Positions 1 through 48,271 of a stretch of 48,271 bases of DNA are shown here, in pieces. Source of the DNA: Thermoleophilia bacterium (GTDB lineage Bacteria; Actinomycetota; Thermoleophilia; Miltoncostaeales; Miltoncostaeaceae); contig JAGQUM010000021.1 of NCBI GenBank assembly GCA_020438485.1, positions 1 to 48,271 of the forward strand, given 5' to 3'. A program made the translations under genes and the position numbers. The notes beneath the pieces were generated by a model, which did no database searches, had not been told where the DNA came from, and saw only the letters and a program-made list of their open reading frames with translations. Position 1 is the first letter of the stretch. Every line of letters begins with the position of its first letter.

Positions 1-788
1 ACGTCCGACACGTCGATCCACTGCCACGCCAGGTTGCTGCCGTACAGGTCGCGGTAGCCGGGGTGGATGCCCTCGCGCAGCAGGTTGTCGCCCGCCTGGT
101 TGTTCTGGTTGCAGAACGACATCGAGTACGGGACGCCCTCGCCGTACTTCTGGCTCGTCGTCAGCTCCGTGAAGCCGCGGTTCGGGATGAACTCGCTGTC
201 CTGCAGGCAGAAGCCGACCTTCTGGCCGTCGCCGATCTCGGCCGTGCCGGCCTCGTTCCACAAGCTGTACTCGGCGGCGCCCACCATGTGCCAGTGGTTG
301 TGGCCGTCGGACGCCGCCTCGCTGTCGGTGGTGGAGTAGATGAAGCACGGCCCGTTGAGGGGCTTCGCGGATCCCGCGCGGGTGATACACGCCGCGTTGT
401 GCTCGGCCTGGTTGTCCAGCGGCCCGCCGTACGAGGGCTGCGCGATGCCGGCGGATACCATGGGGCCGCCGCCCGAGGGTTGCACGTACTGCGTCATGTT
501 GCGGTTCTTGGGCGTGCCCTGGAAGTCGACGGGCCCGTCGCCCTCGTTGTTGACGTAGCCGTCGAAACGCAGCAGCAGTCGCCCCTCGGCGCCCTGTTCC
601 ACGGAGCCGTCCGCGTTGTGGACGAACGAGCCCTCCATCAGGTACGCCGTGCTCACGGGGGGCGCCGTGGAGACCAGGTCGGGCAGGTCGTAGTCGCCGG
701 GGCCGGCGTTGAGGGCGGGCACGGCGATGCCGCACGCGGCCGCGGCCGCGGCGCCGCCGAGGGCGGTGAGGAGGGTATTACGTCGCAT
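1..788 (-). CDS. Secreted lysyl-oxidase-like protein (3' end outside window)
   Basis: The gene starts at ATG 788 on the minus strand and runs off the window edge, so only the first 262 codons are visible. The N-terminus (MRRNTLLTALGG then an Ala-rich stretch) is a signal peptide. The rest is closely similar to the neighbouring protein at 957-2873, sharing NAGPGD, DLVSTAPP, FDGYVNNEG, GTPxxRNMTQYV, FIYSTTDS and LQDSEFIPNRGFTEL. The sequence SDGHNHWHMVGAAEYSLW at about residues 155-172 resembles the copper-binding His cluster of lysyl oxidases, followed by WQWIDVSDV. The family oxidises lysine side chains and cross-links extracellular proteins; activity here is inferred. It is a tandem duplicate of its neighbour, separated by about 170 bp that contain a terminator-like hairpin. 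Whether it also has the C-terminal beta domains cannot be seen. Confidence 0.85.
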   Translation of the reverse strand, partial: MRRNTLLTALGGAAAAAACGIAVPALNAGPGDYDLPDLVSTAPPVSTAYLMEGSFVHNADGSVEQGAEGRLLLRFDGYVNNEGDGPVDFQGTPKNRNMTQYVQPSGGGPMVSAGIAQPSYGGPLDNQAEHNAACITRAGSAKPLNGPCFIYSTTDSEAASDGHNHWHMVGAAEYSLWNEAGTAEIGDGQKVGFCLQDSEFIPNRGFTELTTSQKYGEGVPYSMSFCNQNNQAGDNLLREGIHPGYRDLYGSNLAWQWIDVSD

Positions 789-802
789 ACGGCCCACGCT
801 AT

Positions 803-823
803 GCGACGCGCGCGGCGCGTCGC
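803..823 (-). other. GC-rich hairpin just upstream of the partial lysyl-oxidase-like gene
   Basis: Bases 803-811 and 815-823 form a perfect 9-bp inverted repeat around a 3-base loop. On the minus strand the hairpin ends about 14 nt before the ATG at 788, so in a transcript it would sit next to or over the ribosome-binding region. It could modulate translation, or be a by-product of the CG-rich leader. No U-run follows it, so it is not a standard terminator. Confidence 0.3.
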
Positions 824-894
824 TTCCCCTAAAGGGGTTGGGGTGGCCCCCCGCGAACGGTGAGGCTCCGACGGATGCCACGGGACGAAAACGA

Positions 895-933
895 CCGATG
901 GGTGCCGCCCACGTGGTGGACGGCACCCATCGG
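895..933 (-). terminator. Rho-independent-like terminator of the 957-2873 gene
   Basis: Bases 895-907 and 921-933 are a perfect 13-bp inverted repeat with a 13-nt loop that contains the small palindrome CCACGTGG. On the minus strand the stem begins about 24 nt after the TGA of the 957-2873 gene and is followed by TCGTTTTCG, a short T-rich run that is unusual in this GC-rich DNA. It would separate transcription of the two tandem lysyl-oxidase-like genes. Confidence 0.65.
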
Positions 934-956
934 GCCGGACGGGCGGGGCCCGTTCG

Positions 957-2873
957 TCAGATGCGTCGCTTCGTGACCACCGCGCGGACGAAGCGTGGCT
1001 TTCCGCGCACCTGCTTCTGCACGGCGACCACGCGCACGTTGCGCAGCGAGCCGGGCTTGCCCGCCCGGTTGACGTAGCAGAGCACGGGGCGCATGGCGAC
1101 GGCCTTGCGGAACGTGCAGACGCGGATGCGCTTCTTGCGCGAGAAGACGGTCACCTGCAGGCGGCCGCTGCGGTTCGGCGTCAGCTTCACCACCACGCGC
1201 TTGCCGATGCGGGCGACCAGGGGCTTGCCGAGGCTGGGCCGCTTCGACTTCGACGGGCCGCCGGCGATGCCTGCGGGCACGGGCAGCAGGAGGCCCTTGG
1301 TGGGCGACGTGATCGCGATGCTCACCGCGCTCGAGACCGACGCGTCCGTGCTCATCGCGGCCGCGACCGTCACCGAACCGCCGGCCGGGACCCTCGCCGG
1401 GGCGCGGTAGACACCCGTGGGTGTGATGGTGCCCACCGTCGCGTTGCCGCCGGGGTCGCCGTTGACGCTCCACGAGACGCCACCCGTGCCGTTGAGGACG
1501 CTGGCGTCGAGGTCGACCTCGGTGCCCGCGGGCATCGACGTGGGCGCACCCGCGATCACGATGCTGGGACCGGGGTTGCCGACGTTGACGGTCGCGGCTG
1601 CCGTCGGCGGGTTCAGCGGGTACGCGCTGGCCGCGTCGCGCACGGCGAAGCGGAAGCCGTCGGCGACGTTGCCGACGCCGCGGTGAGGCGTGTAGCGCAC
1701 GGCGGTGGCGGAGAAGGCCTGGCCCACCGCGACGGGCTGGCCGTTGACCGTCAGCTGCCCGTTGGCGGGCCCCTGGGTCACGACGAACTGGCGGTTGGCG
1801 GGGTCGGGGGTGTACGGCTGGCACACGCGATCGTCGCCCCCCGCCGGGTCCTTCTTGCAGGTGGTCGAGTAGGCCGTGGCCGAGAGCGCGATGTCCACGC
1901 CGCGTCCCGAGTCCGTGGCCGCGGGCGCCGGTGCGACCGGCAGCCAGCCGGGGATGGTGAACGTGCCGGTGGTGCGCGCGACGGGGTTGTTCTCGTCGGA
2001 CTCCCAAACGCGGTTGTTGGGGTCCACCTGACCTCCCAGCCGGTACCGGCCGGGCGCGACGTCCGACACGTCGATCCACTGCCAGCCCAGGTTGCTGGAG
2101 TACAGGTCCCGGTAGCCGGGGTTGATGCCCTCCCTAAGGATGTTGCTGCCCGAGCTGTTGCCCTGGTTGCAGAACGACATGGAGTACGGGATGCCGTAGC
2201 CGTACCTCTGGGCGGGTGTGAGCTCGGTGAACCCGCGGTTCGGGATGAACTCGCTGTCCTGCAGGCAGAATCCGACCTTCTGGCCGTTACCCACCTGGGC
2301 CGTGTTGGCCTCGTTCCACAGGCTGTACGTCGCGGCCCCCACCAGGTGCCAGTGGTTGTGGCCGTCGGACGCGGCGACGCTGTCCGTGGTGGAGTAGATG
2401 AAACACGGGCCCACGGGCGGCTTCGGGCCCAGCGGGTTCGGCGCCGTACACGTGGGCGTGCCCTCGGCGTCGTTGTTGAGGTTGCCCTGGTACTGGGGCT
2501 GCGCGATGCCGGCCGCCACCATGCTGCCGTCGGCGCGCTTCACGTACTGGGTCATGTTGCGGCTGGCGGGCGTGCCCTGGTAGTCCACGGGGCCCGCACC
2601 CTCGTTGTTCACGTAGCCGTCGAAGCGCACCAGCAGGCGGTTGCCACCGTTCGGAAGCGTCGTCCCGTCCTCGGGCGACATGCCGGCGTCGGCACCCTGA
2701 CCGCCGGTGAACGCCCCCTCCATGAGGTAGGCGCTGTTCAGGGGCGGGGCCGTGGAGACGAGGTCGGGCAGGACGAGGTCGCCGGGACCGGCGTTGACGA
2801 GGGGGACGGCGACGCCCGCGGCGGCGGCCGCGCCCGCGATCCCCAGGGAGGCGATGAGGTTCTTTCTGCGCAT
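957..2873 (-). CDS. Secreted lysyl-oxidase-like protein with C-terminal beta domains
   Basis: This 638-residue protein starts at ATG 2873 (MRRKNLIASLG plus an Ala-rich signal peptide). A much longer reading frame continues upstream but belongs to the antisense of the neighbouring gene. Residues about 30-320 form a lysyl-oxidase-like domain with the His cluster DGHNHWHLVGAATYSLW near residue 170, then FCLQDSEFIPNRGFTEL and WQWIDVSDVAPGRYRLGGQVDP, a pattern typical of bacterial lysyl oxidase homologues. After a linker come cadherin-like/Ig-like segments (GVSWSVNGDPGGNATVGTIT resembles a bacterial Ig-like repeat) and a basic C-terminal beta domain (GRLQVTVFSRKKRIRVC). Lysyl oxidases form aldehydes on lysines using copper and a lysine tyrosylquinone cofactor; a role in cross-linking matrix protein is inferred. 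It lies downstream of the flippase-polymerase fusion on the same strand, with a 158-bp gap. Confidence 0.88.
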   Translation of the reverse strand: MRRKNLIASLGIAGAAAAAGVAVPLVNAGPGDLVLPDLVSTAPPLNSAYLMEGAFTGGQGADAGMSPEDGTTLPNGGNRLLVRFDGYVNNEGAGPVDYQGTPASRNMTQYVKRADGSMVAAGIAQPQYQGNLNNDAEGTPTCTAPNPLGPKPPVGPCFIYSTTDSVAASDGHNHWHLVGAATYSLWNEANTAQVGNGQKVGFCLQDSEFIPNRGFTELTPAQRYGYGIPYSMSFCNQGNSSGSNILREGINPGYRDLYSSNLGWQWIDVSDVAPGRYRLGGQVDPNNRVWESDENNPVARTTGTFTIPGWLPVAPAPAATDSGRGVDIALSATAYSTTCKKDPAGGDDRVCQPYTPDPANRQFVVTQGPANGQLTVNGQPVAVGQAFSATAVRYTPHRGVGNVADGFRFAVRDAASAYPLNPPTAAATVNVGNPGPSIVIAGAPTSMPAGTEVDLDASVLNGTGGVSWSVNGDPGGNATVGTITPTGVYRAPARVPAGGSVTVAAAMSTDASVSSAVSIAITSPTKGLLLPVPAGIAGGPSKSKRPSLGKPLVARIGKRVVVKLTPNRSGRLQVTVFSRKKRIRVCTFRKAVAMRPVLCYVNRAGKPGSLRNVRVVAVQKQVRGKPRFVRAVVTKRRI

Positions 2874-3031
2874 GGCCTCGAGGCTACGGGCGAGACGGCC
2901 GCGGGCGAGTCCCCTGGCCGCACAGGTCGGCCCTACCCGGACGTCGAGTACCGCCGCGGGCTTTGCGGTCTTGCAGGAAAAACCATACGGACTTCCCACA
3001 CCCGGCGGTAACGGCCCGCCCGCGTTCCGGG

Positions 3032-5989
3032 TTACGCGGGGCCGGTCACGGCGGCACGGGGCGGGGGAGGCGCGGTGGCCCGCCGGCCGCGGGGCGCGGC
3101 CATGACGCGCGCCGCGCGGGCATGGGCCGTCGCGCGCCGCCCCTGGGCGAGACCCAGCATCCCCACGCACATGCCCATCAGGATCCAGAGGTCCCGCGCG
3201 TACTGCCCCGAGATGAAGAAGTTGGCCGCCAGGAATCCCCCGGCGCCGGCCAGCAGCGTCCGGCACAGGAACTCGGCCGCGGTGTCGCCCAGGGCGCGGA
3301 AGATCATCGCCGCCCGCAGCGTCGCCAGCAGGCAGGCCAGCAGGATCGAGATGTAGAGCGCCGCGCCGATCGCCCCCAGCTCGACGGCGATGTGCAGATA
3401 CATGTTGTGCGCCACCTTCACGTCGGTGGTGAAGAAGTCGACGCGGCGCAGCAGCCCCGGCTGCGCGATGTAGCGGGGGGTCGCGTCCACGAACGTCCCC
3501 GCCCCCGTGCCCACGATGGGGTGGTCCTCGTACGCGCGCGTACCGACCTTCCAGATGTCCGAACGGCCCGTTCCGGCGCTCGTGCCGTAGCTCTGGCCGT
3601 TCGTGATGGTGGCGAACCGCTCCTTCGTGGCGGGCGACGCGGCGACCATGATGTAGCCGGCGCCCAGCACGGCCACCAGAACGCTCGCCGCCGCCACCCG
3701 CAGCCGCCAGCGCCCGCCGAACGCGATCCACACGCCCAGCGCGATGACCACGCCGATCATGCCGCCGCGCGACCCGGACAGCACGAGCCCGACGGCGGCG
3801 AGGGTCGCGCAGGCGCCGAACGCGAGCTGGTGGAGGGCCTTGCGGGACGTCGCGATCATCCCCACCGAGATCAGGATGCCGGGGATGCAGAACGCGGCCC
3901 ACTCGTTGGCGTCCTGGAACGTGCCGGTGAACCTGCCCTCCGTGAACCGCCCCAGCGCGAGCCCGGTGATCGCGGTGAGGCCCACCGACAGGGCGAACGC
4001 CCCGCAGATGCGTCGCATCGCCGCGTCGCTCCACGCGGCCGTGAACACGATCACCAAGAGCACGAAGCCCAGCGCGAACCGCTGGATCGCGTCGACCGAG
4101 TCGGCGGTGTTGAGGCTCCAGAGGATCGACGCGCACGCCCAGGCCAGGAAGCCGAACATCAGCCATCCCAGCAGCGGGATGGTGTGCAGGAAGCGGGCGT
4201 ACCGTCCGCGGGTGGCGGGGTATCGCAGCGACACCAGCCACGTGACCATCAGCAGCACGCCGCCGCCCTTGGTCAGCAGGGTCTCGCCGGCCCCGAACAG
4301 CATGCCGAACGGCTGCACGAGCACGAACACGATGACGCCGGTGGTGACGTTGGTCAGCAGCAGGGCCATGAACGCCAGCCCCACGGTCAGCGCGACGGCG
4401 ATCAGCGGCGATCGCCCCGTCACCAGGCCGATGCCGATGGCCCCGAGCAGGATCATGGACGCGGTGGCCGAGGGCAGCTTGACCTCGGTGGTCACCACAC
4501 CGCCCAGCAGTCGGTCGAGCGGGCGGGGCAGCGAGACGGCACGCCCCGAGGCCTCCCCCAGGGCCAGGATGGTCAGCGCGGCGACCACCAGGCCGGTGAC
4601 GATCGCGGCGATCAGCGTGAGCCACGGCGGGCCGGGCAGCTCGAGCACCGTCCAGCACGCCGCGGCTCCCAGGGCCGCGCCCGCGACGGCGCGACCGCCG
4701 GTGCGCGCCAGCGACCGCGTGGGCATCGGCAGGTGTCGCACGACGGCCCAGTAATGGCCCGCCACGAACGTCGCGATGGCGATGTTCGTGGCGATGGCCG
4801 GGCCCATCAGGCCCACGGTCGGGATGAGGATCAGGTCCAGCGCCACGTTGATGACGAGCGCGATGAGGGCGATCCACTTGCGGATCTCCGACCCGCCGAT
4901 GTAGTCGAGGCTGCGCGCGATGATCGGCGCCATCCCGACCAGCACGATGTACGGCACCAGGACGCGCAGGATGTCGCCGCTGCGTCCGAACTCGTCTCCC
5001 AGCAGCAGCGCCGCGGCCCGGGGGGCGGCGATCGCGGTGATCGCCCCGACGACCAGGTAGAAGATCAGCGAGACCCGCAGCACGTTCGACAGGACGCGCG
5101 ACGCGATCTCCGGCGGCTGGCCGGCGATGCGCGGCGGCACGGTGGACGCCAGGCTGACGCCCAGGAGGCCCAGGATCGTGGCCGCCCGCCAGGCCATGTC
5201 GTAGAGGCCCACCGCGTCCTGGTTGAGCAGCGCGGCGATCATCACCACGTCGATGCGGTCGAACAGCATCCACGCGATGCCTGCGGCCCACACGTGCGCG
5301 CCGTAGCGGACGATCTCCCGGCCGCCGGTCTCATGCACGGGGCGCCCGTCCGAGTTGCGGGTGAGGTACCGGCGTATCACCCAGAAGCCGAACAGCACAC
5401 TGGCGGCGTAGCCGACGGCGTTGCCCGCGATGGCGCCGATCACGCCCGAGCCCGCCAGCAGCAGCATCATCACGGCCGCGAACTCCACGAGGGACTTCAC
5501 GATGGACAGCAGCGCCAGGTTGCGGCCGTCCTGGACCGCCTCGATGATGCTGCCGACCCACGTGAAGAAGAGCGTGCCCAGCAGCGCGAACGCTGCCGCC
5601 TGGATGGGCCGGGTGTGGTTCCCGTCGACCACCCTGCTGATGACGGGTGCCAGCCCCAGCACCAGCACCAGGGCACCGGCGGCCAGCATCGTCCGCAGCC
5701 GCAGGCTCGCGGCGACCACCTTGCCGATGCCCTCGCCCCCGTTGTGGGCCTGGGCGACGTACCGGCCCGCGGCCGTGTCGATGCCCATCGTGGCCAGCAT
5801 CGCCGCGAGCGTCGCGACGGTCATCGCGAACGCGTACTCGCTGTACTCGCTGAGGCCCAGCGCGCGGCCCAGCACGACGGTGAGGACGCCCGTGGACAGG
5901 GCACCCACGACGCGTGAGCCGAGGACCAGCGCGGTCTGGGAGGCGATCTCCCGGCCGCGGCCGGCGGCGTTGCCGGGAGACGGCGCCAC
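3032..5989 (-). CDS. Flippase-polymerase (Wzx-Wzy) fusion membrane protein
   Basis: This single 985-residue reading frame starts at GTG 5989, five bases after the stop of the co-polymerase gene, so the two are probably translationally coupled. Residues about 15-490 match the Wzx/polysaccharide_synt flippase family: paired hydrophobic helices, LGRALGLSEYSEYAFAMT near the N-terminus, and an internal duplication with LLNQDAVGLYDMAWRAATIL. Residues about 510-950 match the O-antigen ligase/Wzy polymerase family: TGTFQDANEWAAF, SGSRGG (near residue 737), SDIWKVGTRAYEDHPIVGTG and AHNMYLHIAVELG (near 858), with about 10-12 further membrane segments. Flipping of lipid-linked repeats and their polymerisation would then be carried out by one polypeptide in the inner membrane. 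These activities are normally separate proteins of 400-500 residues. The tail beyond about 950 is a basic, disordered Ala/Arg/Pro stretch. Function is inferred from both halves. Confidence 0.88.
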   Translation of the reverse strand: MAPSPGNAAGRGREIASQTALVLGSRVVGALSTGVLTVVLGRALGLSEYSEYAFAMTVATLAAMLATMGIDTAAGRYVAQAHNGGEGIGKVVAASLRLRTMLAAGALVLVLGLAPVISRVVDGNHTRPIQAAAFALLGTLFFTWVGSIIEAVQDGRNLALLSIVKSLVEFAAVMMLLLAGSGVIGAIAGNAVGYAASVLFGFWVIRRYLTRNSDGRPVHETGGREIVRYGAHVWAAGIAWMLFDRIDVVMIAALLNQDAVGLYDMAWRAATILGLLGVSLASTVPPRIAGQPPEIASRVLSNVLRVSLIFYLVVGAITAIAAPRAAALLLGDEFGRSGDILRVLVPYIVLVGMAPIIARSLDYIGGSEIRKWIALIALVINVALDLILIPTVGLMGPAIATNIAIATFVAGHYWAVVRHLPMPTRSLARTGGRAVAGAALGAAACWTVLELPGPPWLTLIAAIVTGLVVAALTILALGEASGRAVSLPRPLDRLLGGVVTTEVKLPSATASMILLGAIGIGLVTGRSPLIAVALTVGLAFMALLLTNVTTGVIVFVLVQPFGMLFGAGETLLTKGGGVLLMVTWLVSLRYPATRGRYARFLHTIPLLGWLMFGFLAWACASILWSLNTADSVDAIQRFALGFVLLVIVFTAAWSDAAMRRICGAFALSVGLTAITGLALGRFTEGRFTGTFQDANEWAAFCIPGILISVGMIATSRKALHQLAFGACATLAAVGLVLSGSRGGMIGVVIALGVWIAFGGRWRLRVAAASVLVAVLGAGYIMVAASPATKERFATITNGQSYGTSAGTGRSDIWKVGTRAYEDHPIVGTGAGTFVDATPRYIAQPGLLRRVDFFTTDVKVAHNMYLHIAVELGAIGAALYISILLACLLATLRAAMIFRALGDTAAEFLCRTLLAGAGGFLAANFFISGQYARDLWILMGMCVGMLGLAQGRRATAHARAARVMAAPRGRRATAPPPPRAAVTGPA

Positions 5990-5994
5990 GGTTC

Positions 5995-7623
5995 CTACGA
6001 GCGCGTGCCGGCGGAGCCCCGCGTCCGCCGGGCCGCGCGGGCCTCACCGGAGGTGGGCGTGGCCGCGGTCGTCGTGGCCCCGCCGGTGCGTGGCGGCTCT
6101 GCGCGTCCCCGGGGGGCCGCGGTCGGCACCGCGACGTCGTCGATCCGCCGGGTCCGTTCGCCGCCCGGCCAGTCGGTCAGGCACAGGCCCAGGGGGGTGA
6201 CGCCCTCGCGCTGCAGCACGCCGGACAGGTTCTTGACGTCGGCGACCTCGCTGACGCCGCGGCGCAGCACGATCACCACGCCGTCGACGCTGGTCGCGGT
6301 GGGCACGGCGTCCAGCACGGTGCCCAGCGGCGCGCCGTCGAAGATCACGAAATCGGCCGAGCGCACGCTGGACAGCAGCCCCGAGACCATCGCCGGTGAC
6401 ATCGCGATGGACGCGGCGGAGGCGTAACGGTCGGCGCCGCTCAGCACCCGCAGCGCTCCGTCGAACCCGGGCACCGATACGGCGGCCTCGCTCAGCGGGG
6501 TATGGCCCAGCACGACCGCGCCGGTGCCGTTCGCGGCCGTAATACCCAGGCGGCGGGCCAGCGACGGGCGGCGCAGGTCGGTCTCGACCATCAGCACACG
6601 CTGCCCCGCCTCGGCCAGGCTCTTCGCGGCCTCCACGGAGGCGGTGGTGCGGTTCTCGTTGTCACCCGGACTGGTGAACAGCACAGACAGGGGGCGGGAG
6701 CCGTCGCGGCGCAGCGCGGCCAGCGAGTGTGCGAGGTCGGTGTACGCGGGGGGCTCGCCGCCGCTGGGCTTGCCCACGCGGGCGAGCACGGGCAGGTCGA
6801 ACACCTGCTCGACCTGGCTGTCGGTGCGCACCCGGGTGCTCATCGTGTCGAGAGCCAGCGCGCCGGCGAACGCCACGAACAGGCCGACGACGAGCGCGAT
6901 CGGCAGCACCAGCGACAGGCCCGGGCTGCTGGCCCCGGCCGGGGGCGTGGCCGACGTGGACAGCTGCAGCGACGGGTCGGAACTGCCGGCCAGCGCCTCG
7001 AGCTGGCCGAGCCGCGTCTGGAGCTGTTCCTTGGCGCTCTCGCGCAGGGCGGCGCTGTTGGCCAACTGCGAGTTGATCTGGGTGATCTGCGCCGCGACCT
7101 GGTCGCGGAACTGGGCCGAACGGACGCTGACCGTGGCCTTCGCCAGGGCATTCGCGACGTCCGCCGCCTGCTGGGCCGAGGCGCCCTCGGCCTTGACGGA
7201 CACCAGGAAGCTGCCGCCGATGGGGCTCACGGTCACCTTCGACAGCACCTTGCCGGGGGTCCATCCGTCGCCCAGCGTTTCCGCCGCGGCCTTCGTCATG
7301 GGGGCCGTGGTGACCAGGCGGGCCAGCGTCTCGACGTCGCGGCCCGGCACGCCGGTCTCGCGGATCACGTTGGTGCCGTCGAACGTGCTGTCGCCGGTCG
7401 AGACGGGGGAGACGCTGAGCAACGCCTCGGACTCGTAGCGCTTGGCGCTGAGCGTCGTCGCCAGCAGCGCGGCCGCGATCACCAGTCCCAGCAGGGCGAG
7501 CATCACGGGCCATCGTTCGCGCGCGATCGTGAGGAAGCGCCTCAGGCCGCCCTCGGCGCCCCTTCCCCGCGCCCACCTGGGGGACTCATCGGGGAAGAAG
7601 CCCCCTGCATCATTCGTCGACAC
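5995..7623 (-). CDS. Polysaccharide co-polymerase with degenerate BY-kinase-like domain
   Basis: This 542-residue protein starts at GTG 7623, with GGAG about 9 nt upstream on the minus strand. It has a first membrane helix (about 38-60), a periplasmic Wzz-type domain with a coiled-coil region (about 160-215), a second helix (about 236-258) and a cytoplasmic ParA/CpsD-like domain (about 275-480). The Walker A site reads SPGDNENRTT at 318-327 instead of PGEGKST, so the nucleotide-binding lysine is missing. The A' motif (ETDLRRP, 347-353) and Walker B (FVIFDGAPLG, 425-434) are retained. The basic tail has no tyrosine cluster. It probably regulates polymer chain length as a partner of the flippase-polymerase directly downstream, but as a pseudokinase rather than an autophosphorylating kinase. 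Confidence 0.88.
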   Translation of the reverse strand: MSTNDAGGFFPDESPRWARGRGAEGGLRRFLTIARERWPVMLALLGLVIAAALLATTLSAKRYESEALLSVSPVSTGDSTFDGTNVIRETGVPGRDVETLARLVTTAPMTKAAAETLGDGWTPGKVLSKVTVSPIGGSFLVSVKAEGASAQQAADVANALAKATVSVRSAQFRDQVAAQITQINSQLANSAALRESAKEQLQTRLGQLEALAGSSDPSLQLSTSATPPAGASSPGLSLVLPIALVVGLFVAFAGALALDTMSTRVRTDSQVEQVFDLPVLARVGKPSGGEPPAYTDLAHSLAALRRDGSRPLSVLFTSPGDNENRTTASVEAAKSLAEAGQRVLMVETDLRRPSLARRLGITAANGTGAVVLGHTPLSEAAVSVPGFDGALRVLSGADRYASAASIAMSPAMVSGLLSSVRSADFVIFDGAPLGTVLDAVPTATSVDGVVIVLRRGVSEVADVKNLSGVLQREGVTPLGLCLTDWPGGERTRRIDDVAVPTAAPRGRAEPPRTGGATTTAATPTSGEARAARRTRGSAGTRS

Positions 7624-7724
7624 GTGTCATCGCTCCGGCGATCATCGGCGCCGGCCGTCCCGGCGCGCCTACTTAGGTCACTGCGGCACGTGGCGGCGGC
7701 GCGACGACGCGCGGCCGGCATGCG

Positions 7725-7734
7725 GTTTGCAAAC
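7725..7734. promoter_or_regulatory. Palindrome GTTTGCAAAC, candidate operator
   Basis: This is a perfect 10-bp palindrome about 100 bp upstream of the co-polymerase start (minus strand). It is AT-rich compared with the surrounding DNA and lies between divergent genes, as an operator would. The half-site string CGGTTTGCA recurs at 27112-27120, upstream of the secreted protein gene. No regulator gene is visible in the window, so the binding factor is unknown. Confidence 0.3.
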
Positions 7735-8022
7735 GCACATCGACGTTACCACCGAAGCCCACGTCCGACCCCCCCGGGAAGGCCGGACCCCCCGGGCGGA
7801 CGGGAAGCCGCGGCCCCCTCGCGGCCCGCGCGGAAGCCGCACGAGGGGCGGGGCGCGCGCCGCGCCGGCGCGGCTCCCTCGCCGGACCCGGGCCGCGGGG
7901 CGACCCCCCGAACGGCGGGCACGTCACGGAACCCTTACTTCGGGTCGCCCGCCGCCCGTCCAGGCGGATTCCGGCTGCACACCGCCCGAATAGTCATGCC
8001 TACCCACCCGTACAGACAGGGG

Positions 8023-8051
8023 TTTCATTGGGCGCCGCGCCGCCCTATGGT
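8023..8051 (+). promoter_or_regulatory. Candidate promoter of the P-domain protein gene
   Basis: A -10-like TATGGT (8046-8051) follows a weak -35-like TTTCAT (8023-8028) with a 17-bp spacer. The predicted start of transcription near 8058 would give a leader of about 35 nt that includes the GGAG ribosome-binding site at 8082-8085. The spacing is good, but the -35 match is poor. Confidence 0.3.
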
Positions 8052-8092
8052 CGGACCCGAACGGAACTTCCCACGACACTTGGAGCCCACAC

Positions 8093-9622
8093 ATGACGGT
8101 TCGCTCACGCACGAGGGGTGCGCTGGCGTCCGCGGTGATCGGCGCCGCGGCCCTTGCGGTTCCGGCGATCAGTCTCGCAGAAGCGCCCGCCGACGGTCAG
8201 TCCACGACCAAGGCGTTCGACAGCCCGGCCAACCTCGGCATCGTGGTCAACGACAACGCCACGGTCACGAGCACCATCGAGGTGGAACAGGGCCAGGTCG
8301 GCGCGTTCTTGAGCGACGTCGACGTCACGACGTCCATCCCGCACACGCACTCCGGCGACCTGCGGATCCAGCTCGTCTCGCCCGGGCCGAACCCGAAGAC
8401 GATCGACCTCGTGACCCCCCGCCCGGAGGATCACGCGATCAACGCGTTCGAGGGCACGCTGTGGGACGACTCCAACCCCATCCCGGGCGCGACGTTCACG
8501 TACGACCGCACCGGCGGTTTCGTCAACGTCACGGCGCCGCAGGCCAAGCTGGCCCCGCGCGGTGGACTGGGGTCGCTCGTCGGTATCAACCCGGTCGGCG
8601 TCTGGACCCTCAAGGTCAGCGACACGGCCGCGAACGACACCGGCTACCTCAACCAGTGGTCGCTGTCGCTGACGACCCGTCCCGCGGGTCCGGCGACCTC
8701 CGACCTGAAGAACTACACGCCGGCCGCCGCCGACCAGAGCAAGCCCGTCACGAACGCGGCGCCGACGGAGATGAGTGTCAACGTCCAGGGGGCCACGGGC
8801 AAGGTGTGGGCCCTCAACGCGCTCACGCGGCTCGTGCACAACAACCCCAGCGAACTCAAGATCGAGCTGATCCACGGCGACCGCGCCGTGGTGCTGAGCG
8901 ACGGCGTGTCCGGCCCGTTCGACTTCTACAACCAGCGGCAGTTCGACGACTCCGCGGCGATGGCGCTTGCCGACAACGTGGCCCCCGGCCCGGTGATCCC
9001 GTACGCGGGCCTCGCCGCCTTCCGCGGCATGGACCCGAACGGCCTGTGGACGCTGCGGGTGACGGACTCGACCGGTGCGCTGCCCACCGGCACGTACGAC
9101 GGCACGCTGTCCAACTGGGAGCTCAACCTCCAGACGGCCGATCTCAGCGGCGCGACGAGGGTGATCTCGGTGCCCACCACGCCGATCGTGGGTCGCGGCG
9201 CGACCGTCACGACGGGCACGAACCCCACGGCTCCGGGGGCCCCCAAGGTCGTGGTGGCCCAGCCGAAGCCGAGCCTGCGGACCACCAGCACGCTGCGCTG
9301 GCGCGGCAAGAAGCTCACGGGCAAGCTCACCATCACGGGCGTCAGCCCGTCGGCGCAGCGCGTCAGCGTCAAGGCGCGCGGCGTGTCGGGCACGCTGGTG
9401 TCGAGCTACGCCAAGAGGCTCACCAAGAAGCACGGCCGCAGGAAGGCGCTCGTCATGGCGCGCAAGCGGGTGATCGCGTCTCGCACGGTCGCCGTGAAGG
9501 CCGGCAAGGTCTCCGTCAGGATGCCGGCGGTGTTCACAAAGCGGCTCAAGAAGGGCACGTACCGGGTCGAGATCATGTCCGGCAAGACGCTGGTCTCGCG
9601 CTCCACGGTGCGGGTGCGTTAG
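8093..9622 (+). CDS. Secreted protein with two proprotein-convertase P-domains
   Basis: This 509-residue protein starts at ATG 8093, with GGAG 7 nt upstream. Residues 1-29 form a signal peptide (basic start, hydrophobic Ala-rich core, cleavage around SLAEA). Two P-domain-like jelly rolls follow: residues about 40-200, with SGDLRIQLVSPG and NPVGVWTLKVSDTAANDTG, and residues about 215-375, with SELKIELIHGDRAVVLSDG and DPNGLWTLRVTDSTG. Each ends in the family's LxxWxLxL strand. The C-terminal 110 residues are a basic beta domain (KKLTGKLTITGV). P-domains usually accompany subtilisin-like proteases, but no catalytic domain is present. It is probably an extracellular binding or structural protein; its ligand is unknown. 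It is transcribed alone and followed by two hairpins. Confidence 0.82.
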   Translation: MTVRSRTRGALASAVIGAAALAVPAISLAEAPADGQSTTKAFDSPANLGIVVNDNATVTSTIEVEQGQVGAFLSDVDVTTSIPHTHSGDLRIQLVSPGPNPKTIDLVTPRPEDHAINAFEGTLWDDSNPIPGATFTYDRTGGFVNVTAPQAKLAPRGGLGSLVGINPVGVWTLKVSDTAANDTGYLNQWSLSLTTRPAGPATSDLKNYTPAAADQSKPVTNAAPTEMSVNVQGATGKVWALNALTRLVHNNPSELKIELIHGDRAVVLSDGVSGPFDFYNQRQFDDSAAMALADNVAPGPVIPYAGLAAFRGMDPNGLWTLRVTDSTGALPTGTYDGTLSNWELNLQTADLSGATRVISVPTTPIVGRGATVTTGTNPTAPGAPKVVVAQPKPSLRTTSTLRWRGKKLTGKLTITGVSPSAQRVSVKARGVSGTLVSSYAKRLTKKHGRRKALVMARKRVIASRTVAVKAGKVSVRMPAVFTKRLKKGTYRVEIMSGKTLVSRSTVRVR

Positions 9623-9638
9623 GCCGTCGCATGTGGTG

Positions 9639-9695
9639 ACGGGGTGCGCCCGCACCCCGTGCAGGACGCCCGCCTCGCGCCCCCAACCGGGCGCG
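9639..9695 (+). terminator. Tandem GC hairpins after the P-domain gene
   Basis: ACGGGGTGCG (9639-9648) pairs with CGCACCCCGT (9651-9660), and CGCGCCC (9676-9682) pairs with GGGCGCG (9689-9695). Both lie within 75 bp of the TAG at 9622 and before the next gene. There is no U-run, so this may be a GC-type terminator or pause site of the kind often seen in Actinomycetota. Confidence 0.4.
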
Positions 9696-9735
9696 GGGCG
9701 GACCTGTGTGGAGGCAGGACGTCGAGGGGGATCCG

Positions 9736-10860
9736 GTGCCGGTCAGGGATGCGAAACACGCAGGAACCGACACGGTGCGGGCCGCGGGCCCGTCGGCGTT
9801 CGAGCTGTTGGCGGGCGCCGGCTGGGACGCGCTGGTGGCCCGCTGCGGCGTTCATGATCCGCTGCGCACCACCGCGTGGCTGCGCCTGTGGGCCGAGCGC
9901 GCGTCCGCGGGCGCGCAGCCGCGCGCCGTGGCGGTGTTGCGCGACGGGGTGCTCGTTGCCGGTGCCCCGCTGGAGGTCACCCGCCGCGGCGGTCTGCGGG
10001 TGCTGCGCCATATGGGCCAGGGCGACGCGTGGTTCCACATCGCCCCGCCCGCCGACGACGCCGGCGCTCGTGGGGACCTGCTGAGGGCCGTCGCGGCGGA
10101 GGACGCCGACATCCTGCTGCTGGACGGCCTGCCCGGCGACGATGCGACCCGCGACGTCGTGCGCGAGGCCATCCCCGGCGCAGAGATCGTGGAGGGCGAG
10201 ACGTGGCGGCTGACCACGGCATCGCCTCCGCGGTCGGTGCGCAAGCGGCGCAAGGAGGCCCGCCGCGCCGTGCGCAGGGCCGCCGACCAGGGCATCGAGC
10301 TGACCGTGCGCTGGTGGGACCGGTGGGAGGACATCGGGCCCCGCGTCCCGGAGCTGCTCGAGTTCCATCACCGCCACTTCCCGGCCGACACGCGCAACCA
10401 GCTCGCCGAGCCGGGGGCGCGGCGGGACTACGTGGCCGACGCCATCGCGGTGCTCGGCACCGAGGGTCGCGCCCGCCTGGCCGAGGTGCGGGTGGGAGAG
10501 CACGAACTGGCGGCGTGGGACCTGGCGTTCGTCGGCGACGACGGCACGGCCGTCGCGTACGCCGGCGCGTTCGACCGCTCGCGCACCGACCTGATGACGC
10601 TCGGCTGGATCTCGATGCTCGAGATGGTCGACCGGCTCACCGAGGAGGGCATCAGCACGGTCGACTTCGGCGCGGGCCCGGCGCCCTACAAGGACCTCAT
10701 CGCCGAGCCCGTTCCCACCATCCGCGTGGTGGCGCCGCTGTCGCGCCGGGGCCGGGCGGGGCTTGCGGCGAGGGGCCTCGCCGGCCGTGTGGCCGTCTGG
10801 GCGGCCTCGCGGCGGCGGGGGCGCGTCCCCGGGGACGCACGCCCCGCCGGCGACGCCTAG
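9736..10860 (+). CDS. BioF2/CelD-like GNAT-fold acyltransferase
   Basis: I chose GTG 9736 because GAGGGG lies about 6 nt upstream; a GTG at 9706 is in frame but has no clear ribosome-binding site. The protein is 374 residues and cytoplasmic. The architecture matches the Acetyltransf_6 (BioF2-like/CelD) family: an N-terminal half beginning with DPLRTTAWLRLWAERA, a central basic helix (VRKRRKEARRAVRRAADQG) and a C-terminal GNAT half with LAEVRVGEHELAAWDLAFVG, GWISMLEMVDRL and DFGAGPAPYKD. These enzymes transfer acyl or aminoacyl groups and are frequent in exopolysaccharide loci, so acylation of a sugar or lipid intermediate is likely. Donor and acceptor are unknown. The stop codon overlaps that of the convergent epimerase gene. 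Confidence 0.75.
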   Translation: MPVRDAKHAGTDTVRAAGPSAFELLAGAGWDALVARCGVHDPLRTTAWLRLWAERASAGAQPRAVAVLRDGVLVAGAPLEVTRRGGLRVLRHMGQGDAWFHIAPPADDAGARGDLLRAVAAEDADILLLDGLPGDDATRDVVREAIPGAEIVEGETWRLTTASPPRSVRKRRKEARRAVRRAADQGIELTVRWWDRWEDIGPRVPELLEFHHRHFPADTRNQLAEPGARRDYVADAIAVLGTEGRARLAEVRVGEHELAAWDLAFVGDDGTAVAYAGAFDRSRTDLMTLGWISMLEMVDRLTEEGISTVDFGAGPAPYKDLIAEPVPTIRVVAPLSRRGRAGLAARGLAGRVAVWAASRRRGRVPGDARPAGDA

Positions 10861-11822
10861 TTGCGGAAGCGCCCGGCCTCGGGGTCGGGGAACGCCCCCA
10901 CGCGGGCCTGGTCGAGCACCTGATCCAGGCCGGACGGCACGTCCCACGCGGTCTCGTAGCCCAGCTCGTCCCTGATGCGCTCGAAGCTCACCTTGTACGA
11001 CCGCGGGTCCTCGTCCACGTTGACCCACTTGCCCTCGAGCTCCGGCAGGCGCTCCTTCAGCAGGTCGAAGATCATCCGCTTGGTGTAGTTCTCGCCCGAG
11101 TTGCCCACGTTGTAGACGCGGCCAACGCTCACGTCGGGCTTGGACAGCACCAGCTGGATACCGGCCGCGGCGTCGTCCACGTGCACGTAGGGGCGCCAGA
11201 ACTGCTCGCCGTAGATCTCCAGCACGCCGTCCCGGAACGCCTCGATGGCGAACTGGTTGACGGTGAGGTCGAAGCGCATGCGGGGCGCCACGCCGTACAC
11301 GGTGGCGAAGCGGCACACCGTCGCGGGCAACTCCTTCTCGTCGAGGAGGCGCTTCTCCACGGCCACCTTCGTCTCGGCGTACAGGGAGACCGGGTTGAGC
11401 TCGCCGTCCTCGGTGACCAGCGTGTTGGAGTCCGAGACACCGTAGTTGCTGCACGTGGACACGAACACGAAGTGGCCGACCTTGTTGTCGCGGCTGGCAT
11501 CGATCAGCGCCGCGCTCGCGTCGATGTTGACGGCCCGCGTCGTGTCGGGGTCCCGGCGGCCGGCCGGGTCTCCCACGATGGCGGCGAGGTGCACCACGGC
11601 GTCTGCGCCCTTGATGAGCGGCACCAGGGCGTCCGTGTTGCGGACGTCCTCGCGCACGAGGGTGAAACGGGGGTGCTGGAGGATCTCGCGCACGCCCTCG
11701 GCACCGTGGGCCATGGCGCAGCTGTCGACACCCACGACCTCCGTATCGGGATCGTCCAGCAGACGCCGGATGAGGCTTCCCCCGACGTACCCACCCGCGC
11801 CCGTGACGACGACTTTGCCCAC
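10857..11822 (-). CDS. NAD-dependent sugar epimerase/dehydratase (extended SDR)
   Basis: The 321-residue protein starts at GTG 11822, with AAGGAG six bases upstream. The Rossmann motif TGAGGYVG is at residues 7-14, the catalytic Ser/Thr segment is STCSNYG (122-128), and the catalytic Tyr/Lys pair is in YAETK (148-152). The C-terminal half has RPYVHVDDAAAGIQLVL and YNVGNSGENYTKRMI, typical of nucleotide-sugar epimerases such as the GalE/RfbB group. It should act on an NDP-sugar in the cytoplasm and supply a precursor to the surrounding glycosyltransferases; the exact substrate cannot be read from sequence. The TAG stop overlaps the plus-strand stop of the acyltransferase gene within the palindrome CTAG (10857-10860). 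Confidence 0.88.
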   Translation of the reverse strand: MGKVVVTGAGGYVGGSLIRRLLDDPDTEVVGVDSCAMAHGAEGVREILQHPRFTLVREDVRNTDALVPLIKGADAVVHLAAIVGDPAGRRDPDTTRAVNIDASAALIDASRDNKVGHFVFVSTCSNYGVSDSNTLVTEDGELNPVSLYAETKVAVEKRLLDEKELPATVCRFATVYGVAPRMRFDLTVNQFAIEAFRDGVLEIYGEQFWRPYVHVDDAAAGIQLVLSKPDVSVGRVYNVGNSGENYTKRMIFDLLKERLPELEGKWVNVDEDPRSYKVSFERIRDELGYETAWDVPSGLDQVLDQARVGAFPDPEAGRFRN

Positions 11823-11895
11823 GCTGTCTCCTTGTCATAATCGGCACCGGCGCCGCTCCGTGCGGCCGCCGACGCCCGTGATCGGCACGCTGTTG

Positions 11896-11901
11896 AGTGT
11901 A
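11896..11901 (-). promoter_or_regulatory. Candidate -10 box (TACACT) of the epimerase gene
   Basis: On the minus strand TACACT lies about 73 nt upstream of the epimerase GTG, in the divergent gap between the epimerase and the GT4 gene. A weak -35-like TGACGT occurs 18 nt further upstream. The motif fits the TAnnnT pattern, but with one site only this is tentative. Confidence 0.3.
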
Positions 11902-11975
11902 GCCAGGGGGTCCGGCCCGACGTCACCGAACGATCGGATAGGCCGGTCCCGCCCCGTACCGCGACGAAGGCCCAG

Positions 11976-13151
11976 ATGAGCGAGCACAGCACCCCCACGC
12001 CCGCGCGCCCCCTGCGCGTCGTCATGCTGGTGGAGTCCGTGTACGGCGGAGGCGCCGAGCGGTTCACCGTGGGCCTCAGCCGGGCGCTGTCCGCCCGGGG
12101 GGAGCACGTCGTGGTGTGCGCCAGCCGCGGCGCCGGCCGCAACCGCGAGCCCATCGCGCACGAGACGGGCGTCGACGTGCTGATGCTGGGGCGGACACGC
12201 ATGGTGTCCCCCGTCGCGTGGGCCCGGCTGGTGCGCTACCTGCGCCGCCACAGGGTGGACGTGCTGCACTCCCACATGTACGGCTCCAACGTGTGGGCGC
12301 CGATCCTCGGCCGGCTCGGGGGCGTGCCGGTGGTCGTCGCCACGGAGCACTCCTGGACGTACGAGGGACAACGGATACGCAAGCTTCTGGACCGCTTCTG
12401 GGTCGGGCGCGGTGTGGACGCGTTCGTGGCCGTCTCGCCCGAGGACGCCCGTCGGATGGCCGAGATCGAGAAGGTGCCCGCGGGAAAGATCCGCATGATC
12501 CCCACCGGCCTGCTGCGCGACCCCGACGACCTGGCCTCGGCCCCGGCGACGGTGCGCGACGAGCTGGGGCTGGGCCGCGGCGTGCCCGTCGTCGGCGCCG
12601 TCGGGCACCTGCGCCCCATGAAGGCGATCGACGTGCTGGTCGATGCGTTCGCCCGGGTGCTCGAGCGCGTGCCGGATGCCCACCTGATCATCGCCGGCGA
12701 CGGCCCGCTGCGGCCGGACATCGAGGCGCAGATCGCGGCGCTCGGAGTGGGCGCGCGCGTCCACCTGCTGGGCGTGCGCGAGGACGTCCCCGCGGTGCTG
12801 GCGTCCTCCGACGTCGTCGCCATGCCGTCCGACTCGGAGGGCAGCCCCATCGCGCTGATCGAGGCGATGACCGCCGGCCGGGCGGTGGTGGCCACGCGCG
12901 TCGGCGGCGTCCCGGCGATCCTCGACGAGGGACGCTGCGGGGTGCTGGTGCCGCCACGCGACCCCGCGGCGCTGGCCGACGCCGTCGAGTCCTTGCTGGC
13001 CGACCCGCAGCGCGCGGCGCGGCTCGGGCGGGTGGCCGCCACGCGCGCGCGCGGCGAGTACGGGATCGCCCACATCGCCGGGCGTTGGAGCGACCTTTAC
13101 CGCGAGCTTTACTCGACCGTCGGGGGGGGACGGCAGCGTGGCAACCGTTAG
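11976..13151 (+). CDS. GT4-family glycosyltransferase
   Basis: This 391-residue GT-B enzyme starts at ATG 11976, with GAAGG upstream. The N-terminal donor/acceptor cleft begins VVMLVESVYGGGAERF, a GT4 hallmark Gly-rich loop, followed by HSHMYGSN. The C-terminal nucleotide-sugar domain has LIIAGDGPLRPDIE, the E-x7-E region in PSDSEGSPIALIEAM and TRVGGVPAIL. It should transfer a sugar from an NDP donor to a lipid-linked glycan on the inner face of the membrane. It is the first gene of a short plus-strand group. Its TAG stop overlaps a TAGAAT box that may drive the next small gene. Confidence 0.88.
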   Translation: MSEHSTPTPARPLRVVMLVESVYGGGAERFTVGLSRALSARGEHVVVCASRGAGRNREPIAHETGVDVLMLGRTRMVSPVAWARLVRYLRRHRVDVLHSHMYGSNVWAPILGRLGGVPVVVATEHSWTYEGQRIRKLLDRFWVGRGVDAFVAVSPEDARRMAEIEKVPAGKIRMIPTGLLRDPDDLASAPATVRDELGLGRGVPVVGAVGHLRPMKAIDVLVDAFARVLERVPDAHLIIAGDGPLRPDIEAQIAALGVGARVHLLGVREDVPAVLASSDVVAMPSDSEGSPIALIEAMTAGRAVVATRVGGVPAILDEGRCGVLVPPRDPAALADAVESLLADPQRAARLGRVAATRARGEYGIAHIAGRWSDLYRELYSTVGGGRQRGNR

Positions 13152-13154
13152 AAT
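13149..13154 (+). promoter_or_regulatory. Candidate -10 box TAGAAT overlapping a stop codon
   Basis: TAGAAT fits the TAnnnT consensus and sits 7 nt before the ATG at 13162, the spacing expected for a leaderless transcript. Its TAG is also the stop codon of the preceding GT4 gene. There is no ribosome-binding site for the downstream gene, which agrees with leaderless initiation. Confidence 0.4.
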
Positions 13155-13161
13155 CCTCCGC

Positions 13162-13356
13162 ATGGCCTCGGCGCGCCGCATCACCGCCCTGTGCGTGGGG
13201 ATCCTCGCCCTCGGGACGTCGCTGGCGGCGGCCCAGGAACTGCCCCCCACGCCCGATCCGGTCCCCGCGGCCCCGGCACCCAGGCCCCGCCCGGCGCCGG
13301 CACCCGCGCCCGCCCCGGCACCCGCGCCCGACCCCGTGCCGGGCGGCACCGGCTGA
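13162..13356 (+). CDS. Small secreted Pro/Ala-rich peptide
   Basis: This 64-residue product starts at ATG 13162; an in-frame GTG at 13138 lies inside the previous gene. Residues 1-23 are a clear signal peptide (MASARRITALCVG, then a hydrophobic stretch, cleavage around LAAAQE). The mature part, about 40 residues, is almost entirely Pro and Ala with Asp and Arg, including five consecutive AP/PA dipeptides. Such low-complexity tails act as extended wall-spanning spacers or stay disordered; no function can be assigned. Supporting evidence is the signal peptide, a TAGAAT box upstream and the snug fit between two genes. High GC makes Pro/Ala-rich frames common, so confidence is moderate. Confidence 0.55.
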   Translation: MASARRITALCVGILALGTSLAAAQELPPTPDPVPAAPAPRPRPAPAPAPAPAPAPDPVPGGTG

Positions 13357-13372
13357 CGCCGCACGGCCCGCG

Positions 13373-14995
13373 GTGACCTGGTTCGAGCGGGCCGCCCGCT
13401 CGCCCGCGGGGATGGCGGCCGTTGCTGCGGTCCTGGCTGCCGCGACACACGCGTGCGGGCCGCCCGGCGGCGACGAGGCCGCCCACCTCTACCTGACCGC
13501 GTTCTGGCGCGAGCACGGCTGGCTGGCATGGGACAACCTGTGGTACTCGGGCCGGTACGCGCTGGTGAACTACAGCCTGGCGTACCACCCGCTGGCCGCG
13601 CTGGCGGGTCCCGTGGCCGTCACCGCCGCATCGGCGGGCCTCGCGGCCTGGGGGTTCGCCGTACTGGTGCGGCGCCGCTGGCCGCTGGCGGGACCCTGGC
13701 CGGCGGCGGCGTTCGCGCTGCTGACCCCGCTGGCCGTCGTGGCGGGGACGTACCCCTTCACCCTGGGCCTGGCGTTCGCCCTCGTCGCCCTCGTGGCCGC
13801 CGGCGCCGGGCGCCCCTGGGCGGGGCTGGCCGCGGCGGGCGCCGCGATGGCCGCAAGCCCCCTGGCGCTCGTGTTCCTGCTGCTGGCGGCGGCGGCGGCC
13901 GTCGCGGCGCGGCCGGCCCGCGCGCACACACGGGCCGGCGCCATCACGGCCGCGGGGCTCGGGGCGCTGGTGGTCGCGCAACTGGTGAGCATGCGGGCGT
14001 TCCCGGCGCCCTCGGCCCGCTACCCGTTCGACCCCAAGGATGCGGCGGCCATCGCGGTGTTCTGCGCCGCGGGTCTCGCCATGACGTGGCGCGCGCCCGC
14101 CGCCCGCGACCTGCGGGCGTTCTTCGGCGTGTACGCCGCGGCCACGGCGGGCTCCCTGGTGGTGCCCACTGGTGTCGGCGGCAACATGGTGCGCGTGACG
14201 CTGGTGGCGGGGCTGCCCCTGATGCTGGTGGCCGCGTCCTTCGCCGGCCGGCGGCTGCTGCCCGCGGCCGCCGTGGCGTGCGCCGCCGCGCTGGTGTGGC
14301 AGTTGATCCCCGCGTGGACGGGCGGGCGGGCCGCGGAGGAGGCCCGGGCGCCGAACGCGGCGTTCTGGGCCCCCGTGGAGGCCTACTGGTCTGCCCACGG
14401 CGACCCCGCCCACCGGGCGCACGTGGTCGCCACCGCGGACAACTGGGAGGCGTGGCACGTGGCGCGGCGCGGCATCCCCCTGACGCGCGGATGGTTCCGC
14501 CAGGACGACTTCCCCGTCAACGACACGCTCTACGACGACCCCCTGGCCGCCGGCGCCTACCTGACGTGGCTGCGTGACGTCGCCGCGAAGTACGTGTTCC
14601 TGCCGGACGACCCGCGGGACTACACCGGCCAGCGCGAGGCGCGCCTCCTGGCGACGGGGGCCCTGCCCGAGGTGGCGCGCCTGCCGGGATGGACGGTCTA
14701 CGCCGTCCCCGGAGCGGCGCCGATCGCGACGCCGACGCCCGCCGCGCGCGTGGTGCGGGTGACGTCCGCGCACGTCGTGGTGCGCGTCTCCCGAGCGGGC
14801 ACGTACCGGCTGCGGATGCGCTACTCGCCGTACCTGGTGGCGGGACCGGGCACGTGCGTGTCGCCGCGCGAGCCGTGGGGGGTGGACCTGCGCGTCGACG
14901 CGCCCGGGACGGTCGATGTGGCGTTCGACCCCACGCCCCGGCGCGTGTGGGACGTGTTGAGGGGACGCCACACGGCGTGCCCGCCGCGCCTGTAG
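13373..14995 (+). CDS. Polytopic GT-C-like membrane protein
   Basis: I start this 540-residue protein at GTG 13373, 16 bp after the previous stop. The frame is open far upstream, but that part is antisense-like and lacks hydrophobic segments. There is one N-terminal helix, then a first loop with GGDEAAHLY followed by AWDNLWYSGRYALVNYS, resembling the acidic loop-1 motif of GT-C transferases. About nine further hydrophobic segments extend to residue 330, and a C-terminal soluble domain follows (about 335-540; NDTLYDDPLAAGAYLTWLRD, PGWTVYAVP). The layout fits a transferase using polyprenyl-phosphate-linked sugars on the outer face, but no close family is recognised. It could also be an uncharacterised membrane protein of the PTPS-related group. 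Confidence 0.7.
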   Translation: MTWFERAARSPAGMAAVAAVLAAATHACGPPGGDEAAHLYLTAFWREHGWLAWDNLWYSGRYALVNYSLAYHPLAALAGPVAVTAASAGLAAWGFAVLVRRRWPLAGPWPAAAFALLTPLAVVAGTYPFTLGLAFALVALVAAGAGRPWAGLAAAGAAMAASPLALVFLLLAAAAAVAARPARAHTRAGAITAAGLGALVVAQLVSMRAFPAPSARYPFDPKDAAAIAVFCAAGLAMTWRAPAARDLRAFFGVYAAATAGSLVVPTGVGGNMVRVTLVAGLPLMLVAASFAGRRLLPAAAVACAAALVWQLIPAWTGGRAAEEARAPNAAFWAPVEAYWSAHGDPAHRAHVVATADNWEAWHVARRGIPLTRGWFRQDDFPVNDTLYDDPLAAGAYLTWLRDVAAKYVFLPDDPRDYTGQREARLLATGALPEVARLPGWTVYAVPGAAPIATPTPAARVVRVTSAHVVVRVSRAGTYRLRMRYSPYLVAGPGTCVSPREPWGVDLRVDAPGTVDVAFDPTPRRVWDVLRGRHTACPPRL

Positions 14996-15005
14996 AACCC
15001 AGCCG

Positions 15006-15938
15006 ATGGCGAACGACGGGATCATCCGGGTGGCGACGTGGAACGTGTTCCACCTCATGGACCAGTCGCTGGGGCGGCCCGGGCTACGCGCCGGTATGCG
15101 CCGCGGGCACCGGCGCGTAGGTGACCTGGTGCACCTCAACCGGCGCCACGTGCGCCCGGCGTCGATGGTGCTGGGGCGACTGGACGCCGACGTGGCGCTG
15201 CTGCAGGAGATCTCGCCGCGCGACGTGCCGCGCCTGGGGAGGGCGGTGGGCGCCCACGGCGCGTGGGCCACCCGCACGGGGCCGCTGGTGGGGCCCGCGT
15301 GGCTGCGTGATGCCGTCGGCGCCTGGAACCCCGACCTGGTGGGCACGCACGAGGGGAACGCCAACGCCATCCTGGTGGGCTCGAGGATGCGCCTGCGGCG
15401 CGGGACCGGACGGGGGCTGCGCCTCAACGCCTGGCGGCACGTCTGGGAGGCGTGGCACGACCCGGGCACCGACCTGACGTTCGGGGGCTTCAAGCGCTGG
15501 CTGGGCGAGGCACGCTTCGCCGTCGCCGGGCGCGTCGCTCCGGGCGACGGGTACCCCGACGTGACCGTCGTCAGCCTGCACCTGCACAACGCCCGTGGGG
15601 ACGCCGAGCGATCGCACGAGATCGGGAGGCTGGTCGGGGCACTAAAGGGGGTGGAGGGGCCCCTGATCGTGGGCGGCGACTTCAACATGCCGCCGTCGTC
15701 GCCGCACATGGCGCGGTTAGCCGAGGTGGGCCTGACGGACGACTCCGACGACCCGTCCGCAGGCATCGACCGCATCTTCACGCGCGGCCTCGACGTGGTG
15801 GAGCCGTCCCGCCGGCTGCCGCCGTCCGCCCGCGAGGTCGAATGGACCGGGCGACGGGGATCCGGCCGGGTGCGGGTGTCCGACCACGACGTCGTGACGG
15901 CGACGTTCCGGGTGCCGCGCACTCCGGGCGAGGCGTAA
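15006..15938 (+). CDS. Endonuclease/exonuclease/phosphatase (EEP) family hydrolase
   Basis: This 310-residue protein starts at ATG 15006, 10 bp after the previous stop. All EEP signatures are present in order: RVATWNVF (Asn13), LLQEI (metal-binding Glu68), SLHLHNARGD, GGDFNMPP (catalytic Asp and Asn), GIDRIF, and SDHDVV near the C-terminus. The fold cleaves phosphodiesters or phosphomonoesters in nucleic acids, inositol phosphates, sphingomyelin or nucleotidyl groups. No signal peptide or membrane helix is visible, so it is probably cytoplasmic. In this context a phospholipid or sugar-phosphate substrate is possible but unproven. It is the last gene of the plus-strand group, and the next gene is convergent 83 bp away. 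Confidence 0.82.
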   Translation: MANDGIIRVATWNVFHLMDQSLGRPGLRAGMRRGHRRVGDLVHLNRRHVRPASMVLGRLDADVALLQEISPRDVPRLGRAVGAHGAWATRTGPLVGPAWLRDAVGAWNPDLVGTHEGNANAILVGSRMRLRRGTGRGLRLNAWRHVWEAWHDPGTDLTFGGFKRWLGEARFAVAGRVAPGDGYPDVTVVSLHLHNARGDAERSHEIGRLVGALKGVEGPLIVGGDFNMPPSSPHMARLAEVGLTDDSDDPSAGIDRIFTRGLDVVEPSRRLPPSAREVEWTGRRGSGRVRVSDHDVVTATFRVPRTPGEA

Positions 15939-16021
15939 GCGACCACGCCCCGGTACCACCGCCGGACCGCCGTCGGAACTCCGCCCGCCAGGCGCGTCCA
16001 CGGCCCACCGGGTCACCACAC

Positions 16022-17191
16022 CTAGGGGCTGTACCAGAGCATCTCGAACGTCAGCACGGCCAGCAGCACCACGCCGATGCCGGCCCAAAGGCGCATGCGC
16101 CGCCGCCCGCCCTCCTCGAGCCACGTCGCCCCCGCCCAGGCCAGGGGGTACGCCAGCAGCCCGAAGCGCGTCATCGACGTCAGCGACCCGCTGGCCAGCG
16201 GCAGCGCGAACGTCGCCGCCGTGTACAGGACCCACGGGCTGCGCCACCCCTCCATGCGGTACAGCCGCACGAGCAGCCACGCGTACACGGCGACGCCGAT
16301 CGACTGGCGCCACACGGGGACCCACCAGTGGTAGAAGTCGCCCCGCGCCAGCGCGCGGATGGAGTCGCCCACCTCCACCGGCAGGTACGTGATGACGCCG
16401 ACGACCAGCGGGCCGCGCTTCCACGCCTCCTGCGCCACGAACGGCAGGTTCCAGGCGCCGCGGGTGAGTTGCATCCACGCCAGGTACGCGCCCAGCGTCA
16501 GCGCGGCGGGCACGAGAGCCACGGCCGCACGGCGGGCCCGCGCGGCCGTGGGGCCGCCGCGGTCGAACGCGATCAGCGCCACCAGCACGGCCACCAGGAC
16601 CCCCGGGGGACGGGCCAGGGTGGCGGCCGACGCGACGCACGCGGCCCAGCCGATGCGTCCCCGGTGGGCCAGGTAGCCGGCCGCGACGGCCAGGGCCAGC
16701 GTGACGGCCTCGGTGTAGGCCATGGACGCGTAGACCGTCGGGGGAAACAGCGCGGTGCCCCACGTGACGACGTCGGCGCGCCTCTCGCCGAAGCGCTCGG
16801 CGGTGAGGCGGCGCAGACCGACGAGGGCGCCGAGGAACGCGAGGTTGTTGACGACCAGCGCGAAGACGAACGGGTTGACGTGCAGCGCGATGCCCGCCTT
16901 CATCACCACGGGCACCAGCGGGAAGAACGGCAGGTTGGTGTAGACCGCCCCCGCGAGGTCGGTGTAATGGTCGTACCCGTGCTGGGCGATGTCCAGGTAC
17001 CAGCTCGTGTCCCAGCCGCCCAGCGCGGCCAGCCAGCGGGGCACCAAGCGGTCGACCCCGAGGCGCGGCTCGCCGAACGTCAGCGACGCGGCCGCCGCCG
17101 CGGCCAGCACCACCAGGCGGCTGAGCGCCCACGCCCGCACCGGCGTGGACCACGTGGTGGGGTGCCGCAGGCGGGCGAGGGCCGCGGTCAC
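16022..17191 (-). CDS. PIG-V-like mannosyltransferase (GT-C)
   Basis: I start this at GTG 17191, whose GTGA overlaps the stop of the DUF2079 gene, consistent with the operon's coupling pattern; the frame is open further upstream but only as a shadow. The 389-residue protein has about nine to ten membrane segments. The first extracytoplasmic loop carries GGWDTSWYLDIAQHGYDHY (about residues 58-76) and then TNLPFFPLVPVV. This matches the WDxxWYLxIAxxGY and PFFPLYP signatures of the PIG-V/GPI mannosyltransferase 2 family and its bacterial relatives, with Asp61 the likely catalytic acid. These enzymes use polyprenyl-phosphate-mannose on the outer face. It is the last gene of the seven-gene operon. 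Acceptor unknown. Confidence 0.82.
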   Translation of the reverse strand: MTAALARLRHPTTWSTPVRAWALSRLVVLAAAAAASLTFGEPRLGVDRLVPRWLAALGGWDTSWYLDIAQHGYDHYTDLAGAVYTNLPFFPLVPVVMKAGIALHVNPFVFALVVNNLAFLGALVGLRRLTAERFGERRADVVTWGTALFPPTVYASMAYTEAVTLALAVAAGYLAHRGRIGWAACVASAATLARPPGVLVAVLVALIAFDRGGPTAARARRAAVALVPAALTLGAYLAWMQLTRGAWNLPFVAQEAWKRGPLVVGVITYLPVEVGDSIRALARGDFYHWWVPVWRQSIGVAVYAWLLVRLYRMEGWRSPWVLYTAATFALPLASGSLTSMTRFGLLAYPLAWAGATWLEEGGRRRMRLWAGIGVVLLAVLTFEMLWYSP

Positions 17192-18708
17192 GACGGCACG
17201 CGCGGGGAAGGGGCCACGCGCCGGAACACCATCACCCCGTCGCGGTCGAACACCTGGCGGAACCGGGGGTCGGTGCGCATGGCCAGCGCGTGGGGCGCGA
17301 ACTGGGCGGGCGACACCATGATGTCGGCCAGGTACGGCCTCCGCATGTCGATGATCACCCACCGCGCCGACCCCACGACCGGGTACGAGAAGATGCGGCG
17401 CCGGTCCGACAGGCGGGCCCCGAACGGGTTTCCCGCCGACACGGGGACCCCCCTCGGGATCAGCGCGACCCCCTCGGCCATCGCGGCGGCGTGCGGTGTG
17501 GACTCAAGCTCCCAGCGACGGTCCGTGGACCCGCCCGGCACGCCGTACCACACCGGCAGCGGCCCCAGGCGCCACCCGCCGGCGAGGGCGGCCACCACCA
17601 GTAGCCCCGCCCACGCCGCGGGGCGCCCCGCCTCACGGGGAAGCCGCGGCGAGTCGAGGACCCTCCCCAGCGTGCGGACGGCTGCGGCCACCAGGAACGG
17701 CGTCGCGACCGCCGTGTACTGGAACTGCACCGAGTACTGGGGCCAGTAGTTGGTCAGCACGTTCATCGCGATCTCGGGCACCGCCCCCAGCGCCAGGAGG
17801 GGGGACCCGAGCGGCAGGAACGCCAGCGGCGCCAGCAGCGCCACCAGGTAGAGCATCTTGGGCTCGGTGAACACGGTGCGAGCGACGAGGCCGGGGTCGG
17901 TGAGCAGCGCCTTGGGGACGTCCGTGAGGCTGCCGCCGAGGTGGGCGTACCGGCCCGCGAACGGGTTCTCGCCGTCGGCGGGGGCGAAGCGCGGAATGAT
18001 GATCGTCATGCACGCGGCGGTCCACGCGAGGCCGCCGACGGCCAGCGCGGCCCCCCACCGCCGGCGGCCGTGGGCGACGGCGCACCACACCCCCAGGAAC
18101 ACGACTCCCAGGCCGACATGCTCCTTTGTGGCGAGCGCCAGCACCACGCACACGGCGCACACGGCGGGGCGGTCCTCCTCGATGGCCCATATCGCGTACA
18201 GCAGCAGCGGCACGGCCAGCACCACCGGGTGGAACTCGCTGATCTGCGACCACAGGAGCGGCGGGTACAGGAGGTAGGCGGCCACGGCGCCCAGCGCGAT
18301 CGCGTCCGAGCCGATCCAGCGGCGGGCCAGCCAGAACACCGGCCAGCCGCCCAGCGCGACGGCCGTGGACTGCACGATCAGCAGCATCTGCGGGTGCGGG
18401 AACACGGCCCACAGGGGCGCGAACAGCACGAGGATCGGGTCGACGTGGGCCCCCAGGCGGACGAACTGCTCGCCGTGGGTGTCGGTGCTCTCCAGCGGGC
18501 GGCCCTGCGTGGTGCTCCAGATGGCCTGCACCATGTTGCCCAGGTCGAAGCGGCCGGCCCAGAAGTTGTCGTACCGGTGGATCGCCAGCCACGACATGCC
18601 CACGGCGGCCGCCACCATCAGCAGCGCCGCGGCCAGCGTGGCCGGGTCGCGACGCGGGTCTGGCGGGCGCACGCGGGGGATGCCCCACGGCAGGTCCCGG
18701 ACGCTCAC
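17188..18708 (-). CDS. DUF2079 polytopic membrane protein, putative GT-C transferase
   Basis: I start this at GTG 18708, overlapping the stop of the upstream gene by 4 nt (GTGA). The 506-residue protein has about ten membrane helices. Residues about 46-100 contain YDNFWAGRFDLGNMVQAIW, THGEQFVRLGAHVDPILVLFAPLWAVFP and a following helix. This is the DUF2079 signature: a small aromatic/acidic motif, then an H-x-DP motif next to a membrane segment. The C-terminal 100 residues are a soluble extracytoplasmic part (RFRQVFDRDGVMVFRR). DUF2079 proteins are thought to be GT-C-like glycosyltransferases acting on lipid-linked sugars; function is inferred. Confidence 0.82.
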   Translation of the reverse strand: MSVRDLPWGIPRVRPPDPRRDPATLAAALLMVAAAVGMSWLAIHRYDNFWAGRFDLGNMVQAIWSTTQGRPLESTDTHGEQFVRLGAHVDPILVLFAPLWAVFPHPQMLLIVQSTAVALGGWPVFWLARRWIGSDAIALGAVAAYLLYPPLLWSQISEFHPVVLAVPLLLYAIWAIEEDRPAVCAVCVVLALATKEHVGLGVVFLGVWCAVAHGRRRWGAALAVGGLAWTAACMTIIIPRFAPADGENPFAGRYAHLGGSLTDVPKALLTDPGLVARTVFTEPKMLYLVALLAPLAFLPLGSPLLALGAVPEIAMNVLTNYWPQYSVQFQYTAVATPFLVAAAVRTLGRVLDSPRLPREAGRPAAWAGLLVVAALAGGWRLGPLPVWYGVPGGSTDRRWELESTPHAAAMAEGVALIPRGVPVSAGNPFGARLSDRRRIFSYPVVGSARWVIIDMRRPYLADIMVSPAQFAPHALAMRTDPRFRQVFDRDGVMVFRRVAPSPRVPS

Positions 18709-19628
18709 CGGCGCCGCGCCCACAGCGCGATGGCGCCCACCACCGCCAGCTCCACCACGGTCAGCAGCAGGCGCGCGGACGCCGACAGGGCCACCGCGAC
18801 CCCCTGCGGCACGTTCTGGGCCAGCGCCAGCGCGAACGCCCCGTCGCGCACGCCGAGGCCCGACGGGAAGATCACGAGCACCATGGACAGCGTGAACGCG
18901 AACAGGAACGCCCCGCCGACGAATGCGAGTCCCCCCACGCCGGGGCCCGCCAGGGCGCGCATGGCCATCCAGACACCCAGCGACAGCAACACCGCCGTGA
19001 GGGCGTACCAGGCCGCGAGCGCCGCGACGCGACGGGCGCCGATGAGACGCCCGAGGGGCTCGCGTCCCGCCCGCCGCAGCGCCCACGCCGAGGCCGGCCC
19101 GAACACCCGGGGGTGCAGCGCAACCAGCAACCCGGCCGCCGCGGCCACCGCCGCCAGGCCCCACGCGGAGCCCACCACGCCGTACACCGCCACGAACGCC
19201 ACGGCGCCGAGCGCGGCGACGCCGAGGCCCAGCGCCTGCTCGTACACCAGCGCCGCGGCCGACACCCGTCGCGGCACGCCGTGCCGCAGCGACATCTCCA
19301 CGCGTCCCACCACCATCAGCACGCTACCCGGCACGTAGCGCCCCAGCAGCGACGTCGCCCACGCCGACAGCACCCCCGCGCGCGGCACGGGGCGCCCCGT
19401 GAGGGACTCGAGCACGCCCAGGTACCCGGCGCCGCTGGTCAGCAGGAACACGGCCAGGACGGCCACGGACCCGGCGAGTAGCCACGGGTCGACGTCCCAC
19501 CGGTACTCCCGCACCTGCGACCAGCCGCGCACCAGCGCCCATCCGAGGAACGCCACCACCACCAGGGACGCGACGAGCCCCACCCGCCGCCGCCACGAGG
19601 GCCGCCCGCGCGGCGCCGGGTCGGTCAT
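18705..19628 (-). CDS. LPG_synthase_TM (UPF0104) family membrane protein
   Basis: The 307-residue protein starts at ATG 19628, with the ATGA overlapping the upstream methyltransferase stop. About seven to eight membrane helices are evident. Family motifs SLLGRYVPGSVLMVVGR (about 92-108) and IFPSGLGVRDGAF in the later half match the lysylphosphatidylglycerol-synthase transmembrane/UPF0104 family. In MprF this module flips lipids. Stand-alone members occur beside glycosyltransferases and are suspected lipid or lipid-sugar flippases. In this operon it is the only transporter-like gene and is the best candidate for moving the lipid-linked product across the membrane. Confidence 0.82.
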   Translation of the reverse strand: MTDPAPRGRPSWRRRVGLVASLVVVAFLGWALVRGWSQVREYRWDVDPWLLAGSVAVLAVFLLTSGAGYLGVLESLTGRPVPRAGVLSAWATSLLGRYVPGSVLMVVGRVEMSLRHGVPRRVSAAALVYEQALGLGVAALGAVAFVAVYGVVGSAWGLAAVAAAAGLLVALHPRVFGPASAWALRRAGREPLGRLIGARRVAALAAWYALTAVLLSLGVWMAMRALAGPGVGGLAFVGGAFLFAFTLSMVLVIFPSGLGVRDGAFALALAQNVPQGVAVALSASARLLLTVVELAVVGAIALWARRR

Positions 19629-20383
19629 CCGGGCGCCCGGGCGGTGGCGAGGAGCCCCATGTAGCCGGGGCGGCGCCCAAGGAACAGCCGGTCCAGCGAC
19701 AATGCGGCCCGCAGCACGCGCCCGGCCAACGCGGGGGGCGCGCCCATGTCCGCGTCGCCGCCGCGCAGCAGGCGCCGCCGCAGCATGGGGCGGTAGACGT
19801 GCCGGTGGTAGAGGCCCGTCACCGGGAACCCCCAGGCGTAGACGTCCACGCTCACCAGGCCCGCGTCAGCCAGCAGCGCCTCGAGGCCCTCGGGCGTGTA
19901 GCGGCGGCGGTGCCCGGCCCAGCGGTCGGTCCAGTCGTAGCGGAACGGCCCGGCCGGGACGCTCACCACGACCAACGCCCCGGGGCGGCACGCGCGGCGC
20001 AGCTCGCGCGCGGCGCCGACGTCGTCATCGAGGTGCTCGAGGACCTCCGCGCACACCACCAGGTCGGCCGACGCGTCGTCTACGGGAAGCGCCGTCATGT
20101 CGCCACGCACGGCCCGGTGCGGCCCGCCGGAGGCGGCGCCGAGAACGGCGCCCAGGTGCTCGGCGAAGCCCTCGCTGCCGTCGACGGCGGTGACGCGGTA
20201 CCCGCGCGCGGCGAGGGCCCGCGACATGCTGCCGGCGCCCGCGCCGGCGTCCAACGCGTCGCGTCCGGGGGTGGCGCGGCGGTCGATCTCGCGCAGCAGC
20301 AGCGATTCGCGGAACGCGTGGCGGGGCCCGAACATCTCGGTGGAGTCGCCCCAGGCGTGCTCGTCGACGGGGCCGGAGCTCAC
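19625..20383 (-). CDS. Class I SAM-dependent methyltransferase
   Basis: I start this 252-residue protein at GTG 20383, with GTGA overlapping the GT4 stop; the frame is open upstream only as a shadow. Motif I is ALDAGAGAGSMSRALAARG (about 43-61), motif II is VTAVDGSEG, and motif IV is ADLVVCAEVLEHLDDD, followed by RPGALVVVSVPAGPF. This is the UbiE/Methyltransf_11-type Rossmann fold that binds SAM. Near its C-terminus lies an unusual Tyr/His/Arg-rich segment (GLYHRHVYRPMLRRR), perhaps a membrane-interface helix. It probably methylates a sugar or lipid of the glycan made by this operon; acceptor unknown. Confidence 0.85.
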   Translation of the reverse strand: MSSGPVDEHAWGDSTEMFGPRHAFRESLLLREIDRRATPGRDALDAGAGAGSMSRALAARGYRVTAVDGSEGFAEHLGAVLGAASGGPHRAVRGDMTALPVDDASADLVVCAEVLEHLDDDVGAARELRRACRPGALVVVSVPAGPFRYDWTDRWAGHRRRYTPEGLEALLADAGLVSVDVYAWGFPVTGLYHRHVYRPMLRRRLLRGGDADMGAPPALAGRVLRAALSLDRLFLGRRPGYMGLLATARAPG

Positions 20384-21483
20384 GCGGCCTCCACCGCCGC
20401 CACTAGGCGGGCCGCGACCGCCTCGGGTGTTCCCAGGCGCGCGTACGTGGCGCGGGCCTCGGTGCCCATGCGGGCCCGCAGCCCGGCGTCGGTCGCCAGG
20501 CGGGTCAGGGCGGCGGCCAGCGCGGGGACGTCGGCGGGCGGCACCAGCAGTGCGTTCTCGCCGTCGCGCAGCACCTCCCGCGCGCCGGGGGTGTCGGCCG
20601 TCACCACAGGGCGGCCCACCGACATGGCCTGCCAGACCTTGTTGGGCACGACGCGCCCGGCCTTGTCGCTGGTGCCGAAGACCCCCAGCGCGATGTGGTG
20701 GCGGGCGATCTCGGCCCCCAGGTCGCGGTACGGGATCCACGGCACGTGCGTGACGCCCGGCGCCCCGGCGTCCAGACGCCCGCGCAGCCACGACATCAGC
20801 TGCCCGTCGCCGACCACCGTGACGGGGGGCGCGCCCGGCACGGCCGCCGCCTCGAGCACCGTGGGCAGGCCGTGCAGCGGAGCGAGCTTGCCGATGAACA
20901 CGGCGCTCACCGGCGCGTCGGCGGGGGACGGGACTGCAGCGGGGGGGAAGAGGGCGGGCTCGGCGCCCACCGGCACGACGACGGTGCGGCGGGGATCCAC
21001 GCCGAGGTGGGCGACCATCCAGTCGGCGTTGGCCCGCGTGTCGGCCATCACCACTTGCGCGCCGCGGGCCAGGCGGTCGACGGCGGTCAGCACGCGGCCG
21101 CCCACGACGCCCACCCGGCCGCGGTCGCCGGCCAGCGTGTCGCCCAGCGCGATCATCATGTCGGCCACCAGCGGCACCCGGCGGCGGCGGGCCACCAGGC
21201 GGCCCAGCGGCAGGTCCGGCTGGGCCGGGTAACCCACGACGACGGCGTCCACCGGCCCGACGCGTCGCTCGCGGCGCGCCAGCAGGGCCCACGCGCGCGC
21301 CGCCGCCGCGCCGGAACGGGCCAGCGACGCGGGCGCCAGGAACCCGCCGGCCTTGTGGCGGGTCCGCTCCCACAGGGGCTCATGGCACTCGACCACGTCG
21401 TGGCCCAGCGCGCGCAGGCCCTGGCGCAGCACCGCCCCCCTGGGGTACTCGGCCTCGTACGTGCCCAGCCAGAGGAACCTCAC
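20380..21483 (-). CDS. GT4-family glycosyltransferase
   Basis: I start this 367-residue protein at GTG 21483, where the GTGA overlaps the GT2 stop. The first line of the fold is RFLWLGTYEAEYPRGAVLRQ, and a GT-B architecture follows. The N-terminal domain includes VADMMIALGDTLAGDR. The C-terminal donor domain has VFIGKLAPLHGLPTVLEAA, VTVVGDGQL, a KVWQAMSVGRPVVTADTPGA stretch in place of a canonical E-x7-E, and NALLVPPAD. It is the only predicted cytosolic GT-B enzyme of the seven-gene operon, so it probably adds the NDP-sugar-derived residue before export. The first Glu of E-x7-E is not obvious (KAGRVVPNKVWQAM). Confidence 0.82.
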   Translation of the reverse strand: MRFLWLGTYEAEYPRGAVLRQGLRALGHDVVECHEPLWERTRHKAGGFLAPASLARSGAAAARAWALLARRERRVGPVDAVVVGYPAQPDLPLGRLVARRRRVPLVADMMIALGDTLAGDRGRVGVVGGRVLTAVDRLARGAQVVMADTRANADWMVAHLGVDPRRTVVVPVGAEPALFPPAAVPSPADAPVSAVFIGKLAPLHGLPTVLEAAAVPGAPPVTVVGDGQLMSWLRGRLDAGAPGVTHVPWIPYRDLGAEIARHHIALGVFGTSDKAGRVVPNKVWQAMSVGRPVVTADTPGAREVLRDGENALLVPPADVPALAAALTRLATDAGLRARMGTEARATYARLGTPEAVAARLVAAVEAA

Positions 21484-22424
21484 CGGCGCACCTCGCGCAC
21501 CCGCGCGGCGGCCTCGTCGGCGCGGGTGCGCTGGTGCTGGCGCTGCACCATCTCGCTCATCAGGCCGATGGTGAGGAACTGCATGCCCACCAGGATCAGC
21601 AGCACGCCCAGCAACAGCAGGGGCCGCTGGCCGATGGCGTACCCGGCGAACTTCAGCACCGACAGGTACCCCGACACCGCCAGCCCGACCAGCAGCATCA
21701 GCAGCCCGAGCCCGCCGAACAGGTGCATCGGCCGGTGGCGGTACCGCCCGAGGAACGTGATGGTGAGCAGGTCGAGCATGCCGCGCACGTAACGCTCGAG
21801 CCCGTACTTGCTGCGGCCGTGCGTGCGGGGACGGTGGTTGACGCCCAGCTCGCCCACGCGGAAGCCCTCGTTGTGGGCCAGCACGGGTATGTAGCGGTAC
21901 TGGTCTCCGGCCAGGGCCAGCGCGGCGACCACCTCGGCGCGGTACGCCTTGAACCCGCAGTTGAGGTCGTGCAGATCCAGGCCCGACACCCTCCGCGTCA
22001 CGGCGTTGAACAGCTTGGACGGCAGGCGCTTGCCGGCGGGGTCCTGGCGGTCCACCTTCCAGCCGCTGACGAGGTCGAGGCCGCCGTCCAGCGCGTCGAG
22101 GAAGCGGGGGATCTCGGCCGGGTCGTCCTGGAGGTCGCCGTCGATAGTGATGACGATGCCGCCGCGGGCCTCGCGGAACCCCGCCATCAGCGCTTCGGAC
22201 TTGCCGAAGTTGCGCCGCAGCGCGACCAGCGCCACCTCCGGCTCGCGCTCCACCGCGGCTTCCAGCACGGCCCCCGTCCCGTCGCGGGAGCCGTCGTCCA
22301 CGAAGATGACCTCGAACGAGCGCCCCAGGCCGCGCATCACCGGGAGCATCTCCCCCAGCAGGGGCTCGACGTTGTCGCGCTCGTCGCATACGGGGACGAC
22401 GACGGAGATCTCAGGGTGGGGCAT
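21480..22424 (-). CDS. GT2 polyprenyl-phosphate-sugar synthase (DPM-like)
   Basis: The 314-residue protein starts at ATG 22424, overlapping the upstream stop by one base (TGATG). Residues 1-225 form a GT-A domain: ISVVVPVCDERDNV, FVDDGSRDG (41-49), RRNFGKSEALMAG and ITIDGDLQDDP (92-102, the DxD metal site). SGWKVDRQDP and NCGFKAYR follow. Two membrane helices lie at about 236-258 and 270-292. This is the layout of dolichol-phosphate mannose synthase and bacterial polyprenyl-phosphate-sugar synthases such as the ArnC/GtrB group. It probably charges a polyprenyl phosphate with mannose or another hexose for the GT-C enzymes downstream. Confidence 0.86.
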   Translation of the reverse strand: MPHPEISVVVPVCDERDNVEPLLGEMLPVMRGLGRSFEVIFVDDGSRDGTGAVLEAAVEREPEVALVALRRNFGKSEALMAGFREARGGIVITIDGDLQDDPAEIPRFLDALDGGLDLVSGWKVDRQDPAGKRLPSKLFNAVTRRVSGLDLHDLNCGFKAYRAEVVAALALAGDQYRYIPVLAHNEGFRVGELGVNHRPRTHGRSKYGLERYVRGMLDLLTITFLGRYRHRPMHLFGGLGLLMLLVGLAVSGYLSVLKFAGYAIGQRPLLLLGVLLILVGMQFLTIGLMSEMVQRQHQRTRADEAAARVREVRR

Positions 22425-24181
22425 CAGCGCTCGATCCTGGGGAGCCGGGCCTTGGCGACCAGGCGGGGCCGGGGCACCCGCCGGCGGTGCTCGCGGCGCA
22501 TGAGGCCCTTGCGGAACCGGACGAACACCAGGATCGCCATGGACAGGATCGCGCACGACAGCAGCAGGGCGAACACCGGCCAGACGGTGCCCCGCGCCCC
22601 GCCCGCCGTGGTGGCGATGAGGTACCACGCGGCGAAGAAGGGGTTGCGGCCCAGCTGGGTGCCCACCGACACGCACAGCGCGGCGAGCGGCAGCAGGCCA
22701 ACGAGGCCGAGGATGACGGCGTGCCACCGGCGCGTCACCGATGTGGCCACCAGCACGGCGTGCGCGGCCGGCAGGGTCAGCACCAGCACGAACGGCGTGA
22801 CGAACCACGCCACCAACGACACGACGCCCAGCAGGATGAGCCCGGCCGCCGCCTCGCTGGCCGGCGCCGCGCCCAGCCGCCGCATCGCGCGGTGCGACAG
22901 CCACCAGGCCAGCGCGGCGAGCGCCAGCGTCACGACGACGGACACCAGCTCGCCCGCCCCGAAGCCGACGCCGCGCGGCAGCGGCGGCACGCCCGCGGCG
23001 GGCTGGGGCATCAGGTGCATCAGAGAAAGGAAGTGGAGCGCGAAGCACGCCACCACCAGCGGCACGGAACGCAGCAGCGCCGCGCGCATCCCCGGGCCCA
23101 TCCGCACGCCCGAGCGGCGCAGCCGCGAGAACGCGTCCAGGGCCACGACCCACAGGGGCAAGGCGAACAGGGCGAGGACGATCCTCAGCACGCCCGGCTT
23201 CAGCTCCTTGCCCGACAGCATCACGCCCGACTCCGGCCGGGGTTGTGCCAGGTTCTGGTCGATCAGGGACAACAGCGTCACGGCGACGTTGCCGGCTCGC
23301 TGCAGCCGCTGGGCATCCGGCGCCGCGACGGGACGCGCGGGCCCGTCGGGGCGCGACGACAGCGTCACGGCCGGGATGCCCGCCTGAACGAACGGCGCCT
23401 GGTCACCGAACGTCTGCGGCACCGCGAAGCGCAGGAGCTGGTTGATGAGGCTGGGCTCCGGCGCGGCCGTGGCGCCGGACCAGGGCAGCGTCTCCCGCAC
23501 GATCGACGCGAAGCCCAGGGCCTGTGTGGGCGTCCGCGCGCCGCCCCACACCCACACTGGTCCGTCGCGCTCGCCGACGCCGTCCAGCACGATCACGGCA
23601 GAGATGCGGAAGTCCGAGAACCGCGACAGGAACCAGCGCGCCCCCGCGTTGCCGACGGCCGACCCGGACGTGGACACGAACAGCATGGGGTGACGCCGGG
23701 CGGCGGTCGCCTCGTAGCGGGCGGCCTCCAGCAGCAGCGCGGTGCTCGATGTGTCGGCGGGCGAGCCGGGTGCCGAGTCCCGCGGTGCCATCACCACGAT
23801 GCCCTGGGGATCGAGCCCCCCCGTGGTGCCCGGCAGCACGGCGTAGACGTTCACCATCCGCTCGAGCTCACCGTCCACGCGGGCCGAGAACACCTGCCGG
23901 CGGACGCGCGGCTTGAGCCCGGACAGCGACGGCAGGGACGCGAACTGACGCGCAACCCAGTCCGCCGACGCCTGCTCGGCCGCCGGGGACCCCGCGACCC
24001 GCACGGGCGCAAGCGCGCGGAGGTCCTCCGTGGCCCTCAGGATCGTGCGGGCGTCGGCGGATCCCGGCAGCGCGGGGCGCTCCAGCCCCTGGGTGGCCGG
24101 GGGCTGCAGCGTCAGCAGGGCGACGATGATCGCCACCGCGGACACGAGCCACGCGGTGCGGTAGAGGCGAGCGTTCAGCAA
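22424..24181 (-). CDS. M28-peptidase-like domain fused to polytopic membrane domain, predicted inactive
   Basis: The 585-residue protein starts at TTG 24181; no ATG or GTG occurs nearby upstream, and the first in-frame GTG downstream (residue 13) would remove part of the first helix. There is one N-terminal helix (11-27), an extracytoplasmic domain (about 40-310) and about seven helices (about 330-565) with a basic tail. The soluble domain aligns with M28 aminopeptidases by VVMAPRDSAPGSPADTSSTALLLEAARY, MLFVSTSGSAVGNAGARWFL, IVLDGVG and TFGDQAPFVQAGIPAV. Most metal and catalytic residues are lost: the first His (PRD, 133-135), the Glu-Glu pair (SA, 174-175) and the last His (Gln261). Asp143 and Asp200 remain. 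It heads the seven-gene operon. Confidence 0.8.
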   Translation of the reverse strand: MLNARLYRTAWLVSAVAIIVALLTLQPPATQGLERPALPGSADARTILRATEDLRALAPVRVAGSPAAEQASADWVARQFASLPSLSGLKPRVRRQVFSARVDGELERMVNVYAVLPGTTGGLDPQGIVVMAPRDSAPGSPADTSSTALLLEAARYEATAARRHPMLFVSTSGSAVGNAGARWFLSRFSDFRISAVIVLDGVGERDGPVWVWGGARTPTQALGFASIVRETLPWSGATAAPEPSLINQLLRFAVPQTFGDQAPFVQAGIPAVTLSSRPDGPARPVAAPDAQRLQRAGNVAVTLLSLIDQNLAQPRPESGVMLSGKELKPGVLRIVLALFALPLWVVALDAFSRLRRSGVRMGPGMRAALLRSVPLVVACFALHFLSLMHLMPQPAAGVPPLPRGVGFGAGELVSVVVTLALAALAWWLSHRAMRRLGAAPASEAAAGLILLGVVSLVAWFVTPFVLVLTLPAAHAVLVATSVTRRWHAVILGLVGLLPLAALCVSVGTQLGRNPFFAAWYLIATTAGGARGTVWPVFALLLSCAILSMAILVFVRFRKGLMRREHRRRVPRPRLVAKARLPRIER

Positions 24182-24209
24182 TGCGGTCGGGAATCGGCCA
24201 AGGGCCGAA

Positions 24210-24215
24210 AGGCTA
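24210..24215 (-). promoter_or_regulatory. Candidate -10 box TAGCCT of the seven-gene minus operon
   Basis: On the minus strand TAGCCT (TAnnnT) lies about 28 nt upstream of the TTG start of the M28-like gene, giving a predicted leader of about 20 nt. The same hexamer precedes the plus-strand polymerase gene at 34485. No -35 element is evident. Confidence 0.35.
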
Positions 24216-24271
24216 CCGGGGCGAGGGCGGTCCGCAGCCTCCGAACGGCCCCGGGCCCGCGGCCGGTTCCG

Positions 24272-24277
24272 TAGGAT
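24272..24277 (+). promoter_or_regulatory. Candidate -10 box TAGGAT of the trehalose genes
   Basis: TAGGAT fits TAnnnT and lies in the divergent gap, 64-76 nt upstream of the possible starts of the TreT-like gene. The same hexamer occurs directly before the Wzz gene at 42651. No convincing -35 is present. Confidence 0.35.
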
Positions 24278-24340
24278 GGACCACCGGAGCGGTCGCGAAA
24301 GGCCCCCGGGTTACCCGGACCCGTACAGGTGGGCCCGCCC

Positions 24341-25576
24341 GTGTTGCACCCCATGAGCGTGGGCCGACGCTCGGTCCTCCACTACCAGTCGCTCGTCGAC
24401 CGCGAGCTGATCGCGGAGCTGCGGGAGATCGCGGCCGACATCCGCGGCATGCGCATCTGCCACGTCAGCGGGCACGGCGACGGCGGCGGCGTGAGCGAAC
24501 TGCTGGCCAGCACCGTCCCGCTGTTCACCGACCTGGGGCTTCACGCCACGTGGCGGGTGCTCGGCGGGCGGCCCTCGTTCTTCCGAGCCGCGGCCGCGCT
24601 GCACGACGGCCTCCAGGGCGCCGAGGTGTCGTTCGACGGCGACCTGCGTCGCACGTTCGAGCGGTACAGCCTGCTGAACGCCGGGGGCATGGACGGCCCG
24701 TACGACGTGGTGGTCGTGCACGACGCGCACCCGCTGGGCCTGCGGGGCAGCGTGGAGGCGCTGGACGACGCCACGTGGATCTGGCGGTGCCACCTCGACA
24801 TGTCGACCCCGGCGCCGTGGGTGTTCGACGTTGTTCGCCCCCTGCTCGACGGCTACGACCTGAGCGTGTTCCACATGCCGCAGTACGCCCCCGCCGAGAT
24901 CGTGCCGGAGCCCGTCGTCATACCGCCGGCGATCGACCCGCTGGCGCCGAAGAACATGGGGTTGCCGCGCCCTGACGCCGCCGACGTGGTGGCGCGGTTC
25001 GGCGTGGACCCGGGGCGGCCGCTGATGGTGCAGGTGTCGCGCTTCGACCCATGGAAGGACCCGCTGGGGGTGATCGACGCATTCCGCGCCGCGCGCACCG
25101 AGGTCCCCGGTCTGCAGCTGGCGCTGGTCGGGCCGCGCAGCCTCGACGACGGCGCGGCCGAGTTCTTCGGCCGCGTGGTCGACCACGCGGCCGGCGACCC
25201 CGACATCCACCTGCTGGCCGACCCGCAGCGCGTGGGCCCCATCGAGGTGAACGCGCTCCAGACCCATGCCGACGTGGTGGTGCAGAAGTCGCTGCGCGAG
25301 GGTTTCGGGCTGACCGTCACGGAGGCGCTGTGGAAAGCGCGGCCCACCGTGGCGAGCAACATCGGGGGCATCCCCAGCCAGATCGCGGACGGCTCCACCG
25401 GCTTCCTGGTGGACGGGCCCGCGGAGTGCGCGCGGCGGGTCGTGGACGTCATCCGCGACCCCGCCGGTGCCGCGGAGATGGCCGAGCGCGGCAAGCAGCA
25501 CGTGCGCCACGGCTTCCTCACCCCCCGGATGATGCGCGACTGGCTCAGCCTGCTGAGGAGGGTCGCGAACCGCTGA
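24341..25576 (+). CDS. treT: TreT-like trehalose glycosyltransferring synthase (GT4)
   Basis: Possible starts are GTG 24329, GTG 24341 and ATG 24353. I chose 24341 because AGGTGGG lies 7-8 nt upstream; 24353 is nearly as good. The protein (about 411 residues) has the TreT N-terminal pattern LHYQSLVDRELIAELREIA, then ICHVSGHGDGGGVSELLAS. VVVHDAHPLGL, IWRCHLDMSTP and a GT-B C-terminal half follow, with QVSRFDPWKDPLGVIDAF, KSLREGFGLTVTEAL (E-x7-E) and SNIGGIPSQI. TreT joins NDP-glucose and glucose into trehalose in one reversible step. The next gene encodes OtsA, so two trehalose routes sit side by side. Trehalose phosphorylase, a close relative, is the alternative reading. Confidence 0.82.
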   Translation: MLHPMSVGRRSVLHYQSLVDRELIAELREIAADIRGMRICHVSGHGDGGGVSELLASTVPLFTDLGLHATWRVLGGRPSFFRAAAALHDGLQGAEVSFDGDLRRTFERYSLLNAGGMDGPYDVVVVHDAHPLGLRGSVEALDDATWIWRCHLDMSTPAPWVFDVVRPLLDGYDLSVFHMPQYAPAEIVPEPVVIPPAIDPLAPKNMGLPRPDAADVVARFGVDPGRPLMVQVSRFDPWKDPLGVIDAFRAARTEVPGLQLALVGPRSLDDGAAEFFGRVVDHAAGDPDIHLLADPQRVGPIEVNALQTHADVVVQKSLREGFGLTVTEALWKARPTVASNIGGIPSQIADGSTGFLVDGPAECARRVVDVIRDPAGAAEMAERGKQHVRHGFLTPRMMRDWLSLLRRVANR

Positions 25577-25615
25577 CCGGGCGCCGGCCCCGCGGCGATG
25601 CGCTAGACATCCCCC

Positions 25616-27082
25616 ATGAGCCCGAACGACGAGCGCCTGATCCTGGTCAGCAACCGCGGCCCCGTCACGTACGAGCGCGACGACGAAGGGCGCGTCGCCC
25701 GCCCCGGCGGCGGCGGGCTGGTGACGGCCCTGTCCGGGCTCACGGATCACCAGCCGGCCGTGTGGATCTCGGCCGCCATCAGCGACGAGGACATCGCGGT
25801 GCAGCGCGAGGCCGACGCGGGAGACGGCACGTTCCCCGTGGACGGCCTGGGACGCGACACGCTGGGGCGTTTCGTCGTGATCGACCCCGACGTGTACGAC
25901 GCGTACTACAACACCATCGCGAACCCGATGCTGTGGTTCATCCAGCACTACCTGTGGGACCTGTCCAACGTGCCGGACGTGCGTCGCCAGGAGCTGGACG
26001 CGTGGCACAACGGCTACGTGGTGGCCAACGAGCACTTCGCCGAGGCCGTCAGCGCCCAGATCGGCGACCGCTCCGAGCCGGTCGTGCTCCTGCACGACTA
26101 CCACCTGTACGTGGCCCCCGGCATCATCCGCGAACGCCACCCGGACGCGTTCCTGCACTTCTTCGTGCACATCCCGTGGGCGCAGCCCGACTACTGGTGC
26201 GTCCTGCCGCCCGAGATCCGCGAACCCATCCTGAAGGGCCTGCTGGCCAACGACATCGTCGCGTTCCACACCCGGCGCTACGCCCGCAACTTCCTGCTGT
26301 GCTGCGAGGACCTGCTGGGCCTGCGGGTGGACTACGACGCCATGAGCGTCGAGTGGGAGGGACGCACCGTCTGGGCCCGCAGCTACCCGATCTCGGTCAA
26401 CGCCCCCGCCCTGGAGGAGTACGCCGCCGGGCCCGAGGTGGCGGCCGAGGAGGGGCCGCTGCTGCGGCGGCGCCGGGCGCACCTGGTGGTGCGGGTGGAC
26501 CGGACCGACCTGTCGAAGAACGCCATCCGTGGCTTCAAGGCGTTCGACGTGTTCCTGGACGAACACCCGGAGTACCGCGAGGAGATCACGTTCCTCGCCC
26601 TGCTGCAGCCCTCCCGGCAGGACGTCGCCGAGTACGTGGAGTTCATGCAGAAGATCCTCGAGACCGTGTCGCACATCAACACCAAGCACGGAAACACGGA
26701 CTGGATGCCCATCGACCTGCGCATCGAGTCGCAGCTGGCCCGCGCGTTCGCCGCGTTCAAGCACTACGACGTGCTGCTGGTGAACTCCATCTACGACGGC
26801 ATGAACCTGGTGGCCAAGGAGGGTCCGTTGGTCAACGAGCGCGACGGCGTGATGATCCTGAGCGAGAACACCGGCGCCCACGAGGAGCTGGGCTCGTTCG
26901 CGCTGTCGGTGAACCCGTTCGACGTCGGCGCCCAGGCCGACGCCATCCACCGGGCCCTCACGATGCCGGCCGACGAGCGCGCCGACCGCAACCAGGAGAT
27001 CCGCCGGATCGTGCGCGAGAACCACGTGGGCAAGTGGCTGGAGCACCAGCTGGCCGACATCCGGGGCAAGAAGGGCGCGTAA
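25616..27082 (+). CDS. otsA: Trehalose-6-phosphate synthase (GT20)
   Basis: This 488-residue protein starts at ATG 25616. It has the OtsA order of motifs: LILVSNRGPV at the N-terminus with a Gly-rich loop (RPGGGGLVTAL), WFIQHYLWDL, LHDYHLYV, FFVHIPW, DIVAFHTRRYARNFL, a nucleotide-binding VDRTDLSKNAIRGFKAF, and YDGMNLVAKEGPLVNERDGVMILSENTGAHEEL at the donor site (split here as YDGMNLVAKE and ILSENTGAHEEL). Length matches the family (450-500). It makes trehalose-6-phosphate from glucose-6-phosphate and UDP- or ADP-glucose in the cytoplasm. No trehalose-6-phosphate phosphatase (OtsB) is in the window. A TAGACAT sequence lies 6 nt before the ATG and may be part of an internal promoter. Confidence 0.93.
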   Translation: MSPNDERLILVSNRGPVTYERDDEGRVARPGGGGLVTALSGLTDHQPAVWISAAISDEDIAVQREADAGDGTFPVDGLGRDTLGRFVVIDPDVYDAYYNTIANPMLWFIQHYLWDLSNVPDVRRQELDAWHNGYVVANEHFAEAVSAQIGDRSEPVVLLHDYHLYVAPGIIRERHPDAFLHFFVHIPWAQPDYWCVLPPEIREPILKGLLANDIVAFHTRRYARNFLLCCEDLLGLRVDYDAMSVEWEGRTVWARSYPISVNAPALEEYAAGPEVAAEEGPLLRRRRAHLVVRVDRTDLSKNAIRGFKAFDVFLDEHPEYREEITFLALLQPSRQDVAEYVEFMQKILETVSHINTKHGNTDWMPIDLRIESQLARAFAAFKHYDVLLVNSIYDGMNLVAKEGPLVNERDGVMILSENTGAHEELGSFALSVNPFDVGAQADAIHRALTMPADERADRNQEIRRIVRENHVGKWLEHQLADIRGKKGA

Positions 27083-27271
27083 CGCGTACCCCGTTCGTGA
27101 CGCTTTCCGCACGGTTTGCACACCTGACCGGCTTCGGATCGACGTGTTTCGCGGGATAGGGTGACGGGCAATGTCCCTTCCCCCCGACCCACGTCGGCCG
27201 CGACGCGGCGCCCGCCGGCGGGTGGCCGGGCGCCCGGCCACCCGCATCGCAACCACCCAAGGGGGGCGACG

Positions 27272-28351
27272 CTGACCGGCGGGCGGCCGCTGGCGCTCGC
27301 CCTGGCCGTCGCGGCGGCGGGCACCGCGCCCGCGCTGGCCGCATCGCCGAGCGCGTCGGTCAAGGGGTGGCCCGAGGTGAGCGGCGCGGCCCTCGTCGGC
27401 CGGTCGTTCGTGCTGGCGTCGTCCGCGCGGCAGTCCAACGGGACGCTGACGTACTACGAGGCCGTCACGCTGTCGGTGGCGCTGAACAGCACGCGCACAC
27501 GCTTTGTGTCGGCCCTGCTCAGCAACGAGGTGGTCGTCCGCTCCAGCGTGGGGCCCATGCCCGGCTCACGCCTGGCCGCGGGGAACGGCGGCTACCTGTT
27601 CAACCCCGGGGGCCCCACGCCGACGCCGGTCATCTGGTGCTGCGTCGACGACACCGAGGTGGTGCTCGAGAGCGACGGCAAGCCCGGGGCGCGCATCGCC
27701 GCGGGGATGGGCGTCGACGGCGATAGGGTCCGCGTGCTGTTCCGCGTGCGTGACGGGGTGGCCGAACTGGCCTCGTGGAGCCCCCAGCGGCTCACTGACG
27801 CCGACGCCCCGGACCCGACGGCCGCGAACGCCACCGTCCCCGGGTCGCCGCGGGGCGGCACGACCGCCATCGCGACGGGCATCGCCGCGTGGTCGGACGA
27901 CCCCGCCGCCGGTTCCCTGACCGTAGGCGTGCCGGGCGACGCGGGCGTGGCGGATCCGGTGACGGTCGCGCTTGCCGGCCGCGTCCTCGACGTGAAGGCC
28001 GACGCCGGCACGGCGGTCGCGACAGTCCGCGTGGGCCGCCGCTACCGCGTGCTGCTGGTGAGCGCCACGGGCGCCGTCACCCGTGCGTGGCAGGGGGCCG
28101 TGCGCCCGCAGACGGCCGCCGCCCAGGGCATCCGCGTCGTCGGCGCCGGGCGCACCGTTTTCGTGGACACCGGCGGCGGGCTGCGGCGCGTGTCGGGCAC
28201 CCGTGGGCCCATCGCGGCCGTCGCCGCGGGCGGCACGCGCGTCGGGTGGGCCGAGCGCGTCACGCGCCGCACGGTCACGCGGCGCGGCAAGCGCCGGGTC
28301 GTGGTGCGCGAGCGCCGCACCGTCGCGCGCCTGGCGAGGGTGCCCTCGTGA
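27272..28351 (+). CDS. Secreted protein of unknown function, probable CTG start
   Basis: The in-frame GTG at 27161 has no ribosome-binding site and would place a Pro/Arg-rich, non-coding-like stretch of 37 residues before the signal peptide. AAGGGGGG at 27259-27266 lies 5 nt before CTG 27272. Starting there gives (M)TGGRPLALALAVAAAG and a normal signal peptide ending near PALAAS. The next ATG/GTG lies beyond the signal peptide. The mature protein (about 335 residues) is beta-rich without membrane helices: AAGNGGYLFNPGGPTP, VIWCCVDDTEVVL with adjacent cysteines, then repeated WSPQRL/AWSDDPAAGSL/GTRGPIAAVAAGG strands resembling a degenerate propeller. The C-terminus is very basic (RRTVTRRGKRRVVVRERR). 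The family is not recognised. It overlaps the glycosidase gene by 4 nt (GTGA). Confidence 0.75.
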   Translation: MTGGRPLALALAVAAAGTAPALAASPSASVKGWPEVSGAALVGRSFVLASSARQSNGTLTYYEAVTLSVALNSTRTRFVSALLSNEVVVRSSVGPMPGSRLAAGNGGYLFNPGGPTPTPVIWCCVDDTEVVLESDGKPGARIAAGMGVDGDRVRVLFRVRDGVAELASWSPQRLTDADAPDPTAANATVPGSPRGGTTAIATGIAAWSDDPAAGSLTVGVPGDAGVADPVTVALAGRVLDVKADAGTAVATVRVGRRYRVLLVSATGAVTRAWQGAVRPQTAAAQGIRVVGAGRTVFVDTGGGLRRVSGTRGPIAAVAAGGTRVGWAERVTRRTVTRRGKRRVVVRERRTVARLARVPS

Positions 28352-29499
28352 CCCGGTTCGCGCGCATCGTCGCCCTGCTGGTGGGCGCGCTGGCGATGAT
28401 GGTCGCCTCCCAGGCCCGGGCGGGGCTCGTCGGCCTGCAGGACGACCAGGTCCCCAACTTCTCGGGTGACGCGCTCGACAGGCGCCTGGACCTAGTGGAC
28501 GCGACGCGGACGAAGCTGACGCGCGTCGACGTGCTGTGGAGCGAGGTTGCGCCCACCCGGCCCGCCGACCCCACGAACCCCGCGGACCCGGCATACCGGT
28601 GGGACCGCTACGACCAGATCTTCCGGGGGCTGGCCGCGCGCGGCATCACCCCCATCGTCGACTACTACCGCACGCCGCCCTGGGCTACACGCTCAGGGCG
28701 CGTCAACGCCGCCCCGCCGGCGCTCGACGCGGGGCGGTTCGCCGGCGCCCTGGCCCGCCGCTACTCCGGCACGTTCCGCGACGGGGCCGGACGGCCGCTT
28801 CCCCGGATCCGCCGCTTCGAGATCTGGAACGAACCGAACATCGACCAGTTCTGGAGCCCGCAGTGCCGGCGGGGCCGCAACGGCGCGTACGTGCCCGTCG
28901 CGGCACGGCGGTACGCGGCCCTCGCGTACGTCGCCGCGCGGGAGATCCGCGCGGCCCAGCCCGGGGCCATCGTCATCGGCGGCGTCGCCGGGCCGGCGGG
29001 CGGCACAAACGACGGCACCCGCGCGCGGCCCAAGCGGTGCGCGACGGGCGGCGAAAGCGTGTCCGCCATGACGATGGTGCGCTATCTGCGGGCCGAAGGC
29101 GTGCGACTGGACGCGTGGAGCCAGCACCTGTACCCCATCGGGTCTCCCGCCGCGGCGTACTTCTTCCCCAGCTGGCGGGCGCTGCCCACGTTGTTCTCCG
29201 CGCTGGATAAGCTGCGCCCGGGTCTTCCCGTCTACGTCACCGAAACCGGATACCACACGTCCTACAACCGCTTCCACCGCTACTTCGTGAGCGAGGCCCA
29301 GCAGGCCGACTGGCTGGCGCAGACGTTCGCGGTGGCGGACCGGTACCCCCGGGTCGAGGCCACGATCTGGTTCAACCTGCAGGACAACGTCCACTGGACC
29401 GGCGGTCTCTACCACGGCGACATGACCCCCAAACCGGCGCTGCAGCGCTTCATCGCGCTGGCCGCCGACCACCCACTTCCACCCGATTGGCGCCCATGA
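28348..29499 (+). CDS. Secreted GH-A clan glycoside hydrolase
   Basis: I start this 383-residue protein at GTG 28348, overlapping the previous stop (GTGA). Residues 1-25 are a signal peptide (cleavage near SQARA). A TIM-barrel glycosidase follows: KLTRVDVLWSEVAP, GITPIVDYYRTPPW, the acid/base glutamate in RRFEIWNEPNIDQFW (Glu162) and the nucleophile in LPVYVTETGYHT (Glu299), with WSQHLYPI between them. The spacing suits GH5/GH39-like families of clan GH-A. It is secreted and lies in the glycan operon, so it probably trims or releases the organism's own polymer or supports polymer turnover. The family cannot be fixed by eye. Confidence 0.85.
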   Translation: MTRFARIVALLVGALAMMVASQARAGLVGLQDDQVPNFSGDALDRRLDLVDATRTKLTRVDVLWSEVAPTRPADPTNPADPAYRWDRYDQIFRGLAARGITPIVDYYRTPPWATRSGRVNAAPPALDAGRFAGALARRYSGTFRDGAGRPLPRIRRFEIWNEPNIDQFWSPQCRRGRNGAYVPVAARRYAALAYVAAREIRAAQPGAIVIGGVAGPAGGTNDGTRARPKRCATGGESVSAMTMVRYLRAEGVRLDAWSQHLYPIGSPAAAYFFPSWRALPTLFSALDKLRPGLPVYVTETGYHTSYNRFHRYFVSEAQQADWLAQTFAVADRYPRVEATIWFNLQDNVHWTGGLYHGDMTPKPALQRFIALAADHPLPPDWRP

Positions 29500-30266
29500 G
29501 CGACGAGACACTCCGCGACGTGCAGGACTACTACGACGGCAAGGCCGGGCACCTGTTCGCCGTCGAGGACCGCAACTGGCATCTGCAGAGCCGCATGGCG
29601 CTGAACCTCGACACCATCGACCAGCACGCGCCGAGGCCCGCCGACCGCCGTCCCCGCGTGCTGGACATCGGCTGCGGCACGGGCTTCCTGCTGAACGCCC
29701 TGGCCGAGCGCGGCTACGAGGGCATCGGCATCGACCTGTCCCCGGAGTCCGTCGCCATCGCCCAGAAGCGCCTCGAGGAGCTGGGCGTGGCCGACCGCCT
29801 GGAGGCCCGGGTGGGCAGCGCGTATGAGCCGCCGGACGGGCCGTTCGACCTCATCACCCTCACGGACGTGCTCGAGCACCTCGAGGATCCCCGCGCCTGC
29901 CTCAAGGCGCTGCGCCCCCAGATGGCCGCCGGGGGGCTGCTGGTGATCTCGACCCCCAACCGCGCCAGCCTGGCCGGCGCGCGCAGGGCCGTGGCCGAAC
30001 GCTTCCCGCAGCTCGGCATCAAGCTGAGCCTGGCGCCCGTCGACAACTGGCAGACATGGGGCGACCTCGAGTCGCACGCCGCGTCCGCCGGCTTCGTGCC
30101 CGTCAGCCGCGGCGGCATCTTCTTCCGGCCGGGGGGGCGCGTGGGCAGCCAGATCGGGCGCGCGTACCGCATCGACGCGGTGCGGAGGGGCGAGATGGCC
30201 CTGTCGCGCACCGCGATGGGCCGCTTCGGCTTCTACATCAGCCTCGGCTTCCGGCCGATCGGCTAG
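29496..30266 (+). CDS. Class I SAM-dependent methyltransferase
   Basis: I start this 256-residue protein at ATG 29496, overlapping the previous stop (ATGA); an in-frame ATG at 29487 is less likely. It begins DVQDYYDGKAGHLF, then shows motif I VLDIGCGTGFLLNALAERG (about 58-76), GIDLSPESV, and motif IV FDLITLTDVLEHLEDP, followed by GGLLVISTPNRAS. This is the UbiG/UbiE-like SAM fold. A hydrophobic or amphipathic C-terminal segment (GRFGFYISLGFRPIG) is present. The acceptor is unknown, but methylation of a lipid-linked sugar or of a repeat-unit end is a reasonable guess from position. The gene is followed by a short gap before a membrane-anchored FlgD-Ig-like protein. Confidence 0.85.
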   Translation: MSDETLRDVQDYYDGKAGHLFAVEDRNWHLQSRMALNLDTIDQHAPRPADRRPRVLDIGCGTGFLLNALAERGYEGIGIDLSPESVAIAQKRLEELGVADRLEARVGSAYEPPDGPFDLITLTDVLEHLEDPRACLKALRPQMAAGGLLVISTPNRASLAGARRAVAERFPQLGIKLSLAPVDNWQTWGDLESHAASAGFVPVSRGGIFFRPGGRVGSQIGRAYRIDAVRRGEMALSRTAMGRFGFYISLGFRPIG

Positions 30267-30296
30267 GCGCGCGACGTTTCACGCGACGACGGGCCG

Positions 30297-31322
30297 ATGC
30301 AGCGTAGGGGCACAGCCGTCGTCGCAACCGGCATGGTCATCCTGGCCGTGTTCGCGCTGGGCGTCTTCCTGTTGCCGTTCGCGTTCCCGACGCCCCCACC
30401 CATCATCACCCGCTTCTCGGGCACCCAGCTGTTCAGCCCCAACGGCGACGGCGCCCGCGACCGGGCCATGTTCTCGGTGCGCGTCCGCGAGCCGGGCACG
30501 CTCAGCCTGATCGTCGCCGACCCGTCCGGCGCCGTGGTGCGAACCATCGCCGACCATCGGCCCACGTCGCGCGGCTGGCTGCGAATCCCGTGGCGGGGCC
30601 GCGGCGACGACGGCGCGGTGCTGCCCGACGGGGACTACGCGGTGCGGCTGCGCGCGTCTGCGCCGGGCGGGAAGGTGTTCTCGGCCAGCCGCCGCGTACG
30701 GATCGACACAACGGCCCCCCGGGTATCGGGGTTCTCCGTCGCCAGCGCGCTGCGCCCGGGCCAGGGCGACGTCGCCTGCAGAACGGCCGCCGCGCTGGCA
30801 GACGAGGGCACCGTGACGCTGTCGGCCCGCCCGGCCGCCGCCGGTGACGAGACCAGCCCGGTGGCGGCCCTGGGGCCCCGCCCGGCGAAGCCGTCGCAGG
30901 CGATCCTGTGGCCCTGGGAGGGTCGCTCGTCGTCGGGCGCGCCCGCACCCGCCGGCCTGTACCTGGTGCGGCTGGAGGCCCGGGACCCCGCCCAGAACAC
31001 GGTGCGCGAGACCCGGACGTGCTGGGTCGGGCATATCACCGGGCGGGCGTCCGCCGCCATCCCGCGCCGCCCCGTGCGCGTGGCCCTGTTCGCCGACGGC
31101 CGCGCCCTGCCGCCGTCGACGCGTGTCCGGATGCGTCTGTACGACCGCCTGGGAGCACCGGGCGCCGGCCCCAGCGTGCTGGGCCGCCCCGTCGCCCGGC
31201 CGGTGACCGGGCGCCTCGGGCGCGCCCGGCTGAGGATTCCCGCCACGGTCGACCCCGCGGCAGTGTGGCTCGTGGCGACGACGCCCGCCGGCTCGGCGCT
31301 GATCGCCCTGGAGACCCCGTGA
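30297..31322 (+). CDS. Membrane-anchored protein with FlgD-Ig-like domains
   Basis: The 341-residue protein starts at ATG 30297. It has an N-terminal hydrophobic segment (about 8-29, with few charged residues) that may be an anchor or an uncleaved signal. FSPNGDGARDRAMFSVRV near residue 45 is the FlgD/CHU_C-type Ca-like motif 'SPNGDG'. Beta strands with a GRGDDGAVLPDGDYAVRLRA pattern follow, typical of FlgD-Ig domains. A second similar domain (about 145-245) shows WPWEGRSSSGAPAPAGLYLVRL. The last 90 residues are less clear. Such domains are extracytoplasmic and may hold other secreted parts or the polymer. No enzyme motif is seen. Its stop overlaps the start of the polymerase gene (GTGA). Confidence 0.8.
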   Translation: MQRRGTAVVATGMVILAVFALGVFLLPFAFPTPPPIITRFSGTQLFSPNGDGARDRAMFSVRVREPGTLSLIVADPSGAVVRTIADHRPTSRGWLRIPWRGRGDDGAVLPDGDYAVRLRASAPGGKVFSASRRVRIDTTAPRVSGFSVASALRPGQGDVACRTAAALADEGTVTLSARPAAAGDETSPVAALGPRPAKPSQAILWPWEGRSSSGAPAPAGLYLVRLEARDPAQNTVRETRTCWVGHITGRASAAIPRRPVRVALFADGRALPPSTRVRMRLYDRLGAPGAGPSVLGRPVARPVTGRLGRARLRIPATVDPAAVWLVATTPAGSALIALETP

Positions 31323-32848
31323 GCGCCGGCGCCGCGCAGGGGGTGCTGGGCGTCGTCGCCGCGCTCGGGGTGGTGCTGGCGCTGGCGCCCGTCCCCCGCG
31401 TCGCGGGACGCGCCCGTGCGGCGGGCGTCGCCGTGATGATCGCCGCCTGGGCGGGCACCATGCTCACGCTGCTGCCCGAGGGGGCCAGGACCCGGCTCGA
31501 GCGCCCGGCGTGGGCCGCCGCCGCCGTGGCGGGCGCCCTCGTGGCCGTGGCCGCGGGCCTGGTGGTGGGGCGCGTCGCGTGGGCGCACCCCACCGCGTGG
31601 TTCCTGGCGCTCGGCCTGACGCTGCCGGTGCGCATCCCCGTGCCCCTCGGCGGCGACACCCGCAACCTGCTCCTGCCCCTCTACGTGGTGATCGCCGTGG
31701 GCCTGCTGGGCTGGGCCGACGCGGCCCGCCGCGGCGCGGCGCGCGACCCGCGCTCGCCGCTGGACCTGCCGCTGGCGGCCATGGTGGGCTTCTCGCTGGC
31801 GTCGCTGGCGTGGAGCGTCGACCGGGAGGAGGGCGCCGTCAAGGTCGTGTTCTTCTACATCCCGTTCGCGCTGCTGTACCTGGTGGTGGCAGCGTGGTGG
31901 CCCCGCGCGCGGGCCGCCCGCACCCTGGCGCTCGCCACGATCGGCCTCGCGATCCCGGTGGCGCTGCTGGCCGTCTGGCAGTTCCAGAGCCACGAGCTGC
32001 TGCTCAACGACCGCCTGCAGAAGGCCAACGCGTACTCCAGCTTCTTCCGGGCCAACTCCATCTTCTTCGACCCCAACATCCTGGGGCGGTTCCTGGTGGT
32101 CGCGATGCTCGCGGTGGTCGCCATCGCCTGGATCCGGCGCGGGTCGCCACGGACGCTGGCCGCGTGCGGGCTGGTGCTGCTGCCGCTGTGCGCCGGCCTC
32201 GCGGTGTCGTTCTCGCGCTCCAGCTGCCTCATGCTGATCGTGGGCCTGGTGCTGATGGCCGCGTGGGCGTTCGGCACCCGCCGGACCGCCGCCGCCACGC
32301 TGGCGCTGGCGCTGCTGCTGGGCGGCGCCGCGTTCGCGGCCAGCGGCAACGTCCGCCGCGCCCTGACCGACACGAAGCGGATGAACAAGGTCAGCGAGGG
32401 ACGCTTCGATCTGATGCGCGGGGGGGTCGACATCTGGCGGGAGGCGCCCGTCGCCGGGTCCGGCCTGGGCGGGTTCGAGACCCAGTACGAGAAGACCCTC
32501 ACGCAGAAGGAGCGCGGCAGGATCCGCGTCGTGATCAGCCACAACGCCCCCATCACGGTGCTGAGCGAGCTGGGGGCGATCGGCGCGGCGCTGCTGGCGT
32601 GGCTGGTGGTGGCCACCGCGTTCGTGGTGCACCGGCGCGCCCGGGGGGTGGGCGGCATACCCGGCTGGGTGGCGTGGACAATGCTGGCGACGATGGCCGG
32701 CATACTCGTCCACACGCTCCTGTACTCCGCACTGTTCGAGGACCCGTACAACTGGGTGCTGCTGGCCGGCGCGATCGCGGTGACCGGGGCGGGGGCGCGG
32801 GAACTCGCCACCCGCGACGGCGACGGAATCGCGGCCGCCGAGGGGTGA
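31319..32848 (+). CDS. O-antigen ligase/Wzy-type polymerase
   Basis: I start this 509-residue membrane protein at GTG 31319, overlapping the previous stop. Around 12 helices are evident. The large extracytoplasmic loop region and family motifs are SIFFDPNILGRFLVVAML, LAVSFSRSSCLMLIVGLVL, RFDLMRGGVDIWREAPVAGSG and SHNAPITVLSELGAIGAALLAW, as in Wzy_C/O-antigen ligase family proteins. The protein should join repeat units on the outer face of the membrane or transfer the polymer. It sits at the head of the assembly operon and is one of three Wzy-like modules in the window. Confidence 0.86.
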   Translation: MSAGAAQGVLGVVAALGVVLALAPVPRVAGRARAAGVAVMIAAWAGTMLTLLPEGARTRLERPAWAAAAVAGALVAVAAGLVVGRVAWAHPTAWFLALGLTLPVRIPVPLGGDTRNLLLPLYVVIAVGLLGWADAARRGAARDPRSPLDLPLAAMVGFSLASLAWSVDREEGAVKVVFFYIPFALLYLVVAAWWPRARAARTLALATIGLAIPVALLAVWQFQSHELLLNDRLQKANAYSSFFRANSIFFDPNILGRFLVVAMLAVVAIAWIRRGSPRTLAACGLVLLPLCAGLAVSFSRSSCLMLIVGLVLMAAWAFGTRRTAAATLALALLLGGAAFAASGNVRRALTDTKRMNKVSEGRFDLMRGGVDIWREAPVAGSGLGGFETQYEKTLTQKERGRIRVVISHNAPITVLSELGAIGAALLAWLVVATAFVVHRRARGVGGIPGWVAWTMLATMAGILVHTLLYSALFEDPYNWVLLAGAIAVTGAGARELATRDGDGIAAAEG

Positions 32849-32888
32849 CCGGGTAGGGAGACGCGCGGCCCGCGGCGAACAGGGACGG

Positions 32889-34430
32889 GTGCGCATCCTG
32901 GTCCTCACGAACATGTACCCGGGCCCGCGGGACCCGGACTTCGGGGCCTTTGTGAAGCACATGGGCGACGCGCTGCGCGAACGGGGCAACGCCGTGGAGG
33001 TCGCCGCCATCGACGCCCGCGGCGGGGGCCCCCTGGGCGGCCCCGGCAAGTACGGGGGGCTCGCGAGGCGTGCCCTGGTCGCCGCCCGCCGGTGCGACGT
33101 GATCTACGCGCACTTCCTGTTTCCGACGGCGGCCATCGCCGCCGCCGCGCGCCGCCTGACCGGGGTGCCCTGGGTGGTCACGGCGCACGGCCAGGACGTG
33201 GCCAACCTCGAGCGCCCCGTCGTCCGCCGGGCCACGCAGCGGGCCCTGCGCTCGTGCAGCGCCGTCATCGCGGTGAGCCGCTACCTGGAGGCGCGTATGC
33301 GGACGTACCTCGACCCACTGCCGCCGGTCGAGGTCATCAACATGGGCGTGGACGTCACCCGGTTCGTGCCCGGCGACCGCGACGCGGCCCGGCGTGAGCT
33401 GGGCGTCTCGCCGTTCGGGCCGCTGGTGCTTGCCGTCGGGGGGCTGACGCGCCGCAAGGACCCCTTGACGCTGCTGCAGGCCGTCGCCCGGCTGCGGGAG
33501 GACCACCCCGACGTGCGGGTGGCGTTCGTGGGCGACGGGCCCCTGGCCGCTGCGGTGGACGCGGGCGCGGAGTCCCTGGGCATGGCCCGCCACGTCATCC
33601 GGCCGGGGGCGCTGGCGCACGACCGCGTCGCAACGTGGATCCAGGCATGCGACGTGCTCAGCATGGACAGCCGCGTCGAGCCACTCGGCGTGGTGGCGCT
33701 GGAGGCTCTCGCCAGCGGCCGGCCCGTGGTGGCCACCGCCCGCGGCGGCGCGCACGAGGTGGTTCCCACGCGTGGACCGGGGCGCATCGTGGAGCCCGGG
33801 GACCCCGCGCTGCTCGCCGCCGCGCTGGGGGACGTGCTGGCCGACCAGCCCGACCCCATGGACTGCCGCGCCGCCGCCGCCCCGCATCGGCTGGCCCGCC
33901 AGGCCGAACGCGTCGAGGCCGTCCTGATGCGGGCGCTCACGGGGCCCGAGGACGACACGCTCACCCCCCGGGGACGGCCGGTGGCGGTCGTCGGGCAGGA
34001 GCCGCCGGACCACCCCGACGTCCTGCGACTGATGGAGGAGTCGGCGGCGTTCAACGCCGCCACATACCCGGACGGGACGCCGCCGGTGCTGGACCCCGCG
34101 GCGCTCGAGGCGACCGGCGCGACGCTGCTGGTGGCGCGCAGCGGGGGGGCCGCGGTGGGATGCGCCGCGCTCGTGCCGCACGGCACCTGGGGCGAGGTCC
34201 GCGGCATGTACGTGGAGCCGGGGGGCCGCGGCGCGGGCCTTGGACGCCGCCTGCTGGACGCGCTCGAGGCCGTGGCCCGCGACGCCGGCATCGGGACGCT
34301 GCGGCTGGAGGCGGGCACCCGCCAGCCGGAGGCTCTCGCGCTGTACGAGGCGGCGGGCTACATCCGCCGCGACGCGTTCGAGGGGTACGCGCCCGACCCG
34401 CGCAGCGTGTTCATGGAGAAGCCCCTGTAG
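32889..34430 (+). CDS. GT4 glycosyltransferase fused to GNAT acetyltransferase
   Basis: This 513-residue protein starts at GTG 32889, with AGGGA upstream. Residues 1-355 are a GT4 GT-B enzyme: RILVLTNMYPGPRDPDFGAF, VVTAHGQDVANL, VINMGVDVTRF, AVGGLTRRKDPLTLLQA, FVGDGPLAAAV and an RVEPLGVVALEALASGRPVV E-x7-E region. Residues about 360-513 are a full GNAT domain of normal length (about 150): an N-terminal VAVVGQEPPDHPDVLRLMEE strand/helix, VRGMYVEPGGRGAGLGRRLL with the acetyl-CoA-binding RGAGLG, then LYEAAGYIRR. One polypeptide could therefore add a sugar and acetylate it, or control acetylation of the nascent lipid-linked glycan. Confidence 0.88.
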   Translation: MRILVLTNMYPGPRDPDFGAFVKHMGDALRERGNAVEVAAIDARGGGPLGGPGKYGGLARRALVAARRCDVIYAHFLFPTAAIAAAARRLTGVPWVVTAHGQDVANLERPVVRRATQRALRSCSAVIAVSRYLEARMRTYLDPLPPVEVINMGVDVTRFVPGDRDAARRELGVSPFGPLVLAVGGLTRRKDPLTLLQAVARLREDHPDVRVAFVGDGPLAAAVDAGAESLGMARHVIRPGALAHDRVATWIQACDVLSMDSRVEPLGVVALEALASGRPVVATARGGAHEVVPTRGPGRIVEPGDPALLAAALGDVLADQPDPMDCRAAAAPHRLARQAERVEAVLMRALTGPEDDTLTPRGRPVAVVGQEPPDHPDVLRLMEESAAFNAATYPDGTPPVLDPAALEATGATLLVARSGGAAVGCAALVPHGTWGEVRGMYVEPGGRGAGLGRRLLDALEAVARDAGIGTLRLEAGTRQPEALALYEAAGYIRRDAFEGYAPDPRSVFMEKPL

Positions 34431-34484
34431 CCGCCCGTCGGCGCGGGGCACAACCGCGGCGCGTCCGCGATCGCCGCCCGCTGC

Positions 34485-34490
34485 TAGCCT
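34485..34490 (+). promoter_or_regulatory. Candidate -10 box TAGCCT before the second polymerase gene
   Basis: TAGCCT fits TAnnnT and ends 10 nt before the ATG at 34501. Transcription would start within a few bases of the ATG, so the mRNA would be nearly leaderless, in line with the absence of a ribosome-binding site. It lies in the only notable gap (70 bp) between 31319 and 40698. Confidence 0.4.
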
Positions 34491-34500
34491 GGGCGGCCGA

Positions 34501-35958
34501 ATGGCCGGCGAGGGATCCCCCACGGCGGCGGCGCCCGCGCCGCCCCCGCACCTGATCGCGTGGGGAGCCGCCGCGGCCGCGCTGGCCGTGATCACGGCGT
34601 TCCTGCCGCCCGCGGGCGTCGTGCTGGCGCTGCTGGTCGGACTCGTCGCCGCCCTGTGGCACATCCCGGCGCCGCGCCTGGGCGTCGGCGTGGCGGGCGT
34701 CACCGTGGCGACCGCCGTCGGGGGACCCAGCCTGGCCCTGCCGCAGGCGCCCGAGGTGTTCCTGTCACGCATCGTGATCGTGCTGTTGGCGTTCGGGGTG
34801 CTGGCCCACATGGCCGCCGGCGGCACGCTGACGTGGCCCCGGGCGCTGACCCTGCCGGCCACGCTGCTCGGAGCCTGGCTGGCGTGGGCGGCGGCGTCCA
34901 TCGCGTGGGCCGAGCAGCCCGCGGCGGGCGTGCGGTGGACCCTCTACCTGGCCCTCGGCATCGTGCTGGCCCTCGTCATCCCCGTGGCCTTCGGCACGCG
35001 GGCCCGCGCGATCGGGCTGCTGAAGCTGCTGGGCGCGGTGTTCGCGGTCGTCACCCTGGTGTCCCTGATGGAGCTGGTGCTCCACGTCCGCCTGCCCACG
35101 TCCCGCCTGGCGGGGAAGGCAACCGACACCGCGTTCGCCGCCACGTCGTTCTTCGGCAACGAGAACAACCTGGCCACGTACCTCAGCCTCACGCTTCCCT
35201 ACTTCCTGGCACTGGTGATCGTGTTCAACGACATCCGGGTGCGCGCCGCGGGGGCCGCGGGCGGCCTCGCGTGCCTGATGCTGCTGCTCTACACGGGCAG
35301 CAAGTCCAACGTGCTGGCAACCGCGCTGGTCCTGATCACGCTACTCATCAACTTGGCCACCGACCTCCGCCAGCGGCGCAAGGCCCTCGTGACCGCGGGC
35401 GTGGCCGTGGCGGCCGTGGCGCTCGTCGTGCCCGCCATCCTCGGGGCCGGGCTCATCAAGCTGCCCGACCGGGCGGTGTCGAAGTTCAGCTTCAGCATCC
35501 TCAGCGACCAGGTGCAGAGCGGGCAGGGCTCGGGCGCCGTGCGCAGCAATCTGCTGGGCGACGGCCTCAACCTGGTGAAGGAGACCGGCGGCATCGGCGT
35601 CGGGGCCGGCAACGCGGACGTCCACATCGGGTCGCTGGCCAACTTCCCCGGCGTCTCCAACCTGCACAACTGGTGGCTCGAGGTCGTGGTGAACGGCGGC
35701 CTGGTCGGGCTGGGCCTGTACGTCTGCTTCTTCCTTTTCCTGTACGCCGGCCAGCTGCGCCAGACCCGCGTCGCCGAGGATCCGCTGGTGCGCTACCTCG
35801 GCCTCGCGGGCGTGGCGTCGCTGACCGGGTTCGTGGTCGGCTGCCTGGGGCCCTCCAGTGTGCTGGCCTTCGCGCCCATGTGGATCACGTTCGGGCTGTG
35901 CCTGCTGACCGTCGTGCTCGCCACCAAGGCCCGCGCCAACGGAGGGAGGCTCCCGTGA
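34501..35958 (+). CDS. O-antigen ligase/TuaE-like polymerase
   Basis: I start this 485-residue protein at ATG 34501; an upstream open frame is a shadow. About 11-12 membrane helices are visible. Motifs are TSFFGNENNLATYLSLTLPYF (shared with TuaE-type enzymes; read as SFFGNENNLATYLSL), YTGSKSNVLATALVLI, LLGDGLNLVKETGGIGVGAG and NLHNWWLEVVVNGGLVGLG. The NLHNWWLE piece is typical of the Wzy_C/O-antigen ligase family. It is a second polymerase/ligase in the same operon and differs clearly from the one at 31319-32848, so the two may handle different repeats, or one may ligate the polymer to a carrier. Confidence 0.85.
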   Translation: MAGEGSPTAAAPAPPPHLIAWGAAAAALAVITAFLPPAGVVLALLVGLVAALWHIPAPRLGVGVAGVTVATAVGGPSLALPQAPEVFLSRIVIVLLAFGVLAHMAAGGTLTWPRALTLPATLLGAWLAWAAASIAWAEQPAAGVRWTLYLALGIVLALVIPVAFGTRARAIGLLKLLGAVFAVVTLVSLMELVLHVRLPTSRLAGKATDTAFAATSFFGNENNLATYLSLTLPYFLALVIVFNDIRVRAAGAAGGLACLMLLLYTGSKSNVLATALVLITLLINLATDLRQRRKALVTAGVAVAAVALVVPAILGAGLIKLPDRAVSKFSFSILSDQVQSGQGSGAVRSNLLGDGLNLVKETGGIGVGAGNADVHIGSLANFPGVSNLHNWWLEVVVNGGLVGLGLYVCFFLFLYAGQLRQTRVAEDPLVRYLGLAGVASLTGFVVGCLGPSSVLAFAPMWITFGLCLLTVVLATKARANGGRLP

Positions 35959-37148
35959 GGGTGCTGATGCTGAGCCACATGTACCCCAGCCCCGTCAACC
36001 CGACGGCCGGCATCTTCGTGCACGAGCAGGTGCGCGCGCTGCAGAACCTGGGGCACGACGTCCGCGTGGTGTCGCCCACCGGGTGGGCGCCCCCGGGCCT
36101 CACCCGGTGGGCGTCCCATCGGGACGTGCCGGGTACCGACGTCGTGGACGGCGTCCGCGTGCTGTACCCCAGGAAGCTGTCGCTGCCCGGCGCCCGCCTG
36201 GGAACCCGCAACGCGCAGGCCATGCTGCTGGCCATCCGCGGCCCGCTACGCCGCATCCACACGCGCTGGCGGTTCGACGTGATCCACGCCCAGATGCTGG
36301 TGCCCGACGGCTGGGCGGCCGCCGCCGTGGGGGCCGAGCTGGGCGTCCCGGTGCTCGGCACGGCCCACCGCGCCGACGTCATCGACCTCCCGGCCCGCAG
36401 CGCCGCGTTCGCCGACCAGGTGCGCGAGGCCGTCGAGAGCATCGACCAGATCGCCACGGTCAGCCGCGCCATCCGTGAGGCCGCCGAGAAGGCCGGGCGG
36501 CCCGTCCGCCCCATCGAGGTGGTGCCCAACGGCGCCGACACCGCCGTGTTCTTCCCGCGCGACAGGCGGGAGGCGCGCCGCCGTCTGGGCATCCCCGAAG
36601 ACGGCCTCGTGATCTCGTACGTCGGCAAGCTGGTGCCCCGCAAGGGCGTCGACGTGCTGATCGACGCCATGGGGATGCTGCGCGATCGCATGACGCCGCT
36701 TCCCCTGCTGGTGGCGGCGGGTGTCGGCGAGATGCGGGAGGGCCTGGAGGCGCGCTGCAGCGAGATGGGCATCGCCGACCGTGTGCGGTGGGTCGGCAAG
36801 ATCCCCCACGACGACGTGGCCTGGTACATGGCCGCCGGCGACGTGTTCGTGCTGCCGTCGTACTCCGAGGGCCTTCCCACCGTGGCGTGCGAGGCGCTCA
36901 ACTGCGGCGTGCCGATGGTGGCCACGGCGGTCGACGGCACGCCGGAGATCGTGCGCCACGAGGAGACGGGACTGCTGGTGCCCGCCGGCGAGGCCGCTCC
37001 CCTGGCCGACGCGCTGGAGCGCATCCTCACCGACCACGCGCTGCGCGCCCACCTGGCCGAGACCGCCGCCCGCGTGGGCCGCGACGAGTACACGTGGGAC
37101 GCCAACGCGCGGCACACCGCCCGCCTGTACGAGGAGCTGGTCCGCTGA
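35955..37148 (+). CDS. GT4-family glycosyltransferase
   Basis: I start this 397-residue protein at GTG 35955, overlapping the previous stop (GTGA) and preceded by GGAGGGAGG. Its N-terminal domain starts RVLMLSHMYPSPVNPTAGIF, followed by HVLGT-like TAHRADVIDLPARS. The C-terminal domain shows YVGKLVPRKGVDVLIDAM, PHDDVAWYMAAGDVFVLPS, SEGLPTVACEALNCGVPMV and DGTPEIVRHEETGLLVP, all classical GT4 donor-site elements. It probably extends the lipid-linked repeat on the cytoplasmic face. The nearby ATP-grasp gene starts within its stop codon. Confidence 0.9.
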   Translation: MRVLMLSHMYPSPVNPTAGIFVHEQVRALQNLGHDVRVVSPTGWAPPGLTRWASHRDVPGTDVVDGVRVLYPRKLSLPGARLGTRNAQAMLLAIRGPLRRIHTRWRFDVIHAQMLVPDGWAAAAVGAELGVPVLGTAHRADVIDLPARSAAFADQVREAVESIDQIATVSRAIREAAEKAGRPVRPIEVVPNGADTAVFFPRDRREARRRLGIPEDGLVISYVGKLVPRKGVDVLIDAMGMLRDRMTPLPLLVAAGVGEMREGLEARCSEMGIADRVRWVGKIPHDDVAWYMAAGDVFVLPSYSEGLPTVACEALNCGVPMVATAVDGTPEIVRHEETGLLVPAGEAAPLADALERILTDHALRAHLAETAARVGRDEYTWDANARHTARLYEELVR

Positions 37149-38314
37149 GCGCCCGCCACACCGTCCCCGCCGTCATCCTCCAGGCGTCGGGCCCGAACTC
37201 GTTGGGCATCGCCCGCGCGCTGGGCCGCGAGGGCGTGCCGGTGGTCGCCACCGACCACGCGCCGGACGCCCTCGGCATGACGTCCCGGTACTGCGGCCGC
37301 GACGCGCTGCGCGACCCCCTTGCCGACGCCGAGGGGTTCGTCGACGACCTGCTGGCCCTGGGCGAGCGCCTGGGCGACCGGCCCGTGCTGTTCGCCACGC
37401 ACGACGAGGCCATCGCCGCCATCGCCCCCCGCGAGGACGAGGTGCGCGCCCGCTTCCGCGTGCCGTGGAGCCCGTGGGCCGACATGAGCGTCACGATCGA
37501 CAAGGGCGGCCAGCACGCGGCGGCGAGGGCCATCGGGTTCCCCGTGCCGGGCACGGCCGAGCCCGCCGCCGACGCCGATCCCCGCGAGGCCGTCCGCGAC
37601 GCGGGCCTGCGCTACCCCGTGATCCTCAAGCCGCGCTACGCGCCCGAGTTCCGCCGCCGGTTCCGCGCGCAGGTGCTGCGGGCCGACGATGCCGACGCGC
37701 TGGCGCGCGAGTGGGAGCGGGCCGTGCCGTACGGGCCCCAGATCCAGGAGGTCATCCCGGGAGGCGACGACTGCTTCTGGACCCTGGGGAGCTATCGCGA
37801 CGCGGACGGCGTGCCGCGCGCCACGTTCACGGGGCACAAGCTGCGCCAGTGGCCGCCGAACTTCGGCACGGCCCGGGCCGCGGAGGCCGTGTGGGACCCG
37901 GCGTTCGCCGCCCGCTGCCACGCGCTGCTGGACGAGCTGCGGTTCCACGGCATCAGCCAGGTGGAGGTCAAGCGCGACCCACGCGACGGCCGGGACCACC
38001 TCATCGAGGTGAACCCGCGCTCGTGGCTGTGGATCAGCCTGGCCACCCGCTGCGGCGTGAACGTGCCGTACGCGTGCTACCGCGATGCCATCGGCGACCC
38101 GTTCGATGCGGTGTCGGGCCACCCCGGCGGGCGTCGTTGGACGCTGGCCGCCAAGCACCTGGTGGCGAGCGCGAAGGAGATCCGCGCGGGAACCTGGACC
38201 GCGCGCGAGTTCGCCCGTTCCATCGCGCCGCCCGTCATCGACGGCGTGATCGACCCCCGCGACCCCGTGCCGGCGCTGCGCCAGTACGCCCGCATGGCCC
38301 GGAGGCGCCGGTGA
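37145..38314 (+). CDS. ATP-grasp ligase, probable CTG start
   Basis: The N-terminal beta-alpha-beta (VPAVILQASGPNSLGIARALG) begins only 7 residues after CTG 37145, which overlaps the previous TGA as CTGA and has GAGGAG 9 nt upstream. The nearest alternative, GTG 37094, has no ribosome-binding site and would overlap 55 nt. The protein is 389 residues. It has a pre-ATP-grasp domain, then YPVILKPRYAPEFRRRF (ATP-binding Lys), QIQEVIPGGDDCFW and the metal-binding HLIEVNPRSWLW. ATP-grasp enzymes activate a carboxylate with ATP and couple it to an amine or other nucleophile; here an amino-acid or acyl modification of a sugar is likely. Its partner gene is the deacetylase-GT4 fusion, which could create the free amine. 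Confidence 0.85.
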   Translation: MSARHTVPAVILQASGPNSLGIARALGREGVPVVATDHAPDALGMTSRYCGRDALRDPLADAEGFVDDLLALGERLGDRPVLFATHDEAIAAIAPREDEVRARFRVPWSPWADMSVTIDKGGQHAAARAIGFPVPGTAEPAADADPREAVRDAGLRYPVILKPRYAPEFRRRFRAQVLRADDADALAREWERAVPYGPQIQEVIPGGDDCFWTLGSYRDADGVPRATFTGHKLRQWPPNFGTARAAEAVWDPAFAARCHALLDELRFHGISQVEVKRDPRDGRDHLIEVNPRSWLWISLATRCGVNVPYACYRDAIGDPFDAVSGHPGGRRWTLAAKHLVASAKEIRAGTWTAREFARSIAPPVIDGVIDPRDPVPALRQYARMARRRR

Positions 38315-40698
38315 GCGGGAGTCTGCGGATACGCATCGAGGGCTGCCGGGCGTCGTTCGCGCCGCGCGCCCGCTGGGTGCTGGGCGAGTTCGCCGCCGCC
38401 CTCGACCGGGAGGCGGTGTTCACCGACGGCGAGGCCGACGTGGTCTACGCCCCGGCACGACCCGCCGGCGGCGGCGTGTGGATCCCCGCCGACGACGCTG
38501 CGCAGGGCTTCTTCGAGCGTCGCGACCCGCTGCCCGGACCCGTCGCGCACCCCGGCCGCGGCGTCAAGCTGCTGTTCCCGCCCGCCCCCGACGCCGACGC
38601 GATCCCCGGCGACATCGTGGCCAGCGCGTTCGCGCTCATGGCCCGTTGGGACGAGTGGTGCGTGCCGGACCGCGACGAGTTCGACCGCCTGCGGTTCCGC
38701 GACACCACGGTCGCCCGCATGGAGGGCCTGGACGTCGAGGAGCCCGCCGTGGAGGGCTACATCGCGCGCCTGCGCGAGGCGCTCGGCATGCCCGCCCCGT
38801 CGGCCTGGACCGTGTACCTGACGCACGACATCGACCGTATCCGCCGCTTCACCCCCAAGGGGGTCGCCGGCATGATGCGCCGCCGCGGCCCGCGGGCGCT
38901 CGGGGCCCTCGCCGGCGCCGACCCGTGGAACAACATCCCCGCGATGCTCTGGGAGACGACGCAGCGGGGCCTCGCGCCGACGGTGTTCCTCATCGGCCGC
39001 AACCGGCACCGGCTGGACGGCACCCCTCGGGCGACGTACGAGCGCGAGCGCGCCGCGATGGCCGCCGCCGTGCACGCCGCGGGCGGCGAGGTGGGCCTCC
39101 ACTGCTCGTTCGGCGCGTCCGAAGACCCCGCGGCGCTGCGCGACGAGCTGGCGTTGCTCCGCGACGAGACCGGCCTCCCGATCCGCAGCGTGCGATATCA
39201 CTACCTGCGTTTTCGCTATCACGAGACCGTGCGTTGGCTCGAGGAGGCCGGGGTCGCCGCCGACACCAGCCTGGGGTCGTCCGCCGCGGTGGGCTACACC
39301 GCGGGCATCGCCCGGCCGTTCCGCCCCTACCTGCTGGCAGAGGAGCGTCCCGCGAACCTGGTGGAGATCCCGCTGGCCGTGATGGACACCGCCATGCACT
39401 CGTCCCTGGGCCTCGACGCCGCCGCCGCGCGCGAGCGGGTCCTCGGCGTGCTGGACGCCGCCCGACGGGCGGGCGGGGCGGTGTCGCTGCTGTGGCACAA
39501 CACGTACTTCGACGACGACCGCGCGCCCGGGTACGGCCCCCTGTGGGGGGGTTTGCTGGACGCCCTCGCCGAGCGCGGCGCCACCATGGGCCCCATCGAC
39601 CCGCCCGGCGCGCCCGCGGGCGCGCGCCTGGAGGGGCGGCGCGTGCTGCACCTCACCAGCGTCCACCGCCCCCGCGACGTTCGCATCTTCCACAAGGAGG
39701 CCGGGGCGGCCGCCCGGGCGGGGGCCGACGCGGGCGTGCTGGCGCTGGGCGGCCGCGTGCGGCGCGGGCGGCGCATCCTGGCCGGGTGGCGGCTGATGGC
39801 CGAGGCCGCCCGGCGTGGCGCCGACGTGTACCACGTGCACGACCCCGAGCTGCTTCCCGCCGCGCTGGTGCTGAGGGCGCGCACGGGCACGCCGGTGGTC
39901 TACGACGTGCACGAGTACCTGGGCGAGACGGTCCGCACCAAGCGCTACCTGCCCGCGGTCGTGCGCCGTCCGCTGGCCGTGGCCGCCGAGCGTGCCGAGC
40001 GGGCGGCCGCGCTGCGCCTGGACGGCGTCGTGGGCGTCAACGAGGACCTGGCGGCCCGGTTCGCCCACCGGGGGCAGCGGGCCGTGTCGGTGACCAACGC
40101 GCCGTGGGGCCACGCGTACCCCGTGCCTCCTCCCGCCACCGAGCCGGTCGTGTTGTACGTCGGCGGCCTGGGACCTCAACGGGGCCTGCCGCTGATGAAG
40201 GAGGCGTGGCCGCTGGTCTCCACACCCGGCGCGCGACTGATCCTGGCGGGTCCCGGCGACCCCGGCGAGCTGCCGGACGGCGTGGAGTGCCTGGGCGTCG
40301 TCGACCACGGTGAGGTGGCCGGGCTCCTCGCCCGCGCCGCCGTGGCGTGGGTGCCGCTGCAGCCGCACCCCAACTACGCGCGCGCCGTGCCCACCAAGCT
40401 CGTCGAGGCCATGGCGTCGGCCCGGCCGGTGGTGGCCGGCGACTTCGGCCGCATGGCGATGATCGTGCGTGCCGCGGACTGCGGCCTGCTCGTGGAGCCC
40501 GGCGATCCGGCCGCGCACGCCGCCGCCATCGACCGGCTGCTGGGCGACCCGGGCGAGGCCCGCCGGCTGGGCGCCGCGGGTCGCGCGGCGTTCGAGGACG
40601 GCTGGTCGTACGAGCGCCAGGCCGACAGGCTCACGGGGTTCTACGCCCGCGTGCTCGGCGACGCCGACCCGGCGGCCCCCGCCGACGGCACCGGATAG
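38311..40698 (+). CDS. Polysaccharide deacetylase (NodB-like) fused to GT4 glycosyltransferase
   Basis: This 795-residue protein starts at GTG 38311, overlapping the previous stop (GTGA). Residues about 1-160 are a small N-terminal domain of the type often preceding these deacetylases (CRASFAPRARWVLGEFAAAL). Residues 165-430 are NodB-like: the metal/catalytic motif LTHDIDRIRRF (Asp173, Asp175), ETTQRGLAPTVFLIGRN, GGEVGLHCSFGAS and SLLWHNTYFDD. Residues about 443-795 form a GT4 domain: LHLTSVHRPRDVRIFHKEA, YHVHDPELLPAAL, YDVHEYLGETVRTKRYL, LYVGGLGPQRGLPLMKEAW, LQPHPNYARAVPTKLVEAM and RPVVAGDFG. It could deacetylate an N-acetylated sugar and add the next residue, or the domains may act on different sites. 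There is no signal peptide, so it is cytoplasmic. Confidence 0.87.
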   Translation: MSGSLRIRIEGCRASFAPRARWVLGEFAAALDREAVFTDGEADVVYAPARPAGGGVWIPADDAAQGFFERRDPLPGPVAHPGRGVKLLFPPAPDADAIPGDIVASAFALMARWDEWCVPDRDEFDRLRFRDTTVARMEGLDVEEPAVEGYIARLREALGMPAPSAWTVYLTHDIDRIRRFTPKGVAGMMRRRGPRALGALAGADPWNNIPAMLWETTQRGLAPTVFLIGRNRHRLDGTPRATYERERAAMAAAVHAAGGEVGLHCSFGASEDPAALRDELALLRDETGLPIRSVRYHYLRFRYHETVRWLEEAGVAADTSLGSSAAVGYTAGIARPFRPYLLAEERPANLVEIPLAVMDTAMHSSLGLDAAAARERVLGVLDAARRAGGAVSLLWHNTYFDDDRAPGYGPLWGGLLDALAERGATMGPIDPPGAPAGARLEGRRVLHLTSVHRPRDVRIFHKEAGAAARAGADAGVLALGGRVRRGRRILAGWRLMAEAARRGADVYHVHDPELLPAALVLRARTGTPVVYDVHEYLGETVRTKRYLPAVVRRPLAVAAERAERAAALRLDGVVGVNEDLAARFAHRGQRAVSVTNAPWGHAYPVPPPATEPVVLYVGGLGPQRGLPLMKEAWPLVSTPGARLILAGPGDPGELPDGVECLGVVDHGEVAGLLARAAVAWVPLQPHPNYARAVPTKLVEAMASARPVVAGDFGRMAMIVRAADCGLLVEPGDPAAHAAAIDRLLGDPGEARRLGAAGRAAFEDGWSYERQADRLTGFYARVLGDADPAAPADGTG

Positions 40699-40701
40699 TT
40701 T
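40696..40701 (+). promoter_or_regulatory. Candidate -10 box TAGTTT overlapping a stop codon
   Basis: TAGTTT (TAnnnT) contains the TAG stop of the deacetylase-GT4 gene. A transcript starting near 40708 would have a leader of about 40 nt with CAGGAG at 40731-40736 before the GTG at 40748. The match is good, but with one base class required it may be chance. Confidence 0.3.
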
Positions 40702-40747
40702 CCGTGGCGATCTCGTCCCCGCCCCCGACCCAGGAGCCCGCCGCCGC

Positions 40748-41968
40748 GTGAGGGTGCTCTACGTCTCGCAGTACTTCGTCAACGCCGACCAGCCCGGGGG
40801 CGTGCGGCACTGGATGCACACGCAGGCGCTGCTGCGCGCGGGCCACGCGGTCGGCGTGGTCACGAGCTACGTGCAACACAAGGAGCGCACCATCCCCGAG
40901 CGGTACCGGGGCCGCAAGATCGTCCGCGAGGTCGAGGACGGGCTGCAGATCTGGCGGACCTACTCGACTCCCGGCTATGGCCGTGACCTGCGCTCGCGCC
41001 TGGCCAACTACACGAGCTTCGCCACGTGGGCGTCGGTGGCGATGATGCGCATCCCGCGCCCCGACGTGATCGTCGCGTCGTCCCCGTCGCTGCCCGCCGC
41101 CACCGCCGCAGCGGCCGTCGCACGCGTCCGCCGCGTGCCGTTCGTGATGGAGGCGCGCGACCTGTGGAGCGACAGCGCGAAGGCGATGGGCCTCATCACG
41201 AATCCCCGCGTGCTGGACGCCGCCCGCCGCATGGAGCGCTTCTGCTACGGCACCGCGCGACACGTGATCGCGCTCACCGAGGGCATCCGCGACGGCGTCA
41301 TCGCCGAGGGCGTCCCCCCCGAGAAGGTCTCCCTGATCACGAACGGCATCGACCGGGACGTCATCGGCGACGCCGAGCCGGAGCCCGTGGACGCGCCCGT
41401 GCCGCCCGGCGCGTTCGTGGCCATGTACGTCGGCGCCCACGGCACGTACTCCAGCCTCGAGACCGTCCTCGGGGCCGCCGAGTTGCTGCGCGACCGCGAG
41501 GACATCCGCGTGGTGCTGGTGGGCGGCGGCGACCGCAAGCCCGCCCTCCGCGAGGACGCGTCCCGCCGCGGCCTCACCAACGTGGCCTTCGTGGACCCGG
41601 TGCCCAAGCGCGACGTGCCACGCTGGCTGGCCCGCGCCCAGGTGGCCCTGCTGCCGTACCAGGCGCTGGAGTTCTTCGGGGGGGCGCTGCCCAACAAGGC
41701 GTTCGACTACCTCGCGGCCGGCCGGCCGATCCTGGCGGCCGCGCCCGAGGGCGAGTTGACCCGTCTCATCCGCGAGATCGACTGCGGCGTCTGCGTGGCG
41801 CCCGAGGACCCGGCCGCGATGGCCGACGCCATACGCGCCCTGGCCGACGACCGCGCCCTCGGCGAGGCCATGGGCTCCCGGGGACGCGCCGCGGCGCTCG
41901 AACGGTTCGACCGGCGCGCGCTGGCCGCCCGCTTCGTCGCGATCGTGGAGGCCGCCGCACGTGGCTGA
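40748..41968 (+). CDS. GT4-family glycosyltransferase (WbuB-like)
   Basis: I start this 406-residue protein at GTG 40748, with GGAG about 11 nt upstream. The N-terminal domain starts RVLYVSQYFVNADQPGGVRH and has VEDGLQIWRTYSTPGYG, ASSPSLPAATAAAA and FVMEARDLWSDSAKAMG, features of the WbuB/GT4_WbuB-like subfamily that transfers amino-sugars such as N-acetyl-L-fucosamine. The C-terminal domain has ITNGIDRDV, AMYVGAHGTYSSLETVLGAA, LVGGGDRKPAL and PNKAFDYLAAGRPILAAAP. It lies directly upstream of the initiating transferase and probably adds an early sugar. The specific sugar cannot be told. Confidence 0.87.
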   Translation: MRVLYVSQYFVNADQPGGVRHWMHTQALLRAGHAVGVVTSYVQHKERTIPERYRGRKIVREVEDGLQIWRTYSTPGYGRDLRSRLANYTSFATWASVAMMRIPRPDVIVASSPSLPAATAAAAVARVRRVPFVMEARDLWSDSAKAMGLITNPRVLDAARRMERFCYGTARHVIALTEGIRDGVIAEGVPPEKVSLITNGIDRDVIGDAEPEPVDAPVPPGAFVAMYVGAHGTYSSLETVLGAAELLRDREDIRVVLVGGGDRKPALREDASRRGLTNVAFVDPVPKRDVPRWLARAQVALLPYQALEFFGGALPNKAFDYLAAGRPILAAAPEGELTRLIREIDCGVCVAPEDPAAMADAIRALADDRALGEAMGSRGRAAALERFDRRALAARFVAIVEAAARG

Positions 41969-42653
41969 CATGGCCCCGTACACGCCCCCCGCGGAGCCCG
42001 TGGGCGGCCGCCTCAAGCGCGGCATCGACCTGGCCGTGGCCGTGCCGCTGCTCGTGGCGACCAGTCCCCTGATGGCCGCGCTGGCCGTGTGGGTGCGGCG
42101 CGACTCGCCGGGGCCCGCGCTCTTCCGCCAGGAGCGCACGGGTTTCGCCGGGCGCCCGTTCACGCTGCTCAAGTTCCGCAGCATGGTGGACGGCGCCGTG
42201 AACATGGGCAGCGGCCTGCGCGTGACCTCGACGGACGACCGCATCACGCGCAGCGGCCGCCTGATGCGGAAGCTCTCGCTGGACGAACTGCCACAGCTCA
42301 TCAACATCGTCCGCGGCGACATGAGCCTCATCGGTCCCCGCCCCACGATGCCGTTCCACATGGAGCGCTATGACGCCACCCAGATGAAGCGCCTCGACGC
42401 CCGCCCGGGCGTCACCGGCCTGGCCCAGATCCGGGGCCGCAACACCATCCCGTGGTCGGTGCGCCTGCGTCACGACGTGGAGTACGTGGAGCGCTGGACC
42501 CCGTGGACGGATCTGCGCATCGTATGGGGAACGATCCTCGTGGTGCTGCGCGGCAGCGGCACGTACGACGACTCCAAGCCCGTGTTCGACCTCCCCGAGA
42601 GGCCCGCGCCCGCGGACCCACCCGCCGCGCCCCCCACGCCCACCGACGGCTAG
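41961..42653 (+). CDS. Initiating phosphoglycosyl transferase (bacterial sugar transferase)
   Basis: The 230-residue protein starts at GTG 41961, with GGAG 10 nt upstream; it overlaps the GT4 gene by 8 nt. It is the short monotopic form of the PF02397 family, without the N-terminal transmembrane/CoA-like domain of WcaJ. KRGIDLAVAVPLLVATSPL gives the re-entrant helix, RQERTGFAGRPFTLLKFRSM follows, then the catalytic Asp-Glu of SLDELPQLINIVRG and MSLIGPRPTMP. It transfers a sugar-1-phosphate from an NDP-sugar to undecaprenyl phosphate, the first step of repeat-unit synthesis. The C-terminal 20 residues are a Pro/Ala-rich tail. Confidence 0.92.
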   Translation: MADMAPYTPPAEPVGGRLKRGIDLAVAVPLLVATSPLMAALAVWVRRDSPGPALFRQERTGFAGRPFTLLKFRSMVDGAVNMGSGLRVTSTDDRITRSGRLMRKLSLDELPQLINIVRGDMSLIGPRPTMPFHMERYDATQMKRLDARPGVTGLAQIRGRNTIPWSVRLRHDVEYVERWTPWTDLRIVWGTILVVLRGSGTYDDSKPVFDLPERPAPADPPAAPPTPTDG

Positions 42654-42656
42654 GAT
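42651..42656 (+). promoter_or_regulatory. Candidate -10 box TAGGAT overlapping a stop codon
   Basis: TAGGAT contains the TAG stop of the phosphoglycosyl transferase gene and ends 8 nt before the GTG of the Wzz gene. Transcription would begin at or next to that GTG, giving a leaderless mRNA. No ribosome-binding site precedes the GTG. Confidence 0.4.
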
Positions 42657-42664
42657 CGCCCCCT

Positions 42665-43507
42665 GTGAACCAGGACCTGACGCTTCGTGACTACCTGCGC
42701 GTGCTGTGGAGCGGGCGCATCCTCATCCTCGCGCTCGTCGCCATCGCCGTGATCGTCGGCCTGCTGACCACGTTCGCCCGCAAGACCGAGTACACGGCCG
42801 AGTCGCAGGTGACGCTGGGTCAGCAGACGTCGCTCTCCGGCGTGCCGATCCAGACGCCGCTGACCGTGCCCAACCTGGCGATCACCGTGCTGAAGGGCGA
42901 TGACGTCGTCGCGGCGGTCTCCAAGGCCACGGGCCTGAAGGAGGGCGCCGTGCGCGACGCGGTGACGCTCAGCGCGCCGCGGGTCACCGGGGCCAGCGCG
43001 GGAAACCAGCCGACGCTGCTCACCATCACGGCGGTCACGTCGACCGAGCCCAAGGCCGTGGATCTCGCCAACGCGTATGCCGATGCGGTGATGTCGAAGG
43101 TCAGCGCACCGTTCGCGTCCACCACCAAGGTGTTCACCCAGCAACGCGACCAGGCGAACAGCCAGATCGAGCAGCTCACGTCCAGCATCGCGGCGTGGCG
43201 CAGGCAGATGCTGACCAGCCGCGATCCGCAGCTGCGGTTCCAGCTCCAGGTGGCCATCCAGTCGGCCCTCGACCAGCTGGGCCGGGCCCAGGACAAGGCC
43301 CAGACGGCCACGCTCGCGCTCACGAAGGCCGAATCCATCGAGCGCCCGAGCATCGCGTCCACCGCCACCAGCGCGTCGTCGTCCGGATCGGCTCCGAAGC
43401 GCCTGCGCACAGCGGTGTTCGCCGGCCTCGTCGGGCTGATCCTCGGCATCATCGCCACGTTCGTCTGGAAGGGGAGCCCCGCGGGGCGCGCGCGTGAGGA
43501 GGCGTAG
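42665..43507 (+). CDS. Wzz-type chain-length regulator
   Basis: I start this 280-residue protein at GTG 42665, which gives NQDLTLRDYLRVLWSGR then the first membrane helix (about 18-38). A periplasmic domain follows (about 40-240) with a coiled-coil region containing QQRDQANSQIEQLTSSI and QLRFQLQVAIQSALDQLGRA. A second membrane helix lies at about 248-267. No cytoplasmic ATPase domain is attached, in contrast to the co-polymerase at 5995-7623. It likely sets the length of the polymer built by the polymerases in this operon. It starts next to a candidate leaderless promoter and overlaps the next gene by 14 nt. Confidence 0.86.
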   Translation: MNQDLTLRDYLRVLWSGRILILALVAIAVIVGLLTTFARKTEYTAESQVTLGQQTSLSGVPIQTPLTVPNLAITVLKGDDVVAAVSKATGLKEGAVRDAVTLSAPRVTGASAGNQPTLLTITAVTSTEPKAVDLANAYADAVMSKVSAPFASTTKVFTQQRDQANSQIEQLTSSIAAWRRQMLTSRDPQLRFQLQVAIQSALDQLGRAQDKAQTATLALTKAESIERPSIASTATSASSSGSAPKRLRTAVFAGLVGLILGIIATFVWKGSPAGRAREEA

Positions 43508-44897
43508 TCCCGGCATCGCGCTGGCGCTCGCGGGGCTGGGCGCCGCCGCCCTCGCCGGATGCAGCGGCGGCGGAGACGGGGCGGCGTCGACGAACGCCAC
43601 CTCCACCGCCCCCGCCGGGCCACAGCTCGAGGCCCTCGACGGCGATACCCGGAAGCCCGTCGCGGGCGCCATGGTCACGGTGTTCACCAAGAAGGGCAAG
43701 CAGACCCCCGTGGAGATCGCGGACGTGCGGTCCCTGCCGGCGGCGGCGACGCGCGTGAGGGTGGACGCCGCCGGCTACACGGTCGGCCAGGCCGCCGTGG
43801 CGAAGGACGGCGGCCCGGTGCGCGTGCTGATGTACCGCCCGGCGCTGCAGAGCCCCGAGTACGGCGGCGGCCCCGCCCGCACCCGCTACGTCCCCGCCGT
43901 CAAGGTGCCGCGTCCCGGCAACCGCAAGCCCCGCTGGACGTTCGACGCGCGCACGCTCATCGAGTTCCCACCCGCCGTGAAGAACGGCCTCGCCGTGTTC
44001 GGCGTCAACTCCGGCCGCGTGTTCGCCCTCGACGCCCGCACGGGGAAGGTCCGCTGGGCCCGCCGCCAGAAGAGCTACATCGCGTCCACGCCCGCCATCG
44101 CCGGGCCCCGCGTGTACGTGACCTCCATGGACGGCATGCTCACCGCGTACCGCGTCAACGACGGCAAGAAGACGTTCCAGTTCTCCACGGGGGGAAGCCC
44201 CGTGGAGAGCTCTCCGCTCGTCGTCGGCGACCTGGCGTACTTCGGCACGTGGAAGGGCACGCTGTACGCCATCAACCTGCGCACCGGCAAGCCGAAGTGG
44301 ACGTTCCAGGCCGCGGCCGACATCAAGGCCAGCGCCGTGCTGGCGGGCGGGAACATCGTGGTGGGCGACTACGCCGGCAACGTCTACGCGCTCAACCCCC
44401 GCACCGGCGCCCAGGTGTGGCGGGCGTCCGTCGGGCAGCGGTTCTACGGCGGCGCCGGGTTCGCCAACGGCACCGTGGTGATCGGCGACGTCGGCGGCGC
44501 GGTGATCGCGCTCGACGCCGCCGACGGACGCGAGAAGTGGCGACACTCCACGGGCGGCGCGTACGTCTACTCCAGCCCGGCGATCGCCGACGGCACCGTC
44601 TACATCGGCGACTTCAACGGCCGCTTCATGGCCCTCAGCCTCGCGAACGGCGCGCAGCGGTGGTCCTTCGACGCCGGCGGACGCATCTCGGGCTCGGCCA
44701 CCGTCGTGGGCGACACCGTCTACACATCGGTCCTCACCCGGCCGGGCGAACCCAAGCGCACGTACGGCCTGTCGCGCCGCACCGGCAGGGAAGTGTTCCG
44801 CACGGACGACGGTCGCTACTCACCCGCCGTCGCGGCGGGCACCACCCTGTTCCTCGTGGGCACGAGGCGCCTGTATGCCTACCCTGCCGCGCCGTAA
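43494..44897 (+). CDS. Lipoprotein with PQQ-type beta-propeller
   Basis: The 467-residue protein starts at GTG 43494. A lipoprotein signal with the lipobox LAGC (Cys near residue 23) is followed by a Ser/Thr/Ala/Gly-rich linker. Residues about 45-115 form a carboxypeptidase-regulatory-like beta domain (GDTRKPVAGAMVTVF, VRVDAAGYTVG). Residues 130-467 make a PQQ-type propeller of about seven or eight blades, each with a pattern like VFGVNSGRVFALDARTGKVRW, VYVTSMDGMLTAYRV or VYIGDFNGRFMALSLANG. It lacks PQQ-dehydrogenase catalytic residues, so it is BamB-like and probably a protein-interaction scaffold on the outer face of the membrane. Its neighbour is a paralogue, and both lie within the assembly operon. 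Confidence 0.88.
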   Translation: MRRRSPGIALALAGLGAAALAGCSGGGDGAASTNATSTAPAGPQLEALDGDTRKPVAGAMVTVFTKKGKQTPVEIADVRSLPAAATRVRVDAAGYTVGQAAVAKDGGPVRVLMYRPALQSPEYGGGPARTRYVPAVKVPRPGNRKPRWTFDARTLIEFPPAVKNGLAVFGVNSGRVFALDARTGKVRWARRQKSYIASTPAIAGPRVYVTSMDGMLTAYRVNDGKKTFQFSTGGSPVESSPLVVGDLAYFGTWKGTLYAINLRTGKPKWTFQAAADIKASAVLAGGNIVVGDYAGNVYALNPRTGAQVWRASVGQRFYGGAGFANGTVVIGDVGGAVIALDAADGREKWRHSTGGAYVYSSPAIADGTVYIGDFNGRFMALSLANGAQRWSFDAGGRISGSATVVGDTVYTSVLTRPGEPKRTYGLSRRTGREVFRTDDGRYSPAVAAGTTLFLVGTRRLYAYPAAP

Positions 44898-46125
44898 GGT
44901 CGCCGTCGCCGTCGGCGCGCTGGCGGTGGTCCTCGGGGCGGGCACGCTGGCGGGCTACGGCCTCCTGGCGGGCTGGTTCGACGAGGGGGACGTGAGGGGC
45001 ACCACCGAGGGGTTCGTGCCGACGCAGATCGACCCCGGCGACGCCGACGCGGGCGCCTGGCCGGAATACGGGCGCACCCCCGAGCGCACGCGCGCGAACG
45101 GAGACCTGCGCCTGGGTCCCCCGTACCGGCGCCTGTGGAGCATGGACGCGGGGTCGTTGCTGGAGTTCCCGCCGGTCGTCGCGGGCGGCACCGCGTTCGT
45201 CGCCACGAACCGCGGCAAGGCGTTCGCGGTGCGCATCGCGAACGGGGAGGTGCGCTGGCGCCGCAACCTCCACGGCGTTGTCGCCTCGTCACCCGCCACC
45301 GCACGCGCCGGAGGGCGCGCCATCGTGCTGTTCAGCACCATGGCCGGCGACGTCATCGCGCTCGACCCGGACACGGGAGGCGTGCGGTGGCGCGTGCGGC
45401 TGCGCTCGCCCATCGAGTCCTCCCCGCTGGTCCTGGGCGGACGGGCGTTCGTGGGGACGAAGGACCGCCGCGTCGTGGCGATCGACGTGACCCGCCGGCG
45501 CGTGGCCTGGACGACGCGCGTGGACGGCGACGTGAAGGGCAGCCTCGCGCGCCTCGGCGGCAACGTCGTCGTGGGCGACTACTCGGGCAGGGTCACGGCG
45601 CTGCGCGCCTCCGACGGGCGGCGTGTGTGGCGCACCACCAGCCCGGGCGGGGCGTTGCGCGGCGCGGGCCGCTTCTACGCGGGCCCCGCGGTGGCGTACG
45701 GGCGTGTGTTCATCGGCAACGTCAACGGCCGGGTGCTGGCCCTGTCGGGTTCCACCGGCAGGGTCAGCTGGGTCCACCAGGTGGACGATTACGTGTACGC
45801 CAGCGCCGCCGTCACCGACCGCACCGTGTACGTGGGCAGCTACGACCACCGGCTGTACGCGCTGAACGCCGTCACCGGCGACGTGCGCTGGAGCGCCGAC
45901 GCGGGCGAGCGCCTGTCCGGCAGCCCCACCGTGATCGGCGACCTCGTGTGGGTCAGCACGCTCGCCCGCACCCCGCGCGACGGCCGCACCATCGCGTACG
46001 ACGTCCGCACCGGCGCGCGCGTGTTCACGTTCCCGGACGGCCGGTACGCCACCCCGGTGGGGGTGAAGGACCGCCTGATCGTGACGGGCGTTCGCACGCT
46101 GTACGGCCTCGCGCCCCGCCGGTGA
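44875..46125 (+). CDS. Membrane-anchored PQQ-type beta-propeller (paralogue)
   Basis: This 416-residue protein starts at ATG 44875 and overlaps the previous gene by 23 nt. An N-terminal basic start and one hydrophobic helix (about 8-32) serve as an anchor; there is no lipobox cysteine. Residues about 60-416 are PQQ-like blades: AFVATNRGKAFAVRIANGEVRW, VIALDPDTGGVRW, VVAIDVTRRRVAW, VVGDYSGRVTALRASDGRRVW and YVGSYDHRLYALNAVTGDVRW. It shares blade order and the ending TLYGLAP/RRLYAYPA with the lipoprotein before it, pointing to a tandem duplication. It lacks the regulatory-like domain. It probably forms a pair with the lipoprotein; binding partner unknown. Confidence 0.88.
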   Translation: MPTLPRRKVAVAVGALAVVLGAGTLAGYGLLAGWFDEGDVRGTTEGFVPTQIDPGDADAGAWPEYGRTPERTRANGDLRLGPPYRRLWSMDAGSLLEFPPVVAGGTAFVATNRGKAFAVRIANGEVRWRRNLHGVVASSPATARAGGRAIVLFSTMAGDVIALDPDTGGVRWRVRLRSPIESSPLVLGGRAFVGTKDRRVVAIDVTRRRVAWTTRVDGDVKGSLARLGGNVVVGDYSGRVTALRASDGRRVWRTTSPGGALRGAGRFYAGPAVAYGRVFIGNVNGRVLALSGSTGRVSWVHQVDDYVYASAAVTDRTVYVGSYDHRLYALNAVTGDVRWSADAGERLSGSPTVIGDLVWVSTLARTPRDGRTIAYDVRTGARVFTFPDGRYATPVGVKDRLIVTGVRTLYGLAPRR

Positions 46126-47675
46126 CCGTCTCCCGACTCGCACGGGCCGCCACCGTCGTCGCCATCTTCGGCCTCGTCTCGCGGTTCCTGGGCCTGCTGC
46201 GCAACGTCGCGCTGGCGGGCTTCTACGGCACCAGCGGCGAGGCCGACGCGTTCGTCAACGGCCTGCTCATCGTCAACGTCGGCGCCGCCGTCCTGCTGTA
46301 CCTGCTCGTCACCGTCGTGATCCCCCTGTTCCAGAGCGAGCGGGCCGACCACGGCGACGACTCGGCGTGGCGCCTGGTGTGGGCCATCGCGGGATGGGTC
46401 GGCATCGTCACGATCGCCGTGGGGTCGCTGATCGCCGTCTGGCCGGAGGCCGCCGCGGCGACGTTCCGCTTGGACCCCGAGCGCGCAGAGCTCACCACCG
46501 AGCTCATCCGCATCATGGCCCCCGCGCTGCTCTTCCAGGGCATCTCGGCGCTGTTCACCGCCCTGCTGCAGATCCACGGCCGGTTCGGCATCCCGGCGGC
46601 CGTGGGCATGGCGTTCAACGCCGGGACCATCGGCGGCATCATGATCGGCCACGCCACCATCGGCATCCACGGCGCCGCGTGGGGCGTCACGGCGGGTGCC
46701 CTCATGCAGGTGCTGCTGCAGCTGCCGCAGTTCTTCCGCGTGATGGGGGCGCACCGGGCGCAGGTGCGGCTCGGGCACCCCCGCCTGGGGCGCGCCTCCA
46801 TGCTGGCGCTGCCCGTCGCCGCCGCGTCCGTCATCCAGCAGGTCAACAACTGGACCGACAAGTTCTTCGCCAGCTCGCTGGAGGCGGGCCGGGTGGCCGC
46901 GCTCGACTACGCCAACAGCCTGGGCTCGGCGCCGCGCACCGCCCTGCTGGTGCCGTTCCTCACCCCGCTGTTCCCGCTGGTGGCGCGCCTCATGGCCCAG
47001 GGACGCACCGCCGAGGCCGCTCGCGGCGTGCAGCGCGTGACGGGCCTGCTGGGACTCGTGGCGGTGCCCACCGGCGCACTGATCGCGGTGTACGCGCACG
47101 AGACGGCCCAGCTCACGCTGGGGCGCGGAACATGCGACGCGTCGTGCGTCACCGAGACGTCCAAGCCCCTGTTCTGGTACGCCGTCGCGTTGCTGCTGAA
47201 CTTCCTGACCATCTTCCTCAACCGCGTGCTGGCGGCCGACAATCGCCAGCGCGACGTGCTTCTGGCCACCGTCGCGTCGGTCGTGGTGACCATCGCGTTC
47301 GACGCCATCCTCATCGGCCCCATGGAGCAGGCCGGCCTGGCGCTCGCGTCGGCCATCGGCGTGGGCGTGAACCTGCTGATCTACATCGGCTACCTGCGGC
47401 ACCGCCTGCCCGAGTTCTCGACCGCGGCGCTGGCCCGCCAGCAGGCCCGCCTCGTGGCGTGCGGGGGCGCGACCATCGTGGTCGCGCTGCTGCTGAACGG
47501 CCTGTGGGACACGTCAGCGGTCACGGGCGGCGCGCTGGTGTGGCCCCTCGCGGCGAAGGTCGCGGCCGGCCTTGCCGCGTTCCTGGCCGTGGCCACGGTG
47601 CTCGCCCGGGCCGAGTTGCGCGAGGCGCGGGGCGCCGTGGCCGCCCTCGTGCGGCGCGGGCCGCGGGTGGCATGA
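46122..47675 (+). CDS. MurJ/Wzx-type lipid-linked oligosaccharide flippase
   Basis: I start this 517-residue protein at GTG 46122, overlapping the previous stop (GTGA). The N-terminus VVAIFGLVSRFLGLLRNVALAGFYGTSGEADAF matches the MviN/MurJ family (read as SRFLGLLRNVALAGFYG), with LTTELIRIMAPALLFQGISAL further on, and about 14 helices are visible. MurJ normally flips lipid II. Here, within a capsule-type operon, a paralogue flipping the undecaprenyl-linked repeat is more likely, though a true MurJ cannot be excluded without the rest of the genome. It differs from the flippase half of the 3032-5989 fusion. Confidence 0.85.
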   Translation: MTVSRLARAATVVAIFGLVSRFLGLLRNVALAGFYGTSGEADAFVNGLLIVNVGAAVLLYLLVTVVIPLFQSERADHGDDSAWRLVWAIAGWVGIVTIAVGSLIAVWPEAAAATFRLDPERAELTTELIRIMAPALLFQGISALFTALLQIHGRFGIPAAVGMAFNAGTIGGIMIGHATIGIHGAAWGVTAGALMQVLLQLPQFFRVMGAHRAQVRLGHPRLGRASMLALPVAAASVIQQVNNWTDKFFASSLEAGRVAALDYANSLGSAPRTALLVPFLTPLFPLVARLMAQGRTAEAARGVQRVTGLLGLVAVPTGALIAVYAHETAQLTLGRGTCDASCVTETSKPLFWYAVALLLNFLTIFLNRVLAADNRQRDVLLATVASVVVTIAFDAILIGPMEQAGLALASAIGVGVNLLIYIGYLRHRLPEFSTAALARQQARLVACGGATIVVALLLNGLWDTSAVTGGALVWPLAAKVAAGLAAFLAVATVLARAELREARGAVAALVRRGPRVA

Positions 47676-48271
47676 GCCGCCGCGCGGCCGCCGCCGCGCT
47701 GTGCGGGATCGTCGCCGTCGGGCTGGCGCTGCGCGCGTGGGCGTTCGCCGGGATCTCCGGCGTGTACCTGGCCGACGACACCCGGTACGCGGCCGTGGCG
47801 CAGAACCTGGCCAACGGGTACGCGCCGCGCGGCGACGCCGAGTGGTTCGGGGCCCGCGTGGCGTTTCTGTGGCCCGTCGCCGGCGCCTTCCGTGCCTGGG
47901 GCGCGGGCGACGCCGCAGCCGCGGCGTGGCCTCTGGCCGCGTCGGCGGGATCCGTGGTCGCCGCGTACCTCATCGCGTGGGAGCTCACGGGTAAGCGGCG
48001 CGTGGCCGTGTGGGCGGCCGCGGTCCTGGCCGCGACCCCCCTGGAGGTGCTGGTCGCCACGCGGCTGCGCCCCGACGCCGTCATGCCCGCGTTCATTGCG
48101 TTCGCCGTGTGGGCCGCGCTGCGCAGCCGCCGCGGGGGGACGCGCGGGCTGGCGTGGGCCGCCGCCGCCGGGGCCCTGCTGGCCGCGGCATGGTCGGCCC
48201 GGGAGATGGCGCTCGTGATGGTGCCCGTCGTCGCGGCGGCCGCGGGCCGGCCGGACGCGCGCCGCCTCGCC
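47672..48271 (+). CDS. GT39/ArnT-like GT-C glycosyltransferase (3' end outside window)
   Basis: This gene starts at ATG 47672, overlapping the previous stop (ATGA); 200 codons are visible before the window ends. One N-terminal helix is followed by a first loop with VYLADDTRYAAVAQNLANGYAP, which carries the acidic DD pair typical of GT39/ArnT/PMT-2-type transferases, then several helices including ATRLRPDAVMPAFIAFAVW. The family moves sugars from polyprenyl phosphates to proteins or lipids on the outer face. The substrate cannot be inferred from this part. Length and C-terminal domain are not visible. Confidence 0.8.
   Translation, partial: MSRRAAAAALCGIVAVGLALRAWAFAGISGVYLADDTRYAAVAQNLANGYAPRGDAEWFGARVAFLWPVAGAFRAWGAGDAAAAAWPLAASAGSVVAAYLIAWELTGKRRVAVWAAAVLAATPLEVLVATRLRPDAVMPAFIAFAVWAALRSRRGGTRGLAWAAAAGALLAAAWSAREMALVMVPVVAAAAGRPDARRLA

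What the first reader, a model, noticed from the sequence alone, without database searches (positions are those of the whole stretch)
16022..24181. Seven-gene operon that recalls GPI-type lipid mannosylation
Seen: seven minus-strand genes overlap by 1-4 nt, so they are co-translated. They include a DPM-like GT2 with two C-terminal helices, a PIG-V-like mannosyltransferase (WDTSWYLDIAQHGY), a DUF2079 GT-C-like protein, an LPG_synthase_TM protein, a GT4, a methyltransferase, and an M28-fold protein with one helix before and about seven after its soluble domain. Known: in eukaryotic GPI synthesis DPM supplies Dol-P-Man, PIG-V adds a mannose, and GPAA1, an M28-fold subunit with a similar helix layout and size, takes part in attaching the anchor. 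Inference: this could be a bacterial pathway that builds a mannosylated lipid and perhaps attaches it to something. Each family also occurs alone elsewhere, so coincidence is possible.
Basis: partly seen in the sequence, partly recalled or inferred. Interest (0 to 1): 0.78.

Follow-up and report, generated by a model that had tools for sequence, protein, structure and literature searches.

The report
Glycan-building operon with dead M28 protein
Seven overlapping bacterial genes look like a kit for building a sugar chain on the outer face of the membrane; its first gene encodes a broken protease-like membrane protein which, in related bacteria, sits beside a sortase (a protein-attaching enzyme), a loose parallel to human GPI-anchor machinery but not a relative of it.

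Summary
In detail: seven minus-strand genes at 16022-24181 overlap by 1 or 4 nt. The set is conserved: eight of 21 relatives in the window's family (Miltoncostaeaceae, Thermoleophilia) keep all seven in order, seven more keep five. The GPI reading is mostly not supported: the GT2 is far closer to bacterial ArnC/GtrB than to DPM, the M28-like profile aligns well to ordinary bacterial M28 (hhalign 98%, 1.6e-14) but not to GPAA1 (8.5%, 0.004), PIG-K-type peptidase and Gaa1 do not match in the host genome, and mannose use is unproven. The M28-like protein is nonetheless remarkable: a class-wide family (223 of 299 genomes) of predicted eight-helix M28 proteins that have lost the catalytic glutamates. 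Outside the window's family a class-E-like sortase gene follows it in 24 of 39 loci, often with overlapping ends. Dead M28 plus cysteine transpeptidase resembles the GPAA1/PIG-K pairing as an analogue, not a homologue. In the window's family no sortase adjoins it; the gene heads a glycan operon instead. Best explanation: assembly of a polyprenyl-phosphate-sugar-dependent surface glycan, with the dead M28 protein as a non-catalytic membrane subunit.

The parts
22424..24181 (-). M28-like membrane protein, 585 aa, TTG start; predicted N-terminal helix, extracytoplasmic M28 domain lacking the catalytic Glu pair (site 1 Pro133, site 5 Gln261), then 6-7 helices and a basic C-terminus
21480..22424 (-). 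GT2 polyprenyl-phosphate sugar transferase, ArnC/GtrB-like, with C-terminal membrane helices; 1 nt overlap with the M28-like gene
20380..21483 (-). GT4-type glycosyltransferase
19625..20383 (-). SAM-dependent methyltransferase (Methyltransf_11); missing in genus g4 of the family
18705..19628 (-). LPG_synthase_TM (flippase-like) membrane protein
17188..18708 (-). DUF2079 membrane protein, probable GT-C-type glycosyltransferase (inference); GTG start
16022..17191 (-). PIG-V-like (PF04188) GT-C protein; W60, D61, W64, A69, G72, Y73 of the WDxxWY..IA..GY motif invariant in 20 aligned relatives
24329..25576 (+). TreT-like trehalose synthase, divergent neighbour of the M28-like gene in much of the class (context)
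25616..27082 (+). OtsA-like protein (trehalose-6-phosphate synthase, recognised by eye, not profile-scanned), conserved divergent neighbour (context)

Best explanation
The operon makes and extends a cell-surface glycan on a lipid or surface-polymer acceptor. GT2 charges a polyprenyl phosphate with a sugar on the inner face (by homology). GT4 and the methyltransferase act on a cytoplasmic intermediate (inferred). The LPG_synthase_TM protein may help move or organise lipids (weak inference). DUF2079 and PIG-V-like GT-C proteins use the polyprenyl-linked sugar on the outer face (from family knowledge). The M28-like protein is a non-catalytic membrane subunit whose pseudo-peptidase domain binds or positions the acceptor, as GPAA1 is proposed to do. 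In other families of the class the same protein works beside a class-E-like sortase. Shown: operon, conservation, loss of the catalytic Glu pair, sortase linkage. Inferred: every biochemical step.
For: Gene order and overlaps. GT2 closest to ArnC (1.9e-48) and GtrB/sll0501 (3e-30), both polyprenyl-phosphate enzymes, with its D-x-D region invariant. DUF2079 227 bits. PIG-V motif invariant. Catalytic Glu pair missing in 58 of 59 M28-likes, site 5 His replaced by Gln in 56 of 59, while Arg134, Asp135, Ser170 and Gly177 are invariant in the 42-sequence alignment, so the protein is conserved without peptidase chemistry. M28-like present in 223 of 299 class genomes, almost always once. The window is otherwise rich in surface-polysaccharide genes: sugar transferase, Wzz, Wzy_C, MurJ/Wzx, GT4s. 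Sortase follows the M28-like gene in 24 of 39 loci outside the family. Cryo-EM authors propose that zinc-less GPAA1 recruits substrate (PMC9098846).
Against: No sugar, acceptor or product is known. No structure of usable quality (pLDDT 42.6). Some relatives keep the M28-like gene without the GT genes (L089-L091), so its role is not limited to this operon. Sortase is undetected in most genomes of the window's own family.
Confidence: 0.45

Rival explanations
1. A bacterial GPI-like pathway: mannosylated lipid made by DPM/PIG-V relatives and attached to proteins with a GPAA1 relative.
For: PIG-V family membership, GPAA1-like size and predicted helix layout, Pro at metal site 1 as in human GPAA1, weak collinear hhalign match.
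Against: No Gaa1 or C13 (PIG-K) match in the host genome; Gaa1 over cut-off in 0 of 99 and C13 in 1 of 99 class genomes. M28-like far closer to ordinary M28 (vs 58). GT2 closer to ArnC than DPMS. GMP_PMI model silent in the host genome (not conclusive: the Corynebacterium control is silent too).
Confidence: 0.04
2. Protein glycosylation: GT-C proteins transfer polyprenyl-linked sugar to exported proteins, and the M28-like domain holds the polypeptide acceptor.
For: GT-C families include protein O-mannosyltransferases (family knowledge); four PIG-V relatives also match PMT_2; M28 folds bind peptides (family knowledge); sortase partner in relatives acts on proteins.
Against: No recognised oligosaccharyltransferase or PMT in the operon; the GT4, methyltransferase and the polysaccharide surroundings fit a glycan polymer or lipid better.
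Confidence: 0.2
3. The M28-like gene is simply a conserved envelope gene at the TreT/OtsA junction, and the GT operon was captured behind it; no functional link.
For: M28-like sits by TreT/OtsA in much of the class while its downstream partners differ; kept without GT genes in L089-L091.
Against: 1-4 nt overlaps with GT2 kept in several genera of the family; GT2-GT4-DUF2079 near M28-like also in family f3 (L054, L064); 24 of 39 loci outside the family carry another surface-attachment enzyme, a sortase, next to it.
Confidence: 0.22
4. The M28-like protein is an active enzyme with altered chemistry (for example an acyl- or peptidyl-transferase).
For: Strictly conserved Arg134-Asp135, Ser170, Gly177.
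Against: Loss of catalytic Glu and of metal ligands across 59 members; the best PDB match of the whole-class profile is transferrin receptor, a non-peptidase M28 relative.
Confidence: 0.08

Closest known systems
GPAA1/GAA1 of GPI transamidase
   Same: M28 fold without zinc motif (PMC9098846), about 600 aa, one helix before and about seven after the soluble domain; partner of a cysteine transamidase as the relatives' M28-like is of a sortase
   Different: No significant sequence similarity (hhalign 8.5%; no hmmsearch hit); no PIG-K counterpart in the host; sortase is not related to PIG-K
Ordinary secreted actinobacterial M28 aminopeptidases
   Same: Soluble domain homologous over 242 columns
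   Different: They keep the His/Asp/Glu metal site and lack the long helix domain
Transferrin receptor (non-peptidase M28 relative)
   Same: Best PDB match of the class profile, 6.6e-17, with the same xRD and no Glu pair
   Different: Single-pass receptor of animals; no multi-helix domain
ArnC / GtrB polyprenyl-phosphate glycosyltransferases
   Same: GT2 with full-length match (1.9e-48 and 3e-30)
   Different: Sugar unknown; below the NCBIfam ArnC cut-off (187.6 vs 529 bits)
Mannosyl_trans2 (PIG-V, PF04188)
   Same: All 20 aligned members match; W-D-x-x-W-Y motif residues conserved
   Different: Window protein below cut-off; PDB profile search found no related glycosyltransferase

Membership tests
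GPI transamidase (GPAA1 subunit) | Match to Gaa1 (PF04114) or to GPAA1 sequence | tested here: not met
   Gaa1 absent from the listed matches of 42 members (table limited to 25 families); 0 of 99 genomes over cut-off (one sub-threshold 0.01 match in the f2 M28-like); hhalign Prob 8.5%
GPI transamidase (complex) | C13 cysteine peptidase PIG-K in the genome | tested here: not met
   No PF01650 match in G000; 1 of 99 class genomes
GPI transamidase (GPAA1 subunit) | 1+7 helix layout with lumenal M28 domain lacking zinc ligands | tested here: inconclusive
   Hydropathy gives 1 + 6-7 helices, catalytic Glu pair lost; structure model unusable
Peptidase M28 (active) | Five metal ligands and catalytic Glu | tested here: not met
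   Glu pair absent 58 of 59; site 5 His in 2 of 59
M28 clan fold | Profile match to PF04389 | tested here: met
   27.1 bits over cut-off 21.3; 32 of 42 members listed as matching (E up to 10)
Dolichyl-phosphate mannose synthase | Closest to DPMS among polyprenyl-phosphate GT2 | tested here: not met
   ArnC 1.9e-48, GtrB 3e-30, PfDPMS 3.8e-17
PIG-V family PF04188 | Profile match above cut-off | tested here: inconclusive
   Window protein 20.3 vs 22.4 bits; best relative 1.7e-14
Sortase (partner in relatives) | Sortase domain with His, Cys and Arg conserved | tested here: met
   Pfam 99.3 bits, AGHRTTY..SACHP..R in 20 sequences, class-E-like but below the class E cut-off
Polyprenyl-phosphate-mannose pathway | Mannose as the sugar | not testable with these tools
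   GMP_PMI model silent in G000, but C. glutamicum control silent too

The most novel reading that the evidence does not exclude
Thermoleophilia carry a GPI-transamidase-like attachment machine built from unrelated parts: an eight-helix dead M28 subunit that recruits substrate for a class-E-like sortase, and, in the window's family, for GT-C enzymes that put a lipid-linked glycan on the acceptor.
Probability: 0.15. Interest if true: 0.85.

Novelty: new variant of a known kind. Interest (0 to 1): 0.5.

Why it matters
Dead M28 domains serve as substrate-handling subunits in two eukaryotic membrane machines (GPI transamidase; nicastrin in gamma-secretase, from family knowledge). A bacterial family with the same loss of the catalytic site and a similar predicted helix layout, encoded beside a sortase or beside GT-C enzymes, would be a genetically accessible parallel and would make the role of such subunits testable. 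It also gives a handle on envelope assembly in Thermoleophilia, where the literature search for glycosyltransferases and cell envelope found nothing.

Tried and rejected
M28-GT2 fusion ORF in L092 (905 aa): a frameshift artefact, the true M28 C-terminus lies in another frame. A deep alignment of the whole-genome loci was not handed to the predictor because its stated rule does not list them. Gaa1 model search: no hit over cut-off. Padloc scan: nothing. DUF11 surface protein between M28-like and GT2 in L080 as a sortase substrate: no LPxTG-like tail seen. Literature: no described M28-sortase pairing, and no paper holding both DUF2079 and glycosyltransferase in the library searched. Metagenome scan not available.

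Full report
Observation. The window is contig C64 of a 2.58 Mb, 95% complete genome. The nearest named relative of the M28-like protein is from a Miltoncostaeaceae MAG; a contig of the same length appears in a same-family genome, and NCBI places Miltoncostaeaceae in Thermoleophilia. The seven genes are real, at the stated coordinates, and overlap by 1 or 4 nt.

Conservation. The M28-like protein is found in 223 of 299 class genomes, almost always once. Synteny in 60 loci: in the window's family (f1) eight of 21 sampled genomes keep the full seven-gene set in order; two more are cut by contig ends; seven members of genus g4 keep M28-GT2-GT4-LPG_TM-DUF2079 without the methyltransferase and PIG-V genes; four lack most or all of the GT genes (L084, L089-L091). 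In family f3, L054 and L064 carry GT2-GT4-DUF2079 (42-59% identity) a few kilobases downstream of the M28-like gene. Upstream, TreT and/or OtsA is the divergent neighbour in most of the class, often with a two-component system and an HtrA-like protease in between.

The M28-like protein. Its sequences match M28 (32 of 42 members). A site survey of 59 sequences against an intact bacterial M28 shows the catalytic Glu pair absent in 58, site 5 His replaced by Gln in 56, site 1 His kept in 28 and the HxD Asp in all 59. Arg134-Asp135, Ser170 and Gly177 are invariant in the 42-sequence alignment. So the protein is conserved but has lost the standard peptidase site. Averaged hydropathy gives one N-terminal helix and six to seven C-terminal ones, with a basic C-terminus. 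In the phylum sample, full-length matches occur only within the class; the matches outside it cover only the soluble domain, and the ones read have intact M28 sites.

Test against GPAA1. The human GPAA1 sequence was recalled and then checked letter for letter against PDB 7w72_A. hhalign of the family profile gives Prob 8.5%, E 0.004 over 132 columns of the soluble domain; hmmsearch finds nothing. Against an ordinary actinobacterial M28 the same profile gives Prob 98.3%, E 1.6e-14. PDB profile searches return transferrin receptor and aminopeptidases among the matches shown (one search listed 60 of 86). Gaa1 is over cut-off in 0 of 99 genomes, and PIG-K-type C13 peptidase is over cut-off in 1 of 99, not in the host. 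The cryo-EM paper describes GPAA1 as eight helices plus an M28-like domain without the zinc motif, proposes substrate recruitment, and likens PIG-K chemistry to sortase transamidation (PMC9098846). The resemblance is therefore one of architecture and possibly role, not shown ancestry beyond the M28 fold.

Sortase linkage. Outside the window's family, the gene directly after the M28-like gene is often a sortase (Pfam 99 bits; class-E-like; conserved His, Cys and Arg). In the 60-locus sample a sortase lies downstream on the same strand in 24 of 39 loci outside f1 (f7 16/19, f3 6/12, f9 1/2, f11 1/1) and in 0 of 21 in f1; several pairs overlap by 1 or 4 nt. An f8 genome shows the same arrangement. 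The loci are related, so these are not independent events. The host genome has a sortase elsewhere (C59), but most f1 genomes sampled show none, so the M28-like protein does not need a sortase there.

The glycan genes. GT2 is closest to ArnC and GtrB with its catalytic motifs invariant. DUF2079 relatives occur in 47 of 99 class genomes. PIG-V-like proteins of the class share the W-D-x-x-W-Y motif residues. The rest of the window holds a sugar transferase, Wzz, three Wzy_C proteins, MurJ/Wzx flippases and several GT4 enzymes, a surface-polysaccharide setting. The sugar is unknown; the GMP_PMI model is silent in the host but also in a Corynebacterium control.

Mechanism. GT2 is likely to charge a polyprenyl phosphate inside; GT-C proteins are likely to use it outside; the M28-like protein, with its domain outside by the positive-inside rule, is likely to hold the acceptor. 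Homology supports the first two steps, inference the third. Verdict: a conserved envelope-glycan operon headed by a pseudo-peptidase, a new variant of a known kind, with an unproven but testable parallel to GPI transamidase in the sortase-linked relatives.

Noticed in passing
window 3032-5989 (-): A 985-aa ORF matches both Polysacc_synt (23-288) and Wzy_C (728-880): an apparent Wzx flippase-Wzy polymerase/ligase fusion.
   Followed up: no
L036, L034, L055 and about 20 further loci: Class-E-like sortase gene directly after the M28-like gene in families f3, f7, f9 and f11 of the class.
   Followed up: yes
L036:584-3938, L042:16015-19000 and others in f7: PIG-V-like gene followed by a HAD hydrolase and an Rce1-like CAAX protease, close to a class A PBP.
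   Followed up: partly
L077:10572-11888, L054:16140-17357: GT87 family proteins next to the PIG-V-like gene or near the GT2-GT4-DUF2079 trio.
   Followed up: no
L092:7691-10408: M28-like gene of a one-contig genome (G007) is frameshifted near residue 421, giving a spurious 905-aa ORF running into GT2.
   Followed up: yes
L080:6448-9285: DUF11/beta-helix surface protein gene sits between the M28-like and GT2 genes in G049.
   Followed up: partly
L079:1971-2417, L081:15651-16127: A 150-165 aa protein with several hydrophobic stretches and no Pfam match follows DUF2079 in many family members but is missing in the window.
   Followed up: no
window 3-788 and 957-2873 (-): Two neighbouring genes whose N-termini are nearly alike (MRRNTLLTALGG.../MRRKNLIASLGI...), probable secreted paralogues.
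   Followed up: no
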